NCBI GenBank assembly: GCA_022568135.1
Contig: JADFFQ010000006.1
Span: forward strand, 1 to 64,000
Reading direction: 5' to 3'
Length of the DNA stretch: 64,000 bases
From: Planctomycetota bacterium
Lineage (GTDB): Bacteria; Planctomycetota; Phycisphaerae; Phycisphaerales; SM1A02
Of the stretch, positions 1 to 64,000 are shown piece after piece. The notes below the pieces were generated by a model that saw nothing but the letters and a program-made list of their open reading frames with translations, made no database searches and had not been told where the DNA came from. The position numbers were made by a program, and so were the translations under genes. The stretch's first letter is position 1. Every line of letters starts with the position of its first letter.

Positions 1-545
<545 letters not shown>

Positions 546-710
546 GATTTCCTTAGACGCGGTAAGGAAGAGCGGTCAGCGGTCAGCCGACAGCTTTCAG
601 CTCAGTCCTTCTCCCGGAAGAATATCGATGAATTCTTTTCATCGACTTAACCGCTTCCGGGGTCCGGAGCGATCCGGGCCGCGACTGTCAGCATACCCTC
701 GTCTCTGGAA

Positions 711-740
711 GCCGGACCTGAAGCTCTGCGAAGGTCCGGG
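711..740. repeat. REP-like hairpin, copy 1 (downstream of 16S)
   Basis: CCGGACCT (712-719) pairs perfectly with AGGTCCGG (732-739) across a 12-base loop. A diverged copy lies at 938-967 with the same layout, including the flanking AAGCCGGACCTGA and GTCCGGGT. It is probably a dispersed REP-type palindrome; a role in pre-16S trailer processing is only possible. Confidence 0.6.
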
Positions 741-804
741 TCCCGAGTAGCGGCCCGGCAACGTGCCGCCAAGCGCCTCTGCCCAACTGTTTTCTAATAC
801 ACCC

Positions 805-838
805 AAAGCCCAGGGATTCCTATCCCTGGGTTTTCTTT
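805..838 (+). terminator. Rho-independent terminator after 16S rRNA
   Basis: A 9-bp perfect stem CCCAGGGAT (809-817) / ATCCCTGGG (822-830) with loop TCCT is followed by TTTTCTTT (831-838). The upstream AAAG can extend the stem into the T tract. It lies 270 bases after the 16S end with no gene between, so it most likely ends the 16S transcript. This supports a 16S unit without linked 23S/5S. The rest of 541-1074 shows no credible gene. Confidence 0.85.
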
Positions 839-937
839 GTGCGCTCAAAGAACAAGACTCACCACCGAGACACAGAGAACACAGAGGTGAAGAGAGTTAG
901 TGATTCGTCATTGGTTATTGGTGATCCGTTGCCGCAA

Positions 938-967
938 GCCGGACCTGAGGCTTCGCGAACGTCCGGG
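938..967. repeat. REP-like hairpin, copy 2
   Basis: CCGGAC (939-944) pairs with GTCCGG (961-966). The surrounding text matches the copy at 711-740 apart from substitutions in the loop (GAGGCTTCGCGAAC against GAAGCTCTGCGAAG). Two copies 225 bases apart in the 16S trailer region point to a dispersed palindrome family. Confidence 0.55.
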
Positions 968-1074
968 TAAGCAAGGCCTGGATTCGATCGGGACCTCGTG
1001 CTCTTTGATGTGAGGAAGGGGCAAAGGCGGAAACACACAAACCGATGAGGGTTGGAAACGGCTCGGTGGCTTCC

Positions 1075-1734
1075 TCAAACTGACTTCAACAGCCTAACAA
1101 AACGCCTTAGGCCATCAAACTGAGGCCCTCTGCAATTAAGGTACCCGTCTCGAATCGCCAATCCAAGCCCTGTGTTGTACGCATTCCAGTAGGCAATGAA
1201 ACTGCGTAGCTCCACCTTTGCAAGATTCTGACGGCATTGACAGTGTTCCGCATAGCATTCCAACAGTGCCGTTACGCACTCGCCGACGTCAGATGCCCTG
1301 ACCTGCTGCAGAAAGAGGGTTTCCAGACAACCAGTTGGTCTCCCCGGCGGGTTGATCAAATAAGCAGTAAGAACCTTCGCTCCGTCAACTTCCGACAACC
1401 GCAACCTATTGGCAGTTGCTGGCTTGGTCAGACCAGCGTACTCGTACCACTGCTCCAGCTGATTCACTTTGTCCCTACGAGAAGCCTCCGCATCGAACAC
1501 CAAGCCTATCGCCAATATCTTCCGAATTGGAACCTGCTGGGCAAGCCCTCTCAACTCTTGGTCCCATTCATATCCTCCCGCTTCGTCCCGTGTGCCTATT
1601 TTTGGCCTGTGATTCCAATCCCTGGTCAAGCCCTTGAGCACTTCGCACTCATCCCTACCTTCGCAAAGGATGACTTTATCGCCCTCAACAAACTGCATTG
1701 CCTTGCGATCGAAACGCTCAAGCGGATCGATCAT
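1075..1734 (-). CDS. TOPRIM-like (DUF3226-type) protein, likely nuclease partner of the adjacent ATPase
   Basis: This 219-aa protein has the two acidic motifs of a TOPRIM fold: VILCEGRDE near residues 21-29 (catalytic-type Glu25) and GLVFDAEA near 77-84 (Asp81-Ala-Glu83, the DxD-like pair). I recall this arrangement in the DUF3226 family, whose members sit next to SMC/OLD-type ATPases. Its start codon overlaps the stop of the upstream ATPase gene by 4 bases, so the two are translationally coupled. By analogy with OLD nucleases and the AriA/AriB (PARIS) pair, the ATPase would sense and this protein would act as the nuclease or effector. That role is inference. Confidence 0.75.
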   Translation of the reverse strand: MIDPLERFDRKAMQFVEGDKVILCEGRDECEVLKGLTRDWNHRPKIGTRDEAGGYEWDQELRGLAQQVPIRKILAIGLVFDAEASRRDKVNQLEQWYEYAGLTKPATANRLRLSEVDGAKVLTAYLINPPGRPTGCLETLFLQQVRASDVGECVTALLECYAEHCQCRQNLAKVELRSFIAYWNAYNTGLGLAIRDGYLNCRGPQFDGLRRFVRLLKSV

Positions 1735-2789
1735 CGAAGTTCATATCCAAGATCCAGCGATGCGAGCGCATCCTGTCCTCTGAACACTTTTGCGAATGTC
1801 GCATCGTCCTTTTCGCGCCGCAGATGCACTACTGCAAAATCGTCCTCATTGGTCTCTGTTGCTGCATCCACGAGCGCCCTTAAAGCTTCAGCGCTGTGAG
1901 TTGTCATAAAAAGCTGAGTGTTGTTGCGATTCGCCACTTCGAATAGGCGAACAAAAACGTCACGATGACGAGAGTGATGAAAACCGTTCTCGACCTCGTC
2001 GATTCCGACGAAACCACCTCGCGCATAGGTAACGTTGATTATGAACCTGAAAAGTTGGTTGATCCCGCCGCCAAGCAGACCGAGCGGCGCGATCTCACCA
2101 TCTCGCTCGACTACAAAGTAGTTGCCCATGCTCGTTGGAAGGAACTGAACGTCCGTTATTCGCTCATCAAAAAGTTGCAATGCCTCCACGATTGAGCCCC
2201 GATGTCCGTCGAGAACCAATTGTCCGAATCGCTGATGCTCTTCAGCCCCAGCGGCACGATCCGTCGGGTGCATTAAGAAGGAGTAGGGTTCCTCGACCGT
2301 TCCTCCTTCGGCGCGAAGAGATGCTACGTTCGGCGGCTTGAACTCCCAGGTCAATCGGCTAATTCGCTTGCAGTGCTTGCCTTCGTATGCCCGACAAATC
2401 AGCTCAGGCGGTCGGCTTTCTATGTCTGTGGACGAACTGCTCTCTTCTTTACCGACAAGGATCGACCCTGTCTTAGCTCGCTCAAGCTCTACACGGCATG
2501 TCTTACCGTCGTCTAACTTTGCGATAATGGACGCTGTTCCGGTATCGGAAAAGCCATAGAACAGGCCACTGTAGTTTGGTCCTTTCGCCGTAACGACGTC
2601 AAACCCGCGATGACCCTGCAAATTGGCGACCCAAATGGGGTTTTCACGACCACAAATGGCGAGCGCCGCTTCTAGTGCCGTTGTTTTCCCGGCACCGTTC
2701 TCTCCTGTGAATACCGTGATCGGAGCGAGGTCGCTGATCTTTAGACTGCGGATGCCTCTGAAGCCCTTGATTTGAAGTGTCTTTAGCAT
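1731..2789 (-). CDS. AAA/OLD-type (ABC-like) ATPase, first gene of a two-gene defence-like pair
   Basis: This 352-aa protein opens with the RecF/OLD-style N-terminus (LKTLQIKGFRGIRSLKI). It has Walker A GENGAGKTT at residues 29-37, a Walker B-like GIDEVENGFH near 265 and a C-terminal TTHSAEALRAL switch region near 295. It has no C-terminal TOPRIM domain; that function lies in the next gene, which overlaps by 4 bases. This split layout is typical of AAA15-type anti-phage systems, but no such function is proven here. Base composition is visibly less GC-rich than the neighbours, suggesting acquisition. A methyltransferase fragment lies just upstream on the same strand. Confidence 0.85.
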   Translation of the reverse strand: MLKTLQIKGFRGIRSLKISDLAPITVFTGENGAGKTTALEAALAICGRENPIWVANLQGHRGFDVVTAKGPNYSGLFYGFSDTGTASIIAKLDDGKTCRVELERAKTGSILVGKEESSSSTDIESRPPELICRAYEGKHCKRISRLTWEFKPPNVASLRAEGGTVEEPYSFLMHPTDRAAGAEEHQRFGQLVLDGHRGSIVEALQLFDERITDVQFLPTSMGNYFVVERDGEIAPLGLLGGGINQLFRFIINVTYARGGFVGIDEVENGFHHSRHRDVFVRLFEVANRNNTQLFMTTHSAEALRALVDAATETNEDDFAVVHLRREKDDATFAKVFRGQDALASLDLGYELR

Positions 2790-2816
2790 GGAACTATAAG
2801 AGTAGCGGCTGAATGT

Positions 2817-2957
2817 CTACCTCGCGACCCGTAACACAATCTTCATGATGTGGATAGTAATGACTTTGTACCTGAAAATCTGTAAATCGCTAAGCTCTAG
2901 AGTCAGGCCGCCGCAGCCGGCAAAGAGATCAATCGCAGTGGGTCGCCAATTCGGCAT
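2817..2957 (-). pseudogene. Truncated N-terminus of a DNA (cytosine-5) methyltransferase
   Basis: Reading the minus strand from the ATG at 2957 gives about 20 residues that match motif I of C5 DNA methyltransferases (PTAIDLFAGCGGLTLEL). The reading then runs into unrelated sequence and stops at 2817. The S-adenosylmethionine-binding FAGCGG core is intact, but every later motif, including PC and ENV, is missing. The break is near 2885-2900. It lies directly upstream of and co-directional with the ATPase/TOPRIM pair, so a deletion probably fused the start of a modification gene to that pair's upstream region. This marks the spot as a decayed restriction/defence island. Confidence 0.75.
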
Positions 2958-3106
2958 CTGTGCCCCCAATATGCGTCGGTAGCCAGTCTAGCGAGAATCA
3001 GGCCTCGCACCCATCCGCTCAGTATATCAGAGCGACGCTTCCGGCCAAACCACGGGCCACCGCAGGATGCCCCGTTCGTCGCAGAAGTGTATCAGGCGAC
3101 GGAGAA

Positions 3107-3183
3107 GGGCGCGGGAGTCTTGTTCGGGGTGCACGCGCCGCGAAGCCCGGGACGGCTTCGGCCTCGATGACGACGAGAACCAG
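3107..3183 (+). repeat. 77-bp direct repeat, copy 1 (upstream of membrane gene)
   Basis: This stretch aligns without gaps to 4282-4358. Shared blocks include CGGGAGTCT, TTCGGGGTGCA, GCGAAGCCCG and GCGGCCTCGATGA/TGACGAGAA. The two copies flank the membrane protein gene at 3247-4203. It lies in the otherwise empty 2958-3246 interval. Its origin is unknown; it could be a mobile-element footprint or a duplicated regulatory segment. Confidence 0.6.
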
Positions 3184-3246
3184 TAGCCCGCGGCGCCCCC
3201 GCCGGCACCGCCAGAGTCCATTCAACCGCTCAACGCGATCGGGTCG

Positions 3247-4203
3247 ATGATACGCAGGAGTCCAGCCCCCGAGTGGAGTCCGGCCGTGGCCCTTTCCGTC
3301 ACAAATCCCATCGGCGCCGCGCTCGATCGAACGAAGCGCATCCTCTTCAAGCCGTTCGACATCGGGAAGTGGTTCGTCCTCGGCTTCTGCGCCTTCCTTG
3401 CCTATCTCGGACAGGGAGCCGGCGGCGGCGCGCCCCCCGGTGGCGGCGGCGGCGGCGGTGGACCCTCCGGCGCCGAGGTCGTCGATTGGATCAAGGCCAA
3501 TCTGGGGGTCGTCATCGCCGTCGTGCTGATCGTCCTGATCGTCATGCTCATGATCGGTCTCCTCATCCTCTGGGTGCGGAGTCGCGGCAAGTTCATGTTC
3601 CTCGATGGCGTCGTCCACAATCGCGGCGCGGTGGTCGCGCCGTGGAAGGCGTTTCGGCTTCACGGCAACAGCCTGTTCCGCTTCGCGTTTGCGATCACTT
3701 TCGGCATGTTGGTGATCGTGATGCTCATCGTGGCGCTCGGCGTCATGCTGGCATGGCCCGACATCCAGTCGCGCGAGTTCGGAAGCGCATCGGTCACGGC
3801 CATCGTGATCGGGGCACCGCTCCTCTTGGGCGCGATCATCCTCTACAGCATCATTGCAGTCCTTCTCGAGGACTTCGTCGTTCCGACGATGTACCTGCAC
3901 AACGCCCACGTCATGCCCGCCTGGCGGATCGTGCGGGCCGAGGTCCTCGCCGGTAACCTCGGCACGATCATCCTCTATTTCCTCATGAAGATCGTGCTGG
4001 CGATCGCCATCGGCGTCATCGGGTTCATCGCGACCTGCCTGACGTGCTGTCTCGCCGCGATCCCGTATCTCGGCACGGTGATTCTCCTTCCCCTCTACGT
4101 CTTTACACGTTGCTACCCGGTGTGCTTCCTGGAGCAGTTGGGCCCGAGCTGGAAGTTCTTCCCGCCCGACCCGCCGGAGCCCGAGGCTCTGCAAGCCGTT
4201 TGA
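3247..4203 (+). CDS. Conserved multi-pass membrane protein, function unknown
   Basis: The product is 318 aa with a conserved-looking N-terminus (TNPIGAALDRTKRILFKPFDIGKWF), then a low-complexity Gly/Pro linker near residues 58-77 and about five hydrophobic helices (near 85-110, 140-170, 185-215, 240-265 and 270-295). I recall similar DUF-type membrane proteins in planctomycetes but know no function. The ATG at 3247 has little Shine-Dalgarno. A GTG at 3286 (residue 14) has GGAG 8 bases upstream and may be the real start. The gene stands alone, flanked by a 77-bp direct repeat. Confidence 0.75.
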   Translation: MIRRSPAPEWSPAVALSVTNPIGAALDRTKRILFKPFDIGKWFVLGFCAFLAYLGQGAGGGAPPGGGGGGGGPSGAEVVDWIKANLGVVIAVVLIVLIVMLMIGLLILWVRSRGKFMFLDGVVHNRGAVVAPWKAFRLHGNSLFRFAFAITFGMLVIVMLIVALGVMLAWPDIQSREFGSASVTAIVIGAPLLLGAIILYSIIAVLLEDFVVPTMYLHNAHVMPAWRIVRAEVLAGNLGTIILYFLMKIVLAIAIGVIGFIATCLTCCLAAIPYLGTVILLPLYVFTRCYPVCFLEQLGPSWKFFPPDPPEPEALQAV

Positions 4204-4281
4204 AATCTGCTCAACCGATGGCCTAACCGTCACCTAGAAGCCCTCTCCGGACCCCCGAAAGTGAGGGCGGGGAAAAGAAAC

Positions 4282-4358
4282 GGGGACGGGAGTCTGTTTC
4301 GGGGTGCATGCGGCGCGAAGCCCGCGGCGCCTGCGGCCTCGATGATGACGAGAAGCAG
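4282..4358 (+). repeat. 77-bp direct repeat, copy 2 (downstream of membrane gene)
   Basis: Partner of 3107-3183; see that entry for shared blocks. It lies between the membrane gene and the RAYT gene at 4431. The intervals 4204-4281 and 4359-4394 show nothing else. Confidence 0.6.
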
Positions 4359-4394
4359 AATGTGCCGTGGTCCGGGAAGAAAACAGGAGACGCG

Positions 4395-4416
4395 TAGCGC
4401 GAAGCCGCAAGCGGCT
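4395..4416. repeat. REP-like palindrome upstream of the first RAYT gene
   Basis: AGCCGC (4403-4408) and GCGGCT (4411-4416) form a tight stem around AA, preceded by GCGCGA. The same unit recurs in opposite orientation inside the RAYT gene (4817-4837), as an inverted pair after it (5116-5162) and at 5904-5923. This is the pattern expected of REP sequences associated with a cognate RAYT. Confidence 0.7.
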
Positions 4417-4430
4417 GGTAGGATGGGATC

Positions 4431-5078
4431 GTGGCGCGGCCGATTGTTATTGCGCATCATCTGATTTTTACTGCGTATGGGTGGTGGCTGCCGAACGATC
4501 CGCGCGGGAGCAACTCCAAGACGATTCGTAATGATGTCATCGCTGAGTTGGGGGAGGTGCATCATGGGCGCAAACGCGTTCAGCCGGCGTCGGCGGATAT
4601 TCGGGAGTTCTATCGCGAAGCCGGCAAGCGGCTAAGACATGAGTTGTTGACCTTTTCGGAACGTGACGTATCAGCGATCGCGGCGGCCTTCGAGGAGGCG
4701 ATCCGATCGCATCGTTACACATGTTGGGCGTGCGCGATCATGCCCGATCACGTTCATTTGTTGATCCGCAAACACAAGCACCTTGCTGAGGAAATGATCG
4801 CCAACTTTCAGGATCAAAGCCGCTTGCGGCTTCGCGCTGAGGCTCTGCGATCAACCGATCATCCCGTCTGGGGCGGCCTCGGTTGGAAAGTCTTTCTCGA
4901 TCATCCGGACGAAGTGCAACGGATCGTGCGTTACATCCAAGCGAATCCGCTGAAGACCGGTCGCCCGCAGCAGGCGTGGGGCTTCGTGAAGTCCTATGAC
5001 GGTTGGCCGTTGCATGAAGGTCATTCACCCAAGTCCCCGTACGTGAAAGCGCTTCGCGCATCCGAGCGATACCCATGA
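4431..5078 (+). CDS. REP-associated tyrosine transposase (RAYT, Y1/IS200-like HUH family)
   Basis: The product is 215 aa. It has the HUH metal-binding motif in MPDHVHLLI near residues 104-112 and a candidate catalytic Tyr in RIVRYIQANPLK near 160-170, so both catalytic elements look intact. The N-terminus (HHLIFTAYGWWLPNDPRG) is typical of the long RAYT clade. RAYTs cut and join single-stranded REP hairpins and are usually single-copy, domesticated genes. GTG is the start, with AGGATGGGATC just upstream. It is bracketed by matching palindromes at 4395-4416 and 5116-5162 and contains one inside its own coding sequence at 4817-4837. Confidence 0.9.
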   Translation: MARPIVIAHHLIFTAYGWWLPNDPRGSNSKTIRNDVIAELGEVHHGRKRVQPASADIREFYREAGKRLRHELLTFSERDVSAIAAAFEEAIRSHRYTCWACAIMPDHVHLLIRKHKHLAEEMIANFQDQSRLRLRAEALRSTDHPVWGGLGWKVFLDHPDEVQRIVRYIQANPLKTGRPQQAWGFVKSYDGWPLHEGHSPKSPYVKALRASERYP

Positions 5079-5115
5079 ACAGTTGTTCACGGCCGCGGAG
5101 GAGGACGAGTTGTAC

Positions 5116-5162
5116 GCGCGAAGCCGCGAGCGGTCACGTTGCCCCCCGCTTGCGGCTTTTCG
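5116..5162. repeat. Inverted REP pair (BIME-like) downstream of the first RAYT gene
   Basis: GCGCGAAGCCGCGAGCGG (5116-5133) and CCCGCTTGCGGCTTTTCG (5145-5162) are two REP units facing each other. They can form one long hairpin. Both belong to the family at 4395-4416. The location, 38 bases after the RAYT stop, supports a functional link. Confidence 0.7.
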
Positions 5163-5169
5163 ATGTTCT

Positions 5170-6075
5170 TCACCGCTTGTTCGGGCCTGTGCGCAGGGCC
5201 CAGCAGGAGCCGTAGCGCATGCGCAGACAATTGCGACAAAGCAACCGTCGGCCGTCGGTGAACAACAGCCCGTAGCGGATGATGAGTAACGCGCGCTGGG
5301 CCATGAGAGATGGAGAAAGCGGGATGCCCGCGGCGCGGGAGCGCCCGTCGAGCAGATTGATCCAGCCCTCGGCGAGGTCGGCATCGGCGGCCTCCTGGAG
5401 CGTGCACAGCGGCATGAAGAGTTTCATGACTTTGCCGAGGCAGTGTTGTGAGCCCTCACCCCCGACCCCTCTCCCAGGGGGAGAGGGGAGACTGCCCTCA
5501 CCCCCGCCCTCTCCCTTGGAAAGGGAGAGCGAGTTGGGACAGATCAGAAAGTGTTGGGCGAGTCGTTCGTGGAGGCGCCAGCGTTCGACGCGGATGGTTT
5601 GCGACCAGTCCGCCCACAGGCCGAGCATCTTGCCGCCCCAACGAAACGTGGCGCCTTTGTTGGGATTGAATGCCGGGCCGGAGTCGTGGATGCGGACATG
5701 TTTGCGCTGGGAGCCCTCACCCCCGACCCCTCTCCCAAGGGGAGAGGGGAGATGGTGGCGCATCACGTTGGATTTCGACGTGCGCAGGTCGCCACGGAGG
5801 CGGCGCGGGAGTCGGCCGGTGTGAAGGCGATAGAGAAAGTGTGCAGAGATCTGCAACGTGCCGCTTGCCTGTTTGAATGCAGCTGAAACTGGGACCATCC
5901 GCCGGCCGCTTGCGGCTTCGCGCGGCGGCGCGGTGAACCGCACGTGCGGCCACACTTCGGACGCCCGCAGCTCCAGGCACGCCGACCGATCGACGCGGCC
6001 GATGAGATTCACCCATGACGGACGTTGATTGAGCGTGCCCAGCGGTGGTGCGTGTGGGAACTCGGCCATCTCCAT
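5170..6075 (-). CDS. Hypothetical zinc-knuckle protein interrupted in frame by palindromic repeats
   Basis: The 301-aa reading frame is open, but three segments read as the widespread Gly-rich translation of a palindromic repeat (PSPLGRGVGGEGSQ-like) at residues about 109-122 and 182-210. The remaining sequence looks like a real protein and ends with GRRLLCRNCLRMRYG, a CxxC half-knuckle. The other half seems split: ICP at residues 178-180 and C-GKV at 212-216 would join as CPxCGKV if the 30-residue insertion were removed. All insertions keep the frame, so a protein may still be made. Function unknown; zinc binding is inference and may be lost. Confidence 0.6.
   Translation of the reverse strand: MEMAEFPHAPPLGTLNQRPSWVNLIGRVDRSACLELRASEVWPHVRFTAPPREAASGRRMVPVSAAFKQASGTLQISAHFLYRLHTGRLPRRLRGDLRTSKSNVMRHHLPSPLGRGVGGEGSQRKHVRIHDSGPAFNPNKGATFRWGGKMLGLWADWSQTIRVERWRLHERLAQHFLICPNSLSLSKGEGGGEGSLPSPPGRGVGGEGSQHCLGKVMKLFMPLCTLQEAADADLAEGWINLLDGRSRAAGIPLSPSLMAQRALLIIRYGLLFTDGRRLLCRNCLRMRYGSCWALRTGPNKR
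5450..5536. repeat. Double palindromic repeat inserted inside the 5170-6075 gene
   Basis: Two adjacent units each begin CCCTCACCCCCG. The first has the hairpin CCCCTCTCCC / GGGAGAGGGG and the second CCCTCTCCCTT / AAGGGAGAG. A third unit lies at 5711-5753. This CTCACCCC...GAGAGGGG family is common in many bacterial genomes as a REP-like element. Here it adds about 30 in-frame codons. Confidence 0.8.
5711..5753. repeat. Single palindromic repeat inserted inside the 5170-6075 gene
   Basis: Starts CCCTCACCCCCG and contains CCCCTCTCCC / GGGGAGAGGGG around AA. It matches the units at 5450-5536 and adds about 14 in-frame codons to the reading frame. Confidence 0.8.
5904..5923. repeat. REP-like palindrome of the first RAYT family
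   Basis: GGCCGCTTGCGGCTTCGCGC matches the units around the RAYT gene at 4431-5078, in the orientation of the internal copy at 4817-4837. It also lies within the coding region of the 5170-6075 gene, near its N-terminus. Confidence 0.65.
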
Positions 6076-6225
6076 ATATGGATGAACGGCCGCGTTTGTG
6101 CGCGCAGAAGCGCCGATCGGGAAAAGCCGCTTGCGAGGACAAGCCGACTCGCGGCGCGTCGATGGTTGTGCGAGGACGTGCTATGATCCTTGACCGTGAG
6201 TGGTCTCGGCGTCGGCGGAAGCGCA

Positions 6226-6498
6226 ATGAAAAAGTCTCGAAGCCTGCCGGCTCGGCCGTTGATCCTTGCCGTGCGGTTCTACCAGGCGACGCTGGGCCTC
6301 TATCTCGGCGGGCATTGCCGGTTTGCGCCTAGCTGCTCGCAATACGCCATCGACGCCTTGCAGACCAAGGGTGCGATGCGCGGCTCATGGCTTGCGATGC
6401 GCCGAATCCTTCGATGTCATCCGCTTGGCGGCGCGGGATACGATCCGGTGCCGGGTGCGGTGGTGAGACCCCCGGCAGAGCCGGGCGCTAAGGGATAA
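6226..6498 (+). CDS. yidD: YidD, membrane protein insertion efficiency factor
   Basis: The 90-aa product carries the YidD family pattern: CRFAPSCSQYAIDAL, then G..RGSWLAMRRILRCHPLGGAGYDPVP. YidD is a small membrane-associated protein that assists YidC/Sec insertion of inner-membrane proteins. In many genomes it sits by rpmH-rnpA-yidC; none of those is here, so it is detached from that cluster. The ATG at 6226 has GGAAG 4-5 bases upstream and gives the usual family length; an in-frame GTG/ATG further up would add a non-conserved leader. Confidence 0.95.
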   Translation: MKKSRSLPARPLILAVRFYQATLGLYLGGHCRFAPSCSQYAIDALQTKGAMRGSWLAMRRILRCHPLGGAGYDPVPGAVVRPPAEPGAKG

Positions 6499-6504
6499 GA
6501 GGAA

Positions 6505-8481
6505 TCACCGGCGTTCTGTTGCCGACGGGCGGCCTTCTCGCTGGCGGGCCTCTTCGGCTTCGCGGGCAGCCTGGGTCGCCTTCATCCGGCGATATTCTTC
6601 CAGTCCCGGTGGCGCCGGCAGCACCTGCTCGATCGTCAGAACATTGCTGAGCTCGCTGGCCTGGAATTGTCGAAGCACATGCGGATAGATGTCGTCGTAC
6701 ACCGCAAGGCGGTACTCGTCGGGCAGGTTCTTATAGTTGTAGATGGCCAGTCTTTCGAGCAGGCCGACGGTGGAGTCGATCATGAGCTGGGCGAACACGT
6801 TCCGTACACTGTCTTCGAGCTGACCGATGAGCGCCGCCAGCCGCTGGGTGCCCATTTTGGTCTTGAACTTAACGTATTCGTGTTCGCGGAAGTACACGGT
6901 GACATCATTGGCGAACTTCACGGCCTGCTGAAAGACCTCGGGACGTCCCTGGCCGATGCCGACCCGGAAGCCGTAGCGAAGCGCCGCGGCGACATCGCTG
7001 GGCGCGATGTGCGGTTGAAACTCATACTCGCCCTCAACCTCCCGCCACACGAAGATATCCAGCGGCGCGTCGTATTTCGGGTTTTGCAGCCTCGCCCCCA
7101 TCCCGTAGAGGCTGTTGAGTCGATCAAGGTATTTCTGGGCCAACTCGGTCTCGCCGGAGCGGTACAGCTCGCGGACCGCGGAGCTGAGAAAGTTCTGATG
7201 AAAGCCCATAAAGAGGTCGGGGCCGGGACCGCGGGTGTCCTTGTGCTTGGCTGAAATTGTTTCCCAGTACCAGTCGATAACCTCGATCCAACGAGGATCG
7301 GGCAGGCGAGCCGGCAGATCGCTTGAGAAGGGATCGAAGCTGATTCGTCCCCAGCGGGCCATGCCCTGCATCGCGTGGATCTTGGCGCGATCGATGTTCA
7401 CGATCCGGTAGACATCATTGTCATCCACGGCGACGCGATTCTCGCCATACTGTTCGCCCTTGAGCGCCCAATAGAGCGCGTGAGCGTGCGCGGTCCGCCA
7501 ATCGATCGGCCCGTAATCGCGGGTGTACTCGTACATCAACTGCGGGTCCATGTTGTATTCGTCGGCGAGGACCCGCTTTCGCACATGGGCGATGAGGGTA
7601 TCCCAAGCCGGCTGCGCCTCGGGGTCGGAGGCGATCTCGTCAAAGGCGCGGAAGAACGGGTCGTCGCCGCGACCGATTCCACGAACCCTGGCGTAGACTG
7701 ACTGCCCTCTCGCCGCCTGCCACTCGGCATGCGCTTTAAGGAACGTCTTGTCGAGCGCAAAGCTGAAGCGTTGCTCGTACGGGGACAGGTCGCGGCGGAG
7801 GCGTTCAACGAGGCCCGTCACCCCGGGGGTGAGGCGCTGGGCTTGATCGAGTGTTTCCGGAGCATCCGCGACCTTTTTGATCCACACGATTCTGGCCTCG
7901 TGTTCGTACGGAGGCTCACCGAGCAGGCTATGCCACTCGCGAGTGAATTCGGTCTTGTAGTACAGGTGGGAATCATCCGCAACACCTTCAATCTTGTGGG
8001 ACAACCAGAAGGCGAGCTCCTTATGCAGTTGCAAGTCGTTGGGGTTGTATCGCAGCCCTTTGTTGCGAACGAGGTTGATCCCGGCCTTCACCCACTCCCA
8101 GCGTTCCTCGGAAGTGTTGTGAGCAACGGAGATGTTGTAGGCCATGTTGTGGCCGTGAAACGCCCACACCGCGGCGAAGCGGGGCTGGAGCTTGGTGATC
8201 AGATCGGCATCGGCCATGACCTCGTAGTAGAGGCCCTTTTGTTTCATAAGGTGGACCTTGATCCAGAGGTAGTCCACGATGATGCCGCGCAGTGCTCCGA
8301 TAGCCGTGCCCAAGGCGACAAATGGCGGCGCGCCTTCGACCGCCACATCGGTGTAGCGCAATGAGTGCTTCTGCGATAGGTTGGTGATGCTCGGCAACAC
8401 GCTGCCGCAGACCGCGGTGCTGGCGACAAGCAGCACCGAAGCCAGTAGTTGGATCGCTCGGTCACGGCTCATGCGCGACAC
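6505..8481 (-). CDS. Unknown 658-aa membrane-anchored protein, last gene of the SPFH/ABC operon
   Basis: An N-terminal hydrophobic helix (about residues 10-30) is followed by a long, mostly helical region without recognisable catalytic motifs. The conserved-looking core is IVDYLWIKVHLMKQKG, then LQPRFAAVWAFHGHNMAYNIS (near 95-115). The arrangement resembles TPR-like solenoids, and I recall homologues in planctomycetes only as hypothetical proteins. It starts 27 bases after the ABC permease gene on the same strand, so it is probably co-transcribed and exported or membrane-tethered. The C-terminus is charged (EAEEARQREGRPS). Function unknown; a substrate or adaptor of the exporter is a guess. 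Confidence 0.8.
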   Translation of the reverse strand: MSRMSRDRAIQLLASVLLVASTAVCGSVLPSITNLSQKHSLRYTDVAVEGAPPFVALGTAIGALRGIIVDYLWIKVHLMKQKGLYYEVMADADLITKLQPRFAAVWAFHGHNMAYNISVAHNTSEERWEWVKAGINLVRNKGLRYNPNDLQLHKELAFWLSHKIEGVADDSHLYYKTEFTREWHSLLGEPPYEHEARIVWIKKVADAPETLDQAQRLTPGVTGLVERLRRDLSPYEQRFSFALDKTFLKAHAEWQAARGQSVYARVRGIGRGDDPFFRAFDEIASDPEAQPAWDTLIAHVRKRVLADEYNMDPQLMYEYTRDYGPIDWRTAHAHALYWALKGEQYGENRVAVDDNDVYRIVNIDRAKIHAMQGMARWGRISFDPFSSDLPARLPDPRWIEVIDWYWETISAKHKDTRGPGPDLFMGFHQNFLSSAVRELYRSGETELAQKYLDRLNSLYGMGARLQNPKYDAPLDIFVWREVEGEYEFQPHIAPSDVAAALRYGFRVGIGQGRPEVFQQAVKFANDVTVYFREHEYVKFKTKMGTQRLAALIGQLEDSVRNVFAQLMIDSTVGLLERLAIYNYKNLPDEYRLAVYDDIYPHVLRQFQASELSNVLTIEQVLPAPPGLEEYRRMKATQAAREAEEARQREGRPSATERR

Positions 8482-8508
8482 TCCCGTCGATTCATCAAGC
8501 AGTTGGGG

Positions 8509-10566
8509 TCAACCATGTCCACTGTAGATAGCCAGCTGCCGGTTCCGCATAACGAGATACCCAAACACAAGGGCGATGCTGGACCACATGAGTCCTAGCG
8601 AAAGAGTCACGCCGGCAACGCTCGTCCAGGGGATAAGCCGGCCTTCGACGAGGCTCTGCGTCGGTCGATACTCACCGAAGCTGTGCAGGAGGAATACCAA
8701 TCCCTGGGCGATCGCTCTGATCAGCGACTGAGCAGCCCATCGAATGACCATCCCGATGTTGCTCCAATCCATTTGGCTCACCAGGGGCGGATAGTATTCA
8801 TGCAGCGACAGCGCCAGGAACGGCCCGAGCGTGCCCCCGAGGAAAATCGTAAACGACAGCATGCACGCGACCGGGAAGCTCAATAGCGTGGAGCAGGCAA
8901 TCCCCAGCATCGCCAGGAACGCCAGCTTCACCCACGTCATCAGCACCGCTCGGAAGAAATTGGCCTCGAAGCTGCCGACTTTATAGAGCAGCTCGAAGTC
9001 GTCCGCTTCAAAGTTCAGGAAGCCGTAGGCCGGTCTGCCCGGCTGAGGCGGGTTGAGGTTGTAGACCGTGACGCTCATCGTGCCGTCATCGCGAATCAGA
9101 TCGGTCCCGATGGGCAGGATGTGGGTCACGGTGGGGACGTACTGCCGCCGCACAAGCGTGTCGGGACGATCATTGAAGGTGAACGCCACTGGGAATGTTT
9201 GGTGCTCGTCGTCGCGCAGGATGTGAAAGCGATAACGCAGGGTCAGTGTGGATTGCAGATTCCTGGCTCTGCGGAGGCCTTCGAAGGTGTAGCTTCGCTG
9301 CATCATCGGGAGAATCGAGCGCTGGGCGGCGAGGTGGTTCTCCTGCAAGTCCGCGGCCAACTTTCTCTTGACGGAAAGCGAGATTTCCTCCTGACCGGCC
9401 AACTCCGGATCGCGGTCGATGAGCTGCTCCACGCGCGCTGAGAGCTGTTGGGGGCTTAGTAATTCAAATTGCGGCATGGTGCCCACGCGGGCGGTGAGCA
9501 CTTCGTCGCGAACAGCAAGTCGATCCAGCGCGCCTTCCAGACCGGAGGCGACGGGAAGTTGGCTGAGGTACTTCACGTACGTAAAGATCGAAACGCCGGC
9601 GACAAGCAGAATGACCACGTTGACGCTCAATACCCCCAGCCATTTACCCAGCAGATAGTTGAGCCGAGTCACCGGCTTGGTCATCAACTGCCAGATTTGG
9701 CGGTCGCGGATCTCAAACGCCACCGTCGCGCAGGACAGGAACAGCGTCATGCACGCGGCAAGCGCGTAGGTCAGGCTGAGGCTTCGGCTGATGAACGTTT
9801 GAATCCGAAACCGAAGCGGCGCCTCCGGATCGAGCCAGATCGGAAGCAACGGAAGAAGGATCAGCAGCCCAATCACGAAGACCAGCGACAGGCGGGTCCG
9901 CGACGCTTCCTTCATCACCGTGTGGGCGATCGCCAGCACCTGATGCGGGTACGCAAAGAGAATGAGCACCGCCCGTGTGAGCAGCACGAAGGTGAACGTA
10001 AGCAGGCCCATGCCCGCAATCGCCAGCATCGCCGGCTCAGCTCCCAGCGCCCAGCAGACTGCAACCGGGGCCGCGGTACCCAGCACCGTCAGGACGAAAG
10101 GCAGCGTGATCTGCATCCACACGATCAGCAGCACCCACAGCGTGGTGACGATCGCCAACATCCACGTCGTGCCCGGCTGCTCGAGCAGGAATCGCGGCGC
10201 CCACGCGGGCTCTTGCTCGGAGACGAACTGCCTGGCCAGGCCGGCCGGACTCAGAATCTCGCCCTGGCCGTCAAACAGCAGATCCGCTTGTTCCAGGAAC
10301 TCGGGCCCGCCATACATTCGCCCATTGACGGTGATGGTTCCAGTTTCAGCCAGGGAGACCGCATGCTCGTCAGCCTGGTTGAGGTTCTGTCCAACCAGCG
10401 CGCGACCGAGCGCGTTTCGCTGCGCATCCAGGTCATAACTGACGACCAGCAGCGGACCGTAGAAGCCCCCAATCACGAGTATCGCCAACACACTGGCGAC
10501 GGTACGGAACCACAACTTGCCCTGAAGCTGATCGAGCCGTCGGTAGACGCGGACAAACACGCCCAT
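8509..10566 (-). CDS. ABC-2 type transporter permease with large extracytoplasmic insert
   Basis: The 685-aa protein has an N-terminal TM helix near 25-45, a cluster of TM helices at about 130-290, the signature EIRDRQIWQLMTKPVTRLNY followed by LLGKWLGVLSV near 300-325, a soluble region of roughly 200 residues, and a C-terminal TM bundle from about 555. The signature is also found in the divergent permease at 16805 (REIENRTVLTVISKPVSR...LGKYLGV), so both belong to the same ABC-2/NosY-like group. Only 2 bases separate it from the ABC ATPase gene, implying one complex. Substrate unknown. Confidence 0.85.
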   Translation of the reverse strand: MGVFVRVYRRLDQLQGKLWFRTVASVLAILVIGGFYGPLLVVSYDLDAQRNALGRALVGQNLNQADEHAVSLAETGTITVNGRMYGGPEFLEQADLLFDGQGEILSPAGLARQFVSEQEPAWAPRFLLEQPGTTWMLAIVTTLWVLLIVWMQITLPFVLTVLGTAAPVAVCWALGAEPAMLAIAGMGLLTFTFVLLTRAVLILFAYPHQVLAIAHTVMKEASRTRLSLVFVIGLLILLPLLPIWLDPEAPLRFRIQTFISRSLSLTYALAACMTLFLSCATVAFEIRDRQIWQLMTKPVTRLNYLLGKWLGVLSVNVVILLVAGVSIFTYVKYLSQLPVASGLEGALDRLAVRDEVLTARVGTMPQFELLSPQQLSARVEQLIDRDPELAGQEEISLSVKRKLAADLQENHLAAQRSILPMMQRSYTFEGLRRARNLQSTLTLRYRFHILRDDEHQTFPVAFTFNDRPDTLVRRQYVPTVTHILPIGTDLIRDDGTMSVTVYNLNPPQPGRPAYGFLNFEADDFELLYKVGSFEANFFRAVLMTWVKLAFLAMLGIACSTLLSFPVACMLSFTIFLGGTLGPFLALSLHEYYPPLVSQMDWSNIGMVIRWAAQSLIRAIAQGLVFLLHSFGEYRPTQSLVEGRLIPWTSVAGVTLSLGLMWSSIALVFGYLVMRNRQLAIYSGHG

Positions 10567-10568
10567 AG

Positions 10569-11777
10569 CTATGACTTCTCGTCGCCGGGAGGCTCTTCGC
10601 CTTGAGCCACATCATCCCCGCCCAGCAAGGCGTCGATCACGGACGACTCAACATCCTGTGGCGATTTGGGCGCCGTAGCGGCTTGGTCGGCGGGGCCGGC
10701 GGCCTGATTGGATTCTTCTGCGAGCAGTTGAGCAAGTACTTCGTCACCCGGCGGCTGGGGCGCTTCCGACGCGGCAGCCGGCCGGATCCCAACGAGTTCC
10801 TTTTCCTCGCGGGAAAGAGATTCGATCAGGTCCTCGCCGCGCGCATCCTCACCACGCAGGAATCTGGCGGTGGGCCCGCCGTGAACGACCCCTGCTGTGG
10901 CGACCTGCTCTCGACGGGCTTTCTCCACGAGGTCCATAAAGAACTGCTCCAGGCGCTGCCGGGGAGAGTCAACCTTGTCAATGCCCATGCCTTCGCACCG
11001 TTGGATGACCTGCTCGATCTGAACGATCGTCTCCGGCTCCAGCCGGGACGTTTCGATGATGGTTCGTTTGGTGTCGCAGAGAAGCTCGTCAACAGTTCCC
11101 TGAGCGCGAATTCTGCCGGCATAGAGCATGACCATGCGATCACAGACGTCCTCGACGTCGGCCAGCAGGTGTGAACTAAGCAAGATCGTCTTGCCTCGCT
11201 TGCCGAGCTCGACGATGAGATCTTTCACTTGTCGCGTGCCGATGGGGTCCAGCCCCGAGGTCGGTTCGTCGAGGATGAGAAAGTCCGGATCGTTGACCAG
11301 AGCCTGAGCAAGACCGATGCGGCGAGTCATCCCTTTGGAGAACTCACCAATCGGGCGATGGGCCACGTGGGACAGCCCGACCATGTCCAGCAGCTCATCG
11401 GTGCGACGGCGGCGCGTGCGATAATCCAGGCCGAACAACTTGCCATAGTAGTCCAGCGTCTCTCGCGAGTTGAGGAACTGGTAGAGGTACGACTCCTCAG
11501 GAAGAAAGCCAATGCGCCTCTTGATGCTGACGTCGGACGGCGCCTTGCCGAAGACGGACAGTCGTCCCCGGGTCTTGTGCAACAGGCCGAGGATCATCTT
11601 GATGATGGTGCTCTTGCCGGAACCGTTGGGGCCGAGCAGCCCGAAGATCTCGCTCGGGTGGATTTCGAAGTCCACGTTGTCGACCGCTCGGGCCTTGGTG
11701 CGCAGCCAGAAGTCCCGAAAGACCTTGGTGAGCCCGACCGCTTCGACGATGTTCGGCGATGAGACTGGCGAAACCAT
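10569..11777 (-). CDS. ABC transporter ATP-binding protein (ABC-2 exporter type)
   Basis: The 402-aa ATPase has Walker A GPNGSGKST at residues 49-57, the variant signature FSKGM at 146-150 (common in ABC-2 exporters), Walker B FLILDEPTSGLDP from 166 and the H-loop SSHLL at 201-205. After the nucleotide-binding domain, about 170 extra C-terminal residues are acidic and proline-rich, longer than usual, and could be a regulatory or docking tail. It lies between the SPFH genes (24-base gap) and the permease (2-base gap). All catalytic residues look intact. Together with 8509-10566 it should form an ATP-driven exporter. Confidence 0.93.
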   Translation of the reverse strand: MVSPVSSPNIVEAVGLTKVFRDFWLRTKARAVDNVDFEIHPSEIFGLLGPNGSGKSTIIKMILGLLHKTRGRLSVFGKAPSDVSIKRRIGFLPEESYLYQFLNSRETLDYYGKLFGLDYRTRRRRTDELLDMVGLSHVAHRPIGEFSKGMTRRIGLAQALVNDPDFLILDEPTSGLDPIGTRQVKDLIVELGKRGKTILLSSHLLADVEDVCDRMVMLYAGRIRAQGTVDELLCDTKRTIIETSRLEPETIVQIEQVIQRCEGMGIDKVDSPRQRLEQFFMDLVEKARREQVATAGVVHGGPTARFLRGEDARGEDLIESLSREEKELVGIRPAAASEAPQPPGDEVLAQLLAEESNQAAGPADQAATAPKSPQDVESSVIDALLGGDDVAQGEEPPGDEKS

Positions 11778-11801
11778 GACAGATCAAGTCTCGATGCGTA
11801 G

Positions 11802-13295
11802 CTAACGGTCCGTGCCCCGCGGGCGAACCGTGCCTTGGGGAGTGACTTCCAGTAGAGGACGAGCCTGGCCCGGCTTAATATCCTTCGATCGGCGATAGAA
11901 CGGCCGGATGCCGCCCATGCTGGCTTCCAGCGCGTCGCGTTCCCGGCGCTGCAGTCCGCGGCGCTTGCGCACTTCTTGGATCTCCGCCAGGCCGGAGATG
12001 ATGACATGCAGCGAACCCAGCCCCGCGGGGACGAGGATGATCTCGGCATCCTCGTTGCTCAAGACCGTCCCGTATGCCTCCATCCAGCGCGTCGTGCAGA
12101 CCAATGCTGGATGCTCACGATAGGCGGGCAGGATGCTGGCAAAGAGCCTGGCTTCGTTGCCCAGCGTCGATTCGATCTCGGTCTCATAGGCCATGGCGTG
12201 GTAGATGATCTGGGCCACCTCGCCGGAGGTTTCATCGCTTTCGAGGAGGGCGTAGAGTTCGGCGAGCAACTGGTCGGCCACGTCCTGGTCGCCAAGCTGC
12301 TGGGCCTGCTCGTATCGTTGAATCATTCGGGCCAGCGTGCGGTAGTTGCTGCCGACGGCGATGAGTGTCTGCTCAGCATTCTGGCGGGCTCTCTCAATCT
12401 GCTCTCTCGCCTGCTCCCTGGCGTTTTGCAGCTCGCCGTACGCCTTGACAATCGCCAGGGGCGGCTTGGTGTCGGGCATGTGCACTTTGACCAGGTCGAT
12501 ACCGCATTCCAGAGCAAGCAGCACGTCCTGAGCGCTTTGCCGAACCCGTTCTTTGGTGTCGTCGGACACATCGACCAGCTCCTGCAGGCTCAGGCCGGCC
12601 GTCACGTGCACCACCGCTCGTTGCAGGGCTAACTGCACCAGTCGGTCGGCGTCGTTCTCGTCAATGCTCTTCACGAACTGCACGGGGTCGATGATCTCGT
12701 ACTCGCCAACGATCTTGAGGTGGGCCAGATCGCCATCGCGAGTCAGCACATAACCATCCCGGGCCGGCTGAAGGGCGGCGGTAACTCTGGCTCCGTCGAT
12801 CGCCTGCTGAAGCGTCACGTTCGCAGGGATGTTCGGCCAGAAGGCTTCTTTGAGCTCAACCGGTCGATCCTCGACGGCGAAGATGACAAACTCGCCGGCG
12901 GGGTAAGGCAAGAGGTTTCGATGCAGCCCCGGCTCGAGGGCTCGCTGCTCATCCACGACCACGATCTTGCCGAAGCGCAGCATGACGCCGCTTTGCTTGT
13001 CATGGACGGTCCGAAAGCCGGAGACGAAGAACAGCGCGATCAACACGACGATAACGCCCTGGAGGACTTGGAAGGACAGCCGCAAGGCGTCGGCAAGGGA
13101 CTGATTGGCGGGATCCATTGCTTCCCGCAGCGCCGCCTGGGACCCAACGTCCGCCTCGACGGCGAACTGTGCGGAGGCGGTGCGCCGCGGCGGCTCGACG
13201 CCTTGGGGCTCCCCCTCGATCGGCACGTCACCGTCTTGGGCGCCGCCGGGCAACTGAGCCGGATCTTCCTGGTCGTACGGATCAGCCATGGTCAT
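11802..13295 (-). CDS. SPFH/band-7 domain protein, HflK-like (third SPFH of the operon)
   Basis: The product is 497 aa: an acidic, proline-rich cytoplasmic N-tail of about 85 residues, one TM helix (near 85-108), then an SPFH domain beginning SGFRTVHDKQSGVMLRFGKI. A charged coiled-coil stretch (AREQAREQIERARQNAEQ) follows near residue 285. HflK/HflC assemble a membrane cage that modulates FtsH protease. Here the protein is one of three SPFH paralogues translated in series; its start overlaps the stop of the HflC-like gene by 4 bases. The assignment to HflK rather than generic SPFH is uncertain, and no ftsH is nearby. Confidence 0.82.
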   Translation of the reverse strand: MTMADPYDQEDPAQLPGGAQDGDVPIEGEPQGVEPPRRTASAQFAVEADVGSQAALREAMDPANQSLADALRLSFQVLQGVIVVLIALFFVSGFRTVHDKQSGVMLRFGKIVVVDEQRALEPGLHRNLLPYPAGEFVIFAVEDRPVELKEAFWPNIPANVTLQQAIDGARVTAALQPARDGYVLTRDGDLAHLKIVGEYEIIDPVQFVKSIDENDADRLVQLALQRAVVHVTAGLSLQELVDVSDDTKERVRQSAQDVLLALECGIDLVKVHMPDTKPPLAIVKAYGELQNAREQAREQIERARQNAEQTLIAVGSNYRTLARMIQRYEQAQQLGDQDVADQLLAELYALLESDETSGEVAQIIYHAMAYETEIESTLGNEARLFASILPAYREHPALVCTTRWMEAYGTVLSNEDAEIILVPAGLGSLHVIISGLAEIQEVRKRRGLQRRERDALEASMGGIRPFYRRSKDIKPGQARPLLEVTPQGTVRPRGTDR

Positions 13296-14308
13296 GAACC
13301 TTCCTTGGCGGACGACGCCTCCGCGTCACCATCGGGTTGGGAGGCGATGCCTTCCTCACGCACGCGATCTTCGGCAGGCGCGGCCAGGTACTTCTTCTTG
13401 GGCTGGGGAATGTGACCGGCGTCGGTCTGGTTGCTGAGGTTCATCAGGTGCCAGGGCGCATACTCGTCACTCAGAAAGAACGTGACTCCTTCTTGCAATG
13501 CTTCCTCAAAGGCCTTGAGCCACACGAGGAAGATGGCGAGACTTTCATCCTCGCTCATCTGAGAGAGGTATTCCGCGGCCCGTACGTTCGCGGTCGCTTT
13601 GATCTCTTCGGCTCGCTGCTCGACGAACGCCTCGAGCCTGTCGGCCAAGGTGTTGGCTTCGGATTGGATTCCGACCGCCTCGGACTCGCCTCTGGAGCGC
13701 TCCGCGTCCGCAAGTCGCAGTCGTGTTCTCTCCATCCGTGCCAACACGGCCGTCGTCGTCCTCGGTGGCAGGAGCATCTGGCTGATGCCGACGGTGACCG
13801 GCTCGATCCCCATCGAACCAAGGGAGGCTAACTGGTCCAGCATCTCCTGCTCGGCCTGACCCAGACGGCTCGCCGGCCCGATCAGGTCATCGAATGCATA
13901 CCGGCTGAGGCTCCCCTTGACGGCGGTGCGAAGGCGACCTTCCAAGATCCTCTGGGCATCTTCAAGCGCTCCCTTGGAGGGAAAGCTCTCGAAGAACTTC
14001 AGCGCATCGTCGGCGCCAACCTTCCACAAGAGGAAGGCTTGGACCACCACCGACTGCCCATCCGCCGTGGGGACTTCCACCTTCGGCGTCTCGACGAGCT
14101 GGAGTCGCGTGTCGAACCTGGTGACACGATCGGCGAAGAACGGAATCCGAAAGTGCAATCCGGGCTCATTGACCACACTCTGCGCGCTCGCGCGGCCGTA
14201 CCGCGTCTTGATGGCGACCTCGTGGAAGCGCACCGTGTAGGTCGTGCTGAACAGCACCAACAGGACCAGCAGAATCACACCGACGACAACAGCCAATGCT
14301 TTACTCAT
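13292..14308 (-). CDS. SPFH/band-7 domain protein, HflC-like
   Basis: A single N-terminal TM helix (residues 4-25) precedes an SPFH domain with the HflC-like opening TYTVRFHEVAIKTRYGRA and LHFRIPFFADRVTRFDTRL. A helical region with ADAERSRGESEAVGIQSEA near 205-225 matches the usual HflC coiled coil. The 338-aa length is typical. It overlaps both neighbours by 4 bases (ATGA at 14305-14308 and 13292-13295), so the three SPFH proteins are probably made in fixed proportion and form a hetero-oligomeric ring. A link to the downstream ABC exporter is inferred from the operon only. Confidence 0.88.
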   Translation of the reverse strand: MSKALAVVVGVILLVLLVLFSTTYTVRFHEVAIKTRYGRASAQSVVNEPGLHFRIPFFADRVTRFDTRLQLVETPKVEVPTADGQSVVVQAFLLWKVGADDALKFFESFPSKGALEDAQRILEGRLRTAVKGSLSRYAFDDLIGPASRLGQAEQEMLDQLASLGSMGIEPVTVGISQMLLPPRTTTAVLARMERTRLRLADAERSRGESEAVGIQSEANTLADRLEAFVEQRAEEIKATANVRAAEYLSQMSEDESLAIFLVWLKAFEEALQEGVTFFLSDEYAPWHLMNLSNQTDAGHIPQPKKKYLAAPAEDRVREEGIASQPDGDAEASSAKEGS

Positions 14309-16434
14309 TTGCCAGATTCTCCTTCACTGGAGCTGGGGTGGAATCCGAAGACCCCCGGCGGCTCTTGGAGCTCGACATCCAGGTTCACCCGCTCCGGGTC
14401 AATACCGACGATGAGGTACTTGCGACGCTCGGCCAGCATCTTGCTGAGCACGTTCATGATTTCGCGCTGCTGAAACAGCCTGGGAGCGGCGCGATAGGAC
14501 GCAAGCCGGCCCTCGAACTCTTTCACCTGGGCCCGCGCGTTCATCTGTTTGATCCAGCGCTCGGCCTCCGCGGTGGAGATGTCCTGCGCGAGCCGGCCGC
14601 CGGCTTGGGCGTACATGCGCTCGATCAGAATCCGCTGATCGATGACCGGCTTGGCTTGTCCGCCCAGATCTCGTTTGAGCTGCCGCCACTGCTCGATCTC
14701 GGCGAGGATCTGTTTGGCTTGCTGGGGACTGCCGACCCAATACGCGAGGTCTTGCACCACCCTTCCCGCGGCCTCGGCCACCCTTTGGCGGCGCTGCTGT
14801 TTGGCGATGGCCAGATCATCAAAGTTCTTGGCCACCCCGCCGGAAGGACGAAGCATCGGGACATTCACGGCTATAACCTCAATACCCGTGTTGTGAGTCT
14901 GGAACACGGCCTGGATCCGGTCGTGCAGTTGAGAAACCACCTCCGCCCGACCGGTGGCGATCACCTGCTCCATGGACAGCCCGGACAGATGCTGGGTGAT
15001 TTCCCGCATAGCCAGCGCCTTGAGCGCCGCTTCACGCATGTTCAGCCGTTGCCGCCGACGAGGCACGTCCGAAGAGAACTGAAGGAAATCCAACAGGCCG
15101 TCGGGCTTGATCCGATACTGAAGGCTGATCTCGGCATCGACGAGTGCAAAGAGATCGCTCACCGGCTCGGCCTCGACTCGGTCGGGCTGCGCCGGTTCGG
15201 CCGACGTCGATCCGTCCGTGCGCACCGCAGAGCCGCCGACGATGAACGGGTCCATCTCGACATCCGTGGAGATGTCTTGAGCCCACAGTTCGACGTTCGG
15301 GTCCGCGAGCCTCCTGGCGGTCAGGGGAATCTCCCGGATGATGCCGACATCGTAGATTTCCGCGGCCTGAAACGGCCAGGGCAGCTTCCACATGATGCCT
15401 GAGGTGTGGACCTGCTTGCCGGGTGGGCCGATGATCTGGCCCCCGCTAAGCTTGACCGCCTGTTGATGCGGCTCGACGACCACCATCATGTTCAGGGCGA
15501 TGAGCACGAGCGCCCCGAACCCCAGCAGCCAGCCGAAGCTCCGCAGAAGCAGTTTATACCCCCAGGAGCTGGTGATGTCGAAGCCGAACTGGTAGTTGAC
15601 GGCCTCGTTGAGCGACCGCACGATCGACTCCGGTGCGGCCAGCAGGCTCAACACGCGCGAGTCAAACGCCGGTCTGGGGACCTCGCCGGGGATTCTCGGC
15701 CGGTACATATTAAGGATGAAGTTCAGGACGATCTCACCGGCCAGGACCGCCATGTAGATCGGGATGGCGTATGCCACACCGACGACGACATTGTCGTTGT
15801 CGAGGAATCGGAAGACGATTCCGACGGCGACGGCGAGCAAGACCATGGCGCTGCCGACCATGTACCCGGCCCCGCCGCGAAGGTTCTGCCAGGCGGGCTG
15901 TTTGGCCATCCCAGCCACGAAACGAGAAAAGATGAACGCGACGGCTGCGAAGAAGAGGCAGATCGCGACCGCCCACCCCAGCTGCTGGGTCAGGAGGAAT
16001 TCAGCGCCGCCACTGCCGGGATCGCCAAGGCTGCGCAGATGCCGAAGCATCGAGACGGGGCCGAACGCCAGATAGGCCGCGGTAAGCAGACTGACGCTGG
16101 GCATGAGCCACTGGTGCATCAATCGCAGGCGCCGGGCCGCGACCCGTTCCTCCTCGCGGGCGGACTTGAACACCGATCCGGCCCCGGCCCTTTCCGCGGC
16201 GAGTTCGTCCTCCTCCAGGGCTTCCAGACGCTCTTGCGTATGCTGATAAAAGACAGCGATCAGGCTGAGCCAAACGAGCAATCCCCCGAAGAGATAGAAC
16301 GAGGCGAACTGAAAGACGGTGTCCTGGCCGAGGTGACCAAAGATCAGCAGGATCACCGCGATCGCAGCCTGGAGAATGAAGCCAAATCCGGCGACGCGCG
16401 TGGCCTGGCGGTATGCGTGATGGTCGATTCTCAT
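14305..16434 (-). CDS. SPFH/band-7 domain protein with polytopic N-terminus, HflK-like; first gene of the operon
   Basis: Starting at the ATG at 16434, the product is 709 aa. The N-terminal 350 residues hold about six TM helices, unusual for HflK, which normally has one. A final TM helix (LLGFGALVLIALNMMVVVE) leads into the SPFH domain (HQQAVKLSGGQII...GIMWKLPWPFQAAEIYDVG). The long C-terminal helical region includes DDLAIAKQQRRQRVAEAAG. An upstream in-frame ATG at 16698 would add 88 Arg/Cys-rich residues that look non-coding, so it was rejected. This is probably a fusion of a membrane module to HflK. Confidence 0.85.
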   Translation of the reverse strand: MRIDHHAYRQATRVAGFGFILQAAIAVILLIFGHLGQDTVFQFASFYLFGGLLVWLSLIAVFYQHTQERLEALEEDELAAERAGAGSVFKSAREEERVAARRLRLMHQWLMPSVSLLTAAYLAFGPVSMLRHLRSLGDPGSGGAEFLLTQQLGWAVAICLFFAAVAFIFSRFVAGMAKQPAWQNLRGGAGYMVGSAMVLLAVAVGIVFRFLDNDNVVVGVAYAIPIYMAVLAGEIVLNFILNMYRPRIPGEVPRPAFDSRVLSLLAAPESIVRSLNEAVNYQFGFDITSSWGYKLLLRSFGWLLGFGALVLIALNMMVVVEPHQQAVKLSGGQIIGPPGKQVHTSGIMWKLPWPFQAAEIYDVGIIREIPLTARRLADPNVELWAQDISTDVEMDPFIVGGSAVRTDGSTSAEPAQPDRVEAEPVSDLFALVDAEISLQYRIKPDGLLDFLQFSSDVPRRRQRLNMREAALKALAMREITQHLSGLSMEQVIATGRAEVVSQLHDRIQAVFQTHNTGIEVIAVNVPMLRPSGGVAKNFDDLAIAKQQRRQRVAEAAGRVVQDLAYWVGSPQQAKQILAEIEQWRQLKRDLGGQAKPVIDQRILIERMYAQAGGRLAQDISTAEAERWIKQMNARAQVKEFEGRLASYRAAPRLFQQREIMNVLSKMLAERRKYLIVGIDPERVNLDVELQEPPGVFGFHPSSSEGESGK

Positions 16435-16723
16435 GCTGTGCTCTAGACAGGTGCCCGCCACCCGTGCCCGCTGACGGGCCGGCGAACGGCCACAGCCTAG
16501 CCGCAGACCGCCTTGCTCGTCCAAGGCGGCATACCGGGATAGGGCGAGGCCGCCGCGCGCGGGCATACCGCGGCGAACCTCGATGTGTTGAACTACGTAT
16601 GATCGCCCTACCCCTGTTCGCGGGTTGCGACGAAAATTGTTCGAATCGGTCCGCTCGCAGCCGCATGGATCGCAACCGGGCTGGTTTCGCCCCAGCAACG
16701 CCCGCGACCCCTCTTGCCCGGGT

Positions 16724-16800
16724 GCCGCCCCTGACCCCTAAACCCTGACCCCTGATTCCTGCTCCCTGACCCCTGACCCCTGCTCCCTGACCCTGCTCCC
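16724..16800. repeat. Degenerate CCCTGACC/CCCTGCTC microsatellite in the divergent promoter region
   Basis: The 370-base gap between the HflK-like gene and the divergent permease gene ends in about 75 bases of alternating CCCTGACC and CCTGCTCC units, directly abutting the permease ATG at 16805. No Shine-Dalgarno is visible there. The rest of 16435-16723 shows no gene. Slippage here could alter permease expression, which is speculation. Confidence 0.75.
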
Positions 16801-16804
16801 AACC

Positions 16805-17941
16805 ATGTTCGGGCAGACCCTCGCGATCATCCGCAACACGTTCTTTGAGAGCATTCGCCAGCCGATCATGCTAGTGGTGCTGGTCGTCGCCACCATCGCC
16901 CTGATCTTCAGCAACCTCCTTGCCGGCTTCACGATGGAAGACGACCAGCGGATGATGATTGATCTGGGACTGTCCACGATAATGCTCTGCGGAACCCTGC
17001 TGGCTGCGTTTATCGCCACCAACGTCCTGAATCGAGAGATCGAGAACCGCACCGTGCTGACCGTCATCTCCAAACCGGTCAGCCGGCCTGTGTTTGTGCT
17101 GGGCAAGTACCTCGGCGTGGCCGGCGCCCTGGCCCTGGCCATGGTCTACATGAGCCTGGTCTTCCTCCTCGTGGAGATGCATGGGGTCCTGCAGACGGTC
17201 CGAGATCCGATCCATGCGCCGGTGATCGTATTCGCAGTCGGGGCCGGCGTGGGGGGTCTCGCCGCCGGCGTGTGGTGCAACTATTTCTACGGCCGGGTCT
17301 TTTCGAGCACCGTCATCGTCCTTACCACGATCCTGGCCGCCTTGGCGTATCTGCTGAGCCTCATGTTCGATCAGTCCTTTTCGCTTCAGCCGATCGGCGA
17401 ATCATTCAAGCCGCAGCTGTGGCTGGCGCTGGCGGCGATCATGATGGCGATCATGGTGCTGACCTCGATCGCGATCGCCGCCTCGACTCGACTCGGCCAG
17501 GTGATGACCCTCTGCGTGACGCTCGGCGTGTTCATGCTCGGGCTGCTGTCGGATTCGATGCTCGGGCAGCCGATCAAACAACTCGACGACATGTGGCTCC
17601 AGCGTGCCAGTGCGGCCGGCCTTACGGAAACGATCGAAGACATCCGAATCATCGAGCTGGACACCGGGCAGATCAATCAGACCGTGCTGGAAATCGAAGT
17701 CGCCACGGTCGCTCTGACACAGATGGCCGACGGCCTGGGCGAACGGTTGGCACACGCCGCGTACTGGATCGCCTACTCGATCCTCCCCAACTTCCAGAAG
17801 TTCTGGCTCTCCGACGCCCTGACCCAGTCTCGCGTCATCCCCCCCGCTCTCTTGCGCCAGGTCCTCTTGTACGGCTTGTTCTACATCGTCGCAGCCTTGA
17901 GCCTGGCCACGATCCTGTTTCAACGACGCGAGGTCGGGTGA
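16805..17941 (+). CDS. ABC-2 type transporter permease, divergent from the SPFH/ABC operon
   Basis: The 378-aa protein has about six TM helices (near 20-40, 58-80, 102-125, 140-160, 165-190, 205-240, and one at 350-370). It carries the motif REIENRTVLTVISKPVSR followed by LGKYLGV, shared with the permease at 8509-10566. A soluble segment lies near 255-320. It could replace or partner the operon permease and use the same ATPase, since no ATPase gene follows it. The start follows the CCCTGACC repeat without a clear RBS, but the N-terminus (FGQTLAIIRNTFFESIRQPIM) is typical of the family. Confidence 0.88.
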   Translation: MFGQTLAIIRNTFFESIRQPIMLVVLVVATIALIFSNLLAGFTMEDDQRMMIDLGLSTIMLCGTLLAAFIATNVLNREIENRTVLTVISKPVSRPVFVLGKYLGVAGALALAMVYMSLVFLLVEMHGVLQTVRDPIHAPVIVFAVGAGVGGLAAGVWCNYFYGRVFSSTVIVLTTILAALAYLLSLMFDQSFSLQPIGESFKPQLWLALAAIMMAIMVLTSIAIAASTRLGQVMTLCVTLGVFMLGLLSDSMLGQPIKQLDDMWLQRASAAGLTETIEDIRIIELDTGQINQTVLEIEVATVALTQMADGLGERLAHAAYWIAYSILPNFQKFWLSDALTQSRVIPPALLRQVLLYGLFYIVAALSLATILFQRREVG

Positions 17942-17942
17942 A

Positions 17943-17985
17943 GAGAGGCTTGGAGGCTTGAGGCTTGAAGGCTTGAGGCTTGAGC
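17943..17985 (+). repeat. GAGGCTT heptamer tandem repeat
   Basis: Five to six near-perfect copies of GAGGCTT or AAGGCTT run just after the permease stop. This simple-sequence tract has no spacer structure and is not a CRISPR array. It forms the left edge of the repeat-rich stretch 17942-18770. Confidence 0.8.
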
Positions 17986-17990
17986 AAGCC

Positions 17991-18125
17991 CGGATTTCCC
18001 ATCCGCCTGTGGCGGATCGGCGTTCTTGAACGACCGACATGGCGATGCCCGGCCAATGGGTGGATCGAATCCGCCAACGCCGCCCGATGAAGAAGTTGAT
18101 CTTCGACCTGAACAGTTCAGTCAGC
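17991..18125 (+). pseudogene. IS1380-family transposase remnant A
   Basis: Translation gives PGQWVDRIRQRRPMKKLIFDLNSSVS, matching the region around the first catalytic Asp of IS1380-type transposases (LDLDSSVS form). Nothing of the rest of the transposase is present. The same block recurs at 22144-22239 (+) and 45433-45694 (-). The leading part (CGGATTTCCCATCCGCC to GTTCTTGAAC) is also shared with the 45 kb copy, but about 90 bases between the two parts are deleted here. Confidence 0.7.
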
Positions 18126-18213
18126 CCCGCGGACGCCCGCGCAAGGACTCGAACAAATCATCCGGACACTGTTCCTACCCACTGTTTCCACGCCTTTTTC
18201 TGCCGCCTCGGAA

Positions 18214-18314
18214 TGCAAAGCCGCGACCATCGGTCGCGATGGCACATCCCGGGGATTATGCCCGGTACTGACGGTCAACGAGCGATCACCGCCGCCACTG
18301 GCGGCGGCTTTACA
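18214..18314 (-). repeat. 101-bp BIME-like element, copy 1
   Basis: The element has near-perfect 11-base terminal inverted repeats (TGCAAAGCCGC at 18214-18224; GCGGCTTTACA at 18304-18314) and two internal hairpins, GCGACC-ATC-GGTCGC and GCCGCC-ACT-GGCGGC. A copy of equal length with perfect termini lies at 19323-19423 next to the second RAYT gene. It is probably a non-autonomous element moved by that RAYT. Confidence 0.75.
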
Positions 18315-18421
18315 TGAGGAAGGCGTACGGCCGTGCAGATCTCCCGGCTGTCGTGTGATGGCGTTCGATATATGAGATGGTGTTGCGCCACTGCGATTCG
18401 TCGAACACAAACGAACACCAT
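18315..18421 (-). pseudogene. 3' fragment of a RAYT gene
   Basis: This stretch aligns with the last ~105 bases of the intact RAYT gene (18783-18889), with few differences across GGCTGTCGTGTGATGGCG, TTCGATATATGAGAT and CGTCGAACACAAACGAAC. It keeps the catalytic-Tyr region of the reading frame but nothing upstream. It adjoins BIME copy 1 exactly as the intact gene adjoins its own element, so an older full RAYT-plus-element unit was probably deleted down to this. Confidence 0.75.
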
Positions 18422-18460
18422 GAACTCGGTAAACGGAACTCGCGGGCGCTGAACTCGGCT

Positions 18461-18539
18461 GAACTCGGGACAGTCACCTATTACTATCGGTCGCGATGAG
18501 GGAACTCGGGACAGTCACCTATTACTATCGGTCGCGATG
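18461..18539 (+). repeat. 38-bp tandem duplication ending in a RAYT-type palindrome
   Basis: The unit runs from GAACTCGGGACAGTCACC to CGGTCGCGATG and occurs at 18461-18498 and 18502-18539. A third copy is at 18665-18702. GAACTCGG is also repeated on its own around 18421-18470 and 18640-18665. This looks like local slippage or repeated insertion at one target. Confidence 0.75.
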
Positions 18540-18612
18540 GGCTGTCTCGGATGCCATGGTCGGTATTGACAGGCCAGGAGCGATCCCCGCCGCCACTGGC
18601 GGCGGCTTTACA
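18526..18612 (-). repeat. BIME-like element, variant copy 2
   Basis: It keeps the right terminus GCGGCTTTACA and both hairpins, but the central part (GATGGGCTGTCTCGGATGCC) differs from copies 1 and 4 and the left terminal repeat is lost. It is followed by 22 bases of RAYT 3' end, as at the other copies. Confidence 0.7.
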
Positions 18613-18688
18613 TGAGGAAGGCGTACGACCGCACAGTTCGGGGGAACTCGGGGGGAACTCGGGGGAACTCGGGACAGTCACCTATTAC

Positions 18689-18775
18689 TATCGGTCGCGA
18701 TGGGTTGTCTCGGATGCCATGGTCGGTATTGACAGGCCAGGAGCGATGCCCGCCGCCACTGGCGGCGGCTTTACA
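18689..18775 (-). repeat. BIME-like element, variant copy 3, supplying the RAYT stop codon
   Basis: Nearly identical to copy 2 (18526-18612). Its terminal repeat TGTAAAGCCGC (minus strand) provides the TAA stop of the RAYT gene at 18771-18773, so the element directly abuts and ends the coding sequence. Confidence 0.75.
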
Positions 18776-19310
18776 TGATGACGGCGTACGACCGCACAGT
18801 TCTGCCGGCTGTCGTGTGATGGCGTTCGATATATGAGATTGTGTTACGCCACTGCGATTCGTCGAACACAAACGAACACCATTTGCCCTTGCACCACACA
18901 GGACCCGCGTGGGCGGTGTGGCGATGAACCGCCTTGGTGGTTTGGTCCGCCAGCCACTTCACAGTCCTGTGGATATCGCGCCCGCTGTAGGGAATCAACA
19001 GGTGCATGTGCGTTGGCTCGATCGTCGCTGCCGCGATTGACAGCCCGCCATTTGATTGGACAACGCACCTGCCGAGGGCGTCCGCGATTGCCTGCAACAT
19101 CGCATCCGAAAACTGCACCGCCGGATGGTTCATGCGTTCTTGAGCCATGCGCTTGCGAACGGGATCGCCCGCGTGCAGCGTGTGCGGCTCGATATAGCCG
19201 ATCTGTTCCTCCCAGGCTTGTGACCATGAACCGCGATCATCACCGGGAAGCCACTGCCCATATCCGGATTTCACGACGTGATATCCGATTGTTTGCACCA
19301 TCGGCGCCAT
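18771..19310 (-). CDS. REP-associated tyrosine transposase (second RAYT, different subfamily)
   Basis: This 179-aa protein has an HUH motif in EPTHMHLLIPYSGRD near residues 103-117 and a candidate catalytic Tyr in RNTISYIERHH near 155-165; both look intact. It is clearly different from the RAYT at 4431-5078. ATG at 19310 or at 19301 (better spaced after GGATGG) may be the start. A 101-bp palindromic element begins 12 bases upstream and another forms the stop codon downstream, so the gene is embedded in its own repeat family. At least four element copies lie within 1.3 kb. Confidence 0.88.
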   Translation of the reverse strand: MAPMVQTIGYHVVKSGYGQWLPGDDRGSWSQAWEEQIGYIEPHTLHAGDPVRKRMAQERMNHPAVQFSDAMLQAIADALGRCVVQSNGGLSIAAATIEPTHMHLLIPYSGRDIHRTVKWLADQTTKAVHRHTAHAGPVWCKGKWCSFVFDESQWRNTISYIERHHTTAGRTVRSYAVIM

Positions 19311-19322
19311 CCTACCCGAAGG

Positions 19323-19423
19323 TGTAAAGCCGCGACCAGCGGTCGCGATGGCACATCCCGGGGATCATGCCCGGTACTGACGGTCAACAAGCGACCACCG
19401 CCGCCACTGGCGGCGGCTTTACA
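19323..19423 (-). repeat. 101-bp BIME-like element, copy 4, upstream of the second RAYT
   Basis: Perfect 11-base terminal inverted repeats TGTAAAGCCGC / GCGGCTTTACA enclose two hairpins (GCGACC-AGC-GGTCGC and GCCGCC-ACT-GGCGGC). It has the same length and orientation as copy 1. On the RAYT's coding strand it forms the 5' leader of the gene, so it may also influence its expression. Confidence 0.8.
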
Positions 19424-19448
19424 TGAGGAAGGCTCACCAACCCAACAA

Positions 19449-19487
19449 ACGACGAGGGGTCTGCGATGTCAACCTGTCCCCACCGCC
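19449..19487 (-). repeat. Short remnant of the cassette-locus leader
   Basis: ACGACGAGGGGTCTGCGATGTCAACCTGTCCCC matches, with few changes, the promoter part of the leaders at 23169-23384 and 43470-43683 and keeps the minus-strand TTGACA (19467-19472). The -10 box is lost. The rest of 19424-19766 shows no gene. Confidence 0.6.
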
Positions 19488-19766
19488 GCCCAACCGCACC
19501 GCCAGCCTTCTCCTGCCGCGGTCCGAGCCATGCCGAATGGTTATCTGATCGCCGGCCACAGACAAAGCAAAGGTAGCATGTCCCCCCTTTTACTTCTTCC
19601 TTCTTCTACTTTTGCCTATCGCCGGCGTGAAGTCGGCGACCGAGGTGGCCGATAACGTTACCCGGCCGGCGGACCGCAGCGGCGCGCCACGCAGCCTGCA
19701 TTGCCCTGCGCCGCGACTCGATCGACACGCCGACCCATGCGTCGCCGTACAGATCGTCGATACTCG

Positions 19767-21998
19767 ATGAGAATCCAAAGTCACGTTTCCGTCATCCTGT
19801 TCGTGGCCATCGCCGGCGCCATCAGCCTGGCCCTGGCGGTCGGCATCCTGCTGTCGGGACTGGAGCAGGCCGCCCAGCAGTCGGCAAAGGCCTCCGAGCA
19901 GCGGCGCCAGATCGAGACACTCGCCGTCTACGGCCAGGAACTGCGGGACGCGATCGGCACGCTCACCATCGATTCGCCGCCCGAAAGCTTCGTGATCGTG
20001 GACCAAGCCATCGAGCGATGCCTTGCTGATCTCATTGGGCTCCGTCACGCACCGCTGTTTGTGGGTATCGCGCCAATGGACGAGGCGATCGAGTCGTTGG
20101 GAAGGATGATCGAGCGGAGCCAAGAGATGGCGGCCGGCCGCGCCTCCGGGCAGCCGGCAACAGATCACCTTTCCCAGCTCCGCGACATCGCTGAGCACTA
20201 CCTGCAGCGCTTGGGCGAAGTTGAACGCAGCGCCGTGGGCCCGGCCGAAGACTACGCTGTAGCGCTCACTGGACGCCGCAGATTCATCATGCTGACCATC
20301 GGCGTGATCTGCCTCATCTATCTGGCGGTCATTGAGCATGTTCGGCAGTGGACGACGCGCCGCCTGGTTCGCCCTGTGCAGGCGCTGGCCGACGCGGCCA
20401 TCAACGCCATTGCAGGCGAAGAAACCTTGCCGAACCTGGACCACGGCGGGCCGGCCGAGCTCAAGACGCTCGGCGAGATGCTTGCCAGCTTCGTCCAAAC
20501 GCTCAAGGACAGGGTGCGGGAACGCACCGCGGAGCTCGAACGCCAGAAAGAAACGCTCAAGATCAAGGTGTGGGAACGCACCGCGCAGCTTGAGCACCAA
20601 AAAGAACAGCTCGAGCGGGAAATCACGGTACGGCGCCAGGCCGAGGATCGACTGCGTCACGATGCTTTTCACGACACGCTCACGGATTTGCCCAATCGCG
20701 CTATGCTCTTGGATCGCCTGGGGCAGTGCCTTGAGCGTGTGAAGAGGCAATCGGGCTATCTGTACGCCGTACTCTTCTTGGATATCGACAACTTCAAAGT
20801 GATCAACGACAGCCTCGGGCACACTGTGGGTGATGAACTGCTTGTCGAGGCCGCACAACGGTTCATCACATGTCTGCGCAGCTTGGATACCGTCGTGCGC
20901 ATCGACAACGATATCACGTCCCGCCTTGGCGGCGACGAGTTCGTCATCCTCCTCGACGGCCTCAGCAAACCGAGCGACGCCGTGCTCGTCGCCCAACGGC
21001 TCCAGAAACAGTTGTCGGTGCCGTTTGAGCTGCGGGGGCAGGAGGTGGTCATCAGCGCCAGCATCGGGATTGCACTGAATGAGAGCGGGCATATGACGGC
21101 CGAGCACCTGCTGCGAGACGCCGACACCGCCATGTACCGGGCCAAGGCCGCGGGCAAGGCCCGCCACGAGGTCTTCGACGAGGCCATGCACACCCAGGCC
21201 ATGGCTCGGATGCAGTTGGAAAACGAGCTTCGCGCCGCGATCGAGCAAGGACAGTTTCAGCTTGTTTACCAACCGATCGTGGATCTGCCCACCCAGGAAA
21301 TCAGCGGTTTCGAGGCCCTCATCCGTTGGAAACACCCAGACCGCGGCACCGTTCCCCCCGCCGAGTTCATCCCTGTGGCCGAGGAGACCCGCCTGATCGT
21401 CCCCATCGGCCGGTGGGTGCTCCGCGAGGCATGCATGCAGTTGCAAGCATGGAACGCGCAACTGCCTCCAGAGCGGGCGCTATCAATCAGCGTCAACGTC
21501 TCCAAGCGGGAGGTGGCGGAGCCGGGATTCGTGCAGGAGGTACGGCGCCTTCTACGGACCACGGGCATTGACGGCCCGCAGTTGAAACTGGAGATCACCG
21601 AAAGCGTGATCATGGACAATCCCGAGCACATCATCGAGGTGCTGCGGCAGCTCAAGCAGTTGGGTATCGAGTTGCACATGGACGACTTCGGCACCGGCTT
21701 GTCGTCGTTGAGCTGTCTGCACAAGTTCCCGCTTGATGTGCTCAAGATCGACCGCGCGTTTGTCACGACCATGGGACCCAACCGGGAGTACGCCGCGTTC
21801 GTCCACACCATCGTGACCCTGGCCCACAGCCTGGACATGAAGGTGACCGCGGAGGGCATTGAGACGCCAGAGCAACTGGCGCAGCTCCTCGCCCTGGACT
21901 GCGACTACGGCCAGGGCTACCTGTTCTCGAAGCCGCTCAGCGCCACCGAGGCCGAGGCGATCATCGACCGCAAGTACCTGGCCCGCGAGTCGGCCTGA
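19767..21998 (+). CDS. Membrane-bound GGDEF-EAL protein (diguanylate cyclase / c-di-GMP phosphodiesterase)
   Basis: The 743-aa product has TM helix 1 near residues 8-30, a periplasmic sensor-like helical region, TM helix 2 near 172-192, a HAMP-like segment and a coiled coil (about 255-300). A GGDEF domain follows with the intact RLGGDEFVILL motif near 390, then an EAL domain. EAL catalytic residues are all visible: FEALIRW, NVSKRE, EITESVI, DDFGTG, KIDR, AEGIET and QGYLFSKP. Both synthesis and hydrolysis of cyclic di-GMP are therefore possible. The ATG at 19767 was chosen because the upstream extension is Arg-rich and precedes the signal-anchor. It appears monocistronic. Confidence 0.92.
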   Translation: MRIQSHVSVILFVAIAGAISLALAVGILLSGLEQAAQQSAKASEQRRQIETLAVYGQELRDAIGTLTIDSPPESFVIVDQAIERCLADLIGLRHAPLFVGIAPMDEAIESLGRMIERSQEMAAGRASGQPATDHLSQLRDIAEHYLQRLGEVERSAVGPAEDYAVALTGRRRFIMLTIGVICLIYLAVIEHVRQWTTRRLVRPVQALADAAINAIAGEETLPNLDHGGPAELKTLGEMLASFVQTLKDRVRERTAELERQKETLKIKVWERTAQLEHQKEQLEREITVRRQAEDRLRHDAFHDTLTDLPNRAMLLDRLGQCLERVKRQSGYLYAVLFLDIDNFKVINDSLGHTVGDELLVEAAQRFITCLRSLDTVVRIDNDITSRLGGDEFVILLDGLSKPSDAVLVAQRLQKQLSVPFELRGQEVVISASIGIALNESGHMTAEHLLRDADTAMYRAKAAGKARHEVFDEAMHTQAMARMQLENELRAAIEQGQFQLVYQPIVDLPTQEISGFEALIRWKHPDRGTVPPAEFIPVAEETRLIVPIGRWVLREACMQLQAWNAQLPPERALSISVNVSKREVAEPGFVQEVRRLLRTTGIDGPQLKLEITESVIMDNPEHIIEVLRQLKQLGIELHMDDFGTGLSSLSCLHKFPLDVLKIDRAFVTTMGPNREYAAFVHTIVTLAHSLDMKVTAEGIETPEQLAQLLALDCDYGQGYLFSKPLSATEAEAIIDRKYLARESA

Positions 21999-22143
21999 GT
22001 CCCCGGCCGATCAACGCTCAGCCGGGGGTAAGCCTGGCCTTTGCCCACATTGACCACCAGCGCGGACGCTTCTCGCATCCGCGTTCTTGTCAATATCGAA
22101 GTCGATTGTGCCGTGGAGCTGCGAATCGCCTTCCATCCACCAC

Positions 22144-22239
22144 CGGGCCAATGGGTGAATCGAATCCGCCAACGCCGCCCAATGAAGAAGTTGATCCTCG
22201 ACATGGACAGTTCAGTCAGCGAGACCTACGGACGCCGAG
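22144..22239 (+). pseudogene. IS1380-family transposase remnant B, abutting an attC-like site
   Basis: The translation NRIRQRRPMKKLILDMDSSVSETYGRRE matches the first-Asp region of IS1380-type transposases and stops matching at 22236-22240, exactly where the core GTT of the attC-like site (minus strand) begins. The same junction type occurs at the second locus (45429-45436). The upstream boundary is near 22144. Confidence 0.7.
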
Positions 22240-22322
22240 AACGAATAAGTTGAGCGGCGGCGCAACAATCGCGGCCATCAGGACCGACGTTGTTCGCCGT
22301 CCGATCCAATGCTTGGTTAGGT
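22236..22322 (-). other. attC-like recombination site closing cassette locus 1
   Basis: On the minus strand the site starts with ACCTAAC (22322-22316), which fits the R'' consensus RYYYAAC. It continues with TTGGATCGGACGGCG as L'' and CGCCGCCGCTCAAC as L', which pair with one extrahelical A (CGG-A-CGGCG). It ends at a GTT core (22242-22240) followed by a poor R' (GTTCTCG). The stop codon of the gene at 22317-22739 is the TAA inside R'', a known feature of integron cassettes. Fold by eye only. Confidence 0.6.
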
Positions 22323-22739
22323 GCGGGTGGCGGAATCCAATATCAACCTTTGGATACTATTCGCGATGCTTGCCTGCAGAAAAAGTGATCTTGTGAAGAG
22401 CCAGTTCTTGTGTTTCGGACCAATATCTACAAGACCCGTGTTCTCAGTCTTGTCCGATGTCGATATGGTCATAATGACTTTTTCGTCTTTCTCTAGCTCG
22501 TTGCGGGCGATGGACCAATTGATATGCGGATTGTCTTTCCGTGAATCGTCCAGAATGCAGTACATTCGCGCTGGCGTTGCTACTAAGTAAGTGCGCTGTT
22601 TTGAAGTAGAAAAAAATTTTAACAAATGAACGGAGTTCGGGTTTTCGCCCTGGTAATTCTTGGAATGCTTGATCCAGTCTTTGATCTCCTTTTCAGGTCG
22701 AAAAAACGCATCCGAGTCGAAGAGTGCTTTGATACTCAT
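22317..22739 (-). CDS. Cassette-borne hypothetical cytoplasmic protein
   Basis: The 140-aa product (MSIKALFDSDAFFRPEKE...) has no motif I recognise. Its middle, LKFFSTSKQRTYLVATPARM, and the lysine- and asparagine-rich composition are unlike neighbouring chromosomal genes. The ATG at 22739 is preceded by AGAGGA at a good distance, and the upstream gene ends 5 bases before it. The stop TAA lies within the attC-like R'' box. It probably works with the membrane protein encoded just upstream. Function unknown. Confidence 0.75.
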   Translation of the reverse strand: MSIKALFDSDAFFRPEKEIKDWIKHSKNYQGENPNSVHLLKFFSTSKQRTYLVATPARMYCILDDSRKDNPHINWSIARNELEKDEKVIMTISTSDKTENTGLVDIGPKHKNWLFTRSLFLQASIANSIQRLILDSATRT

Positions 22740-22743
22740 AGCT

Positions 22744-23133
22744 TTATTCCTCTTCCACAACGGTTTGCTCAGGCTCGTCCGCTATCTCCCGTCGCCTGAC
22801 TTTGTCCAAGAGTTCGGTTAGCACGAGCGGCCAGGTAAATCCAACCAAGAGGCAACCCGAAAGGCTCACCTGAAAAAGGTCAATGAGCTGCCCAAACCAG
22901 CCGACAGCAAACGACCCAAAAGACCATGCAAGCAAGAATAGGATCGTGTTCTTTCCATGCTGCAACTTTAGCAATGACCGCCCTCGCAGAGCGACGAAGG
23001 CCAAATCGAGCAAAACGGCTGTAACGCCAATAATTGCGCAACCTGTCGCGAACACGGGAACGGCAAAAGAATTGTCCTCCAACGACACTACCTTCAGCCG
23101 AAAGAACATTTCGAGGAGACCGTCGAGGAACAT
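22744..23133 (-). CDS. Cassette-borne small membrane protein
   Basis: The 129-aa product has three to four hydrophobic segments (near residues 24-45, 62-82 and 88-108) and an acidic C-tail (EPEQTVVEEE). GAGG lies 8 bases before the ATG at 23133. It is the first gene after the leader, 36 bases from the GTT core, and 5 bases before the next gene, so the pair forms one two-gene cassette. The lower GC content suggests foreign origin. Function unknown. Confidence 0.75.
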   Translation of the reverse strand: MFLDGLLEMFFRLKVVSLEDNSFAVPVFATGCAIIGVTAVLLDLAFVALRGRSLLKLQHGKNTILFLLAWSFGSFAVGWFGQLIDLFQVSLSGCLLVGFTWPLVLTELLDKVRRREIADEPEQTVVEEE

Positions 23134-23168
23134 GGCGATAACCTCGCGGGGTTACGGATAGCACGAGC

Positions 23169-23384
23169 ACCTAACAATAATCAGCTTGATCCGCAACACA
23201 TGCGGAACTGTCGTGTTCTGTCAGCATAACACGGCTGTGGATCGTCTACCAGAGGCGCGCTAAGCCCTTCATCTAACGACGAGGGGTCTGCAATGTCAAT
23301 CTGCCCCCACCCCTACCCAAGTGGCCCGCCAGGGGATCCAGGCCGCCGTCTTGGCGGATCGCCGCGGCGGGTCACCGTCGATTC
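23169..23384 (-). promoter_or_regulatory. Cassette leader 1: conserved promoter and attI-like end
   Basis: This 216-base segment is homologous to 43470-43683. On the minus strand it carries TTGACA (23299-23294), a 17-base spacer and TTAGAT (23276-23271), a good sigma-70 promoter conserved in both copies. It ends GGATCAAGCTGATTATT-GTTAGGT, the last seven bases fitting the GTTRRRY core of an integron recombination site. The first cassette gene starts 36 bases later. No integrase gene is attached. Interpreting it as attI plus Pc is inference. Confidence 0.65.
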
Positions 23385-23450
23385 TCATCCAAGGGATCGT
23401 TTATGACTTGACAGTCGGGACGGGGCGGGCGTTCTGCTCGTGCTCGGAAA

Positions 23451-23481
23451 GATCCCCGCCGCCACTGGCGGCGGCTTTACA
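23451..23481 (-). repeat. Partial BIME-like element of the second RAYT family
   Basis: Contains GCCGCCACTGGCGGC and the terminal repeat GCGGCTTTACA, followed by TGAGGAAGGC and CACCAACCCAACAAACGACGAG, which also follow the element at 19323-19423. It lies between cassette leader 1 and uvrA. The rest of 23385-23634 shows no gene. Confidence 0.7.
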
Positions 23482-23634
23482 TGAGGAAGGCCCACCAACC
23501 CAACAAACGACGAGCAAGAGCCCCGGCTGAGGCGCGCGGGGCTATGATCTCCCGAGCGCCGCAAGGAAGCTGCGGTTCGCTTTCCCAGCCGCGGATGCAT
23601 TTCCGCGGGATGTGCCCTGCGAGGCGATGCACCA

Positions 23635-26553
23635 GTGAGCGAGCAGAAATTCATCCGCATCCGCGGGGCCGGCGAGCACAACCTCAAGTCGCTGAATGTG
23701 GACATTCCGCGCGACCAGCTGGTCGTGATCACGGGCGTCTCCGGGTCGGGCAAGAGCTCGCTGGCGTTCGACACCATCTTTGCCGAAGGCCAGCGCAAGT
23801 ACATGGAATCGCTGAGCACCTACGCCCGACAGTTTCTCGATCAATGGCAGAAGCCGGACGTGGAGTCGATCGAGGGATTGCCGCCGACGATTGCGATCCA
23901 ACAGCGGACCGGCGGTCACAACCCGCGGTCGACGGTGGCCACGATCACCGAGATCTACGACTACCTGCGGGTGCTTTTCGCCCGTTGCGGCACGCCGACG
24001 TGCTGGGCGGTGGTGGGCGGCTCCGCATCGCAGCCGCGGTTCTGCGGCCGGCCCATTTCCGCCACGGCCGCCACCCAGATCGTCGATGCGCTTCTGAGCT
24101 TCGACGCCGGCACGCGGCTGATGATCTGCTCGCCGGTGGTTCGCGGCAAGAAGGGCTATCACCGGGAGGTGATCGAAGGCTTGCAGAAGCACGGGTTTAT
24201 CCGAGCCCGCGTCAACGGCCGGATCATCGACATTCGCGAGGTGCTCAAGGAAGGCGGCGACAATCCGCTGGAGTTGGGCCGATACGAGCAACACACCATC
24301 GAGGCGGTCGTCGATCGCGTCACCGTCAAGCCGGATGTACGGCAGCGTCTGGCTGATTCGGTGGAGGTGGCCCTTCGCCTCAGCGACGGGCTGCTGGTCG
24401 TGCTGGGGGAAGTATCCGGAAAGTGGACCGAGCACCGCTACAGTGAAAAGCTGGCGTGCAGCGACCATCCGCAATGCAGCCTTGACGACCTCGCCCCGCG
24501 ACTGTTCTCGTTCAACTCACCCTACGGAGCATGCCAGCAGTGCGACGGCCTCGGGGTGATCAGCGAGTTCGATGAAGACCTCATCGTCCCCGACCCGACG
24601 ATGGGTGTCGCGGACGGCGCGATTGAGCCGTGGCGCCGCAACGGCCGGCGCATGAACATCTATTACGGCCGGGTGATGCGCCGCTTCCGCGAGCATGTCG
24701 GCGTGTCGCGCAGCAAGCCGTTTGAGCAACTGTCCCCAACCCTGAAGCGAGTCCTGATGCAGGGGACGACCGAAGCTGATGAAGCACGGCTCGGATTCAG
24801 CTTTGAAGGCGTGGTGCCCAACCTGCGCCGGCGATATGAGAACACCGAAAGCGACTTCATCAAGGAGCGCATGCGCAGCTACATGACCAACGCCGTCTGC
24901 CCGCAATGTCGAGGTCGGCGGCTTCGTCGCGAGGCCCTGCATGTGAAGCTCCCAAGCGAGCGGGCTGATGTAAACATCGCTGAGGTGGTCGCGATGACCA
25001 TCGAGCACGCGATCGACTTCATGGGGAATCTCGATCTGAGCGCGGAGAAGCGGCAGATCGCCGAGCCGATCCTTCGCGAGATCGACGCCCGGCTGGGTTT
25101 CCTGGCCTCGGTCGGCCTGAATTATCTCACGCTGGATCGCACCGCGGGTACGTTGTCCGCCGGAGAAGCGCAGCGCATCCGATTAGCCACGCAAGTCGGC
25201 TCCGGGCTGGTGGGAGTGTGCTACGTGCTCGACGAGCCCACGATCGGGCTGCATCAGCGCGACAATGCCCGGCTCATCGCGACCCTTCGGCGCCTCACTG
25301 ACATCGGCAACACCGTGCTGGTCGTCGAGCACGACGAAGGGATGATCCGTGCTGCCGACCACATCATCGACATCGGCCCGGGACCGGGACAACACGGCGG
25401 CTGCGTCACCGCCCGGGGATCGCTGGATGAGATCATCGCCAACGACGATTCGCTTACCGGGGCATACCTGTCGCGCAAGCGCACGATCGCGGCCCCGCCG
25501 CAACGACGCCGGCTTAGCAACTCCAACGCGGTGGTCGTCAAAGGCGCCCGCCAGAACAACCTCAAGTCAATCGACGTGGCGTTTCCACTGGGCGGATTCA
25601 TCTGCGTGACCGGCGTGTCGGGGTCCGGGAAATCCACATTGGTGAACGAGATACTGTTCAAGGCGGGGAGGAAGATCGTCCACGGCTCACGCACGGCGCC
25701 GGGCGCGCATCGGCGAATCAACGGCCTGGGCAAGATCGATCGGGTCGTGCAGGTGGACCAATCCCCTATCGGGCGAACCCCTCGCTCCAACCCGGCAACC
25801 TACACGGGCATCTTTGACGACATCCGCAAGCTGTTCTCGCTAACCAAGGAATCGAAGATACGCGGATATGCGCCCGGCCGATTCAGTTTCAACATCAAGG
25901 GTGGCCGGTGCGAAGCGTGCCAGGGCCAGGGCGTCAAGAAGATCGAGATGCACTTCCTGCCCGATCTGTTCGTCACCTGCGAAGCGTGTAAAGGCCGGCG
26001 GTACAACCGCGAGACGCTCGAGATCACCTACCGCCACAAAACCATCGCGGACATTCTCGATATGCCAGTGGAGCAGGCGGTTGATTTCTTCGACGCGCAT
26101 CGGCGCGTTCTGCGGATGCTCCAATGCCTGCACGACGTCGGCCTGGATTATCTCAAGCTCGGCCAGCCGTCGACGACGCTCTCGGGCGGCGAAGCACAGC
26201 GGATCAAACTCGCCAGTGAGCTTGGGCTGATCTCGGCCGGCCATACGCTCTACATGCTCGACGAGCCGACCACCGGGTTACACTTTGCCGATATCCAGAA
26301 GCTGCTGGACGTACTCAGCCGGCTGGCCGATGCCGGCAACACACTCGTGGTGATCGAGCATAACCTCGACGTGATCAAGTGTGCGGACTGGATCATTGAT
26401 CTTGGGCCCGAAGGCGGGGACCGGGGCGGCACGGTGGTCGCCACCGGCCCACCGGAGCAGATCGTCAAAGCCAAGCGCAGTCACACCGGCCGGTACCTCA
26501 AACCGTTGCTGGCGAAGCGACGGGCGGCCCCCGCCCTCGCCGCGGCGCGATGA
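23635..26553 (+). CDS. uvrA: Excinuclease ABC subunit UvrA
   Basis: UvrA is the damage-sensing ATPase of nucleotide excision repair and loads UvrB. The 972-aa protein has both ABC modules: Walker A GVSGSGKSS at residues 34-42 and again in the second half, signatures LSAGEAQRIRLA and LSGGEAQRIKLA, and Walker B LDEPTIGLH and LDEPTTGLH. The zinc modules are visible as ACQQC...CPQC and the classic GGRCEACQGQG...CEACKGRRYNRETLE. Length and order are normal. GTG at 23635 is the start, with GAGG about 10 bases upstream. No uvrB or uvrC is near. Confidence 0.98.
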   Translation: MSEQKFIRIRGAGEHNLKSLNVDIPRDQLVVITGVSGSGKSSLAFDTIFAEGQRKYMESLSTYARQFLDQWQKPDVESIEGLPPTIAIQQRTGGHNPRSTVATITEIYDYLRVLFARCGTPTCWAVVGGSASQPRFCGRPISATAATQIVDALLSFDAGTRLMICSPVVRGKKGYHREVIEGLQKHGFIRARVNGRIIDIREVLKEGGDNPLELGRYEQHTIEAVVDRVTVKPDVRQRLADSVEVALRLSDGLLVVLGEVSGKWTEHRYSEKLACSDHPQCSLDDLAPRLFSFNSPYGACQQCDGLGVISEFDEDLIVPDPTMGVADGAIEPWRRNGRRMNIYYGRVMRRFREHVGVSRSKPFEQLSPTLKRVLMQGTTEADEARLGFSFEGVVPNLRRRYENTESDFIKERMRSYMTNAVCPQCRGRRLRREALHVKLPSERADVNIAEVVAMTIEHAIDFMGNLDLSAEKRQIAEPILREIDARLGFLASVGLNYLTLDRTAGTLSAGEAQRIRLATQVGSGLVGVCYVLDEPTIGLHQRDNARLIATLRRLTDIGNTVLVVEHDEGMIRAADHIIDIGPGPGQHGGCVTARGSLDEIIANDDSLTGAYLSRKRTIAAPPQRRRLSNSNAVVVKGARQNNLKSIDVAFPLGGFICVTGVSGSGKSTLVNEILFKAGRKIVHGSRTAPGAHRRINGLGKIDRVVQVDQSPIGRTPRSNPATYTGIFDDIRKLFSLTKESKIRGYAPGRFSFNIKGGRCEACQGQGVKKIEMHFLPDLFVTCEACKGRRYNRETLEITYRHKTIADILDMPVEQAVDFFDAHRRVLRMLQCLHDVGLDYLKLGQPSTTLSGGEAQRIKLASELGLISAGHTLYMLDEPTTGLHFADIQKLLDVLSRLADAGNTLVVIEHNLDVIKCADWIIDLGPEGGDRGGTVVATGPPEQIVKAKRSHTGRYLKPLLAKRRAAPALAAAR

Positions 26554-26559
26554 GAAGAC

Positions 26560-26598
26560 AGGTCCGCGCCGCGTGGCCGCGGCAGCTTCACGTCTAGG
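26560..26598. repeat. REP-like palindrome shared with 59612-59650
   Basis: GGTCCGCGCCGCGTGGCCGC and the following GGCAGCTTCACGT match the sequence after the NosD-like gene near 59616-59650, with one or two changes. The core CGCGGCCACGCGGCGCGG can fold. It lies right after the uvrA stop. Confidence 0.6.
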
Positions 26599-26649
26599 CC
26601 CCTATCCTTTATAAGAGGTGGAGTTACGGGGGCAGCGAGGAGGCAACCC

Positions 26650-28029
26650 ATGCGGTTGTTCAAGGACCGCCTCGAGGCAGCAAGCGAGCTCGCCCGCGAC
26701 CTGGCCTTCCTCAAAGACCAACAGCCGTTGATCTTGGGCATTCCCAACTACGGTGTGCCGATCGCGGCAGTTATCGCCGACGCCCTCGACGCATCGCTGG
26801 ACATTTTGTTGATCGCAGAGCTGACCTCGCCGCGACCGCCGAAGCAGATCGTGGGCGCGGTCGATGAACACGGGCGGATTTCGATGATCCCATCAGCGGC
26901 CCACTTGTATCACCTCACCGCCAAGCAGATGATCGGCCCGGCTCGTGAGGCCTTTGCCGATCTGCAGAGACGCCGGGCACGATTCCGAGCGGTATTGCCG
27001 GAGACTGATGTTCGGGGGCGCGTGGTGGTGATCGTCGATCACGGCGTGGAGACGGGGGCGACCATGTTGGCGGCCATCGCCTCGGTGCGAGACCGCGGCG
27101 CCGCAAGAGTGATCGCGGCTGCGCCCGCCGGCTGCGGCAAGGCAACCTGGCAACTGCACGAGACGGCCGACACCGTGGTGATCCCGCACGCTCCGTCCTC
27201 GTTCAAGGGCATTGATCATTTCTACGAGGTCTTCGATGAGGTCAGCGACGACCAGGTCACGGCGACCCTGCAACGGTGGGCCGCCGACCGCCCCGAGCAC
27301 CATCGGGGCGTCAAGACCCTGGTGATGCGAGTAGTCAACGAGCAGGAGCGGGTCATTCATTGTGAGCTGGACCTCCCGCCGGGGACCACCCGGGGAAGCG
27401 GCCCGTTCCCGGCGGTCATCTTTGCCCACCGTCTCGAAAGCAACGGGGGAAGCCCGCGATCAGTCCCGATCAGCCGGCGCCTGGCCAAACGCGGTGTGAT
27501 CGGCGTGCGAATGGACTTCACCGGTCACGGCCGATCCGAAGGCGCCGTCGAGGACGCGACCGACGAGCGAATGTTGGCCGATCTGCGCACGGTCTACGAG
27601 AACACCAAGGTCCTTCAGGAGGTCGATTCCACCCGAATCGGTCTCAACGGATCGGGGACCGGCGGGATGATCGCCCTGCGCCTCGCGGCCGAAGAGCCGG
27701 CCGTCGCCGCGATGGTGATTCGAGGCCCGGTCTGCGGAGAGGAGATCGAGGCCGCCCATCACGTCAAAGCTCCGACCCTGCTCATTCACGCCCAGCGCGA
27801 CACGGCGCTGAGCGAATCCGTGCATGCGTTGGATCAACAGCTCGCCTCGCCTCACCAACTGCTGGAGATCCCCGATGCCAGTCGGCTGTTCAACGATCCG
27901 ATCAGCCTCGAACTGATGGTCAGCGCATCCGTAGACTGGCTGGTCGATCATCTCGCCGCGGCTCAGTCTGATCGACCGCCGGTCATCGACAATGCGCCCG
28001 ACGCGGCGCACCGCGCTGCGACAGAGTGA
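26650..28029 (+). CDS. Phosphoribosyltransferase fused to an alpha/beta-hydrolase-like domain
   Basis: Residues 1-215 form a PRTase-type domain with the PRPP-binding loop VVVIVDHGVETGATM near 124-138. Residues 225-440 resemble dienelactone hydrolase-type alpha/beta hydrolases (FPAVIFAHRLESNGG, RMDFTGHGRSEG). The nucleophile elbow, normally GxSxG, reads LNGSGTGG here, so the catalytic Ser is out of place or replaced by Gly; the His near the C-terminus is also not obvious. PRTase-hydrolase fusions are known in actinobacteria and others, but their substrate is unclear. This copy may bind rather than hydrolyse. Confidence 0.85.
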   Translation: MRLFKDRLEAASELARDLAFLKDQQPLILGIPNYGVPIAAVIADALDASLDILLIAELTSPRPPKQIVGAVDEHGRISMIPSAAHLYHLTAKQMIGPAREAFADLQRRRARFRAVLPETDVRGRVVVIVDHGVETGATMLAAIASVRDRGAARVIAAAPAGCGKATWQLHETADTVVIPHAPSSFKGIDHFYEVFDEVSDDQVTATLQRWAADRPEHHRGVKTLVMRVVNEQERVIHCELDLPPGTTRGSGPFPAVIFAHRLESNGGSPRSVPISRRLAKRGVIGVRMDFTGHGRSEGAVEDATDERMLADLRTVYENTKVLQEVDSTRIGLNGSGTGGMIALRLAAEEPAVAAMVIRGPVCGEEIEAAHHVKAPTLLIHAQRDTALSESVHALDQQLASPHQLLEIPDASRLFNDPISLELMVSASVDWLVDHLAAAQSDRPPVIDNAPDAAHRAATE

Positions 28030-28062
28030 CCTGTGTCCGATGGGCAAACGATTCTCCCGCAG

Positions 28063-28088
28063 CCCCCGGCTCCGCCGGGGGGTTCTTC
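28063..28088 (+). terminator. GC-rich terminator-like hairpin after the PRTase fusion gene
   Basis: CCCCCGGC (28063-28070) pairs with GCCGGGGG (28074-28081) around TCC, followed by GTTCTTCC. It lies 34 bases after the stop at 28029. The remaining gap to 28307 holds another small palindrome (CCCGCC-GCA-GGCGGG near 28126-28140) and no gene. Confidence 0.65.
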
Positions 28089-28307
28089 CGAACCAGGAAT
28101 GTTGTCGGTATGCCGCCAGCAAGCCCGCCGCAGGCGGGTCCCCCGCCCGGGTTCCACACCGCCGAGCCCGCCGTGCGTCCGGGTGAGCCGGCCCGTGCCG
28201 GGCCGGTGGATGTGCGGCATGACGCATCACTTGTTTGCGCGCAAGGCAGATTGACGACGCCGCGGCACGTGGAAACACCTTGCCGCCGGCGCGGGGTGGC
28301 GGTCGAT

Positions 28308-28769
28308 CTATTTGGTCTGGCGAGTGAGGTGGCGCAACTTCCGCTCGATCAGATCCACCACGTCGTGGAGCAGGCCTTCGGCCTGGATCGACCACACCCC
28401 CCAACGCGTGTCGAACGGGTCCTGGGCGAGCTCGAGCCCGTCGCGCAGCGTACGTTTCATTCGCCGGGTGGGAAGCGAGCGCGCGAATGCGCGCTCCATC
28501 GGAACCGCCAATTGCAGGTCGGCAGGTGAGGGCACGATGACGGCCAGGGGATCGTCGCTGTGGTCGGTGTGATACTCGACCGTCCACCGCCAACAGGCAC
28601 CGTGCCAGGCAACATCCTCCGTGACCCCGTTGAGTGCCATCACGCGGCCGCGGAACCGGTCGAAGAGGGCGGTCGACTCCGTGTCCAAGGCTGCCCGAAG
28701 CTTCCCGACCGTGGGGCGATTGAAGCGGTCCTCCCAGGCGATTCGTTTATGGCCTATGGTAAAGAGCAT
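28308..28769 (-). CDS. Conserved hypothetical protein, DUF3788/DUF1801-like fold possible
   Basis: The 153-aa protein contains GVTEDVAWHGACWRWTVEY followed by HSDDPLAVIVPSPADLQLAVP. The pattern of a small alpha/beta protein resembles DUF3788-type families, but this is only a similarity of feel. There is no signal peptide or TM helix. It is divergent from the glycosyltransferase gene at 29005, sharing a 235-base promoter region. The C-terminus is Lys/Arg-rich. Function unknown. Confidence 0.7.
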   Translation of the reverse strand: MLFTIGHKRIAWEDRFNRPTVGKLRAALDTESTALFDRFRGRVMALNGVTEDVAWHGACWRWTVEYHTDHSDDPLAVIVPSPADLQLAVPMERAFARSLPTRRMKRTLRDGLELAQDPFDTRWGVWSIQAEGLLHDVVDLIERKLRHLTRQTK

Positions 28770-29004
28770 CGATACGCATTCCTATTGCCTGTTCCCACCT
28801 GGCAGCGCCGCGGGGAAGATCGATCGATCGGCCGTGCGCTGGTGTGCCATACCGATCCTAGGCCCATCGCCCACTTGAATCTTTCGCCGGCCGGGGCGAC
28901 ATTGGGCGCCGACTCAATTGAGATTGCAGCATCACGAGCTGTTACCAGACGTTGGGTGGATCTCGGCCTGGGCGGCCCAGATGATCCACGAAGATGGGCG
29001 CGAT

Positions 29005-29736
29005 ATGACCCGCCTGCTCGGTGACGTAACCGCTGTGCTGGTGGCAAGAATGCCGGAGCCTGGCCGCGTCAAGACCCGGCTGGTCAGCGGCGGGGTGTAC
29101 AGCCGCGCGATAGCGGCTGACTTGGCGTGGGCGATGCTTCGCTGCACCGCCCAACGGCTCAGCACCCTCGGGCGGCTGGTGCTGGCGGTCAGCCCCGATG
29201 GGTGCGGCGCCCAGCTGGCCACGCGGCTCGGCGTCGCCTCGGCTCCCGTCGTCAACCAGGGCAGCGGAGACCTTGGCGAACGGCTCAACCGCGTGTGGGG
29301 GCTCATCGAGACCGCTCGGCCGATTGCGTTTTTCGGAGGCGACTGCCCCGATGTTCCGGATGCGGCCCTGGGCGAGATCGCCCCGGCCCTGGCCCGATGT
29401 GATGTCGCCGTTGGCCCGGCAGGCGACGGGGGGTATTGGACGCTGGCAGCCCGTCAATACCATCCGGTCCTGTTGCAGGGGATCGACTGGGGCGGCGATC
29501 GCGTGTACGATCAGACCTGTCAACGGGCAACGGGGCGGGGATTGACCGTCCGGCCGTTGCCCGCGTGGCATGATGTTGACTATCCCCAGGATGTGGAGGC
29601 CCTTCGCCGTCGGTTGCATAATCTGAGCAGATCGTCGGCCTGGACCCTGATTGACGCCGAACCGTTGCGGCGACTGGCTGAGCGACTCGATGAGCTTTGC
29701 AGCTCGTTGCCGGCGGCCCCAAGCACACCACCATGA
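29005..29736 (+). CDS. TIGR04282 / DUF2064 family glycosyltransferase-like protein
   Basis: The 243-aa product opens with the family pattern TAVLVARMPEPGRVKTRLV. It continues with GDLGERLNRVW, the acidic FFGGDCPDVPDAAL region and VGPAGDGGYWTLAAR. These are hallmarks of the DUF2064/TIGR04282 nucleotide-diphospho-sugar transferase superfamily group, often called rSAM/selenodomain-associated transferase. The ATG at 29005 places the first beta-strand near residue 6; the upstream ATG at 28918 adds an unlikely leader. Its stop overlaps the start of the response regulator by 4 bases. Substrate unknown. Confidence 0.88.
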   Translation: MTRLLGDVTAVLVARMPEPGRVKTRLVSGGVYSRAIAADLAWAMLRCTAQRLSTLGRLVLAVSPDGCGAQLATRLGVASAPVVNQGSGDLGERLNRVWGLIETARPIAFFGGDCPDVPDAALGEIAPALARCDVAVGPAGDGGYWTLAARQYHPVLLQGIDWGGDRVYDQTCQRATGRGLTVRPLPAWHDVDYPQDVEALRRRLHNLSRSSAWTLIDAEPLRRLAERLDELCSSLPAAPSTPP

Positions 29737-30263
29737 CCAAGCCCCCCGCCGTCGCAGCGTCACAGCCCGAAGCTTCAGACCTCGATCAAACGGACCTGGC
29801 CGAGGCGTCGATTCTGCTGGTCGATGACAACGTTCAGAACGTTGAGTTGATGCAGGCTTATCTGGAGAGCTTGCCGTGCCGTCTCCGCAGCGCTCGCGAC
29901 GGGGTGGAGGCATTTGACTCGATCGACGAAGATCCGCCCGACCTGGTATTGCTGGACGTGATGATGCCCAGAATGTCCGGCTTCGAGCTGTGTCAGAAGA
30001 TCAAGTCGAGCCCGAGCACGCGCGACATCGTCGTGATCATGGTGACCGCACTGCACGAGGTGGGCGACCGCGAGCGGGCGGTCGAGTGCGGCACCGACGA
30101 CTTCATCACCAAGCCGGTGAACAAGTTGGAGTTGATCACCCGGGTCCGATCACTGCTTCGGGTTCGTCTGCTGAAGCGGCGTCTGGACCAGGTGACGTCG
30201 CCTCAGAGCCGCGCCGCTGGCGATGATCGGTATCCTCCGAATGCCGGCCGGGACCTGCAATAG
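29733..30263 (+). CDS. Single-domain response regulator (CheY/PleD-type receiver)
   Basis: The 176-aa protein is essentially one receiver domain with intact residues: the acidic pair in ILLVDDN, phospho-acceptor Asp in LVLLDVMMP, Thr in MVTAL and Lys in FITKPV. A short C-terminal tail (about 35 residues) has no output domain. The N-terminal 25 residues are Pro/Ala-rich linker. The closest flavour is the PleD first receiver. The ATG overlaps the preceding gene's stop (29733-29736), so the two are coupled. No histidine kinase is nearby; the partner is unknown. Confidence 0.9.
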   Translation: MTKPPAVAASQPEASDLDQTDLAEASILLVDDNVQNVELMQAYLESLPCRLRSARDGVEAFDSIDEDPPDLVLLDVMMPRMSGFELCQKIKSSPSTRDIVVIMVTALHEVGDRERAVECGTDDFITKPVNKLELITRVRSLLRVRLLKRRLDQVTSPQSRAAGDDRYPPNAGRDLQ

Positions 30264-30353
30264 ACTGCCGCCGCATGCAGTCGCGTGCAGTCACCTAAGG
30301 GCCGCACGTCGAGGGTGTCTCCACGGAGGCTCCTTGCAGCAGATGGGCGCAGC

Positions 30354-30557
30354 CTACGGGATCGGCTCGCGGGTCACGACCGCGGGGGTGTCGCCCTGTC
30401 TGATCCAAACACTGCCTCGACCGCGAGGCTCGAGCGTCAATTGCAGATGGTCGAGATATCGACGCAGAGCAGATATGTCGAAAATATCCAGCCAATCGCT
30501 TCGCGCGGATTGATTGACTTGCTGGATGGCATCAATAATCTGGCTCTTGCTGATCAT
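30354..30557 (-). CDS. Small hypothetical protein (67 aa)
   Basis: MISKSQIIDAIQQVNQSARS begins a compact, well-composed helical protein ending in a basic/hydrophobic strand (RGRGSVWIRQGDTPAVV). Amino-acid use is protein-like, and no other frame in 30264-30656 is better. The N-terminus resembles short planctomycete proteins of unknown role. No clear Shine-Dalgarno was found. Moderate confidence that it is expressed. Confidence 0.55.
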   Translation of the reverse strand: MISKSQIIDAIQQVNQSARSDWLDIFDISALRRYLDHLQLTLEPRGRGSVWIRQGDTPAVVTREPIP

Positions 30558-30656
30558 TCAAGGGTCTCCGTTGTGGGTGGTCGCGGCAAGGTTCATCGGC
30601 AAGTGGCCGGACAATAGACCAGTCGATAATTCGCACGGACGCAAAGGCTTGTCACC

Positions 30657-31298
30657 ATGATCCGACCGTGGATCAATACCAGAGAGTGGGTGCGGCGGTC
30701 CACCTGGCCCATCATGTCGGGTCTGTTGGTGGTCTCGGTGGCAGCCTCATGCGAACAGAGGATGATCGAAACGGTCGCCGGCGGCGGAAATGTCATGCCG
30801 GCTCAAATCTCGGACGCGTTTGGTGCGACGGCCGGAGGCGAACCCACCCCGGCGGACACCCGGGCAGAGCTTCCGGTCCCGCAGCTGGGTGCCCACCCAA
30901 CCGATCCGGGCGCCGATGCACTTGTCCGTTCGATCCTGGCCAGCCTCGATAGTCCAGCGAGGGCGCCCGGCGGCGAGACCTTGGTTCGCGTGGACCGACT
31001 TCGCAATCAGAGTCACTGCTCGCAGCGGGAGTTCGCGTCGCTTCGCCGCCGCCTCGCCGATGGGCTGAGTCGGTCCGGCCGGTCCGACCAGATTCGCTTT
31101 GTCGCCGATGCCGCCGAGGCGGCCCACTATGAGCTTCACGGCACAGCATATCTGGTCACCGCGAGCGGGTTCGATCAGTGGGAGTTGTATCTGAGTCTGC
31201 GCCCGGCCGGGGCGGCATGGACGATCTGGCGAGCGGACGCCGCGGTGCGCATGCTTCGCCAACCCCGCCCAGGCGAGCCCGAGATCATCCTGCCATAG
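30657..31298 (+). CDS. Putative lipoprotein with an LpoB-like C-terminal half
   Basis: The 213-aa product has a hydrophobic signal (residues about 14-31) ending VSVAASC, a plausible lipobox, so Cys32 would be lipidated. The C-terminal half (LRRRLADGLSRSG, then AAHYELHGTAYLV and FDQWELYLSLRPAGAAWTIWRADAAV) is reminiscent of LpoB/CsgG-like lipoproteins that detect and activate envelope enzymes. That is a fold-level guess. It is followed closely by the convergent glycosyltransferase gene. Confidence 0.75.
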   Translation: MIRPWINTREWVRRSTWPIMSGLLVVSVAASCEQRMIETVAGGGNVMPAQISDAFGATAGGEPTPADTRAELPVPQLGAHPTDPGADALVRSILASLDSPARAPGGETLVRVDRLRNQSHCSQREFASLRRRLADGLSRSGRSDQIRFVADAAEAAHYELHGTAYLVTASGFDQWELYLSLRPAGAAWTIWRADAAVRMLRQPRPGEPEIILP

Positions 31299-31344
31299 GG
31301 ATTGTCGGCTATAGCTGACGGTGCAGCACCCCTGCCGGGGCAGC

Positions 31345-32847
31345 TCACGTCGGTGAGATCCGTGATCGAGCCCGCCTGGCCCACGACTGGCGCAGACTCG
31401 GCACGCCGATGGCCAGATACCCCGCCGCGAACAGGAGCAGAAACGGCACCCCAACCACCACGTAAGGGCGGGAAATGCTGATCGCCACGCAGGCCAGCAT
31501 CAGCCCCGCCAGCCCCAATTCAATGAGCCCGCTGGGAATCCTCCGACGGCGACCGTTCAGGACCGGATCGGGATCACTCTCATGCCCGCCGGCGTACTTC
31601 GGCGTGCGGACGAACGGGCTTTGCCGCCCGAGAAGCGCCTCGACGGTGGCCTTGGTATTAAGGACGTTGATGCCCACCCCGATCGCCATCAGCGCAGGCA
31701 GTCGCAGAAGCGTCCGCCAAAGGCTGATCTTCTGAGCGCATTGCGACACGACGCAGAATGTGCATGCCGCAACGGTGCCCAGCACCAAGCACAGACTGCC
31801 CACGCTCAGCACAGCCAGCACGCGAACCTCGTACAGCGGCGTCGCGACGAACAGCGCCGGCAAGGCCAGCAGCACCAGGAGCAGCACGGCCACATACGGC
31901 ACAGGCGCCGTGAGGTGAAAGAACGCTTCCACTTTTGTTGCCAGCGGGGCGTCGCTCCTCATGATTCGAGGCAGGAGCTTGATCGCCGTCTGGGTGAGGC
32001 CCTTATTCCAGCGATGCTGCTGGCCCATGAACGCGCTGACGGTCGGAGGGACCTCCGCAGGACAGGTCACGTCCCCCAGATACTTGAACCGCCATCCCTT
32101 CAGCTGCGCCCGATAGGAAAGGTCGGTGTCCTCAGTCAGCGTGTCGTGCTGCCAACCGCCGGCGTCTTCGATGCAGCTAGCCCGCCAGATGCCGGCGGTG
32201 CCGTTGAAGTTGAACCACCGCCCGCTGCTGGCCCGGGCCGTCTGCTCGACGATGAAATGCCCGTCGAGGACCATCGCCTGAACCTGAGTCAGGATGGAGT
32301 CATCGCGATTCAGATGCGCCCAGCGCGTCTGCACCATACCGATCTGCGGATCGCTGAATTGATGAATCGTCCGTTGCAGGATGTCGGTCGGCGGAACGAA
32401 ATCCGCGTCGAAGACAGCGATAAACTCGCCCTTGGCCGACTTGAGCCCGTTGGCCAGCGCGCCGGCTTTGTAACCCGCGCGATTCGTGCGGTGAAGGTAG
32501 CACACGTCGTGACCCGCAGCCGCCATTTGCGCGCAATGACTCTGTGCCACCTGGGCTGACTCGTCGGTCGAGTCATCCAGCACCTGTATCTCCAGAAGAT
32601 CGCGCGGATAATCGATCGCGCACGCGGCCTCGATCACGCGCTTAGCGACGTGGCGCTCGTTGAACATCGGCAACTGCACCGTCACCCGCGGAAGGCATTC
32701 AAACCGTCTGACCGGTTCAGTTTCGCCCCCCCTGCGGCGGCTGCGCCAGAACACCCACACCATCCAATAGCGGTGCAGCCCGTAGATGCCAATCACCGCC
32801 AGCACCACGGTGTAATAGATCAGGAATGACAGGGCGAGGGTCTTCAT
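31345..32847 (-). CDS. Family 2 processive-type glycosyltransferase (cellulose synthase-like)
   Basis: The 500-aa membrane protein has an N-terminal TM helix (residues 3-22), a GT-A catalytic domain and three or four C-terminal TM helices (from about 315). All family 2 motifs are visible: LPMFNERHVAKRV, the first Asp in VLDDSTDES, DxD in VFDADFVPP, TED in LTEDTDLSYR and QxxRW in GQQHRWNKG. The length and lack of a PilZ domain fit CslA/glucomannan-synthase-like bacterial enzymes rather than BcsA. The product is unknown. The ATG at 32847 was chosen over an upstream one at 33099 that adds a Cys/Arg-rich leader. Confidence 0.92.
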   Translation of the reverse strand: MKTLALSFLIYYTVVLAVIGIYGLHRYWMVWVFWRSRRRGGETEPVRRFECLPRVTVQLPMFNERHVAKRVIEAACAIDYPRDLLEIQVLDDSTDESAQVAQSHCAQMAAAGHDVCYLHRTNRAGYKAGALANGLKSAKGEFIAVFDADFVPPTDILQRTIHQFSDPQIGMVQTRWAHLNRDDSILTQVQAMVLDGHFIVEQTARASSGRWFNFNGTAGIWRASCIEDAGGWQHDTLTEDTDLSYRAQLKGWRFKYLGDVTCPAEVPPTVSAFMGQQHRWNKGLTQTAIKLLPRIMRSDAPLATKVEAFFHLTAPVPYVAVLLLVLLALPALFVATPLYEVRVLAVLSVGSLCLVLGTVAACTFCVVSQCAQKISLWRTLLRLPALMAIGVGINVLNTKATVEALLGRQSPFVRTPKYAGGHESDPDPVLNGRRRRIPSGLIELGLAGLMLACVAISISRPYVVVGVPFLLLFAAGYLAIGVPSLRQSWARRARSRISPT

Positions 32848-33224
32848 CCGCAGCAATATCGTCGTGCCCAGCGTAGCGTCACAGCCTCCCACCTGGTGCT
32901 CGGCGAGGACAGGCCACCGGCCCAAGTCCGAGCGGGACCACCGCAGGTGTATTGTTTCAGCAATCACAGAGCTTGCAAGTACGGGTGTAGCCGCAAGGCA
33001 AAACTCTCTCTCACGGGCCCGAAAAAGCGGCCGTGGGGCCCGCCAACCGCAGAGGCCGGCGTGTCTTGGGCCAGTACGTTCAGGACAGGTCTCAGCCACG
33101 CGGGCTGCTATGCTATGGCGGCTACCGAGTAGCTGGAGCGTTCGTCACCAGCCGCAACCGTGAACCAGCGGACGCCCCCCGCGCTCCATGCACATCAGCC
33201 CTGCCAGCAACCAGGAGCACCGCC

Positions 33225-33464
33225 ATGCAACAGCTCATCGACCTGCTTGACGACCATATGTACGTGGTGGTGGTGTCGGTCATCTGCCTGGCCGCGCTGG
33301 CCGGGTCGCTCATCCGGGCGTGTACCACGGTCCTCACCGCCCATTCCCGTGAGCGGAGCCGGCGGGAGATTGCGGCCTACATCGCCGAGGGCTCAATCAC
33401 CCCTGAGCAGGGTGAGCGGCTGATCCGTGCAGAGGTCAACGCCGCCGGCCGACGCGGGGCTTGA
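33225..33464 (+). CDS. Small single-TM protein with SHOCT-like tail
   Basis: The 79-aa product has one TM helix (about residues 12-33) and a cytoplasmic tail (RREIAAYIAEGSITPEQGERLI) that resembles the short helical SHOCT/PspC-accessory pattern. An AGGAG motif lies 7 bases before the ATG at 33225. I recall similarly sized membrane proteins near phage-shock genes, but none is here. The function is unknown. Confidence 0.75.
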   Translation: MQQLIDLLDDHMYVVVVSVICLAALAGSLIRACTTVLTAHSRERSRREIAAYIAEGSITPEQGERLIRAEVNAAGRRGA

Positions 33465-33570
33465 ATAGCGCCCCCCTTTTGAGGGAAGAGGGCAGGTCTC
33501 CATCATCAACTCCGTTGAGCCGCCGCGTCCACGCGGCGCGGTTGCGCCACTGGGCGTCCATCGACGATCG

Positions 33571-33590
33571 CCCCGCCGTGGCCGGCGGGG
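33571..33590. terminator. Palindrome between convergent genes (bidirectional terminator or REP)
   Basis: CCCCGCC (33571-33577) pairs with GGCGGGG (33584-33590) around GTGGCC, followed by CTAAACCTTTA. It lies between the stops of the small TM protein (33464) and the FG-GAP/dockerin gene (33599). Confidence 0.55.
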
Positions 33591-33598
33591 CTAAACCT

Positions 33599-34483
33599 TT
33601 ACGGGCACGCACCCCAGTTGGCCAGCAGCGTAAGCAGGTCGAGAATGCCCACGCTGCCGTCGCCGTCGAAGTCCGGCGGCCCGCCGGGGTCGGTGCCCCA
33701 TACCGCTAACAACACGAGCAGATCGAGGATGCCGACACTGCCGCCCGCATCGAGATCCCACGGGCAGTTTCCGGGGGCGGCGGCATCAAAGAGGTATGCC
33801 GAACCGGATTGGAAGCCGTTGTCGTTGTCGAGCCAGGCCCCGACGATGGCGGTGGTTCCGCTGATCGCGACGGAGACGCCGAACCATTCGCCCGCCGCGC
33901 CGTCGTCGGGCAGGAGCTTGGCGATCTGCCGGCCCGTGGTGGTGTCGAAGAGGTAGGCCGAGCCGGAGTCGGCGCCGTTGTCATCGTCCTGGAAGGCCCC
34001 GACGATGGCGGTCGCGCCGCTGATCGCGACGAAGACGCCGAAGTGGTCGTCCGCCGCGCCGTCGTCAGGGAGGAGCTTGAATAGCTGCTGTCCCGTGGTG
34101 GTGTCGAAGAGGTAAGCGGAACCGGAGTTGGAGCCGTTGTCGTCGTCCCAGCGGGCCCCGACGATGGCGGCCGCGCCGCTGATCCCGACGGACCATCCGA
34201 ACCGGTCGGCCCCCGCGCCGTCGTTAGGAAGGAGCTTGGCGATCTGCCAGCCCGTGGTGGTGTCGAAGAGGTAGGCCGAGCCGGAGAAGGTGCCGTTGTC
34301 GTCGTCCCACACTGCCCCGAGGATGGCGGTGGCGCCACTGATCGCGACGGAGAAGCCGAATGAGTCGCCCGCCGCGCCATCGTCGGGCAGGAGCTTGAAG
34401 AGTTGATCGCCGAGGTCGGCGTAGGCCGGGGCGGTGCTCAGGACTGATGCTGCCGCGGCAAGAAGTGGCATGAGATGTCGCAT
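33599..34483 (-). CDS. Secreted FG-GAP repeat protein with dockerin-like C-terminus
   Basis: A signal peptide (residues 1-22, ending PAYA) is followed by four near-identical 56-57-residue repeats. Each contains KLLPDDGAA, FG.SVAISG.TAI.GA and GSAYLFDTTTG. The two tail repeats (GSVGILDLLVLLAVWG and GSVGILDLLTLLANWG) are calcium-loop dockerin-type motifs typical of Phycisphaerae exported proteins. The AGGAGA box before the ATG at 34483 supports the start. It is presumably a secreted beta-propeller-like protein attached by the tail. No cohesin is seen in the window. DNA-level repeats make this region prone to recombination. Confidence 0.88.
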   Translation of the reverse strand: MRHLMPLLAAAASVLSTAPAYADLGDQLFKLLPDDGAAGDSFGFSVAISGATAILGAVWDDDNGTFSGSAYLFDTTTGWQIAKLLPNDGAGADRFGWSVGISGAAAIVGARWDDDNGSNSGSAYLFDTTTGQQLFKLLPDDGAADDHFGVFVAISGATAIVGAFQDDDNGADSGSAYLFDTTTGRQIAKLLPDDGAAGEWFGVSVAISGTTAIVGAWLDNDNGFQSGSAYLFDAAAPGNCPWDLDAGGSVGILDLLVLLAVWGTDPGGPPDFDGDGSVGILDLLTLLANWGACP

Positions 34484-34600
34484 GTCCGTCTCCTGTGCTT
34501 GAACCGACATTGCCCATATGGCTTCGTCAGGGCTCGATCGTCCAGCCATTCGCATATCAGTGTAACACCCCCCCACGATATTCAAGCGCAAAGTTTCAAC

Positions 34601-35377
34601 TCAGCTGCGGCGCCGGCGGAAACCGGCCAGCCCGGCCAAGCCCAGCAATGCCAATGTGCCCGGAGCGGGGATCGAGGTAAAGAAGACCTCGGTGACAAAC
34701 CCGCCGCCGGCCAGACCGACATTCCCCCACTGAATGTTGGCGAAACCCTGAATGTGCTCACCGTCGGCAACGTTGAACTGGCCCACCAGGACGCGGCCGT
34801 CGGCATCCGGCTCGCCATAGGGCCCGGCCGGGAACGTAATGAACACCGTGTTATCCATGACCCAGCTGGTGCCGTCGGCCCAGTTTGGACCATTGTGAAA
34901 ACCCCAGCCGAAGGTGTACGGGTTGCCGGTCTTGGGGTTAATAACCGGGGTGTAGCCGGCCTCGTTCCCGATGGTCATGTATGTGTCGTACGTAAGACCT
35001 GTCGGGTTCATGGTCCACCCAGTGGTACCTTTGGCGCTAGGACCACCACCATCCAGCCAGCCGCCGAACAGCGCCTCGTACAATCCGCTACCCGGGGTGA
35101 CGCCGTCGGCCAGCACGTTCTCGACAGTCATCGGCGTGCCATCGACGCCCACCCCAATGGCCGTCATCCGGTCGCTGGGATCATCAAAGTGGGCATACAC
35201 CCGCCAGACGTCGCGGAGATTGCCGTCGGGGAGGTTGCCGTCAAACTCCGCATCGGAGGTATTCCAGTTGTTGGCGAACAGTTCCACCGTGAGCATGACA
35301 AAGTCTGCGGAAGCGGTGCCCGCAAACAGCGACACACCGCACACACCCGCCATCGCGGGAACACTGCTCTTATTCAT
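34601..35377 (-). CDS. Secreted PEP-CTERM-type protein
   Basis: The 258-aa product has a signal peptide (about residues 1-24, ending TASA), a single soluble domain, and a C-terminal sorting tail IPAPGTLALLGLAGLAGF followed by four Arg. PEP-CTERM-type tails are cut and processed by an exosortase; the enzyme is not in this window. The domain (FVMLTVELFANNW...VWRVYAHFDDPSDRM) resembles uncharacterised planctomycete exported proteins. The ATG at 35377 puts the signal peptide right at the N-terminus. Confidence 0.85.
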   Translation of the reverse strand: MNKSSVPAMAGVCGVSLFAGTASADFVMLTVELFANNWNTSDAEFDGNLPDGNLRDVWRVYAHFDDPSDRMTAIGVGVDGTPMTVENVLADGVTPGSGLYEALFGGWLDGGGPSAKGTTGWTMNPTGLTYDTYMTIGNEAGYTPVINPKTGNPYTFGWGFHNGPNWADGTSWVMDNTVFITFPAGPYGEPDADGRVLVGQFNVADGEHIQGFANIQWGNVGLAGGGFVTEVFFTSIPAPGTLALLGLAGLAGFRRRRS

Positions 35378-35513
35378 TTGGGGGCCTCTCTTCTCTTCTC
35401 TTGAGATTGAAGACCGCAACGAGATTCCGGGGCCAGCCGTCGCGCAGCTGGGGGCGTCTCTCAACTCTATACCGAACATACCACGATCGCCGGTGGAGTC
35501 AAGACGAGGATGC

Positions 35514-35592
35514 TGGATTGGATTTCATTCATACCACCGGAGCCGCAGGCGACTACTACTTCCCGGAGATCGCCGGATCCGGCTGCGGGCTG
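35514..35592 (+). pseudogene. 79-bp fragment of a CRTAC1-family gene
   Basis: From 35517 to 35592 the sequence aligns with 37900-37975 in the CRTAC1 gene with 4 differences in 76 bases, all at third codon positions (CAT/CAC, GGA/GGC, GCA/GCG, GGA/GGG). It encodes LDFIHTTGAAGDYYFPEI and GSGCGL. Nothing before or after matches. The silent-only pattern suggests it comes from a once-functional paralogue rather than from neutral decay of a local duplicate. Confidence 0.8.
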
Positions 35593-35616
35593 GTAGGGAT
35601 TGAGGGTCAGTCGGCT

Positions 35617-37062
35617 TCAGCGTTTTGCCCATCGATTCAAGACAGGATGACCGACTTGGTCAGGTATCGACGGTCTGCGGCGGAAAGAAAAGTCTATCTT
35701 GGCCTCGACCTGCTCGCCGTCGATTTCCAGTACCGGGTAGGCCAGGAAGTTAATCGGTCCGGATACGGGCAGGGGATCGACCACCAAGTCGCGGCCACGG
35801 CTAAGTTCGATACGGTTGGCGGGGTGCCGACCGAAAAAGTACGTTGCCAGCGGCGTGCACTTGTCGGCCTCGGAAACGTCGATCGGCCACCATTTTCCAT
35901 CGGTGTAAAACTCGGCCCAGCAATGGTAGCTCGTTATGCCGCCCTCGTTGCGCATTGACGGAATCGACGCGCCAATTGCAAACCGTGCCGGGATATCGAC
36001 CGAACGGGCCAGAGCAATGAAGTAGGAGTGGTAGTCGGTACAATTTCCAGATTTGGCATCGCAAGCGTATTGTGCGTCGCCCTGGCCGTATTGGTCACCG
36101 ATTCTCGTGTAACGCATACTGTCTATGACGTGATCGTAGAGCGCGCGGGCACGTACCAAGTCACCGGTTTGGTCCTTAAGGACCTTCTCCTTGATGACCT
36201 CCGTCGCGATCGTCTTGAACTGATCGGTTTGCGGCACGAGCCTGTCGGGCAATAGGTAGCGCGCTAAATCCTCTTCCGTGTTGTCGTAAACACCCTTTTC
36301 CCGGCGATCAACCTGATACCGGATCTCGATCGGTTTGTTGCCGTCATTCGGGCTGAGCGTCAGCACCAGAATCCGATTGCCGTAGGCCTCGTCCTGCACG
36401 ATTCTCTGTTTTCCCGGTACGTTCATGGTCGTCAGTTCGACCGTCTGGAAATTGTCGCTGGTGGCAAGCGGGATCCACATCGTGCCGCTGATCGGTATTG
36501 CCGGGGTTTCGGAGCGGTAGATGAATTCAAAGGCATCACGCTCGGTGATCACACCCAGCAGATCATTGCGCGCACCTTCAAAGGCAACGCGCACCCACGT
36601 CTTGTCCTCTTGCTGTTCCCAGAGGTAATAGGGCTGGCCGTTGAACTTGTGGACCGTGGTCTCGACAACCTTCATGTTGCCGGGTTCGCCTTCGAGAAAG
36701 AAGTCCACGTCGTAAACATCGCCGTCCTTCGTCGCCAGGTCGACACAGGCGAAATGACGGGTCGGACCTAGCTTAGACAGGAACTCGCGGTGGACCCGCA
36801 CAAGCTTGAGCTTGAGCTCACCGCCTTCATGGGCAAGGTTGAAAGCGCCGCCGTCCGCGGTGGTCTTGCCGGCGATGTGGTTTTCGATGCCTTCCTGGAT
36901 GTCGAGTGTGACGCGCGAGGGCTCCTCACGCCTCACGGGTTTGGGCCGGGCCTCGAGCGCGGCCTGTGTCTGGTCGACCGGAGGGGCCTTCAAGTCGATG
37001 GAGGTACAACCCGCCAGGCTTGCAATGCCCACCGCCAACGAGGATGCGAGGATAAGGTTCAT
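35617..37062 (-). CDS. Transglutaminase-like domain lipoprotein
   Basis: The 481-aa protein begins with a lipoprotein signal (ASLAGCTS, Cys19). The C-terminal third is a transglutaminase/protease-like domain with a visible Cys-His-Asp set: SGNCTDYHSYF, YHCWAEFYTDGKWWPIDVSEA. The N-terminal part is a beta-rich domain (residues about 60-290) as in other bacterial transglutaminase-like proteins. Such proteins are thiol peptidases or cross-linkers at the cell surface; the substrate is unknown. It sits between secreted proteins on the same strand. Confidence 0.88.
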   Translation of the reverse strand: MNLILASSLAVGIASLAGCTSIDLKAPPVDQTQAALEARPKPVRREEPSRVTLDIQEGIENHIAGKTTADGGAFNLAHEGGELKLKLVRVHREFLSKLGPTRHFACVDLATKDGDVYDVDFFLEGEPGNMKVVETTVHKFNGQPYYLWEQQEDKTWVRVAFEGARNDLLGVITERDAFEFIYRSETPAIPISGTMWIPLATSDNFQTVELTTMNVPGKQRIVQDEAYGNRILVLTLSPNDGNKPIEIRYQVDRREKGVYDNTEEDLARYLLPDRLVPQTDQFKTIATEVIKEKVLKDQTGDLVRARALYDHVIDSMRYTRIGDQYGQGDAQYACDAKSGNCTDYHSYFIALARSVDIPARFAIGASIPSMRNEGGITSYHCWAEFYTDGKWWPIDVSEADKCTPLATYFFGRHPANRIELSRGRDLVVDPLPVSGPINFLAYPVLEIDGEQVEAKIDFSFRRRPSIPDQVGHPVLNRWAKR

Positions 37063-37076
37063 CCGTCGGCCGCCGA

Positions 37077-37431
37077 TTACTTGATCTTGGGGTGCTCAGA
37101 CTTGGAACCCTCAGCCTTGAGATGACTGCCGGCGATCACCTTGGGATGCTTCGCCTTGCCATCTTCGGCCTTGGGACATTCGGGCTTGACGCCGTCACCC
37201 TTCGGACTCTTCGCCCTTGGGGTGGTCCTAACCCTTGGGATGGTCCGCGCCCTCGGGATGGTCCGCGCCCTTGGAGGGGTCCTCGCCCTTGGGATGATCC
37301 ACGCCCTGGGGATGATCGGGGTCAGCCTTGACGCCATATTCCATCGTCGTCACCGGGTCAGTGTTGCCACAGCCGACCGCGCAAAACGATAGAATCGCGG
37401 CCACTGCCATCAATGTGAGAATTCGTGCCAT
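37077..37431 (-). pseudogene. Small lipoprotein with DHPKG repeats, broken by a stop and a frameshift
   Basis: The ATG at 37431 opens a lipoprotein signal (FCAVGCGNTD, lipobox AVGC) followed by repeats DHPQGVDHPKGED and GADHPEGADHPKG, then an in-frame TAG at 37228. After the stop, the repeat pattern (DHPKGEESEG) continues, and a second frame carries on with KPECPKAEDGKAKHPK and SEHPKIK to 37077. The continuity of composition across both breaks indicates one gene of about 118 codons that has been disrupted, or sequence errors in a low-complexity tract. Function unknown. Confidence 0.65.
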
Positions 37432-37678
37432 GGTGAGATCCTCGTGAATTGGGTGCGAACTTCCATCCCCCCGTGGTACAACCTGCAACATTGTCCTTCC
37501 AACTGATGCCTACGTCAACCTCAGACAGGTAGCGGTCCTCGATACGCCACGTCTTCAACGATTCAGCGAGAGTGCCTCTGTGCAGGCAGTAGGTCTGCCT
37601 GCATACATAGAGGCATAGGCCACGGCGACGGTGTCGCCCGACCGGGCCGTGGCCTGCAAACCTCGGTGATCCTGTGCG

Positions 37679-39505
37679 ATGCCGAAGTCCCTGACGCCGG
37701 GCCTATCCTGTTGGGTGCTGAGTCGATCCGTCCTGGCAGCAGTTGGGGCAATAGCGGCGGCGGCGATCGCCGGCTGTGGACCCCTCGATGATGAGCAATC
37801 CGCTACCGCCGGTGATGAAGCAGGCGCGGTCGCGCCGCCCGCTGCGCAAGAGCCGGACGATGTTGATCCATGGTTCGTGGATATCGCTGAGGCTTCGGGT
37901 TTGGATTTCATTCACACCACCGGCGCCGCGGGCGACTACTACTTCCCGGAGATCGCCGGGTCCGGCTGCGGGCTGTTGGACTACGACAACGATGGCGATC
38001 TCGATGTGTACGTGGTTCAGAGCTACCCGCTCGACGGTTCGGCCGCGGATGACCCGCACGCGGGCGCCAACCGCCTGTATCGCAATGATCTGACCGTCAA
38101 CCCCGACGGCTCACGACGGCTGCGTTTCGTTGATGTGACCCAGCGCGCCGGCGTGGGCGATCGCGGGTACGGCATGGGCGTCGCCATCGCGGACTTCGAC
38201 AACGACGGCGACACCGATCTGTACGTCACCAACTTCGGGCCGAACACGTTGTATCGCAACAATGGCGACGGAACGTTCACCGACATTTCCGACGGCGCGA
38301 TCCCGCCGGAGGATCGCTGGAGCACCAGCGCCGCCTTCGTGGATTACGATCGGGACGGCTTCGTCGATCTGTTCGTCGCCAACTATGTGAACTTCACCGT
38401 ACGGGAGAACAAGGTCTGCCACAGTACGTCCGGCCGGCGCGACTACTGCGGTCCGCAATCGTTTGATCCGGTCCCGGACCGGTTGTTCCGCAATACCGGC
38501 GATCCCGGCGCGCCGGGATTCAGCGACGTGACCATCGCCGCAGGCATCGACGCCGCCTATGGCAGCGGTCTGGGCGTCGTCTGCGCCGATTTCAACGGCG
38601 ATTCCCAGCCGGATATCTATGTCGCCAACGACGGCAACGCGAACCAAATGTGGATCAACCTCGGCGGCGAGAGATTCGAGAACACCGCTCTGCTCGGGGG
38701 CGCCGCCTACAACGCCGCCGGGCTCGCCGAGGCCGGCATGGGCGTGAGCGCTGCGGATTTCGACCTCGACGGCGACCTGGACATCTTTCTTTCTCATCTG
38801 TACGCTGAACACAACACCCTGCTGGTCAACGACGGGCACGGATATTTCGACGATCGCACCGAGGACTTCGCGCTGGCCGCAATGAGCTGGCCGTATACCG
38901 GCTTCGGCACCCAATGGGCCGACCTGGACGGTGACGGCTACCTGGATCTGTTTGTCGCTAACGGCGCTGTGAAGATCGTCGAAGAGATCGCCGATGACCC
39001 GTACCCCTACGGCAATCCGAACCAGCTGATTCTCAACCTCGGCCCGCCGAGCTTCGCCTTCACCGAGATCTCCCCCCAAGGCGGGACCGTGGTGCAACTA
39101 CGCGAAACCTCCAGGGGCGCAGCGTTCGGCGACATCGATAACGACGGTGACATCGATATTCTCATTTCCAACAGCAACGGTCCGCTTCGGTTGCTACGAA
39201 ACGAAGTGGGGCATCGCCGATCCTGGCTGGCCCTGCGGCTGGTCGGCGACGTGAGCAATCGCAGCGCGATCGGCGCGGAAGTTCGGCTCATTCGCGCAGG
39301 CATGCCGGCGTTGGTCCGCCGCGTCCATAGTGACGGCAGCTATTGCAGCGCAAACGATCTGAGGGTGTACTTCGGCCTTGGTGACGACATCAACTCGCAG
39401 ACCGTGGCCGTTACCTGGCCGGGCGGACTCGAGGAGACCTTCTCCGATCTCACGGTCAGGCAACACCACCAACTGCATGAAGGGTCGGGGGAGGCGCCGC
39501 CATGA
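37679..39505 (+). CDS. CRTAC1-family lipoprotein: FG-GAP/VCBS repeats plus ASPIC/UnbV domain
   Basis: The 608-aa product has a lipoprotein signal ending AIAGC, then a series of FG-GAP/VCBS-type calcium loops (LLDYDNDGDLDVYVV, IADFDNDGDTDLYVT, FVDYDRDGFVDLFVA, and others) forming a beta-propeller. It ends with an ASPIC/UnbV domain (RSWLALRLVGDVSNRSAIGAE near 515 on). These proteins are surface or periplasmic with no fixed enzymatic role; some are adhesin-like. The stop overlaps the start of the TPR gene by 4 bases, a pairing seen in planctomycetes. A fragment of a paralogue lies at 35514-35592. Confidence 0.92.
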   Translation: MPKSLTPGLSCWVLSRSVLAAVGAIAAAAIAGCGPLDDEQSATAGDEAGAVAPPAAQEPDDVDPWFVDIAEASGLDFIHTTGAAGDYYFPEIAGSGCGLLDYDNDGDLDVYVVQSYPLDGSAADDPHAGANRLYRNDLTVNPDGSRRLRFVDVTQRAGVGDRGYGMGVAIADFDNDGDTDLYVTNFGPNTLYRNNGDGTFTDISDGAIPPEDRWSTSAAFVDYDRDGFVDLFVANYVNFTVRENKVCHSTSGRRDYCGPQSFDPVPDRLFRNTGDPGAPGFSDVTIAAGIDAAYGSGLGVVCADFNGDSQPDIYVANDGNANQMWINLGGERFENTALLGGAAYNAAGLAEAGMGVSAADFDLDGDLDIFLSHLYAEHNTLLVNDGHGYFDDRTEDFALAAMSWPYTGFGTQWADLDGDGYLDLFVANGAVKIVEEIADDPYPYGNPNQLILNLGPPSFAFTEISPQGGTVVQLRETSRGAAFGDIDNDGDIDILISNSNGPLRLLRNEVGHRRSWLALRLVGDVSNRSAIGAEVRLIRAGMPALVRRVHSDGSYCSANDLRVYFGLGDDINSQTVAVTWPGGLEETFSDLTVRQHHQLHEGSGEAPP

Positions 39506-41142
39506 CCAGCGCCGGCCGGGCGTGGGCACTTGCATTCGTGGTGATGAGCGCCCTCGTGACGAGTATGGCGGTTGCCACGATCACCGCGCCCGGCGCGACG
39601 CTGATAGGGGCGGCGCTACCGGCGCCGCCGAGCGCCGAAACATCACCGCTTCAGACGGCGGTCAATCTCCCACCCATCCCCGATTTTCCGTTCGAATTGA
39701 TGGAGCCGGCCGTGCGCAGGCAGTTCGTCGAAGCCGCCCGTCGCGTGGCCGCGTCACCACGTGACGCGGAGGCGAACGGAAGACTCGGCATGCTCTATCA
39801 TGCCTACGAGTTTCACGTCCTTGCCGAGCCGTGCTATCTCCGGGCGGTCGCCTTGGCTGGGGATGATCTGCGTTGGCGCGCCTATCTGGCCAGGGTGCTG
39901 CTGGAGCGCGGCGAATGGGAGCGTTGTGCCGGCGAGCTTGATCTGGTCCTCGCCCAGCGCCCCGATGATGTTGCTTCGCTGATCTATCGCGCCGATGCAG
40001 ACCGCATGCGAAATCGCTTGGATGAAGCGCTGGCCGGATACCGGCGAGTCATTGAGATCTCTCCGAAGACCGCACGAGCATATTGCGGAGCCGGCCGAGT
40101 CTTGCTTCGACGCGGAGAACTCACGACCGCGGTGGGATACTTGGAGGAGGCGATCCGTCTCGCTGGGGAGTATGGCACGGCGAGGTATGTGCTGGGGCAG
40201 GCCCTGCGCAAGCTCGGACGCGCCGAGGCGGCAATGCAACAGCTCGAACTCGCCGAGCAGCAACGCAACGAAGAGCCACGAGTCCCTGATCCGCTGAGGC
40301 AACGCCTTGATGCGCTGCGAACCGGCGCGATTGACGCCTTACATCGCGGCATTGACCTGCTTCAACAAGGGCAAGTAGAGCATGCGATCGCCTTGCTCGA
40401 AGAAGCGGTGCGGATCAATCCCGACCTGCCGGAAGCCCACGGTCAGCTTGGCACTGCGCTGCTGAAACGGGGCCAGTTGGAGCATGCCGAGGAAAGCCTG
40501 CGGCGCGCATTGATCCTCGACCCAAACTTCGTCGATGCGCTCTACAACCTCGGCTTGATTGCCCATCGGCGAAACGACTACTCAGAAGCGGCGAGGCGCT
40601 TTGCACTGGCAGTTTCCATTCGCCCGCAACACTTTGATGCGCATCTGGGGCTCGGCGCAGACTTGTCGCGCCTCGATCGGGCGGATGAGGCGATCGAGCA
40701 TCTCCGCGCCGCCGCAAGGATTCGACCGGATGATCCGCGTCCCTACAAGCGGCTCGGTAGCGCACTTGCGGCGCTGGGGCGGTACGAGGAGGCCATCAGC
40801 CGGCTACGGGACGGCGTGCAGCGACTGCCCGACGACGCGTCGATCGCTGACCGGCTGGCGTGGATGTTGGCGACATGTCCGCAGGAGCAGTGGCGAGATG
40901 CAGAGGAAGCACTTCGCATTGCCGAGGCGGTATGCCGCAGGACCAACAATGCGGTGCCGCAGGCCTTGGACACTCTCGCCGCGGCCCTGGCCAATCTTGG
41001 CCGCTTTGAAGAGGCGATCGCCGCCGCCGAGCAAGCGCTTCAAATGGCAAGAGCGAACGACAACCGCGACCTCGCACGTGAGATCGAGGCTCGCCTGGGC
41101 CATTACCGCGCCGGCCGGCCCTACCGCCAGCCATCGCCCTAG
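39502..41142 (+). CDS. Membrane-anchored or exported TPR protein
   Basis: An N-terminal hydrophobic segment (residues 6-30) is followed, from about residue 75, by about a dozen TPR units such as ALAGYRRVIEISPKTARAYCG, HAIALLEEAVRINPDLPEAHG and EAARRFALAVSIRPQHFDAHL. Some are degenerate and a linker lies near 250-275. TPRs mediate protein-protein contacts; the gene overlaps the CRTAC1 gene by 4 bases (ATGA), so the two probably form a complex at the envelope. No other domain is visible. Confidence 0.92.
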   Translation: MTSAGRAWALAFVVMSALVTSMAVATITAPGATLIGAALPAPPSAETSPLQTAVNLPPIPDFPFELMEPAVRRQFVEAARRVAASPRDAEANGRLGMLYHAYEFHVLAEPCYLRAVALAGDDLRWRAYLARVLLERGEWERCAGELDLVLAQRPDDVASLIYRADADRMRNRLDEALAGYRRVIEISPKTARAYCGAGRVLLRRGELTTAVGYLEEAIRLAGEYGTARYVLGQALRKLGRAEAAMQQLELAEQQRNEEPRVPDPLRQRLDALRTGAIDALHRGIDLLQQGQVEHAIALLEEAVRINPDLPEAHGQLGTALLKRGQLEHAEESLRRALILDPNFVDALYNLGLIAHRRNDYSEAARRFALAVSIRPQHFDAHLGLGADLSRLDRADEAIEHLRAAARIRPDDPRPYKRLGSALAALGRYEEAISRLRDGVQRLPDDASIADRLAWMLATCPQEQWRDAEEALRIAEAVCRRTNNAVPQALDTLAAALANLGRFEEAIAAAEQALQMARANDNRDLAREIEARLGHYRAGRPYRQPSP

Positions 41143-41487
41143 CAGCGCGTGGCAGAAGTCATTTGGAGTAGGTTTCAGGGCCCCTAATGGAGTCAAAAAC
41201 GCGGTATGTACGAGGTCGAAACCGCGTTCACCACGGGCTGTTAAGGGTCCGGGCGGCGATCCGTTTCCGACACATAAATTTGCCGGATCTGCTGGCACCT
41301 ACTGCATTCCTGCGGTACATTACTGATAAGATGTGCCCGGCTGCGGGCTGGGCCTGTCGATGCGTCACCTGGGTGGGGCCTGAACGCTATCGGCCGTCGC
41401 GCGGTGTCCACCATTGCGTGACCGGGTCCCTGGCAGTCAGGCCATACATATCTGATCAAGAGCCGCTTCATGGGCATGGAGGTTGAA
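41143..41487. other. Intergenic region upstream of the FG-GAP/dockerin gene
   Basis: No gene, clear terminator, tRNA or repeat was found in these 345 bases. Short frames have atypical composition. It should contain the promoter for the gene at 41488, but I do not see a strong consensus. Confidence 0.6.
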
Positions 41488-43296
41488 ATGCACCAAGCAA
41501 GTTTGATCATGGCGGTCGTGTTCACGACGGGCGGTGCGGCGGCCTTTGCCGGCCAATTGCCGGGCACCTTGAACTACCAGAACGTAAGCGGCGCCCGCAT
41601 CAACCAGACGGTGCCGGAAGGGGGCACGAGCGAGAAGGAGGTCGAGTACGGCGATTTCGACAACGACGGCGATCTTGACGTGGTGATCGCCGTCGCCCAC
41701 AGCGACTTCGGCCAGCGTAAGAACAAGATGTACCGCAACGATGACGGCGTGTTCAACGAGATCAGCGCCACCGTGCCGCTCTTTACTACCGGCATGGGCG
41801 ACGTCGCTCGCAACGCGTTCTTCCGCGACTACGACCTCGACGGTTGGCTGGACCTCATCATCGTCTGCGACAACAACACCGGCGGTGATCCCGGCCGAAC
41901 GAAATACTGGCGCAACGTTCATGCCGGCGGGGTCCACACCGGCTGGGTGGAAGAAGGCAATGCCCGCCTCGGCCCCAGCACCGGCGGCGCGGCCTGTGGC
42001 GCGGTGTCAATCAACCCGGATATGGACGGCGACTTCGACCTCTATGTCGGCAACTATCCCGGTCCGTCACAGGACACGATGTATTTCAACCGAAACGACC
42101 TCCCCGGCTACTTCACGAACATGACGGGCAGCCACGTGCCGATCGACAGCGATTACACGGTGGATGTTGCTTCCGCCGACATGAACGGCGACGGGAAGCT
42201 GGACCTGCTGATCAGCAACTGGGGTCCGAACTATATCTATTACAACGACAACAATGGTGCCGGCGGTGGCGTAGGCGACTTCAAATATGCCGGTAGCGCG
42301 CAATATATCGGCAACGCGAGCCTCAATGAGAACGCGATGGAGCCGGGCGACTTCGACGGCGATGGCGACCAGGACATCTATTGGACCAACTTGATCGGAG
42401 GTGCCGACCGCATTCTCCGTAACAACGGCAACGATGCCGCCAACAAGGCCACCTTTACGGGCCTCGCTATCCTGCCGCCGTCAACGGCCAGCATCGTTTC
42501 GCGCAAGGCCACCGTGGCCGACCTGAACAATGACGGGCGCGTCGACGTCTTCGTGATGAAGGAGCAAGGCGGGAGCAGCCGGCCGACCATCCTTCGCAAT
42601 ACCTCCGTCAACAACATCATCTCCTTCGTCGATTGGACACCCGCGCCCGCATTCCCCAGCGGCGCCATTCATATGGGTTGGCACGCTGCGGTCTTCGACA
42701 CCGACGGCGACCGCGATCTGGACATCTTCCTCGGCGGCTGGACCAACGATCACCTGTTTGAGAACGTCCCCGCTAACGAAGTTGATGAGGATGACCTGGC
42801 CGGGGGAGCCCTGCCCGGGGTGTACAACAATGATCCCGTCGCAGTGCTCGGACATGCCTCGGAGGGCGACGTCGATCTCTACACCGCCAGCGGTATTGGG
42901 GCCAACGCGCTGATCTCCCTGGTGCTCAACGGGCCGGATGACTACTTGCTGGAGCTGCTCAACAGCGACGGAAAAATCCTGGCGAGCTCCAATCGAGGTG
43001 GGTTGGGCATTGAGGAGGCGCTTCAACAGAGCGTCAGCCCCGGCCTCTACAGGGTCCAAGTAACCGTGATCCAAGGCGGTTCTTCGATCTACGACCTTGA
43101 CAACGATGGAACGGTCGGCATCCTCGACCTGCTTGCATTGCTCGCCGCCTGGGGCCCCATCCCGACACCCGACCCGCCCGATTTCGACGGCGACGGCATT
43201 GTCGGGATCTTTGATCTGCTCCTGTTGCTTGCCCATTGGGGTGACGCCGGCGGCCCCAACGATTACATCCTCGAAGTCCTCTCACGCAGCGGTTGA
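41488..43296 (+). CDS. Secreted FG-GAP/VCBS repeat protein with dockerin-like motifs
   Basis: The 602-aa product has a signal peptide (residues about 1-21, ending AFA) and repeated calcium loops (YGDFDNDGDLDVVIA, FRDYDLDGWLDLIIV, SADMNGDGKLDLLIS, PGDFDGDGDQDIYWT and others). Near residues 530-590 it has two dockerin-like repeats: DLDNDGTVGILDLLALLAAWG and DFDGDGIVGIFDLLLLLAHWG, followed by a short 15-residue tail. GGAGG lies 5 bases before the ATG at 41488, better than the in-frame ATG at 41470. It is related in design to 33599-34483 but not in repeat sequence. Confidence 0.9.
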   Translation: MHQASLIMAVVFTTGGAAAFAGQLPGTLNYQNVSGARINQTVPEGGTSEKEVEYGDFDNDGDLDVVIAVAHSDFGQRKNKMYRNDDGVFNEISATVPLFTTGMGDVARNAFFRDYDLDGWLDLIIVCDNNTGGDPGRTKYWRNVHAGGVHTGWVEEGNARLGPSTGGAACGAVSINPDMDGDFDLYVGNYPGPSQDTMYFNRNDLPGYFTNMTGSHVPIDSDYTVDVASADMNGDGKLDLLISNWGPNYIYYNDNNGAGGGVGDFKYAGSAQYIGNASLNENAMEPGDFDGDGDQDIYWTNLIGGADRILRNNGNDAANKATFTGLAILPPSTASIVSRKATVADLNNDGRVDVFVMKEQGGSSRPTILRNTSVNNIISFVDWTPAPAFPSGAIHMGWHAAVFDTDGDRDLDIFLGGWTNDHLFENVPANEVDEDDLAGGALPGVYNNDPVAVLGHASEGDVDLYTASGIGANALISLVLNGPDDYLLELLNSDGKILASSNRGGLGIEEALQQSVSPGLYRVQVTVIQGGSSIYDLDNDGTVGILDLLALLAAWGPIPTPDPPDFDGDGIVGIFDLLLLLAHWGDAGGPNDYILEVLSRSG

Positions 43297-43377
43297 ACCA
43301 CCTCAGAGACGATTCGAGCGTAGGCCTCATGATCCCGCGGCGCACTCCACCCGGCCGTGCGCCCACCGGAACGCGAT

Positions 43378-43452
43378 GGGTGGCTGTGGCTAAGTCTTCG
43401 ATGCCACAGCGTCAAAGGACTGGGGCACGCTTCGCTTAGCCCCAGCCACCCG
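43378..43452. repeat. Long REP-like inverted repeat
   Basis: GGGTGGCTGTGGCTAAG (43378-43394) and CTTAGCCCCAGCCACCC (43435-43451) are nearly perfect inverted arms about 40 bases apart. The outward-facing GGTGGCTG...CAGCCACC resembles a widespread planctomycete palindrome. It directly precedes cassette leader 2. Confidence 0.65.
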
Positions 43453-43469
43453 CCGCTTGCTTCTAACCG

Positions 43470-43683
43470 GAATCGACGGTGACAGGCCGAGTCCTGTCCC
43501 AAGACGGCGGCCTGGAGGCCCTGTCGGGCCGCTTGGCAGCGGTGGGGACAGATTGACACCGCAGACCCCTCGTCGTTAGATAAACGGCTTAGCGCGCCTC
43601 TGGCAGACGATCCAGAGGCGTCTTATGCGGACAAGAAACCAAAGTTTCGCATGTTATACGGATCAAGCTAATTATTGTTGGCC
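43470..43683 (+). promoter_or_regulatory. Cassette leader 2: conserved promoter and attI-like end
   Basis: Homologous over its full length to the minus-strand leader at 23169-23384. It carries TTGACA (43553-43558), a 17-base spacer and TTAGAT (43576-43581), with CGCGCCTCTGG and GGATCAAGCT-ATTATT conserved. It ends GTTGGCC (43677-43683), one base off the GTTRRRY core. The NYN gene starts 16 bases later with its own AGGAG. No integrase is present. The attI/Pc interpretation is inference. Confidence 0.65.
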
Positions 43684-43698
43684 CGCAAGAGGAGCCAA

Positions 43699-44388
43699 AT
43701 GAAACCACAAGGTTCAATCTGCAGAATCGGAGTCTTCTACGATGGTTCCTTCTTTGCCTACGCGCAGGCATACTTCTACCACGACAGGAAGCTCGGTTGG
43801 CTTAGCTTCAGACCTCTCCACACGTTTTTCGAGACGTTCATTAGCAAAAAGGACCAGAGCTTTTCCAGCTACAAGGTCGTCTACGCTTCTTGGCACCAAG
43901 GTATGTTTCCTGGAAGGAACGCCACGGATGAGCAACTTCGCTTCGACCGTCGGCTTTACCACGATCTCATGCACGCTGGCGTCGATCCCAAGTACTTGCC
44001 CACGTCACAACAACGCCGGGAGAAGGGGACGGATGTTGCCCTCGCGGTGGATGCACTTCAAGTCGGATTGGACGGCAAGATTGACATCGCGGTGCTTGTA
44101 ACAGGCGATGGCGACTTTGTCCCTCTTGTCAGGGCTTTGAATAAGCACGGTATTCGAGTGGTTGCAGCCTACTTCGATTTCCAGGATGCACGAGGGAAGA
44201 AGAGCTTCATTAACGAACGGTTGCTCAAGTGCTGCAACTATGAGGTGGACATTGGAAAGTTGGACGGCGATCGTGAGTTCGCGGCTACCTTCAAGAGTCT
44301 CTTCCGTACACCAAGTGATTTTCGGGACTCCGGAGAAGGCCAACCACCGCTTCCAGCCGACGCCGAGGACGGCGCGGCTGAAGCATAG
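43699..44388 (+). CDS. NYN-domain (LabA/DUF88-type, PIN-like) ribonuclease, cassette-borne
   Basis: The 229-aa protein has the acidic NYN residues: IGVFYDGSFF near residues 9-18, KGTDVALAVDAL near 115-126 and LVTGDGDFVPLVRAL near 134-148. NYN proteins are PIN-like metal-dependent nucleases, several linked to RNA processing, retroelements or defence. The C-terminal 30 residues are an acidic tail. ATG at 43699 has AGGAG 6 bases upstream. It is the first gene after the leader, so it should be the most strongly transcribed cassette gene. Target unknown. Confidence 0.88.
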   Translation: MKPQGSICRIGVFYDGSFFAYAQAYFYHDRKLGWLSFRPLHTFFETFISKKDQSFSSYKVVYASWHQGMFPGRNATDEQLRFDRRLYHDLMHAGVDPKYLPTSQQRREKGTDVALAVDALQVGLDGKIDIAVLVTGDGDFVPLVRALNKHGIRVVAAYFDFQDARGKKSFINERLLKCCNYEVDIGKLDGDREFAATFKSLFRTPSDFRDSGEGQPPLPADAEDGAAEA

Positions 44389-44419
44389 CATTCGCCTGAG
44401 AATAGACTATGTATGAAGG

Positions 44420-44480
44420 ACTTAACAACTCGGGACAGGTACCAACATCCCGTGGTGTTTCAAATCGGTGGCTGTCCCGT
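44420..44480 (+). other. Weak attC-like hairpin between the two cassette genes
   Basis: ACTTAAC (44420-44426) fits R'' (RYYYAAC), and CGGGACAG (44431-44438) pairs perfectly with CTGTCCCG (44472-44479). However, no R' (expected near GTTAAGT) follows. It may be a degenerate attC or only a hairpin, so the two genes could also form one cassette. Confidence 0.35.
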
Positions 44481-44499
44481 GATATCCCAGGAATATGAA

Positions 44500-45342
44500 A
44501 TGAAGCACATCCTCAGCATCATACTGCTATTCTTCCTCACTGGATCAGTCTACGCAGACACCTTTTATGTGGGCGGGAAACAACTTGACATTCCTTCCCC
44601 ACAGGGTTACTCGCGCGTCACACAACAAATGGATGCCGTCTACCGGGTGAGCCTGCAGATGGCAGATCCTCGAAACGATCTATTGGCATGTTACATCCCA
44701 GACTCGGACGTTCCGGCTGCAATGTCAGGCGCACTTTGGTCCTTTGAGCGCTACTATCTTCTTAAGGTCAATAAACGGGTCAAAGATGTGGTGGTGGGAT
44801 CCAAAGACTTCGCCGAACTCAAGACCATTACCAAACGCCAGAATAAGGAGGTCTTCAAGGCTCTAGAATCACAGATACCTGACCTTATGGAGAATATGAG
44901 CAAAGGTCTTAGCACAGAGTTTGATGTTAATGTCGCGCTCCAAATGTCTCAGATTATACCACTTGATCCGCATTATGAAACAGAGAATTCTTTAGCCTTT
45001 TCAATGTATATGCATTTAGACATTTCTGTAGAGGGAGCAAAGGAAGATTTTATTCTTTCTGCAACTAGCACTTTCGTAAACGTGGCAGGAAAGATTCTGT
45101 TCCTCTACTGCTATGCGCCGCAGAAAGATTTAGAGTGGACTCGAGACGCTTCAAAGGCTTGGGCGGGTATGGTTATGGCTAGCAATGTGCGACCGCCATC
45201 CCGCACATCTGATAGTCGTGGTATGGATTGGAGCAAAGTGTTTGCGAAGGGAATCGTTGGCGCAATTATTGGAGTAATAATGGCTGTGATTGTTGTCATT
45301 GTTGGAGTTTTCTCGAAGTTCAACAAGAAGAAAGAAGTCTAA
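44500..45342 (+). CDS. Cassette-borne protein with signal peptide and C-terminal TM helix
   Basis: The 280-aa product starts with a signal peptide (MKHILSIILLFFLTGSVYA) and has a soluble domain of about 210 residues without motifs I know. A C-terminal TM helix (GIVGAIIGVIMAVIVVIVGVF) and a basic tail (KFNKKKEV) follow. The N-terminal FYVGGKQLDIPSPQGYSRV recalls small bacterial exported proteins of unknown function. Base composition is AT-richer than all neighbours, suggesting transfer. The stop TAA lies inside the R'' box of the attC-like site, as expected for a cassette gene. Confidence 0.85.
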   Translation: MKHILSIILLFFLTGSVYADTFYVGGKQLDIPSPQGYSRVTQQMDAVYRVSLQMADPRNDLLACYIPDSDVPAAMSGALWSFERYYLLKVNKRVKDVVVGSKDFAELKTITKRQNKEVFKALESQIPDLMENMSKGLSTEFDVNVALQMSQIIPLDPHYETENSLAFSMYMHLDISVEGAKEDFILSATSTFVNVAGKILFLYCYAPQKDLEWTRDASKAWAGMVMASNVRPPSRTSDSRGMDWSKVFAKGIVGAIIGVIMAVIVVIVGVFSKFNKKKEV

Positions 45343-45435
45343 CAAGGCGCTGCAATCGGACTACCAAGGGCGGCGCGGCCTCCTCTATGCTACAGCCTTA
45401 CCACTTTTGACAGCCGGTGAGTTTGGACGTTACGC
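45337..45435 (+). other. attC-like recombination site closing cassette locus 2
   Basis: GTCTAAC (45337-45343) matches R'' exactly. It continues AAGGCGCTGCAATCGGAC, a very typical L'' arrangement, and ends AGCCGGTGAGTTTGGAC-GTTACGC, with L' and a core GTT (45429-45431). L'' and L' pair with bulges including an extra A (CGG-A-CT). R' is one base off GTTRRRY. The preceding gene's stop is embedded in R''. Length, 99 bases, is within the attC range. Confidence 0.7.
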
Positions 45436-45694
45436 AGAGCCTTCCTGCCGTCCGTAGGTCTCGCTCACCGAGCTGTTCAGGTCGAGGATGAACTTCTTCA
45501 TCGGGTGGCGTTGGCGGATTCGATCCACCCATTGGCCGGGCATCGCCATCAAGGCGGCGAGGTTATCCGCTTCACCCATTGGGTTCCTCGCCTATTCGAT
45601 GCTTCGAGGTGCAGAGTCGCCGTAATCTACTCAGGTGTACGCCATGAAAGGTTGTTCAAGAACGCCGATCCGCCACAGGCGGATGGGAAATCGG
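45433..45694 (-). pseudogene. IS1380-family transposase remnant C, abutting the attC-like site
   Basis: On the minus strand the translation includes MAMPGQWVDRIRQRHPMKKF and ILDLNSSVSETYGRQEGS, matching the first catalytic-Asp region of IS1380 transposases. The match stops at the GTT core of the attC-like site. It also includes the CGGATTTCCCATCCGCC...GTTCTTGAAC block of remnant A and about 90 bases missing there, so it is the most complete remnant. No functional transposase remains. Confidence 0.75.
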
Positions 45695-45696
45695 CG

Positions 45697-46497
45697 CTAG
45701 GGGGAGGCGACCCATCGGCCGTGACGAAAGTAGGGTTTCGAGGCGTCCACGCCAAGCATGTCCGCGAGACGATCCGGGTCAGCCTCGATGAGCGGTTGTC
45801 CGTTGGTGAGCAGCAGATCGCTCGACCACGAGCGGTGAGGTCCGGCGAGCAGCGCCGCTTCGAAGCGAAGCATGGTCATCAGATCATTGGGCGAGAGCGT
45901 GGGCTTGCGCGGGGGGCGATACAACCGGCAGTCTTCAAGGAAACCCCTGACACCGCCTCGCAGCACGTGCCCGTGCGCTTCGAGCAGTTCCATGGCGCCT
46001 GGCCTTGCGAGCGCGGCAAGGGCGCGCGCACCCTGTCCCTTTCGATAGTGGCTCAGCGCTTCGGCGACGGCCAGGACGGCGACAGGGTCAAGATCGCCGG
46101 CGGGGTTGGTTTGATGGGCACTGCCCACCCCGCCGCGGTGGTCAAGCAAACCGGCCAAAGCCAGCAATCGGCGGTTGGCCTGGCGGTGGTCCTCCAGGTC
46201 CGCAAGAGCCAGGCAGGAGCTGCGACCGAGCCGGGGCTGATCGAGCACCCCGGCGAGAGCGTACAGGCGGTTGGCCAGATCATGGCGCGGCTGATCGCCC
46301 GCGGCGTCGGCGACCTCCTCCGCCAGCTCGAAATACGCCAGTGCATCGCCCGGGTTCAGTGCTTCAAGCCGATCAAGCCACTCGCCGGAGCCGGCTGAAT
46401 CATCTGTGGAATCTCGGCTGCCCAAGGTTGTGGACCACGCGATTACACTCAGGGCGGTGACCAGCACGAGGAGCATTGCGGGGCGGGACGCGGTCAT
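45697..46497 (-). CDS. Hypothetical exported/anchored protein, last gene of the ExbBD/vWA operon
   Basis: The 266-aa product has an N-terminal hydrophobic segment (residues 5-25) and an all-helical soluble part rich in Ala, Leu and Arg, similar in style to TPR-like proteins (EWLDRLEALNPGDALAYFELA). There are no catalytic motifs. Its start overlaps the previous gene's stop by 4 bases. Probably extracytoplasmic and part of the Exb/vWA complex by operon membership only. Confidence 0.7.
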   Translation of the reverse strand: MTASRPAMLLVLVTALSVIAWSTTLGSRDSTDDSAGSGEWLDRLEALNPGDALAYFELAEEVADAAGDQPRHDLANRLYALAGVLDQPRLGRSSCLALADLEDHRQANRRLLALAGLLDHRGGVGSAHQTNPAGDLDPVAVLAVAEALSHYRKGQGARALAALARPGAMELLEAHGHVLRGGVRGFLEDCRLYRPPRKPTLSPNDLMTMLRFEAALLAGPHRSWSSDLLLTNGQPLIEADPDRLADMLGVDASKPYFRHGRWVASP

Positions 46498-49436
46498 TGG
46501 TTCGCCTCTGGGGGGGTATTCACGGCCAGTTGCGCCTGCCAGAGTCGGGCGATGGCTCGCTCCACGTCAACTGCCTGCTCCAGCACATGGGTCATGCCTG
46601 CGCGGCGGCGGGCAGACTCGGCCAGGAGGTCCGCCAGCGGTTCACGGAGCCCGGGCTGCTCGGCCACTGCGAGATAGGTCATCAGTTCGAGCAGGCCGAC
46701 TTGCGTCGCCACGAATCGTTGCAACGATCCCTGGGTGAGTCGGAGCCGTACGGCGTGACGGCGCTGAAGTTCGTTCAGATCACCCGGCACGGGATCGGCG
46801 ACGCGCACCAACGCAGCGCGGTCTCGCCACGCCTTCAATAACCCTTGCGCGACGGCGTGCACAGTCCCGGCGGTATCCGAGGCGAACCCGCGCGGCCGCA
46901 TTGCCGCGTGCCGGTTCAGATAGGATTCGACCACGGCCGCCGTCCGCTCGTCGATCCGGCCGGGGCCCAATCGCTGCAAGCTCAGGGCGTGCTCGACCAG
47001 GCCCAGCCGGGCATCGATCGCCCACGATTCTGAGCGACCCCTGGGCAGCAACCGGCCAGTAAACCGGCCAATAGTCTCGGCGGTGCGCTGGGAGGCCGAT
47101 GCACCGGGAAACTGATCGAGCATCTGCAGGGCGACATTCGCCCCGGCAGTAAACCGATCGACGACCACTGACTGGGCCAGTTTCCGCACGTCCGCCCAAG
47201 AGCTGTGATAGACCGCGCGGACGAGTGCCTCGGCATCGTTGGGCCCGAGATCGACGCCTGCGGCATTGCGCAGAACGCGAAGGCGCTGCAATCTCTCCTC
47301 CGTATTGCGTCCAGCCTGCTCGAAGGCGGCGGCCCATTCGCCATCACGGCCGGTCGGCCCACCGGGACGGGTCGGGTTAACAGACGATGCGCCGGAGCCC
47401 GCGGACAATGCGCCACCCGGGCTCGCCACCTCGATCGCTTCGAGCCGGTCCAGGAGTTGACGGGCCGACGCCTCCTCACGGGCAACCATCCATGACGCGG
47501 CCTCGTTGAGCCGGCAGGCGATGACCAGTTGATCCATCAACCGCTCAGGTTCGCCGGCGAGCGGGCGGTGCAGCTGCGATTGAGACATCGTCAACCACCG
47601 TGCCGCCAGGACGGGATCGACGGGGAGCCCGGGGGCTTCGGCATTCGGCTCGGCCACCGCCCAAGCGGCGTGAGGCCACCGCTGACTGATGCGATCGGCG
47701 ATGCGCCGGCGAAACATCCAGTCGCCGTCCCTGGGAAGCACCAGATCGTCGCTGAACCACGAAGCCGCGCCTGATTCGGCGAGCAGACTGGTCAACACCC
47801 ACAGGTCCTGAGTGCTGATGCGCTGGTCGTCATCAAAGAATTCGCGCAGACGGTGCTTGACGATCCTGCTGGAATCAAAGTCCGACATCGAGAGCAGACG
47901 GCCGAGAACGTTGACCCCGGGACCCGGCCGGGACAGGTCGATGGAGCTGCGAAGGACGGCCTCGATTCCGAGCATCACCGCGGTGTTAAGACGATCGCCC
48001 CTGCCCAGCCGGGCCTGGACTGCAATCCAGCATTCCCAGAAGTCGTAGATCCGCTCGTCAGACTCCATCATGTCAATGAGCGTAGCCACCGTCCCGTCCA
48101 GCCATGCTCCGGCCGCAGAGTTGAAGCCGGCGGCTGCTTGCAGCGCTCGACGGTTCAGGGCGATGTCCAGATGCGTGCGAGCCCGGTCGATCACGGCCGG
48201 TGAGAGATTTGCGGTGGAGCTGATCCTGGCCAGAGTCCCGGCCATCCATGCGCCTCGCCAAAGGTCAATCGGGTCGGCGAGTCGCCCCGATGGAGGCATC
48301 AGTGCCATGAGCAATCGATCGGCAACGCTCGGTGAATCGGACGCTTCGTAGAGTGCTTCGACGATCGCCCGGTCGATCGCCGCGCGGGTGTCGTCGTCGA
48401 TCATCGCCCAGCCGACTGCGACCGTCCGCATGAAATCATCCCAGGCGCGATAGACCGCCTCGGACGGGTCGTCGGAAATCGCGATGCGCCGCGCAAGCGT
48501 TCCGATCTCTTGGGGCAACTGCGGACATTCATCAGCAGCACGAGCGGTTTCCGGCGACAGCGCGCGGCCGAGGAACGTCGGCGGCTGGGGAAATCTCGCC
48601 AGTCGATGCATCGGCGGCGCGACCGGGCGACCATCAGCCGCCTTGGTGGGCTCAGCCGGAGTACTGATCCAGGGCGACTTCAACGGGGCCGACACTGTGG
48701 TCTCTTGGGCAGGAGTGAAACGGTGCGACTGCCCCGGGAACAATAAGAAACGTACGGCGACCATAGCCACAACCAAGGTGAGTAACCCAAACAACAACGA
48801 GAGCTTGATCGTCGTCGAGGCGGTGTCTTGGCGTAATTGCGGCGTGAACCCGGTGAGCCGTAGCGACTCGGCCTCCCCCTGCCGCGGAGCGACCGTGGGC
48901 AGGGCGGCAACTCGAGCGGCGCCTGATGTGATCTCGGCTGTGCCCAGGCGCGGTCCACCAGACTTGGCGTACTCACTCAAGCCGGCGACGACTCGCATCA
49001 AGCCCTGTACGCTCACACCGTAGGCCCCCGCCAATGCGACCAGCTTGGACCGTGTGGTCGCGTTCCATCCTCCGCAACCCACCAGCACCGCCAAGACATG
49101 GCGGTCGAAATCGGTGAGCGTGTCGGCGGCGATCGAATGGATCTCGGCGGGCGCCGGGGCATGCGGGGTGGATCGGCTGGTTGGATTTACTGTGGCAAGT
49201 CTCCCCGCGCGCTCGATTGATGCCAGAATCGTGTCCGCGGCTTGGCGCAGGCGCCGGCGAACCTGATGGGCCTCGCGGCTTCGACCGCCGGGATGATGAT
49301 CGACTTGACGCAGGCGTACTTCAAGGGCGGCGGCCACCGAAGACGCGTCACACCTCTGCGCCGGCAGACCCAACAGCCTCAGTGGGTCCGACGAGCGTTC
49401 AACCCCGAGGAAGCGCTGAAACGGATCGACCCTCAC
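46494..49436 (-). CDS. Large membrane-anchored protein of the ExbBD/vWA operon (980 aa)
   Basis: The N-terminal 70 residues (MRVDPFQRFLGVERSSDPLR, then LLGL and a helical RRRLRQAADTI region) resemble a short planctomycete-specific N-terminal domain (DP..KWLGI...NHYRLLGL) found on kinases and other proteins. A TM helix (LSLLFGLLTLVVAMVAVRFLL) lies near 210-230, then a proline-rich linker and about 700 residues of helical repeats. No enzyme motifs were recognised. It overlaps both neighbours by 4 bases. A scaffold linking the cytoplasm to the periplasm is a reasonable guess. Confidence 0.75.
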   Translation of the reverse strand: MRVDPFQRFLGVERSSDPLRLLGLPAQRCDASSVAAALEVRLRQVDHHPGGRSREAHQVRRRLRQAADTILASIERAGRLATVNPTSRSTPHAPAPAEIHSIAADTLTDFDRHVLAVLVGCGGWNATTRSKLVALAGAYGVSVQGLMRVVAGLSEYAKSGGPRLGTAEITSGAARVAALPTVAPRQGEAESLRLTGFTPQLRQDTASTTIKLSLLFGLLTLVVAMVAVRFLLFPGQSHRFTPAQETTVSAPLKSPWISTPAEPTKAADGRPVAPPMHRLARFPQPPTFLGRALSPETARAADECPQLPQEIGTLARRIAISDDPSEAVYRAWDDFMRTVAVGWAMIDDDTRAAIDRAIVEALYEASDSPSVADRLLMALMPPSGRLADPIDLWRGAWMAGTLARISSTANLSPAVIDRARTHLDIALNRRALQAAAGFNSAAGAWLDGTVATLIDMMESDERIYDFWECWIAVQARLGRGDRLNTAVMLGIEAVLRSSIDLSRPGPGVNVLGRLLSMSDFDSSRIVKHRLREFFDDDQRISTQDLWVLTSLLAESGAASWFSDDLVLPRDGDWMFRRRIADRISQRWPHAAWAVAEPNAEAPGLPVDPVLAARWLTMSQSQLHRPLAGEPERLMDQLVIACRLNEAASWMVAREEASARQLLDRLEAIEVASPGGALSAGSGASSVNPTRPGGPTGRDGEWAAAFEQAGRNTEERLQRLRVLRNAAGVDLGPNDAEALVRAVYHSSWADVRKLAQSVVVDRFTAGANVALQMLDQFPGASASQRTAETIGRFTGRLLPRGRSESWAIDARLGLVEHALSLQRLGPGRIDERTAAVVESYLNRHAAMRPRGFASDTAGTVHAVAQGLLKAWRDRAALVRVADPVPGDLNELQRRHAVRLRLTQGSLQRFVATQVGLLELMTYLAVAEQPGLREPLADLLAESARRRAGMTHVLEQAVDVERAIARLWQAQLAVNTPPEANQ

Positions 49437-52102
49437 GATGGTGGCTCCGCAGCCGCTCGATCGGAACCCCGCGATCCGGCCGCATCATCGGGTCGATCAT
49501 CGCCGGTGTCAGCAGGCCCGATGCGCAGGTCCAGCGCCCGGAGCCGAGACCCCCACGGCTCTGGGCCGTACGTCGGCGTGAGCTGCTTGTGTTGATCCAT
49601 CACCGCGCGGGCTCGAACAGGATCTCTATCCGCAAGCAGGGAAATCAGATGAAACTTCGCTTCGAACCATCGCTGCGTCCCCACCGCGCTACCCGCCACA
49701 AGCGTACGCCAGCATTCCAGTGCGCGATCCACCTTGCCCAGCTTCGCTGAAAGCAGCGCGGCGGCTCGCAGAAATCCGGCTTCGGTCGGCCGGGCCTTCA
49801 GCAAGGTTTCATAAAGCTCAAGCGCGGCCTGAGCGTGATCCAGATCACCGCTGCGCTGCCAGATTAGCATCAATGCATCGGCGACAGCAGCGTGGTAGGC
49901 AACCACATCCCGCCGTTGCAGCGCCTCGGGCTTCTCGGCGAATTCGCCAAGGATTCGACGCCCGTGTCGGACCACGAGATCCAGGTCGGCGCGATCGACG
50001 TACAGATCCCGCTGCCGCGCTCTGAACCGCAGCAGCCCGTAGCGAAACAGAGTTCGCTCGGCGAGGCGCGACCACACGGAAGCCTGGTCACGGGCCCAGA
50101 GCTCTTGGGCGATCGTGTCCGCCGACGCGGAGTCTTCCCCAAGCAGGCGCTCCTGCACCCGGCGATAGTCCAGTTCATCCTCATACGGCGACAGATCGAA
50201 CCCTCGCTCGCTTTGCAGCTCGTCGAGCGCGGCGAGGACGTTTCCAGCCTCGACCCGACGTTCGATGCCCTCAGTCAGCGCAATCTCCAACACACGGCGA
50301 CACCGCGCAACGTACTGCCCGACGGTCGTGTCGTCGATGAGATCCAGGCGTTGCGCCGCTGATCCAACGAGTGGCACGGCGACAGCCAGGTATTCGTTGC
50401 CGTACGCCAGGCGCTGCTCGGCCGACGCCTTGCGGAAGAGTTGATAGAGGACCTGGGCGGCCCGTTGCTGGGCTGCGTCGTAGACCTCGCTGTGGGGAGG
50501 GATCGTCAACAAATCCTCGACCACTGCATGAGTTGGCTCCCTGGCCAAGCCGGCGCGCTTGAGGAGGAGCTTCGGGGCATGCCGGCCGGAGGGATAGAGC
50601 GCCAGGACGCGATCGATCAGGTCCGACAGTTCCCGGCTCAGCGTCTCGTTCCCGTCGGCCTGCACAACCTTGTCCAACGAAACGACGGCCATCCATAGCG
50701 CTTCGGGGGCATCATCAGGCCCAAGCCGCACCGCGGCCAACTGGAACGAATCACGGGCGGCGAGGAAGTGACTCTGAAAGTAGTGACACCACCCGATCAA
50801 CCAGCGGCAGCTCGCGGCCGCCTCCGGGTAGCGATCGGCATCCGCCTCGGCCAGCGCCGCCTCGAACTGGTGGATTGCCTGCTGGTAGAGGCGGACAAGC
50901 TGCTCGTCGGCTGGTGCCGGGCGGTCGTGCCCGTGAGCCGCCCGGGCATGGTCGTAGTGTTGGACGCCTTTGACGTACCGGATCGCGAATCCGGTATCTC
51001 CCATGGCGCCGACGCCGTAGCGCTCGGCGAGGTCCAGTACCTGTTGCAACTCACCTCGTGCGGCGAGTGCGGTGACGGCGAAGCGGGCAAGCTCGGCCGC
51101 CGGCCGGCTTTGCGGCTTAGCTTCCAGCGCGTGCACCGCCGCCAACCGAAGCCACGCCAGCGGCGGCGGCCTGGCAGCCTGCGACTCGTCGGCGAGGATT
51201 GCCCTGGCCGAGCGATACTCGCCGTGCTCCAGATAGATGGCGATCTTCCAAGCGCCAACGCGGTCTCGCAGCGGGGCGTACGCTCGGTCATGCTCCAGAA
51301 GCTCGATCCATTTGATTGCGGTGGCCGATGACGCGGTGAGGGATTTGCACAAGGCCATGCCAAGTATCGAGCGCGCCACCGCCTCGGAGGAGCGGAGGTC
51401 CACCGAGATCTCCTGCGGTTGCGGGCGGGGAGACTCCGCCTCCACCAACTGTGCGAACAGGTCCTCGGCCACCCTGGCATTGTCCGGCCGATCATGTAGC
51501 CAGGACTGGTAGTACAGGGCCCAGGCGTTGAGGAATGTGCATTGAGCGAGCAGTCGCTGCAAGCGCTGGGCATGCTGGGCGAGCATTTCGGCGGCACTTC
51601 CGCTGGCTCGGGCCAGTCGGCGGTCGGCAAGCTGTACTCGCTCCTCTATTCGCCCGCGCAACTGATACAACTGCGGAATGATCTCCGAAAGCGTTTCCTT
51701 GGCCTGGGCGATCTCCTCGTCGCTGCTCTGGCGCAGTCGATGGTCTTCTGCGATCTGCTCCGCCGCGCGATAAGCCCCTCGCAGCAGGGCCAGACGAAGC
51801 TCTTGGCCGGTGTCCGGGGCAACGGCCGAAAGCAGCCGCCGGCTACGCTGTTCCAGGTGCACACGAGCAGCGGGATCATCGGTCGATTCCAAGAGATGGG
51901 CGTAGATACCGACCAGCCGAAGGATCAACTCCTGCCGCTCGGGGCCCGCGAGATCATCCAACTGCTGCTCCAGGTGCACGGCCAGCAATTGCCGCAGGCC
52001 GTGGCGCTGCAGGTAGGCTGCCACCTCGTCACCACGCGCGTTGCCAGGCAACAACAGTGCGACGGACGCGATCAGCAGCAGCACCCTACTCGTCGGGGAC
52101 AT
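49433..52102 (-). CDS. Large periplasmic TPR-like solenoid protein (889 aa) of the ExbBD/vWA operon
   Basis: A signal peptide (residues 1-24, ending NARG or similar) is followed by more than 800 residues of helical repeats. Some resemble TPRs (YQQAIHQFEAALAEADADRY, DHAQAALELYETLLKARPTE). There is no TM helix after the signal, so it is likely periplasmic or outer-membrane associated, in reach of the ExbD and vWA domains. Its start lies 17 bases inside the end of the second ExbD gene and its stop overlaps the next gene by 4. Function unknown. Confidence 0.8.
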   Translation of the reverse strand: MSPTSRVLLLIASVALLLPGNARGDEVAAYLQRHGLRQLLAVHLEQQLDDLAGPERQELILRLVGIYAHLLESTDDPAARVHLEQRSRRLLSAVAPDTGQELRLALLRGAYRAAEQIAEDHRLRQSSDEEIAQAKETLSEIIPQLYQLRGRIEERVQLADRRLARASGSAAEMLAQHAQRLQRLLAQCTFLNAWALYYQSWLHDRPDNARVAEDLFAQLVEAESPRPQPQEISVDLRSSEAVARSILGMALCKSLTASSATAIKWIELLEHDRAYAPLRDRVGAWKIAIYLEHGEYRSARAILADESQAARPPPLAWLRLAAVHALEAKPQSRPAAELARFAVTALAARGELQQVLDLAERYGVGAMGDTGFAIRYVKGVQHYDHARAAHGHDRPAPADEQLVRLYQQAIHQFEAALAEADADRYPEAAASCRWLIGWCHYFQSHFLAARDSFQLAAVRLGPDDAPEALWMAVVSLDKVVQADGNETLSRELSDLIDRVLALYPSGRHAPKLLLKRAGLAREPTHAVVEDLLTIPPHSEVYDAAQQRAAQVLYQLFRKASAEQRLAYGNEYLAVAVPLVGSAAQRLDLIDDTTVGQYVARCRRVLEIALTEGIERRVEAGNVLAALDELQSERGFDLSPYEDELDYRRVQERLLGEDSASADTIAQELWARDQASVWSRLAERTLFRYGLLRFRARQRDLYVDRADLDLVVRHGRRILGEFAEKPEALQRRDVVAYHAAVADALMLIWQRSGDLDHAQAALELYETLLKARPTEAGFLRAAALLSAKLGKVDRALECWRTLVAGSAVGTQRWFEAKFHLISLLADRDPVRARAVMDQHKQLTPTYGPEPWGSRLRALDLRIGPADTGDDRPDDAAGSRGSDRAAAEPPS

Positions 52103-52508
52103 ACGTCACCTGCTCGAATCCTGCATCCCGCGCCGCCTGAATCGCAGCGGCTGCGAAGCCGACCGGCACACCGTCGGATACCTTGACGAACAGACCGGCC
52201 GGCGTATACAAGTGCGCAAGCGCGGCCAGCAGCTCACGCTTGCTCCTGAAGATTTCAGTTCCCAGGCGGTAGGCGGGGGTCCGGTCCACCAAGAGCACCT
52301 CAACGATCTGCGGCTGAAAGTCGGCGGCCGGGCCCGCGGCGCTGTCCGCGCGAGTCTGAAGCGATGGGCTCAGTCGATCCTCAGGCCGGGCCAGCACCGT
52401 CGTCACCATGAAATACATCAGCAGCAGAAACGTCACATCAATCATGCTGGCGAGATTCAGCGTGATGCTCCGAGGACGGCGTCGAGATGGCTTGCGCTGG
52501 ATTCTCAT
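52086..52508 (-). CDS. exbD: ExbD/TolR-family protein, second copy
   Basis: The 140-aa product has the ExbD topology: short basic N-terminus, one TM helix with the proton-path Asp (SITLNLASMIDVTFLLLMYF, Asp near residue 24), and a periplasmic domain. ExbD works with ExbB to couple proton flow to a TonB/TolA-type effector. Two different ExbD genes in series suggest a heteromeric 1:1 arrangement, as with some Tol-like systems. The gap to the first ExbD gene is 14 bases. The symbol is family-level only. Confidence 0.88.
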   Translation of the reverse strand: MRIQRKPSRRRPRSITLNLASMIDVTFLLLMYFMVTTVLARPEDRLSPSLQTRADSAAGPAADFQPQIVEVLLVDRTPAYRLGTEIFRSKRELLAALAHLYTPAGLFVKVSDGVPVGFAAAAIQAARDAGFEQVTYVPDE

Positions 52509-52522
52509 CGCGGCGGCGCTTT

Positions 52523-52948
52523 TCAGGGGACTTGCGTGGCCAACCTGGCCGAGCCGACGCCCAACGATCTGAGCATGGTCACGACCTGGTTCAATCGGGC
52601 GGAGTCGGCGTGGCGATCTGCGCGAATCAGCATCTTGAGGTGTCGCGGCGGGCGGTCGGGTGAGCGCCGGATCTCCCGATGAACAATCTCCTCCAGCCGG
52701 CGCAGATCAACAGTTCGATCCGAGACAATGATCGCACCGTCACGGGTGATGTTGATGATGAGGCCGGCTTCATCCGGAGCTTGGTGCTGCTCGCCTTTCT
52801 CGATGGGAAGATCAATCTCAGCGCGGGTCAGCTGAGCGAACCGTGCGGTGGTCATAAAGAAGATGATCAGCAGGAACACCACGTCGATCATCGGCGTGAT
52901 CTCCACGGAAACGCTGCGACTGCGATACTTGGGTGAGCTGAACTTCAC
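52523..52948 (-). CDS. exbD: ExbD/TolR-family protein, first copy
   Basis: The 141-aa product has a single TM helix with the conserved Asp (VEITPMIDVVFLLIIFFM, Asp near residue 22), the canonical ExbD/TolR pattern. A periplasmic domain with EIDLPIEKGEQH follows. It starts inside the last codons of the ExbB gene (4-base overlap), so ExbB and ExbD are translated together. The paralogue at 52086-52508 differs (SMIDV rather than TPMIDV). Confidence 0.93.
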   Translation of the reverse strand: MKFSSPKYRSRSVSVEITPMIDVVFLLIIFFMTTARFAQLTRAEIDLPIEKGEQHQAPDEAGLIINITRDGAIIVSDRTVDLRRLEEIVHREIRRSPDRPPRHLKMLIRADRHADSARLNQVVTMLRSLGVGSARLATQVP

Positions 52949-53748
52949 GACGACACTCCGCCGCCGGCGCCCGCGGCAGCGCCTCGACTCGAAGTCGGCG
53001 ACGCCGGCTCCGCAGCCGGGGCAACCGGTTTCGGCCGCGCCGTGGGGCCCGCCGGCCGGGATACACCCGTTGATTCCAGGTGAAGTACCAGTCGCTCAAT
53101 CTCCAGCGCTGCTTCGGAGGCAAATGCGTCGATGCGGTTACCGAAATACCGGTACAGCGCGATGCATGGAATGGCCAGGATCAACCCCATCAGCGTCGTT
53201 ACCAGGGCCAGACTGATGTTGCTGGCAAGCTGTTCATGGTTCGGCGTGGCGGTTCGGGACAGCGTCTCGAACGCGCCCACCATGCCCAGCACGGTCCCCA
53301 AAAGGCCCAGCAGCGGCGCGATCGAACCGATCACGCCCAGGGCGTCCGTCGAGCGGTAGAGTCTTGCGGTCTGATCCTCCCCGGCCTCTTCGATGGCGTT
53401 CTTGATCTCGAACGCCCCGAACGCGGACTTTTGATATCGCGTGATCCCGGCTGCCAAGATGCGGGTGAGATACGAGTCATGGTCCGGATTCAGGCAGTAC
53501 TCCAATGCCGCGTTCACCCGGCCTTGGGCGAGCACCTCGTCGAGATGCTCCAGTTGCACTGCTGGGATCAGCGCGCCTCGCCTGATCTGCACCAGGTGCA
53601 TGATGATTAGCGCCAACGCCAACACACTCAACCCAAGGATGACATATCCCACCGCCCCCCCGCTTTGAATGGTGTCCCACCAGGTGGCGCCGGACCCATC
53701 GGCGTCCGCCTGGGCCAAGACGATGGTGATCGCGCGCGTAGCAGTCAT
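52945..53748 (-). CDS. exbB: ExbB/TolQ/MotA-family proton channel
   Basis: The 267-aa product has three TM regions: near 30-55, 138-165 (SIAPLLGLLGTVLGMVGAF) and 178-205 (ALVTTLMGLILAIPCIALY), with the family Thr residues kept in the last two. Together with ExbD it forms a stator that converts proton-motive force to motion. The C-terminal 50 residues are Pro/Ala-rich. It overlaps both neighbours by 4 bases. The symbol is family-level; TolQ would be equally valid. Confidence 0.94.
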   Translation of the reverse strand: MTATRAITIVLAQADADGSGATWWDTIQSGGAVGYVILGLSVLALALIIMHLVQIRRGALIPAVQLEHLDEVLAQGRVNAALEYCLNPDHDSYLTRILAAGITRYQKSAFGAFEIKNAIEEAGEDQTARLYRSTDALGVIGSIAPLLGLLGTVLGMVGAFETLSRTATPNHEQLASNISLALVTTLMGLILAIPCIALYRYFGNRIDAFASEAALEIERLVLHLESTGVSRPAGPTARPKPVAPAAEPASPTSSRGAAAGAGGGVSS

Positions 53749-54869
53749 TCGGATTCCTCACGTTGCCCCGAGCCGGCTTCGGGTTGCAGTGATTTGATTC
53801 GCAGTTCCCCGACCGCGTGCACCGGATGATTGGGAAAGCTTCGTTGAAGTTCCACAGCGAGACCGGCCGCAGCGTCGGCGTCACCGGACTGTCGCAAGGC
53901 GGCCGTCACATAGGCCAGCGCAAGCCCCGCAAGATAGGGGTGGCTGCGGCCGAAGCGCGCGGGCAGGTGGATCAGGCTCACCATGCCTTGTTGGCGCCGC
54001 CCGATGCCGCTGTCGCGGAGCAGCGAGAGGCCGATGTGAAACCGGCCCCAGGCTTCGGCCCACGCCGGCAGCGTTGGGATCACACGCCCCAGACGTTGGC
54101 GGGCGGTCTGGCGGTTGCCTGGGGCGACGGCGCCGCATTCAACCAGCAATTGGAGCAATTCGACGCCCTGATGGTCCGGCAGGTCAAGCTGCCCCGTCTT
54201 GGGGGGCGCTCGACCAAGGGCCTGCATCACGGTCAGGCGATACAGCCCGGCAAGTGCTGCGACCACCTCATCGCCCTGGGCGTCGTATCCGGCCAGTCCA
54301 TTCTCCAGCGACCCCAGCCGCGGCGTCGCCAACCACGCGGGGGCCAGCCGGGGGCACAACGAGGTCGGCACATCGATCACCGCCGGCAGCATCGCATAGC
54401 TGACCGTGGTAACCTTCGCCCGCCGCAGCCGACCGACCTCCAAGGCGGGGATGACCGCCCGGGCATGGTCGGCACGGGCTAATCGGCATCGCAGCAAACC
54501 CTCGGCCACGACGAGGGCTGTCTCATGCGTCTGCCCCCGGTACCGCTCATACAGCCGCTCCAGCAGCGGCTCCGCGAGGACGGTGTCGTTCCGCTCAACA
54601 CGGCTGCGGGCACGCCACAGATCAACCGCCACCGCCATCCGTGACTCAAGCGTCGGCTCGTCGATCTCACTGACAACCCGGCGAACCCGGTCCCAGGGAA
54701 TGACGCGCACATCGCCGAGCCCGCTGCGGATGGTGACGCCCGCATCATCGATGATCATGATGGTCCCCTCCAACGCCGGCTCGGTCCCCCGCTGCTCGAC
54801 CACGTCACCCAGCGCTGCGTGGGCCATGAGCCCGACGAAACAAACCAGAGCTCGAACAAGAGAAGTCAT
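53745..54869 (-). CDS. Exported protein of unknown function within the ExbBD/vWA operon
   Basis: A signal peptide (MTSLVRALVCFVGLMAHAALG) leads to a small beta domain near residues 25-65 (GTIMIIDDAGVTIRSGLGDV, VIPWDRVRRV), a pattern of short SH3-like or Sm-like planctomycete domains. About 300 helical residues with TPR-like stretches follow. The ATG at 54869 is 4 bases after the vWA gene's stop. Position directly between the TonB-vWA protein and ExbB suggests a structural partner. No known catalytic residues. Confidence 0.75.
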   Translation of the reverse strand: MTSLVRALVCFVGLMAHAALGDVVEQRGTEPALEGTIMIIDDAGVTIRSGLGDVRVIPWDRVRRVVSEIDEPTLESRMAVAVDLWRARSRVERNDTVLAEPLLERLYERYRGQTHETALVVAEGLLRCRLARADHARAVIPALEVGRLRRAKVTTVSYAMLPAVIDVPTSLCPRLAPAWLATPRLGSLENGLAGYDAQGDEVVAALAGLYRLTVMQALGRAPPKTGQLDLPDHQGVELLQLLVECGAVAPGNRQTARQRLGRVIPTLPAWAEAWGRFHIGLSLLRDSGIGRRQQGMVSLIHLPARFGRSHPYLAGLALAYVTAALRQSGDADAAAGLAVELQRSFPNHPVHAVGELRIKSLQPEAGSGQREESE

Positions 54870-54873
54870 CGCA

Positions 54874-55869
54874 TTACCACTGGTCAGATTCGACGAACCG
54901 ATAGACGCCGCCGGAGCGTCTGGCGATGTCCTTGAGCTGGTCCTGGCTGGCCGGGTCGCCGAAGGCGATGGTGTTGATCGCGACGCGCTTGCCACGGCTG
55001 TTGAGTGCCCCAACCATCCCCGCCGTACCCTGCGGAATCTCGCCGTCGGTCAGAAAGAAGATGACGTCCGGGCGATCGGCCAGCGAGAAGACCTGGAGGA
55101 AAGCCGGCTCGGGTCTCGTCCCCCCGCCTGGATCGACTGTGTTGAGCCAGCGTATGAGGCTGCTGATCGTGCTCTCGCGGGCCCGGGTCCAACCGCGCTG
55201 GATCGGCGGGGCGGCGATGTTCGACGAGAACAGCACAATATAAAAGGATGCATAGTCGGGAAGGGTTTCGATCGACCGAGCAAGCTCGCGCATGGCGATG
55301 TCGATCTTGCGGTCATGGCCCATTGACCCGGAGACATCCACGATGTAGGCAAAGCGCGTCCCCCGCGAGCGGACGCCGAAGAACGTGGTTCCTGCCGCGC
55401 CGCCTCCCAACGCCTCCACGCCCCCCTCCCCGGCGCCCGACCCGCCAAGCGTTGGGATGGACCCGGCGGCTGAGATCTCCAGGCTGGCCATGGGCGCGTC
55501 GATATCCAGCTCGCTCATGGGGTCGTCATCCGGCAGGTCGTCGAACGTTGAAATGATCTGCGGCGTCACATCCTCGAACGCGAAGTCCGCAAGCTGCGTC
55601 AACTCCTGCTCGGAAAGGACGGCGAACTCAATGCTGACCGGCTGCACACCCGGCCCCGGAGGCACCGCACGGCGAACGAAGTTCAGATACAGCATCAGCC
55701 CGAGATGGACCAGTATTGATACCGAAACACCCATGATCAACAGATGGCGCCGGCGACGCCGCCTCAGCAGATCACGCTGCTCTTCCAGGCGTCGAACGCT
55801 CTGGGGCAACTCGGCGATCCTGACGCGAAGGTGGCCAGGCTGCTGCGATTCGTGACGTGGCTCGTTCAC
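54874..55869 (-). CDS. TonB-like transmembrane protein with von Willebrand A output domain; first gene of the operon
   Basis: Starting at GTG 55869 (GGAG 5 bases upstream), the 331-aa product has a basic cytoplasmic N-tail, one TM helix near residues 45-67 and a periplasmic region. The TM helix reads SVSILVHLGLMLYL, with a Ser-x3-His spacing matching the Ser16/His20 pair of TonB. The following PVSIEFAVLSEQEL also resembles the TonB/TolA juxtamembrane stretch. The C-terminal half is a vWA domain with an intact MIDAS (DVSGS near 168, Thr in GGGTRPEP, Asp in FLTDGEIP). ATG codons further upstream would run into pyrH sequence, so they were rejected. Confidence 0.85.
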   Translation of the reverse strand: MNEPRHESQQPGHLRVRIAELPQSVRRLEEQRDLLRRRRRRHLLIMGVSVSILVHLGLMLYLNFVRRAVPPGPGVQPVSIEFAVLSEQELTQLADFAFEDVTPQIISTFDDLPDDDPMSELDIDAPMASLEISAAGSIPTLGGSGAGEGGVEALGGGAAGTTFFGVRSRGTRFAYIVDVSGSMGHDRKIDIAMRELARSIETLPDYASFYIVLFSSNIAAPPIQRGWTRARESTISSLIRWLNTVDPGGGTRPEPAFLQVFSLADRPDVIFFLTDGEIPQGTAGMVGALNSRGKRVAINTIAFGDPASQDQLKDIARRSGGVYRFVESDQW

Positions 55870-56026
55870 CGATTCTCCATACGAAGGAAGGTTCGGCCGG
55901 TTTCGTCCGGCACCGACCACGCACATAATAGGAGGGTTGAAATGATCGTCGGCGAGACGGCCCAGCTTGACCCGGCTGGTGATAGCCTGTCCAATTCGGC
56001 GGATATGCTTACGCGGGATCATGATC

Positions 56027-56785
56027 ATGCCTGATGAGCCCACGCCCCGATACCGACGTGTTATTTTGAAAATCAGCGGTGAGAGCTTCGCCAAGCCGGG
56101 CGACTTCGGGATCGACCCCGAGGAGCTGAGCCTGATGGCCCAGGAGATCGCCGATGCGGCGAAGCTCGGCACCCAGATTGCCGTGGTGGTCGGAGGAGGC
56201 AATATGATCCGCGGATCCATGCTGACTGAGCACGGTCAGATCGACCAGTCCACCGCCGATTACATGGGCATGCTGGCCACGGTCATCAACAGTGTGGCGC
56301 TGCGAGAGGCCTTGACCGGCGCGGGTCAGAGTTGCCGGTTGATGTCGGCGATCGACATTCCCGCCGTCGGCGAGCCGTTCATTCGGGCCCGGGCTCTGCG
56401 CCATTTCGAGAAGGGCCGAACGCTCATCCTGGCGGCGGGAACGGGAAACCCTTTCTTCACGACCGACACCTGCGCCGCCCTGCGCGGAGCCGAGCTGAAC
56501 GCCGACATCCTGCTCAAGGCGACCAAGGTTGACGGCGTGTATACGTCTGATCCGAAGAAGGACCCCCACGCGACGCGCTATGCGAAGCTGAGCTTCACAG
56601 AGGCGATCGAGAAGCAGCTAGGGGTGATGGATCTCACCGCCCTGACGATGTGTATGGAGCACAACTTGCCGGTGATCGTGTTCGACTTCAAGACCGCCGG
56701 GAACGTCCGCCGGGCCATGGCCGGCGAGCACATCGGTACACTCATTGCCGGTAAGCGGGACCTCGGTGTTGCGTCGCAGGGCTGA
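56027..56785 (+). CDS. pyrH: UMP kinase
   Basis: UMP kinase phosphorylates UMP to UDP. The 252-aa product has family motifs VILKISGESF, VVGGGNMIRGS, GTGNPFFTTDTCAALRGAEL and KVDGVYTSDPKKDP in the right order. Length is typical of the hexameric bacterial enzyme. ATG 56027 was chosen over 56021 because GGGA is at a better distance. It starts 157 bases from the divergent vWA gene and is followed by frr (56-base gap), the common pyrH-frr order; rpsB and tsf are absent. Confidence 0.97.
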   Translation: MPDEPTPRYRRVILKISGESFAKPGDFGIDPEELSLMAQEIADAAKLGTQIAVVVGGGNMIRGSMLTEHGQIDQSTADYMGMLATVINSVALREALTGAGQSCRLMSAIDIPAVGEPFIRARALRHFEKGRTLILAAGTGNPFFTTDTCAALRGAELNADILLKATKVDGVYTSDPKKDPHATRYAKLSFTEAIEKQLGVMDLTALTMCMEHNLPVIVFDFKTAGNVRRAMAGEHIGTLIAGKRDLGVASQG

Positions 56786-56841
56786 TCCGCGAGTATCATG
56801 CCCACCGGTGCGACCGACAGGCCCCAGGAACGAGGCACGCG

Positions 56842-57408
56842 ATGGACGTTGATGAAACTTTGCGTAATTGCGGCCAACGCATGGACAAGTCCGTCCAGTA
56901 TTTCCAGCGCGAGCTGCGGGGTATCCGCACCGGACGGGCCACCACGGCGCTGATCGACTATATCAAGGTTGATTACTACGGCAGTCCAACCGAGCTGCGC
57001 GAACTCGCGGCGGTGAGCGCCCCCGAGCCGACCGTCCTGCTGGTGAAGCCCTTCGATCCCTCGGCCCAGAGCAACATCATCAAAGCGCTGGAAACCGCAG
57101 ACCTGGGTCTGAACCCGACGCCTGGCGGGGGCACGATTCGGATCACCGTGCCGCCACCCTCCACGGAGCGCCGCAAGCAACTGGTGGCGCAGGTGAAGAA
57201 GATGACCGAAGACGCGAGGGTGGCGATCCGAAGCGAGCGCCGCGACGCTAACAAACACATCGATCAGCTTGTCAAGGACAAGTCCACCCATCTTTCTGAA
57301 GATGGTGCCAAGACGGCCAAGGGCGAAGTGGAGACCCTGACCAAGACACACATCGAGAAGATCGACGAGGTTTGTGCGAAGAAGGCGGCGGAGATCGAGG
57401 AGGCTTAG
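56842..57408 (+). CDS. frr: Ribosome recycling factor
   Basis: RRF, with EF-G, splits post-termination ribosomes. The 188-aa product has the characteristic start (MDKSVQYFQRELRGIRTGRA), the domain II segment VKPFDPSAQSNIIKALETADLGLNP and the C-terminal RRDANKHIDQLVKDK helix. Length matches the family. It is co-directional with pyrH and probably co-transcribed. Confidence 0.97.
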   Translation: MDVDETLRNCGQRMDKSVQYFQRELRGIRTGRATTALIDYIKVDYYGSPTELRELAAVSAPEPTVLLVKPFDPSAQSNIIKALETADLGLNPTPGGGTIRITVPPPSTERRKQLVAQVKKMTEDARVAIRSERRDANKHIDQLVKDKSTHLSEDGAKTAKGEVETLTKTHIEKIDEVCAKKAAEIEEA

Positions 57409-57449
57409 CGGGCGGCTTATGGCCGCCGCGGTCATACCAGGAAGCTGCC

Positions 57450-59606
57450 ATGCTCATACTTGCGCTGCCCGTCATCATCGCCGCAACCCCCCCGCCGGTC
57501 GTGACCGTCGATCGCGACAATGTCAAGATCAGCGAATCCTGCATTGTCGAGATTACCGCGGACCTGATTCAAGACCGGGACAACAACGGGGTGATCCACG
57601 TTGCCGCTGACGGAATCACGATCGAGTTCTCTAACCAGCACCGCGAGCTGATCGGCGCGGCCAAGGGCACGCCGTGGGACACGCTGGCTGGAATCGGCAT
57701 TCGCGTCGACGGTCACCGCAACGTCACGATCCGCAATGCACACGTCCATCGCTTCAAGGTCGGCATCTACGCGACAAATGCCGACGGTCTTGTGCTTGAG
57801 AATTGCGATGTCGCGGGCGGATTTCGGCACCGCTTGCGATCGACTCCAAAGGCCGAAGACAGCGGCGATTGGCTCCGGCCTCATCACAATGATGACAACG
57901 AATGGATGAGCAACTATGGGGCCGGCATCTATGTCGAGAACTCAAAGAACGTGACCATTCGTGGATGCTTCGCGCGACGCCGCCAAAACGGGATCATCCT
58001 CGATCGAGTCAACGACTCCAAGATCTACGACAACGACTGCTCATTCCTCTCCGGCTGGGGACTGGCGATGTGGAGAAGCAACCGCAACGTCATCTCCCGC
58101 AACGCCTTTGACTTCTGCGTGCGGGGCTACAGCCACGGCGTGTACAACCGCGGGCAGGACTCGGCCGGCATCCTGATGTTCGAGCAGTGCTCCGACAATG
58201 TGATCGCCGAGAACTCCACGACCCACTGCGGCGACGGCTTCTTCGGTTTCGCAGGGAACGAAGCCCTGGGTGAGGTCAACCCGCGCGATGACCGGCAGTG
58301 GTACAAAGGCCGCGGCAACAACAACAACGTGCTCATCAGCAACGACTTCTCCTACGCCGCCGCCCACGGCATCGAAATGACCTTCAGCTTCAAGAACAAG
58401 CTCATCAGCAACCGCCTCGTCGGCAACGCCATCTGCGGGATCTGGGGCGGGTATTCGCAGGACACGCTCATCGCCGGGAACGTCCTCCAAGACAACGGCG
58501 AAATGGCCTACGGGACCGAGCGCGGCGGCATCAACATCGAGCACGGCCGCAACAACCGGATTGAGCACAACGCGTTCGCAAAGAACAAATGCGGCGTCTT
58601 TCTATGGTGGGACTGCGACGAGCGACTGTTGCAACTTCCGTGGGCAACGCAAAACGAGCGCGGTTCGACCGACAACAATATCACCTGCAACCAGTTCACC
58701 GACGACGAGATCGCCATCCAGCTACGCCGAACATCCGGCACGGCGATCGGCGGAAACGTCATCACGGGGGTCGCCAACCCGTATGACACCGACCAGGAGC
58801 CTCAGGAGTGGCTGGAGATGGTGTGCGGTGAGTTCGCAACGCAGACCTACCCAATCCTCGGTGACACGCGCCCCGTCGGCGCTCGCAAGCATCTGCAAGG
58901 GCGCGAACACATCATCATGACCGAATGGGGGCCATATGATTGGCAAGCCCCCTATCTGTTACTGGCAGACGCCCAGCCGGGCCGCCACGTCTATCGCCTG
59001 CTGGGACGCGATGTGCACATCGATCCGAAGGGCGTTGATTTGAGCGGGGAAGTCCAGAGTGAGATCAGAGACGACCGGCTCACCATCACGCCGACCGCAC
59101 TCGGTTCGCTCACACCGTACCGGATCGAAATGATCGTCGGCGATGACAAGCTCGTGCGGCAAGGCGTGCTCAGCCGTGCCGACTGGACGATCCAGGTGTT
59201 TGCCTATCAGACCGACCCGCGCGAAGATGTCGAAGCCTGGCGGGCCGAAGCAGCCGACATCCTCTACACCATGCACGATGAATCGCTGGACCTGCGGTTC
59301 GGCACGGGCGGGCTCGACGACGCCAAGCAGCTCGCCAAGGTCCTGCCGAAGGATCACTTCGGTACGTTCGCCTCAGCCACCCTGACATTCCCTGCCGGGA
59401 AGTGGCGCATCAATACGACGTCCGATGATGGGATACGCGTGTGGCTCGGGGATGATTTGGTCATCGACGACTGGACCTGGCATCCGCCGAAGCAGCACGC
59501 CTACGAGTTCACGCTGAACGAACCGAAGCAAATCCCCATCCGTGTCGAGCATTTCGAGCTCGACGGCTACGCGATCCTGTCGCTGGAGATCGAGACGGCT
59601 GACTAG
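57450..59606 (+). CDS. Exported right-handed beta-helix (NosD-like) protein with PA14-like C-terminus
   Basis: The 718-aa protein has a short N-terminal hydrophobic signal (MLILALPVIIAATPPPV), then from about 80 to 450 a ladder of NosD/parallel beta-helix repeats (NVTIRNAHVHRFKVGIYAT, NVTIRGCFARRRQNGIIL, NNRIEHNAFAKNKCGVFL). The C-terminal part (WRINTTSDDGIRVWLGDDL...IPIRVEHFELDG) looks like a PA14 domain, a carbohydrate-binding fold. Probable surface polysaccharide-acting or -binding protein. ATG 57450 follows CAGGAAG at a good distance. It begins 41 bases after frr. Confidence 0.88.
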   Translation: MLILALPVIIAATPPPVVTVDRDNVKISESCIVEITADLIQDRDNNGVIHVAADGITIEFSNQHRELIGAAKGTPWDTLAGIGIRVDGHRNVTIRNAHVHRFKVGIYATNADGLVLENCDVAGGFRHRLRSTPKAEDSGDWLRPHHNDDNEWMSNYGAGIYVENSKNVTIRGCFARRRQNGIILDRVNDSKIYDNDCSFLSGWGLAMWRSNRNVISRNAFDFCVRGYSHGVYNRGQDSAGILMFEQCSDNVIAENSTTHCGDGFFGFAGNEALGEVNPRDDRQWYKGRGNNNNVLISNDFSYAAAHGIEMTFSFKNKLISNRLVGNAICGIWGGYSQDTLIAGNVLQDNGEMAYGTERGGINIEHGRNNRIEHNAFAKNKCGVFLWWDCDERLLQLPWATQNERGSTDNNITCNQFTDDEIAIQLRRTSGTAIGGNVITGVANPYDTDQEPQEWLEMVCGEFATQTYPILGDTRPVGARKHLQGREHIIMTEWGPYDWQAPYLLLADAQPGRHVYRLLGRDVHIDPKGVDLSGEVQSEIRDDRLTITPTALGSLTPYRIEMIVGDDKLVRQGVLSRADWTIQVFAYQTDPREDVEAWRAEAADILYTMHDESLDLRFGTGGLDDAKQLAKVLPKDHFGTFASATLTFPAGKWRINTTSDDGIRVWLGDDLVIDDWTWHPPKQHAYEFTLNEPKQIPIRVEHFELDGYAILSLEIETAD

Positions 59607-59611
59607 AGAGA

Positions 59612-59675
59612 GATCCGATCCGCGCCGCGTGGCCGCGGCGGCTTCACGTTTAGCCCCGGCGGCCACGCCGGGGCT
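59612..59675. repeat. Paired REP-like palindromes after the NosD-like gene
   Basis: CCGCGCCGCGTGGCCGCGGC and GGCTTCACGT match 26560-26598. Directly after is a perfect 10-bp stem AGCCCCGGCG (59652-59661) / CGCCGGGGCT (59666-59675) around GCCA. The two may end transcription of the NosD-like gene. They open the 59607-60308 gap. Confidence 0.7.
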
Positions 59676-59730
59676 CTGGGTTCATCAGCTGCCTATCGAG
59701 CCGTTGCGGCCGTTGATCCTGGTTTCCGGA

Positions 59731-59777
59731 CAATTCAGTCAGCCCCACCCACGGCGGATGCCCGCGCAAGGACTCTT
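59731..59777. repeat. Short repeat shared with IS1380 remnant A
   Basis: AATTCAGTCAGCCCC...GATGCCCGCGCAAGGACTC matches 18114-18150 (GTTCAGTCAGCCCCGCGGACGCCCGCGCAAGGACTC) apart from an 8-10 base insertion. Dispersed fragment of the same element family. The remaining 59778-60090 shows no credible gene. Confidence 0.5.
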
Positions 59778-60093
59778 TGAAAAGCAGGAGTATCTCGACG
59801 GCCCCCATGTGTTTGTTCGCACCAGAGTATCCGTGGTTCTCCTGGTGAATAATCATCAACCCTCTTGAAGCCCTCCTCTACAAAACGTCTGTAGATGAAA
59901 GGCCAATGTTGCCTCTTCACGTGAGGTTTTTGTGATGACCTCCGGTGAAAGATGGGCATTCCCTTGTAGTCAGCAATTGCTACTTTGTGATTGATGACCT
60001 CTCGGCGGATCTCGGTGAGCCCAGATCGCACGGGCGGGGATCCCGATGGAATCGGGATGCCACCTGGCTCCATGGCCATTGTGTTCGAAGAAC

Positions 60094-60249
60094 CCCCGGG
60101 CGGAGCCCGGGGCTATGGGAGTTGGTTGAGCGCACCGGCCCGCCTTTAGCCCCGGCCTCCGGCCGGGGGCTCGTTTGATGATCTGCGCGCCGTCCGCCGC
60201 GAACCCCCCGAGCGGAGAAGAATCCCCGGGCGGAGCCCGGGGCTATGGG
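60094..60249. repeat. Cluster of three GC-rich palindromes
   Basis: CCCCGGGCGGAGCCCGGGGC followed by TATGGG occurs at 60094-60119 and 60224-60249, each with the hairpin CCCCGGGC-GGA-GCCCGGGG. Between them is AGCCCCGGCC-TCC-GGCCGGGGGCT at 60148-60171. They lie downstream of the convergent lipoprotein gene and may act as terminators or REP units. Confidence 0.8.
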
Positions 60250-60308
60250 CAGGAGCGCCGACGGGCGGGCGATTTGCGCGCATCGGCGATTCTGCCCGGG
60301 TGGCGCCA

Positions 60309-60953
60309 TCAGCTCTCGTCGGCCCTTCGCAGCCCGCGGATCATCGCCATGAATGCGTCGCGGTTGGCCTGGACGGTTGCGGTCTGGCCGGCGAAGCGGA
60401 TGAAGACCTTGCCCATGGGGGCCTCGACGATCGCCGAAAGGAACAACTGGTCCGGCGTGTACCGCTGCGCGCGCATCTTCTGCCACTGGCCGGCGAGCTC
60501 GACCAGCGTCACGCGCATGCCGTCAACCTCGAAGCGATCGACCGTCGGCTGCTGTGGCGTGCCGTCGTCATCGGGCTTGAACTGCGCCTGCCAGCGGAAG
60601 ATGTTCTGATCCACTGTTCCGCCTTGGTCGGGCCCGAAGTAGAAGACGACGACATGGGCAGCCTCGCTGCCATCACGCCCCGGCACGGTGTAGTTCGCCA
60701 CGCGCGATTTGCTGCTGGGAGGATGCTCAATCCAGGTGACCGGCTTGGGGGCGACCAACCCGAGGAACCTGGCCGTCCTTGGATCGTCGGAAGGCGTCCA
60801 GACCGCGGGTTCCGGCTGATCGTCAACCGTAACGCTGGGCAGTGGCGACGATGGCGCACCCGCATCATCAGGCTGGTCCTCGCCACATTGCACCAGAGAC
60901 ACTCCTGCTAGACCAAGACCCCCAATAACCAACACAATCTTGAATGATCGCAT
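60309..60953 (-). CDS. Putative lipoprotein, function unknown
   Basis: The 214-aa product has a signal of about 22 residues ending VSLVQCGED, a weak lipobox with Cys23. The mature part (VTWIEHPPSSKSRVANYTVPGRDG, AHVVVFYFGPDQGG, FIRFAGQTATVQANRDAFM) is a beta-rich domain that I know only from uncharacterised exported planctomycete proteins. No catalytic motifs. It is divergent from the amidohydrolase gene with an 83-base gap. It has no operon partners. Confidence 0.75.
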   Translation of the reverse strand: MRSFKIVLVIGGLGLAGVSLVQCGEDQPDDAGAPSSPLPSVTVDDQPEPAVWTPSDDPRTARFLGLVAPKPVTWIEHPPSSKSRVANYTVPGRDGSEAAHVVVFYFGPDQGGTVDQNIFRWQAQFKPDDDGTPQQPTVDRFEVDGMRVTLVELAGQWQKMRAQRYTPDQLFLSAIVEAPMGKVFIRFAGQTATVQANRDAFMAMIRGLRRADES

Positions 60954-61036
60954 CGTGTGCAGCCTCCATTGGATGGCAGTTGATTACCATAACAGCCCGG
61001 GGCGATCCGTGCGACGCGTCACTAGACTGTCTCATC

Positions 61037-62575
61037 ATGCCGCCGACGCTGAGAGTTTACAACGCGATGGTGTGGACGGCAGAGCCTGCTCGTCCCTGGG
61101 TCGGCTCCGTCACGATCGAAAGTGGACGGGTCCTGGCGGTCAATGATGATTCGGTCGCGGATGAGAATATTGATGCGGCGGGGCGAACGGTCACGCCGGG
61201 CCTCATCGACGCTCACCTGCACATGATGCTCGGCGGAGAATCCCTTGGCCAGCTTGATCTTTCGGTTGTCCGCTCGCGCCGCCAGTTCGAAGCGGCCATC
61301 GCCCGGCGACATGGCGAGCTTGGCCCTGATCAATGGCTGGTTGCCCGCGGCTGGTCGAATGAGAATTGGCCGACGCGCCGACCCCCTGAGAAGAGCTGGC
61401 TCGCCGCGGCAGGCAACCGGCCGGTCGTCTGCCATCGCATGGATATGCACGCGGTGTTGGTCAACGATGCGGTGCTCGACATGTGCGACATCTCCGCCAA
61501 GCTTCCGGGCGGTTGCATTGTTCGCGATCCGGTAAGCGGCGCCCCCACCGGGCTGATGGTAGAGGCGGCCGCGTGGAAGTTGGTCAATCCGCTGGTTCCT
61601 GAGCCTGATGAAGCCACCCGTCAAGAGGCTCTGCTCGCCGCGCAAGACCACCTCCACGCCCACGGTGTGACCTCGGTCGGCACGATGGAATACCGCCAAG
61701 AGGTCCGCGACGTATTTGTGCCGTTGCGGCAGCGCCTCACGATGCGGTGCCGGATCACGTTGCTCGATCGTGGATCGGCTGCGGAGCCGGCGGATCTCAT
61801 CTTCGCCCGCGATTTCGCCAACGACGAGCGCCTCGCGGTCATCGGCTATAAGGCGTTCATTGATGGCACGCTGGGCTCGCGCACCGCCCGTATGCTCGCC
61901 GACTATGCGGACGATCCGGGCAATCGAGGTCTGTTTATCGAGTCGGCCGATGACGGGCAGTTGCGACGCTGGGCACAGACCGTGGCCGAAGCAGGGCTCT
62001 CACCAGCCGTGCACGCCATCGGCGACGAGGCCGTTCGCCTGGCCCTGGATGCGATCGATGATGTGGATCGGGCGGTCCGGCCGCGAATCGAACACGCTCA
62101 GCACATTGATGCGACAGACTTTCGCCGCTTTCGGGGCCGGATTGCCAGCATGCAGCCGTTGCACAAGGCGGATGACGGTCGGTATGTCCGCAGACGTCTC
62201 GGCGACAAGCGACTGGCCGGGACGTTTGCGTTCCGCAGGCTGCTCGACGCGGGAGCGCGGCTGGCGTTTGGCTCCGATTGGCCGGTCGTCTCCTGCGATC
62301 CGCGACTGGGTATCCGCACCGCCGTCACCGGATTGACCTTCGACGGCGAGATCTTCGCCGCCGATCAAAACCTCACCGTTGCCGAAGCGCTCCGTGCGTA
62401 CACCATAGATGCGGCCTATGCCCTTGGGCTCGACGAGGCCGGGCAACTCCGGCCGGGGGCGTTGGGCGATATGGTGATGTTCGATTCCGATCCCTTCCAG
62501 GCCGACTGGGCTCGCGACCCACCCAGAGTCGTCATGACGATTGCCGGCGGGCAGGTTGTGCATGACGACCGATGA
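61037..62575 (+). CDS. Amidohydrolase-superfamily enzyme (YtcJ-like, amidohydrolase_3)
   Basis: The 512-aa product keeps the metal site of the family: PGLIDAHLHM near residues 60-70, the central YKAFIDGTLGSRTA stretch, a His in SPAVHAIGDEAV, a His in RIEHAQHI and the final GSDWPVV Asp. YtcJ-like enzymes hydrolyse amide or formyl bonds; the substrate cannot be told. The ATG at 61037 begins a normal N-terminus (PPTLRVYNAMVWTAEPARP); the upstream ATG at 60944 adds a Cys-rich leader overlapping the divergent gene and was rejected. A REP-like palindrome follows near 62629-62656. Confidence 0.92.
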   Translation: MPPTLRVYNAMVWTAEPARPWVGSVTIESGRVLAVNDDSVADENIDAAGRTVTPGLIDAHLHMMLGGESLGQLDLSVVRSRRQFEAAIARRHGELGPDQWLVARGWSNENWPTRRPPEKSWLAAAGNRPVVCHRMDMHAVLVNDAVLDMCDISAKLPGGCIVRDPVSGAPTGLMVEAAAWKLVNPLVPEPDEATRQEALLAAQDHLHAHGVTSVGTMEYRQEVRDVFVPLRQRLTMRCRITLLDRGSAAEPADLIFARDFANDERLAVIGYKAFIDGTLGSRTARMLADYADDPGNRGLFIESADDGQLRRWAQTVAEAGLSPAVHAIGDEAVRLALDAIDDVDRAVRPRIEHAQHIDATDFRRFRGRIASMQPLHKADDGRYVRRRLGDKRLAGTFAFRRLLDAGARLAFGSDWPVVSCDPRLGIRTAVTGLTFDGEIFAADQNLTVAEALRAYTIDAAYALGLDEAGQLRPGALGDMVMFDSDPFQADWARDPPRVVMTIAGGQVVHDDR

Positions 62576-62667
62576 CCTACGATGATGGCGTCGGCACAGT
62601 CATCGGCGAACGGTGGCGGATGAATGTTTAGCGGGCGGCCTTGGCCGCGGCGTTTACAGGATCCAAG

Positions 62668-63129
62668 ATGAGCGATGAGCTTACCCATCTCGATGAGCAG
62701 GGCCGAGCTCGGATGGTGGATGTCGGGGCCAAGGAGGCGGTCCGACGGACCGCGGTAGCCGAGGGGTACCTTTGCGCGTCGGCGAGCACGCTCGATCAAC
62801 TCGAGGCCGGGGAGCTTCCCAAGGGCGAAGCGCTTGCGACCGCGCGAATCGCCGGTATCCAGGCGGCGAAACGCTGTTGGGAGCTCATCCCGCTGTGTCA
62901 TACACTTCTGCTTGACGTGGCCAGCATGGACTTTCAACGCGTTGATCCGGAGCGCTTGCGCATCGAAGCCACCGTCTCCACCACCGCCAAGACCGGCGTG
63001 GAGATGGAAGCGCTGGTTGGGGTTGCCGTCGCGGCGCTGACGCTCTACGACATGACCAAGGCCGTGGACAAGGCGCTGCGCATCGAGGGTATTCGGCTGG
63101 TGAGTAAGAGCAAGCAACCGGTCAGCTGA
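62668..63129 (+). CDS. moaC: Cyclic pyranopterin monophosphate synthase MoaC
   Basis: MoaC converts the MoaA product to cyclic pyranopterin monophosphate in molybdenum cofactor synthesis. The 153-aa product shows family motifs: MVDVGAKEAVRRTAVAEG, KRCWELIPLCHTLLLD, KTGVEMEALVGVAVAALTLYDMTKA, with the Lys and Asp of the active site in place. The length is normal. ATG 62668 follows ACAGGATCC. No other moa gene is nearby. Confidence 0.96.
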   Translation: MSDELTHLDEQGRARMVDVGAKEAVRRTAVAEGYLCASASTLDQLEAGELPKGEALATARIAGIQAAKRCWELIPLCHTLLLDVASMDFQRVDPERLRIEATVSTTAKTGVEMEALVGVAVAALTLYDMTKAVDKALRIEGIRLVSKSKQPVS

Positions 63130-63156
63130 CCCAGTTTGCTACGAGCCGTCGTTTCG

Positions 63157-63783
63157 TCAGGCGTCACGTACGGCTTGACAGAATCGACGAATCAGACCCG
63201 CGTCCTTCACGCCGGGCGACGATTCCACGCCGCTGCTGACATCAACCGCGAATGGGCGGACGGTCCGGATCGCCTGGGCAACATTGTCAGCGGTCAGACC
63301 CCCGGCCAGAATCACGGGCTTTTCAATCTGCGGCATCATGTCGGCAAGGGCCTGGTGATCCAGCAGATCGCCTTGTCCCCCCGTTGAGCCGTCAATCAAC
63401 AACAACTCCACGCCCTGGCAGGCGTTCCAGCGAAGCACCTGTTGGGGATCGAATCGAAATCCTCTGATGATGTGCTTGGTCCGGGCGAATCGGCAGGTGA
63501 ATGCCTCGTCTTCGGAGCCGTGCAACTGAACCCATGACCCGGTCCATTGTTCGGTCAGCGCATCGGGCGGGTCCTGCAAGACGGCGATCGACATGACCGC
63601 CGGCGGGAGAGCATGTGCAATTGCCTGAGCCTGGTCGATGGTCAGGCATCGTGGCGAATCCGGCACGTCGATGACCAGGCCGATCGACTCGGCCCCGGCA
63701 TCGACCGCGACGGCTGCCATCTCGATCGACGTGATGCCGCAAATCTTGATGCGGGTCGTTCCAAAGGCAGGTGACTTGTTCAT
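63157..63783 (-). CDS. trpF: Phosphoribosylanthranilate isomerase
   Basis: TrpF catalyses the Amadori rearrangement in tryptophan synthesis. The 208-aa TIM-barrel protein has the opening TRIKICGITS with the catalytic Cys, LQLHG-like VQLHGSED, LIDGSTGGQGDLLDH with the catalytic Asp and the phosphate-binding ILAGGLTADNVAQAI near the end, followed by DVSSGVESSPGVKD. Its ATG overlaps the stop of the upstream TPR gene by 4 bases. No other trp gene lies in the window. Confidence 0.96.
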   Translation of the reverse strand: MNKSPAFGTTRIKICGITSIEMAAVAVDAGAESIGLVIDVPDSPRCLTIDQAQAIAHALPPAVMSIAVLQDPPDALTEQWTGSWVQLHGSEDEAFTCRFARTKHIIRGFRFDPQQVLRWNACQGVELLLIDGSTGGQGDLLDHQALADMMPQIEKPVILAGGLTADNVAQAIRTVRPFAVDVSSGVESSPGVKDAGLIRRFCQAVRDA

Positions 63784-64000
63784 GGGCCGAGTTCCGCAAG
63801 GAGTTGATCGGCCAGGGCGGACTGCGTGCGATCGCGCAGCTTGGGCCTGGTTTTCTCGATCAGCTCGCGGGCCCGCTGCGGCTGGTTGAGCCGACGGACG
63901 TAGATCAAGGCGAGGATCAGCCGCACTTCATCGGCCTTGGCCGAAGTTGGGTAGCTGCTCAGGAGCAGTTCATAGGCGCTCGCAGCGTCGGCGTGGACTC
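63780..64000 (-). CDS. C-terminal end of a TPR-containing protein (partial at the window edge)
   Basis: The 73 visible codons read HADAASAYELLLSSYPTSAK, then a second helix pair EVRLILALIYVRRLNQPQRA and end DQLLAELGP before the TGA at 63782-63780. The spacing matches two TPR units. The gene continues beyond 64000. Its stop overlaps the trpF start. A larger rhomboid-TPR or plain TPR protein is possible; the rest is not visible. Confidence 0.8.
   Translation of the reverse strand, partial: VHADAASAYELLLSSYPTSAKADEVRLILALIYVRRLNQPQRARELIEKTRPKLRDRTQSALADQLLAELGP

Follow-up and report, generated by a model that had tools for sequence, protein, structure and literature searches.

Results

Organisation of locus 2

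The window, i.e. the complete 64,000-nucleotide stretch of planctomycete DNA that was analysed, carries at locus 2 (43454-45700) the left end of a dispersed repeat, followed by an attI-like site, a G|TT junction, a cassette, an attC site, a second G|TT and a decayed fragment of an IS1380-type transposase gene (Table 1). Locus 2 is best read as a single integron gene cassette, comprising an NYN gene, a membrane gene and one attC, at an integrase-less attI. An earlier note on this DNA had described a leader homologous to that of locus 1 over 214 bases, and alignment confirms this homology (212 bp at 83%), the shared leader stopping at the GTT at 43677-43679. An NYN gene, said to start 16 bases after the GTT core, does lie there, although the spacing is 19 bases (ATG at 43699). 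The second cassette gene was correctly described as a signal-peptide/transmembrane gene ending inside GTCTAAC (45337-45343), while GTTACGC occupies 45429-45435. Similarly, the contents of loci 1 and 2 were found to be unlike and their ends alike, as had been stated, the right ends being 89% identical over 92 bp.

Table 1. Features of locus 2 and of locus 1 in the window
Feature	Position	Strand	Remark
Left part of dispersed, putatively MITE-like repeat, outer end lost at locus 2	43454..43577	+	~125 bp recurring at many loci of the own genome
attI region, 5' part, hairpin CGCCTCTGG...CCAGAGGCG	43578..43616	+	present only in copies leading into cassettes
attI core, ...CGCATGTTATACGGATCAAGCTAATTATTG|TT	43617..43679	+	homologue directly 3' of IntI C-terminal half, G057:C215, same strand
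Integrated cassette, TTGGCC to G of attC crossover point	43678..45429	+	between-copy identity drop at GTT
NYN-domain (LabA-like) nuclease-like gene, 229 aa from ATG	43699..44388	+	Pfam PF01936
Small repeat, inverted ends CGGGACAG...CTGTCCCG, between both cassette genes	44424..44495	.	copies in G071
Second cassette gene, 280 aa, signal-like N-terminus, C-terminal TM	44500..45342	+	no family assigned
attC, R'' GTCTAAC ... R' GTTACGC, 99 nt	45337..45435	+	top attC profile score in the window
IS1380-type transposase gene fragment	45430..45579	-	weak Pfam PF13701 match
Right part of dispersed repeat, inverted end ...GATGGGAAATCGG	45564..45698	+	orthologous in G071 and G044; separate copies elsewhere
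Locus 1, whole	22143-23436	-	same ends as locus 2, other genes
Locus 1 leader, repeat-left part and attI	23173..23436	-	83% to locus 2
Locus 1 cassette, 129-aa and 147-aa ORFs	22242..23174	-	attC 22236-22322, second-best attC score in the window

The transposase gene fragment encodes 49 aa and matches DDE_Tnp_1_4 weakly, at an E-value (4.8e-5) under the curated cut-off; the same fragment marks the right end of other copies of this arrangement (hereafter platforms). A full IS1380 transposase that would explain the repeat was not found in the own genome (G000). Across the 64,000 nucleotides of the window neither a tRNA nor any RNA family other than 16S was detected, and a scan for sigma-70-like promoters identified none on the plus strand of 43400-45500.

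The cassette genes

The product of the first gene, which has an RBS-like AGGAG ahead of it at 43690, matches the Pfam NYN domain (E 5.4e-17, 63 bits against a cut-off of 24.2) and the PADLOC NYN model (2.8e-7). It carries the acidic motifs FYDGS, EKG.DVALA and GDGDF, which are conserved in aligned relatives, and thus displays both the domain and the acidic residues that characterise NYN-domain RNases. Judged by its domains, the protein probably cuts RNA, and it may perhaps have a role in phage defence or stress. Relatives occur in several phyla, and in an Anaerolineaceae MAG (L083, 3745-5732) one of them lies next to a complete, divergent IntI (439.6 bits) as the first cassette, with GTTAGGC ahead of it and GCCTAAC behind. 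Additionally, the leader and NYN gene recur as a block at another place in the congener G071 (92.6% over 905 bp). For the second gene, no Pfam, NCBIfam or PADLOC family scored over its cut-off. The small repeat between the two genes was considered as an attC and dropped, as a GTT end and an attC score are both lacking; it also occurs in G071 at C19a (92%) and C8 (82%), and shows partial resemblance to the GAACTCGGGACAG repeats at 18451-18713.

Identification of the attC site

A two-arm attC profile, trained on eight attCs from intI-linked arrays of family relatives, was applied to the 1523 GTTs that the two strands of the window contain. The first and second ranks fell to the predicted cassette ends, with scores of 32.5 (locus 2) and 32.2 (locus 1), and the GTT in third place reached 18.1. 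Since the profile was trained independently, the first rank among 1523 GTTs excludes chance for the attC of locus 2 and substantiates the strong attC-like end that had been claimed there. Other platform attCs scored 34.4 (C84), 32.3 (G071 C19b), 40.1 (G037 C116) and 43.5 (G066 C57), while those at C9, C19a and C137 are damaged. In all sequence scored, values of at least 22 were mostly obtained in intI-linked arrays and at platform ends, with a few attC-like sites elsewhere. By a crude score for arm pairing that took the outer ends as anchor points, the locus 2 attC was unremarkable, being equalled by 24% of control GTTs, which indicates weaker pairing between its halves than at locus 1. This score, which counted the unpaired outer spacer as a penalty, failed to pick out locus 2 and was therefore dropped in favour of the profile.

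Over seven cassettes, the 5' boundary (RRRY) is complementary to the cassette's own R'' at 21 of 28 positions, with complete agreement (4/4) in three cassettes. The value is two of four informative bases for locus 2 and four of four for locus 1, where R'' (ACCTAAC) exactly complements the 5' boundary GTTAGGT. A pattern search of whole genomes for the attC 5' half gave no excess over the control, so we give no figure for additional attCs. The R''/R' cores and conserved arms found at the 3' end of locus 2 make up the attC that identifies an integron gene cassette; having one attC, the locus is not a CALIN as defined by default in IntegronFinder 2 (at least two attCs without intI). Two attCs, the second damaged, are present at G071 C19a. 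Outside the three platforms of the own genome, a well-formed attC-like site (GCCCAACCCGCCGTTGCAACGGAC...AAGGCGTTAGGC; L118, G000:C23, ~11565-11588) follows a gene and possibly represents an orphan cassette.

The leader contains an attI

On sequence grounds, the leader of locus 2 contains a true attI. The 102-bp stretch preceding the cassette (43578-43679) is missing from the other own-genome copies of the 125-bp repeat that were compared and occurs only before cassette-like cargo, most repeat copies being without attI. In G057, a homologue is located approximately 115 bp past the stop codon of the C-terminal half of an IntI (TIGR02249, 1.2e-63); the two share one strand, and the homologue terminates with a perfect GTTAGGC. 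Alignment of 15 attI copies, including those from other families and from an ANGP1 genome, revealed a core common to all. The 5' part displays a mean identity of 0.83 among copies and is also present in a copy from another family. Three attI copies reside in the own genome, five in one congener and more in two further genera and other families, the further copies including those of genus g38, a second family (G410) and a third (G182). The G410 copy is 94% identical and leads into a gene of 240 aa, accompanied by an attC-like end and, again, the transposase fragment. Both this copy and that of G037 C136 are without the left part of the repeat, and attI and repeat are thus separable. A weaker attI-like stretch lies ahead of a truncated NYN homologue in an ANGP1 genome. 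Furthermore, on the minus strand of G182:C67 (L210, ~619-900), from another family, an attI-like site is situated inside an array, with an attC before it and a small zinc-ribbon cassette and then an attC-like end after it.

The dispersed repeat

The 125-bp stretch represents a portion of a dispersed element's left end, and breaks at CGTCGTT in those copies that reach so far. Left ends start with CCGACATTTCCCATTTGACC and right ends close with GGTCATCTGGGAAATCCGGG, forming imperfect inverted repeats, the inverted ends being CCGACATTTCCCANNTGACC and CCCGGATTTCCCAGATGACC. The left-end pattern was counted 18 times in G000, 16 in G071, 12 in G044, 8 in G092, 12 in G037 and 3 in G012, and a reversed control pattern gave no match. 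No clear target-site duplication was seen in the flanks of the few two-ended copies. The repeat is short and multi-copy, possesses terminal inverted repeats and lacks a transposase gene, features by which it would be classed as MITE-like; most of the platforms have their attI embedded in it. A direct repeat with a 159-bp period was additionally observed within a long ORF region of the window (33779-34396).

Cargo of the platforms

A third full leader copy, on contig C84 of the own genome (86% over 233 bp), precedes yet another gene. Approximately ten gene sets were listed over the copies, with different genes at nearly each copy, and these cargo genes are transcriptionally oriented away from attI. 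They comprise the NYN and TM genes of locus 2, the 129- and 147-aa ORFs of locus 1, a 198-aa ORF (C84), an NYN gene with a truncated gene (G071 C9), a 219-aa ORF (C19b), a glyoxalase-like gene (C11), a 173-aa ORF with an HNH-like gene of 287 aa (G071 C19a; HNH assigned by eye, with no Pfam match), and ORFs of 231 aa (genus g38), 256 aa, 142 aa and 240 aa (G410). Between copies with different cargo, mean identity drops from 0.81 in the attI core to 0.31 in the 40 bp past the GTT.

The remains of another platform were recognised at 17987-19505, where a transposase fragment (17987-18125) and a truncated leader (19448-19505) enclose the gene of a REP-associated Y1 transposase (18771-19310) with the accompanying GCCGCCACTGGCGGCGG repeats. 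In G071 the orthologous site is occupied by a platform (C19a) carrying 1.7 kb of cargo, the last attC of which is damaged.

Comparison of orthologous sites in congeners

Three congeners share a conserved right flank with locus 2. Positions 38544-43489 and 45564-50675 of the window align with G071 at 93-95%, while in place of 43490-45563 G071 has a different core of 1.94 kb with two reverse genes, one of them encoding a CAP12/PDC-S35 TIR protein. G044 and G092 retain only short repeat remnants at this site. As the G000/G071 breakpoints (43490 and 45564) lie inside the repeat ends and not at attI, homologous recombination between repeat copies is a strong co-explanation for the difference. The G071 site (L160, G071:C24, 4998-6841) was seen to hold a CAP12/Pycsar-type TIR gene (PADLOC candidate PDC-S35) together with a membrane gene, and this suggests that the locus-2 site may collect defence genes.

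At the position of locus 1, between uvrA and a GGDEF-EAL gene, both leader and cargo are different in G071 (C19b). The two leaders are roughly 57-88% identical per 40-bp segment, compared to 98-100% in the farther flank; the leader itself therefore differs, and exchange at this position was not confined to the cassette. The results indicate that whole cores, leader included, were exchanged, which fits recombination between repeat copies, while the original entry of a cassette at G|TT fits an integrase. For the locus-2 site, recombination between repeat copies is at least as good an explanation as an integrase acting in trans.

The modular cargo exchange at a shared platform that was proposed in the earlier note is thus upheld insofar as variable gene sets lie behind the attI copies, with attC ends in most, and contents differ in congeners at two conserved chromosomal sites. 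It requires revision in that the leader is composed of two things, a repeat end (43454-43577) and an attI, that no integrase was found in platform genomes, and that the locus-2 breakpoints fall in the repeat.

Search for an integron integrase

No integron integrase over the family cut-off (TIGR02249) was identified in G000, G071, G044, G092, G037, G066 or G088, nor in G410, G182 or G012, while 10 of 151 family genomes possess an intI over this cut-off. The own genome is 93% complete and is distributed over 87 contigs, and an intI could therefore be missing from the assembly. Regarding the components of a complete integron, locus 2 has the attI and no intI beside it. Given that the platform genomes yielded no integron integrase, their sites are either integrase-less relics or are acted upon in trans.

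Discussion

Origin of the platforms

We consider it likely that locus 2 represents an integron cassette at an integrase-less attI, with attI, cassette and transposase fragment contained within a multi-copy, MITE-like repeat, and we infer the following steps for its origin. An ancestral integron would have carried intI immediately ahead of attI, the order seen in G057, and would subsequently have lost intI, after which the attI would have been incorporated in the repeat family, copied and dispersed. Cassettes would first have entered through the action of IntI at attI, while whole cores would later have moved between repeat copies through homologous recombination or gene conversion, an integrase in trans perhaps also having moved cores. 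A broader proposal, which we advance only tentatively, is that the repeat family took over attI and so created scattered landing sites, amounting to a distributed integron in which cassettes, some of them with defence genes, reside one or two per site and are swapped via the repeat and/or an integrase in trans.

It may also be envisaged that the system is still live, with an IntI supplied in trans (by a plasmid, a phage or an unbinned contig) inserting and removing cassettes at the scattered attI copies. The different cargo of each copy, the well-kept attI core and the good attCs would be in keeping with this, as would the presence of intI in a minority of family genomes (10/151); nevertheless, we deem it unlikely, as G000, G071, G037, G066, G088, G012 and G410 have no intI over cut-off, several attCs (C9, C19a and C137) are damaged, and exchanges between congeners are not bounded by attI. 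Strongly disfavoured, and in our estimation very improbable, is the view that leader, cargo and right end form a non-autonomous transposon, i.e. a MITE with cargo, whose cassette-like ends are by-products unrelated to any integron: while the inverted ends, the approximately 18 dispersed copies per genome, the internal transposase fragment and the locus-2 breakpoints in the repeat agree with this view, it does not accord with an attC profile that matches exactly at the predicted ends, an attI homologue beside IntI, an NYN gene that is a cassette beside IntI elsewhere, and a cargo boundary fixed at G|TT. The least probable explanation, entry of the cassettes at ordinary GTT (attG-like) sites in the repeat behind a leader that is not attI, has a parallel in the known cassette insertion at attG sites (PMC12444791) and in the GTT at which the 125-bp repeat also ends, but in its plain form was rejected on account of the 102 bp before the cassettes, which are missing from the other repeat copies compared and homologous to the sequence just 3' of intI, an arrangement in G057 that contradicts it unless the proximity is accidental.

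Relation to known systems

The platforms suggest that attI has been copied with a repeat element, without an integrase, across several genera belonging to two or more families. An attI is normally regarded as a single site beside intI. A literature search for dispersed or orphan attI sites returned mostly unrelated papers, among which nothing comparable was found. A copied attI would offer another route by which cassettes become fixed and reshuffled in chromosomes, and the platforms may serve as a natural test of the origin of CALIN-like relics. They also point to a set of mostly uncharacterised cassette genes in Planctomycetota. With NYN/LabA-like RNases (Pfam PF01936) the locus 2 protein shares the domain match and the conserved acidic motifs, while its subfamily is distinguished by its spread across phyla and, in some cases, by clearly being an integron cassette.

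CALINs, for which intI loss or off-target insertion has been proposed as origin (PMC9024848, PMC8618304), resemble the platforms in being attC-bearing cassettes without intI; the platforms, however, each have their own attI copy and usually one attC, and most lie inside a repeat family. In Xanthomonas, integrons that lost intI and CALINs at several loci have been reported (PMC12444791), and integrase loss and the presence of cassettes at several conserved chromosomal loci are common to both systems, whereas a dispersed attI or repeat family, as seen in the platforms, is not described in the consulted sections of that report. The attI fragments of delta-attI-type cassettes (PMC12901181) are likewise found away from the usual place by intI, inside arrays, but, unlike the platforms, belong to resistance cassettes in mobile integrons. 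Finally, in MITE-flanked class 1 integrons, as far as the citing articles relate, two MITE copies flank the integron (Gillings 2009 as cited in PMC8618304; Domingues 2011 as cited in PMC3410848), and a miniature inverted-repeat element is thus tied to integron material in both cases, while in the platforms attI and cassette are located inside one repeat, without intI and in many chromosomal copies.
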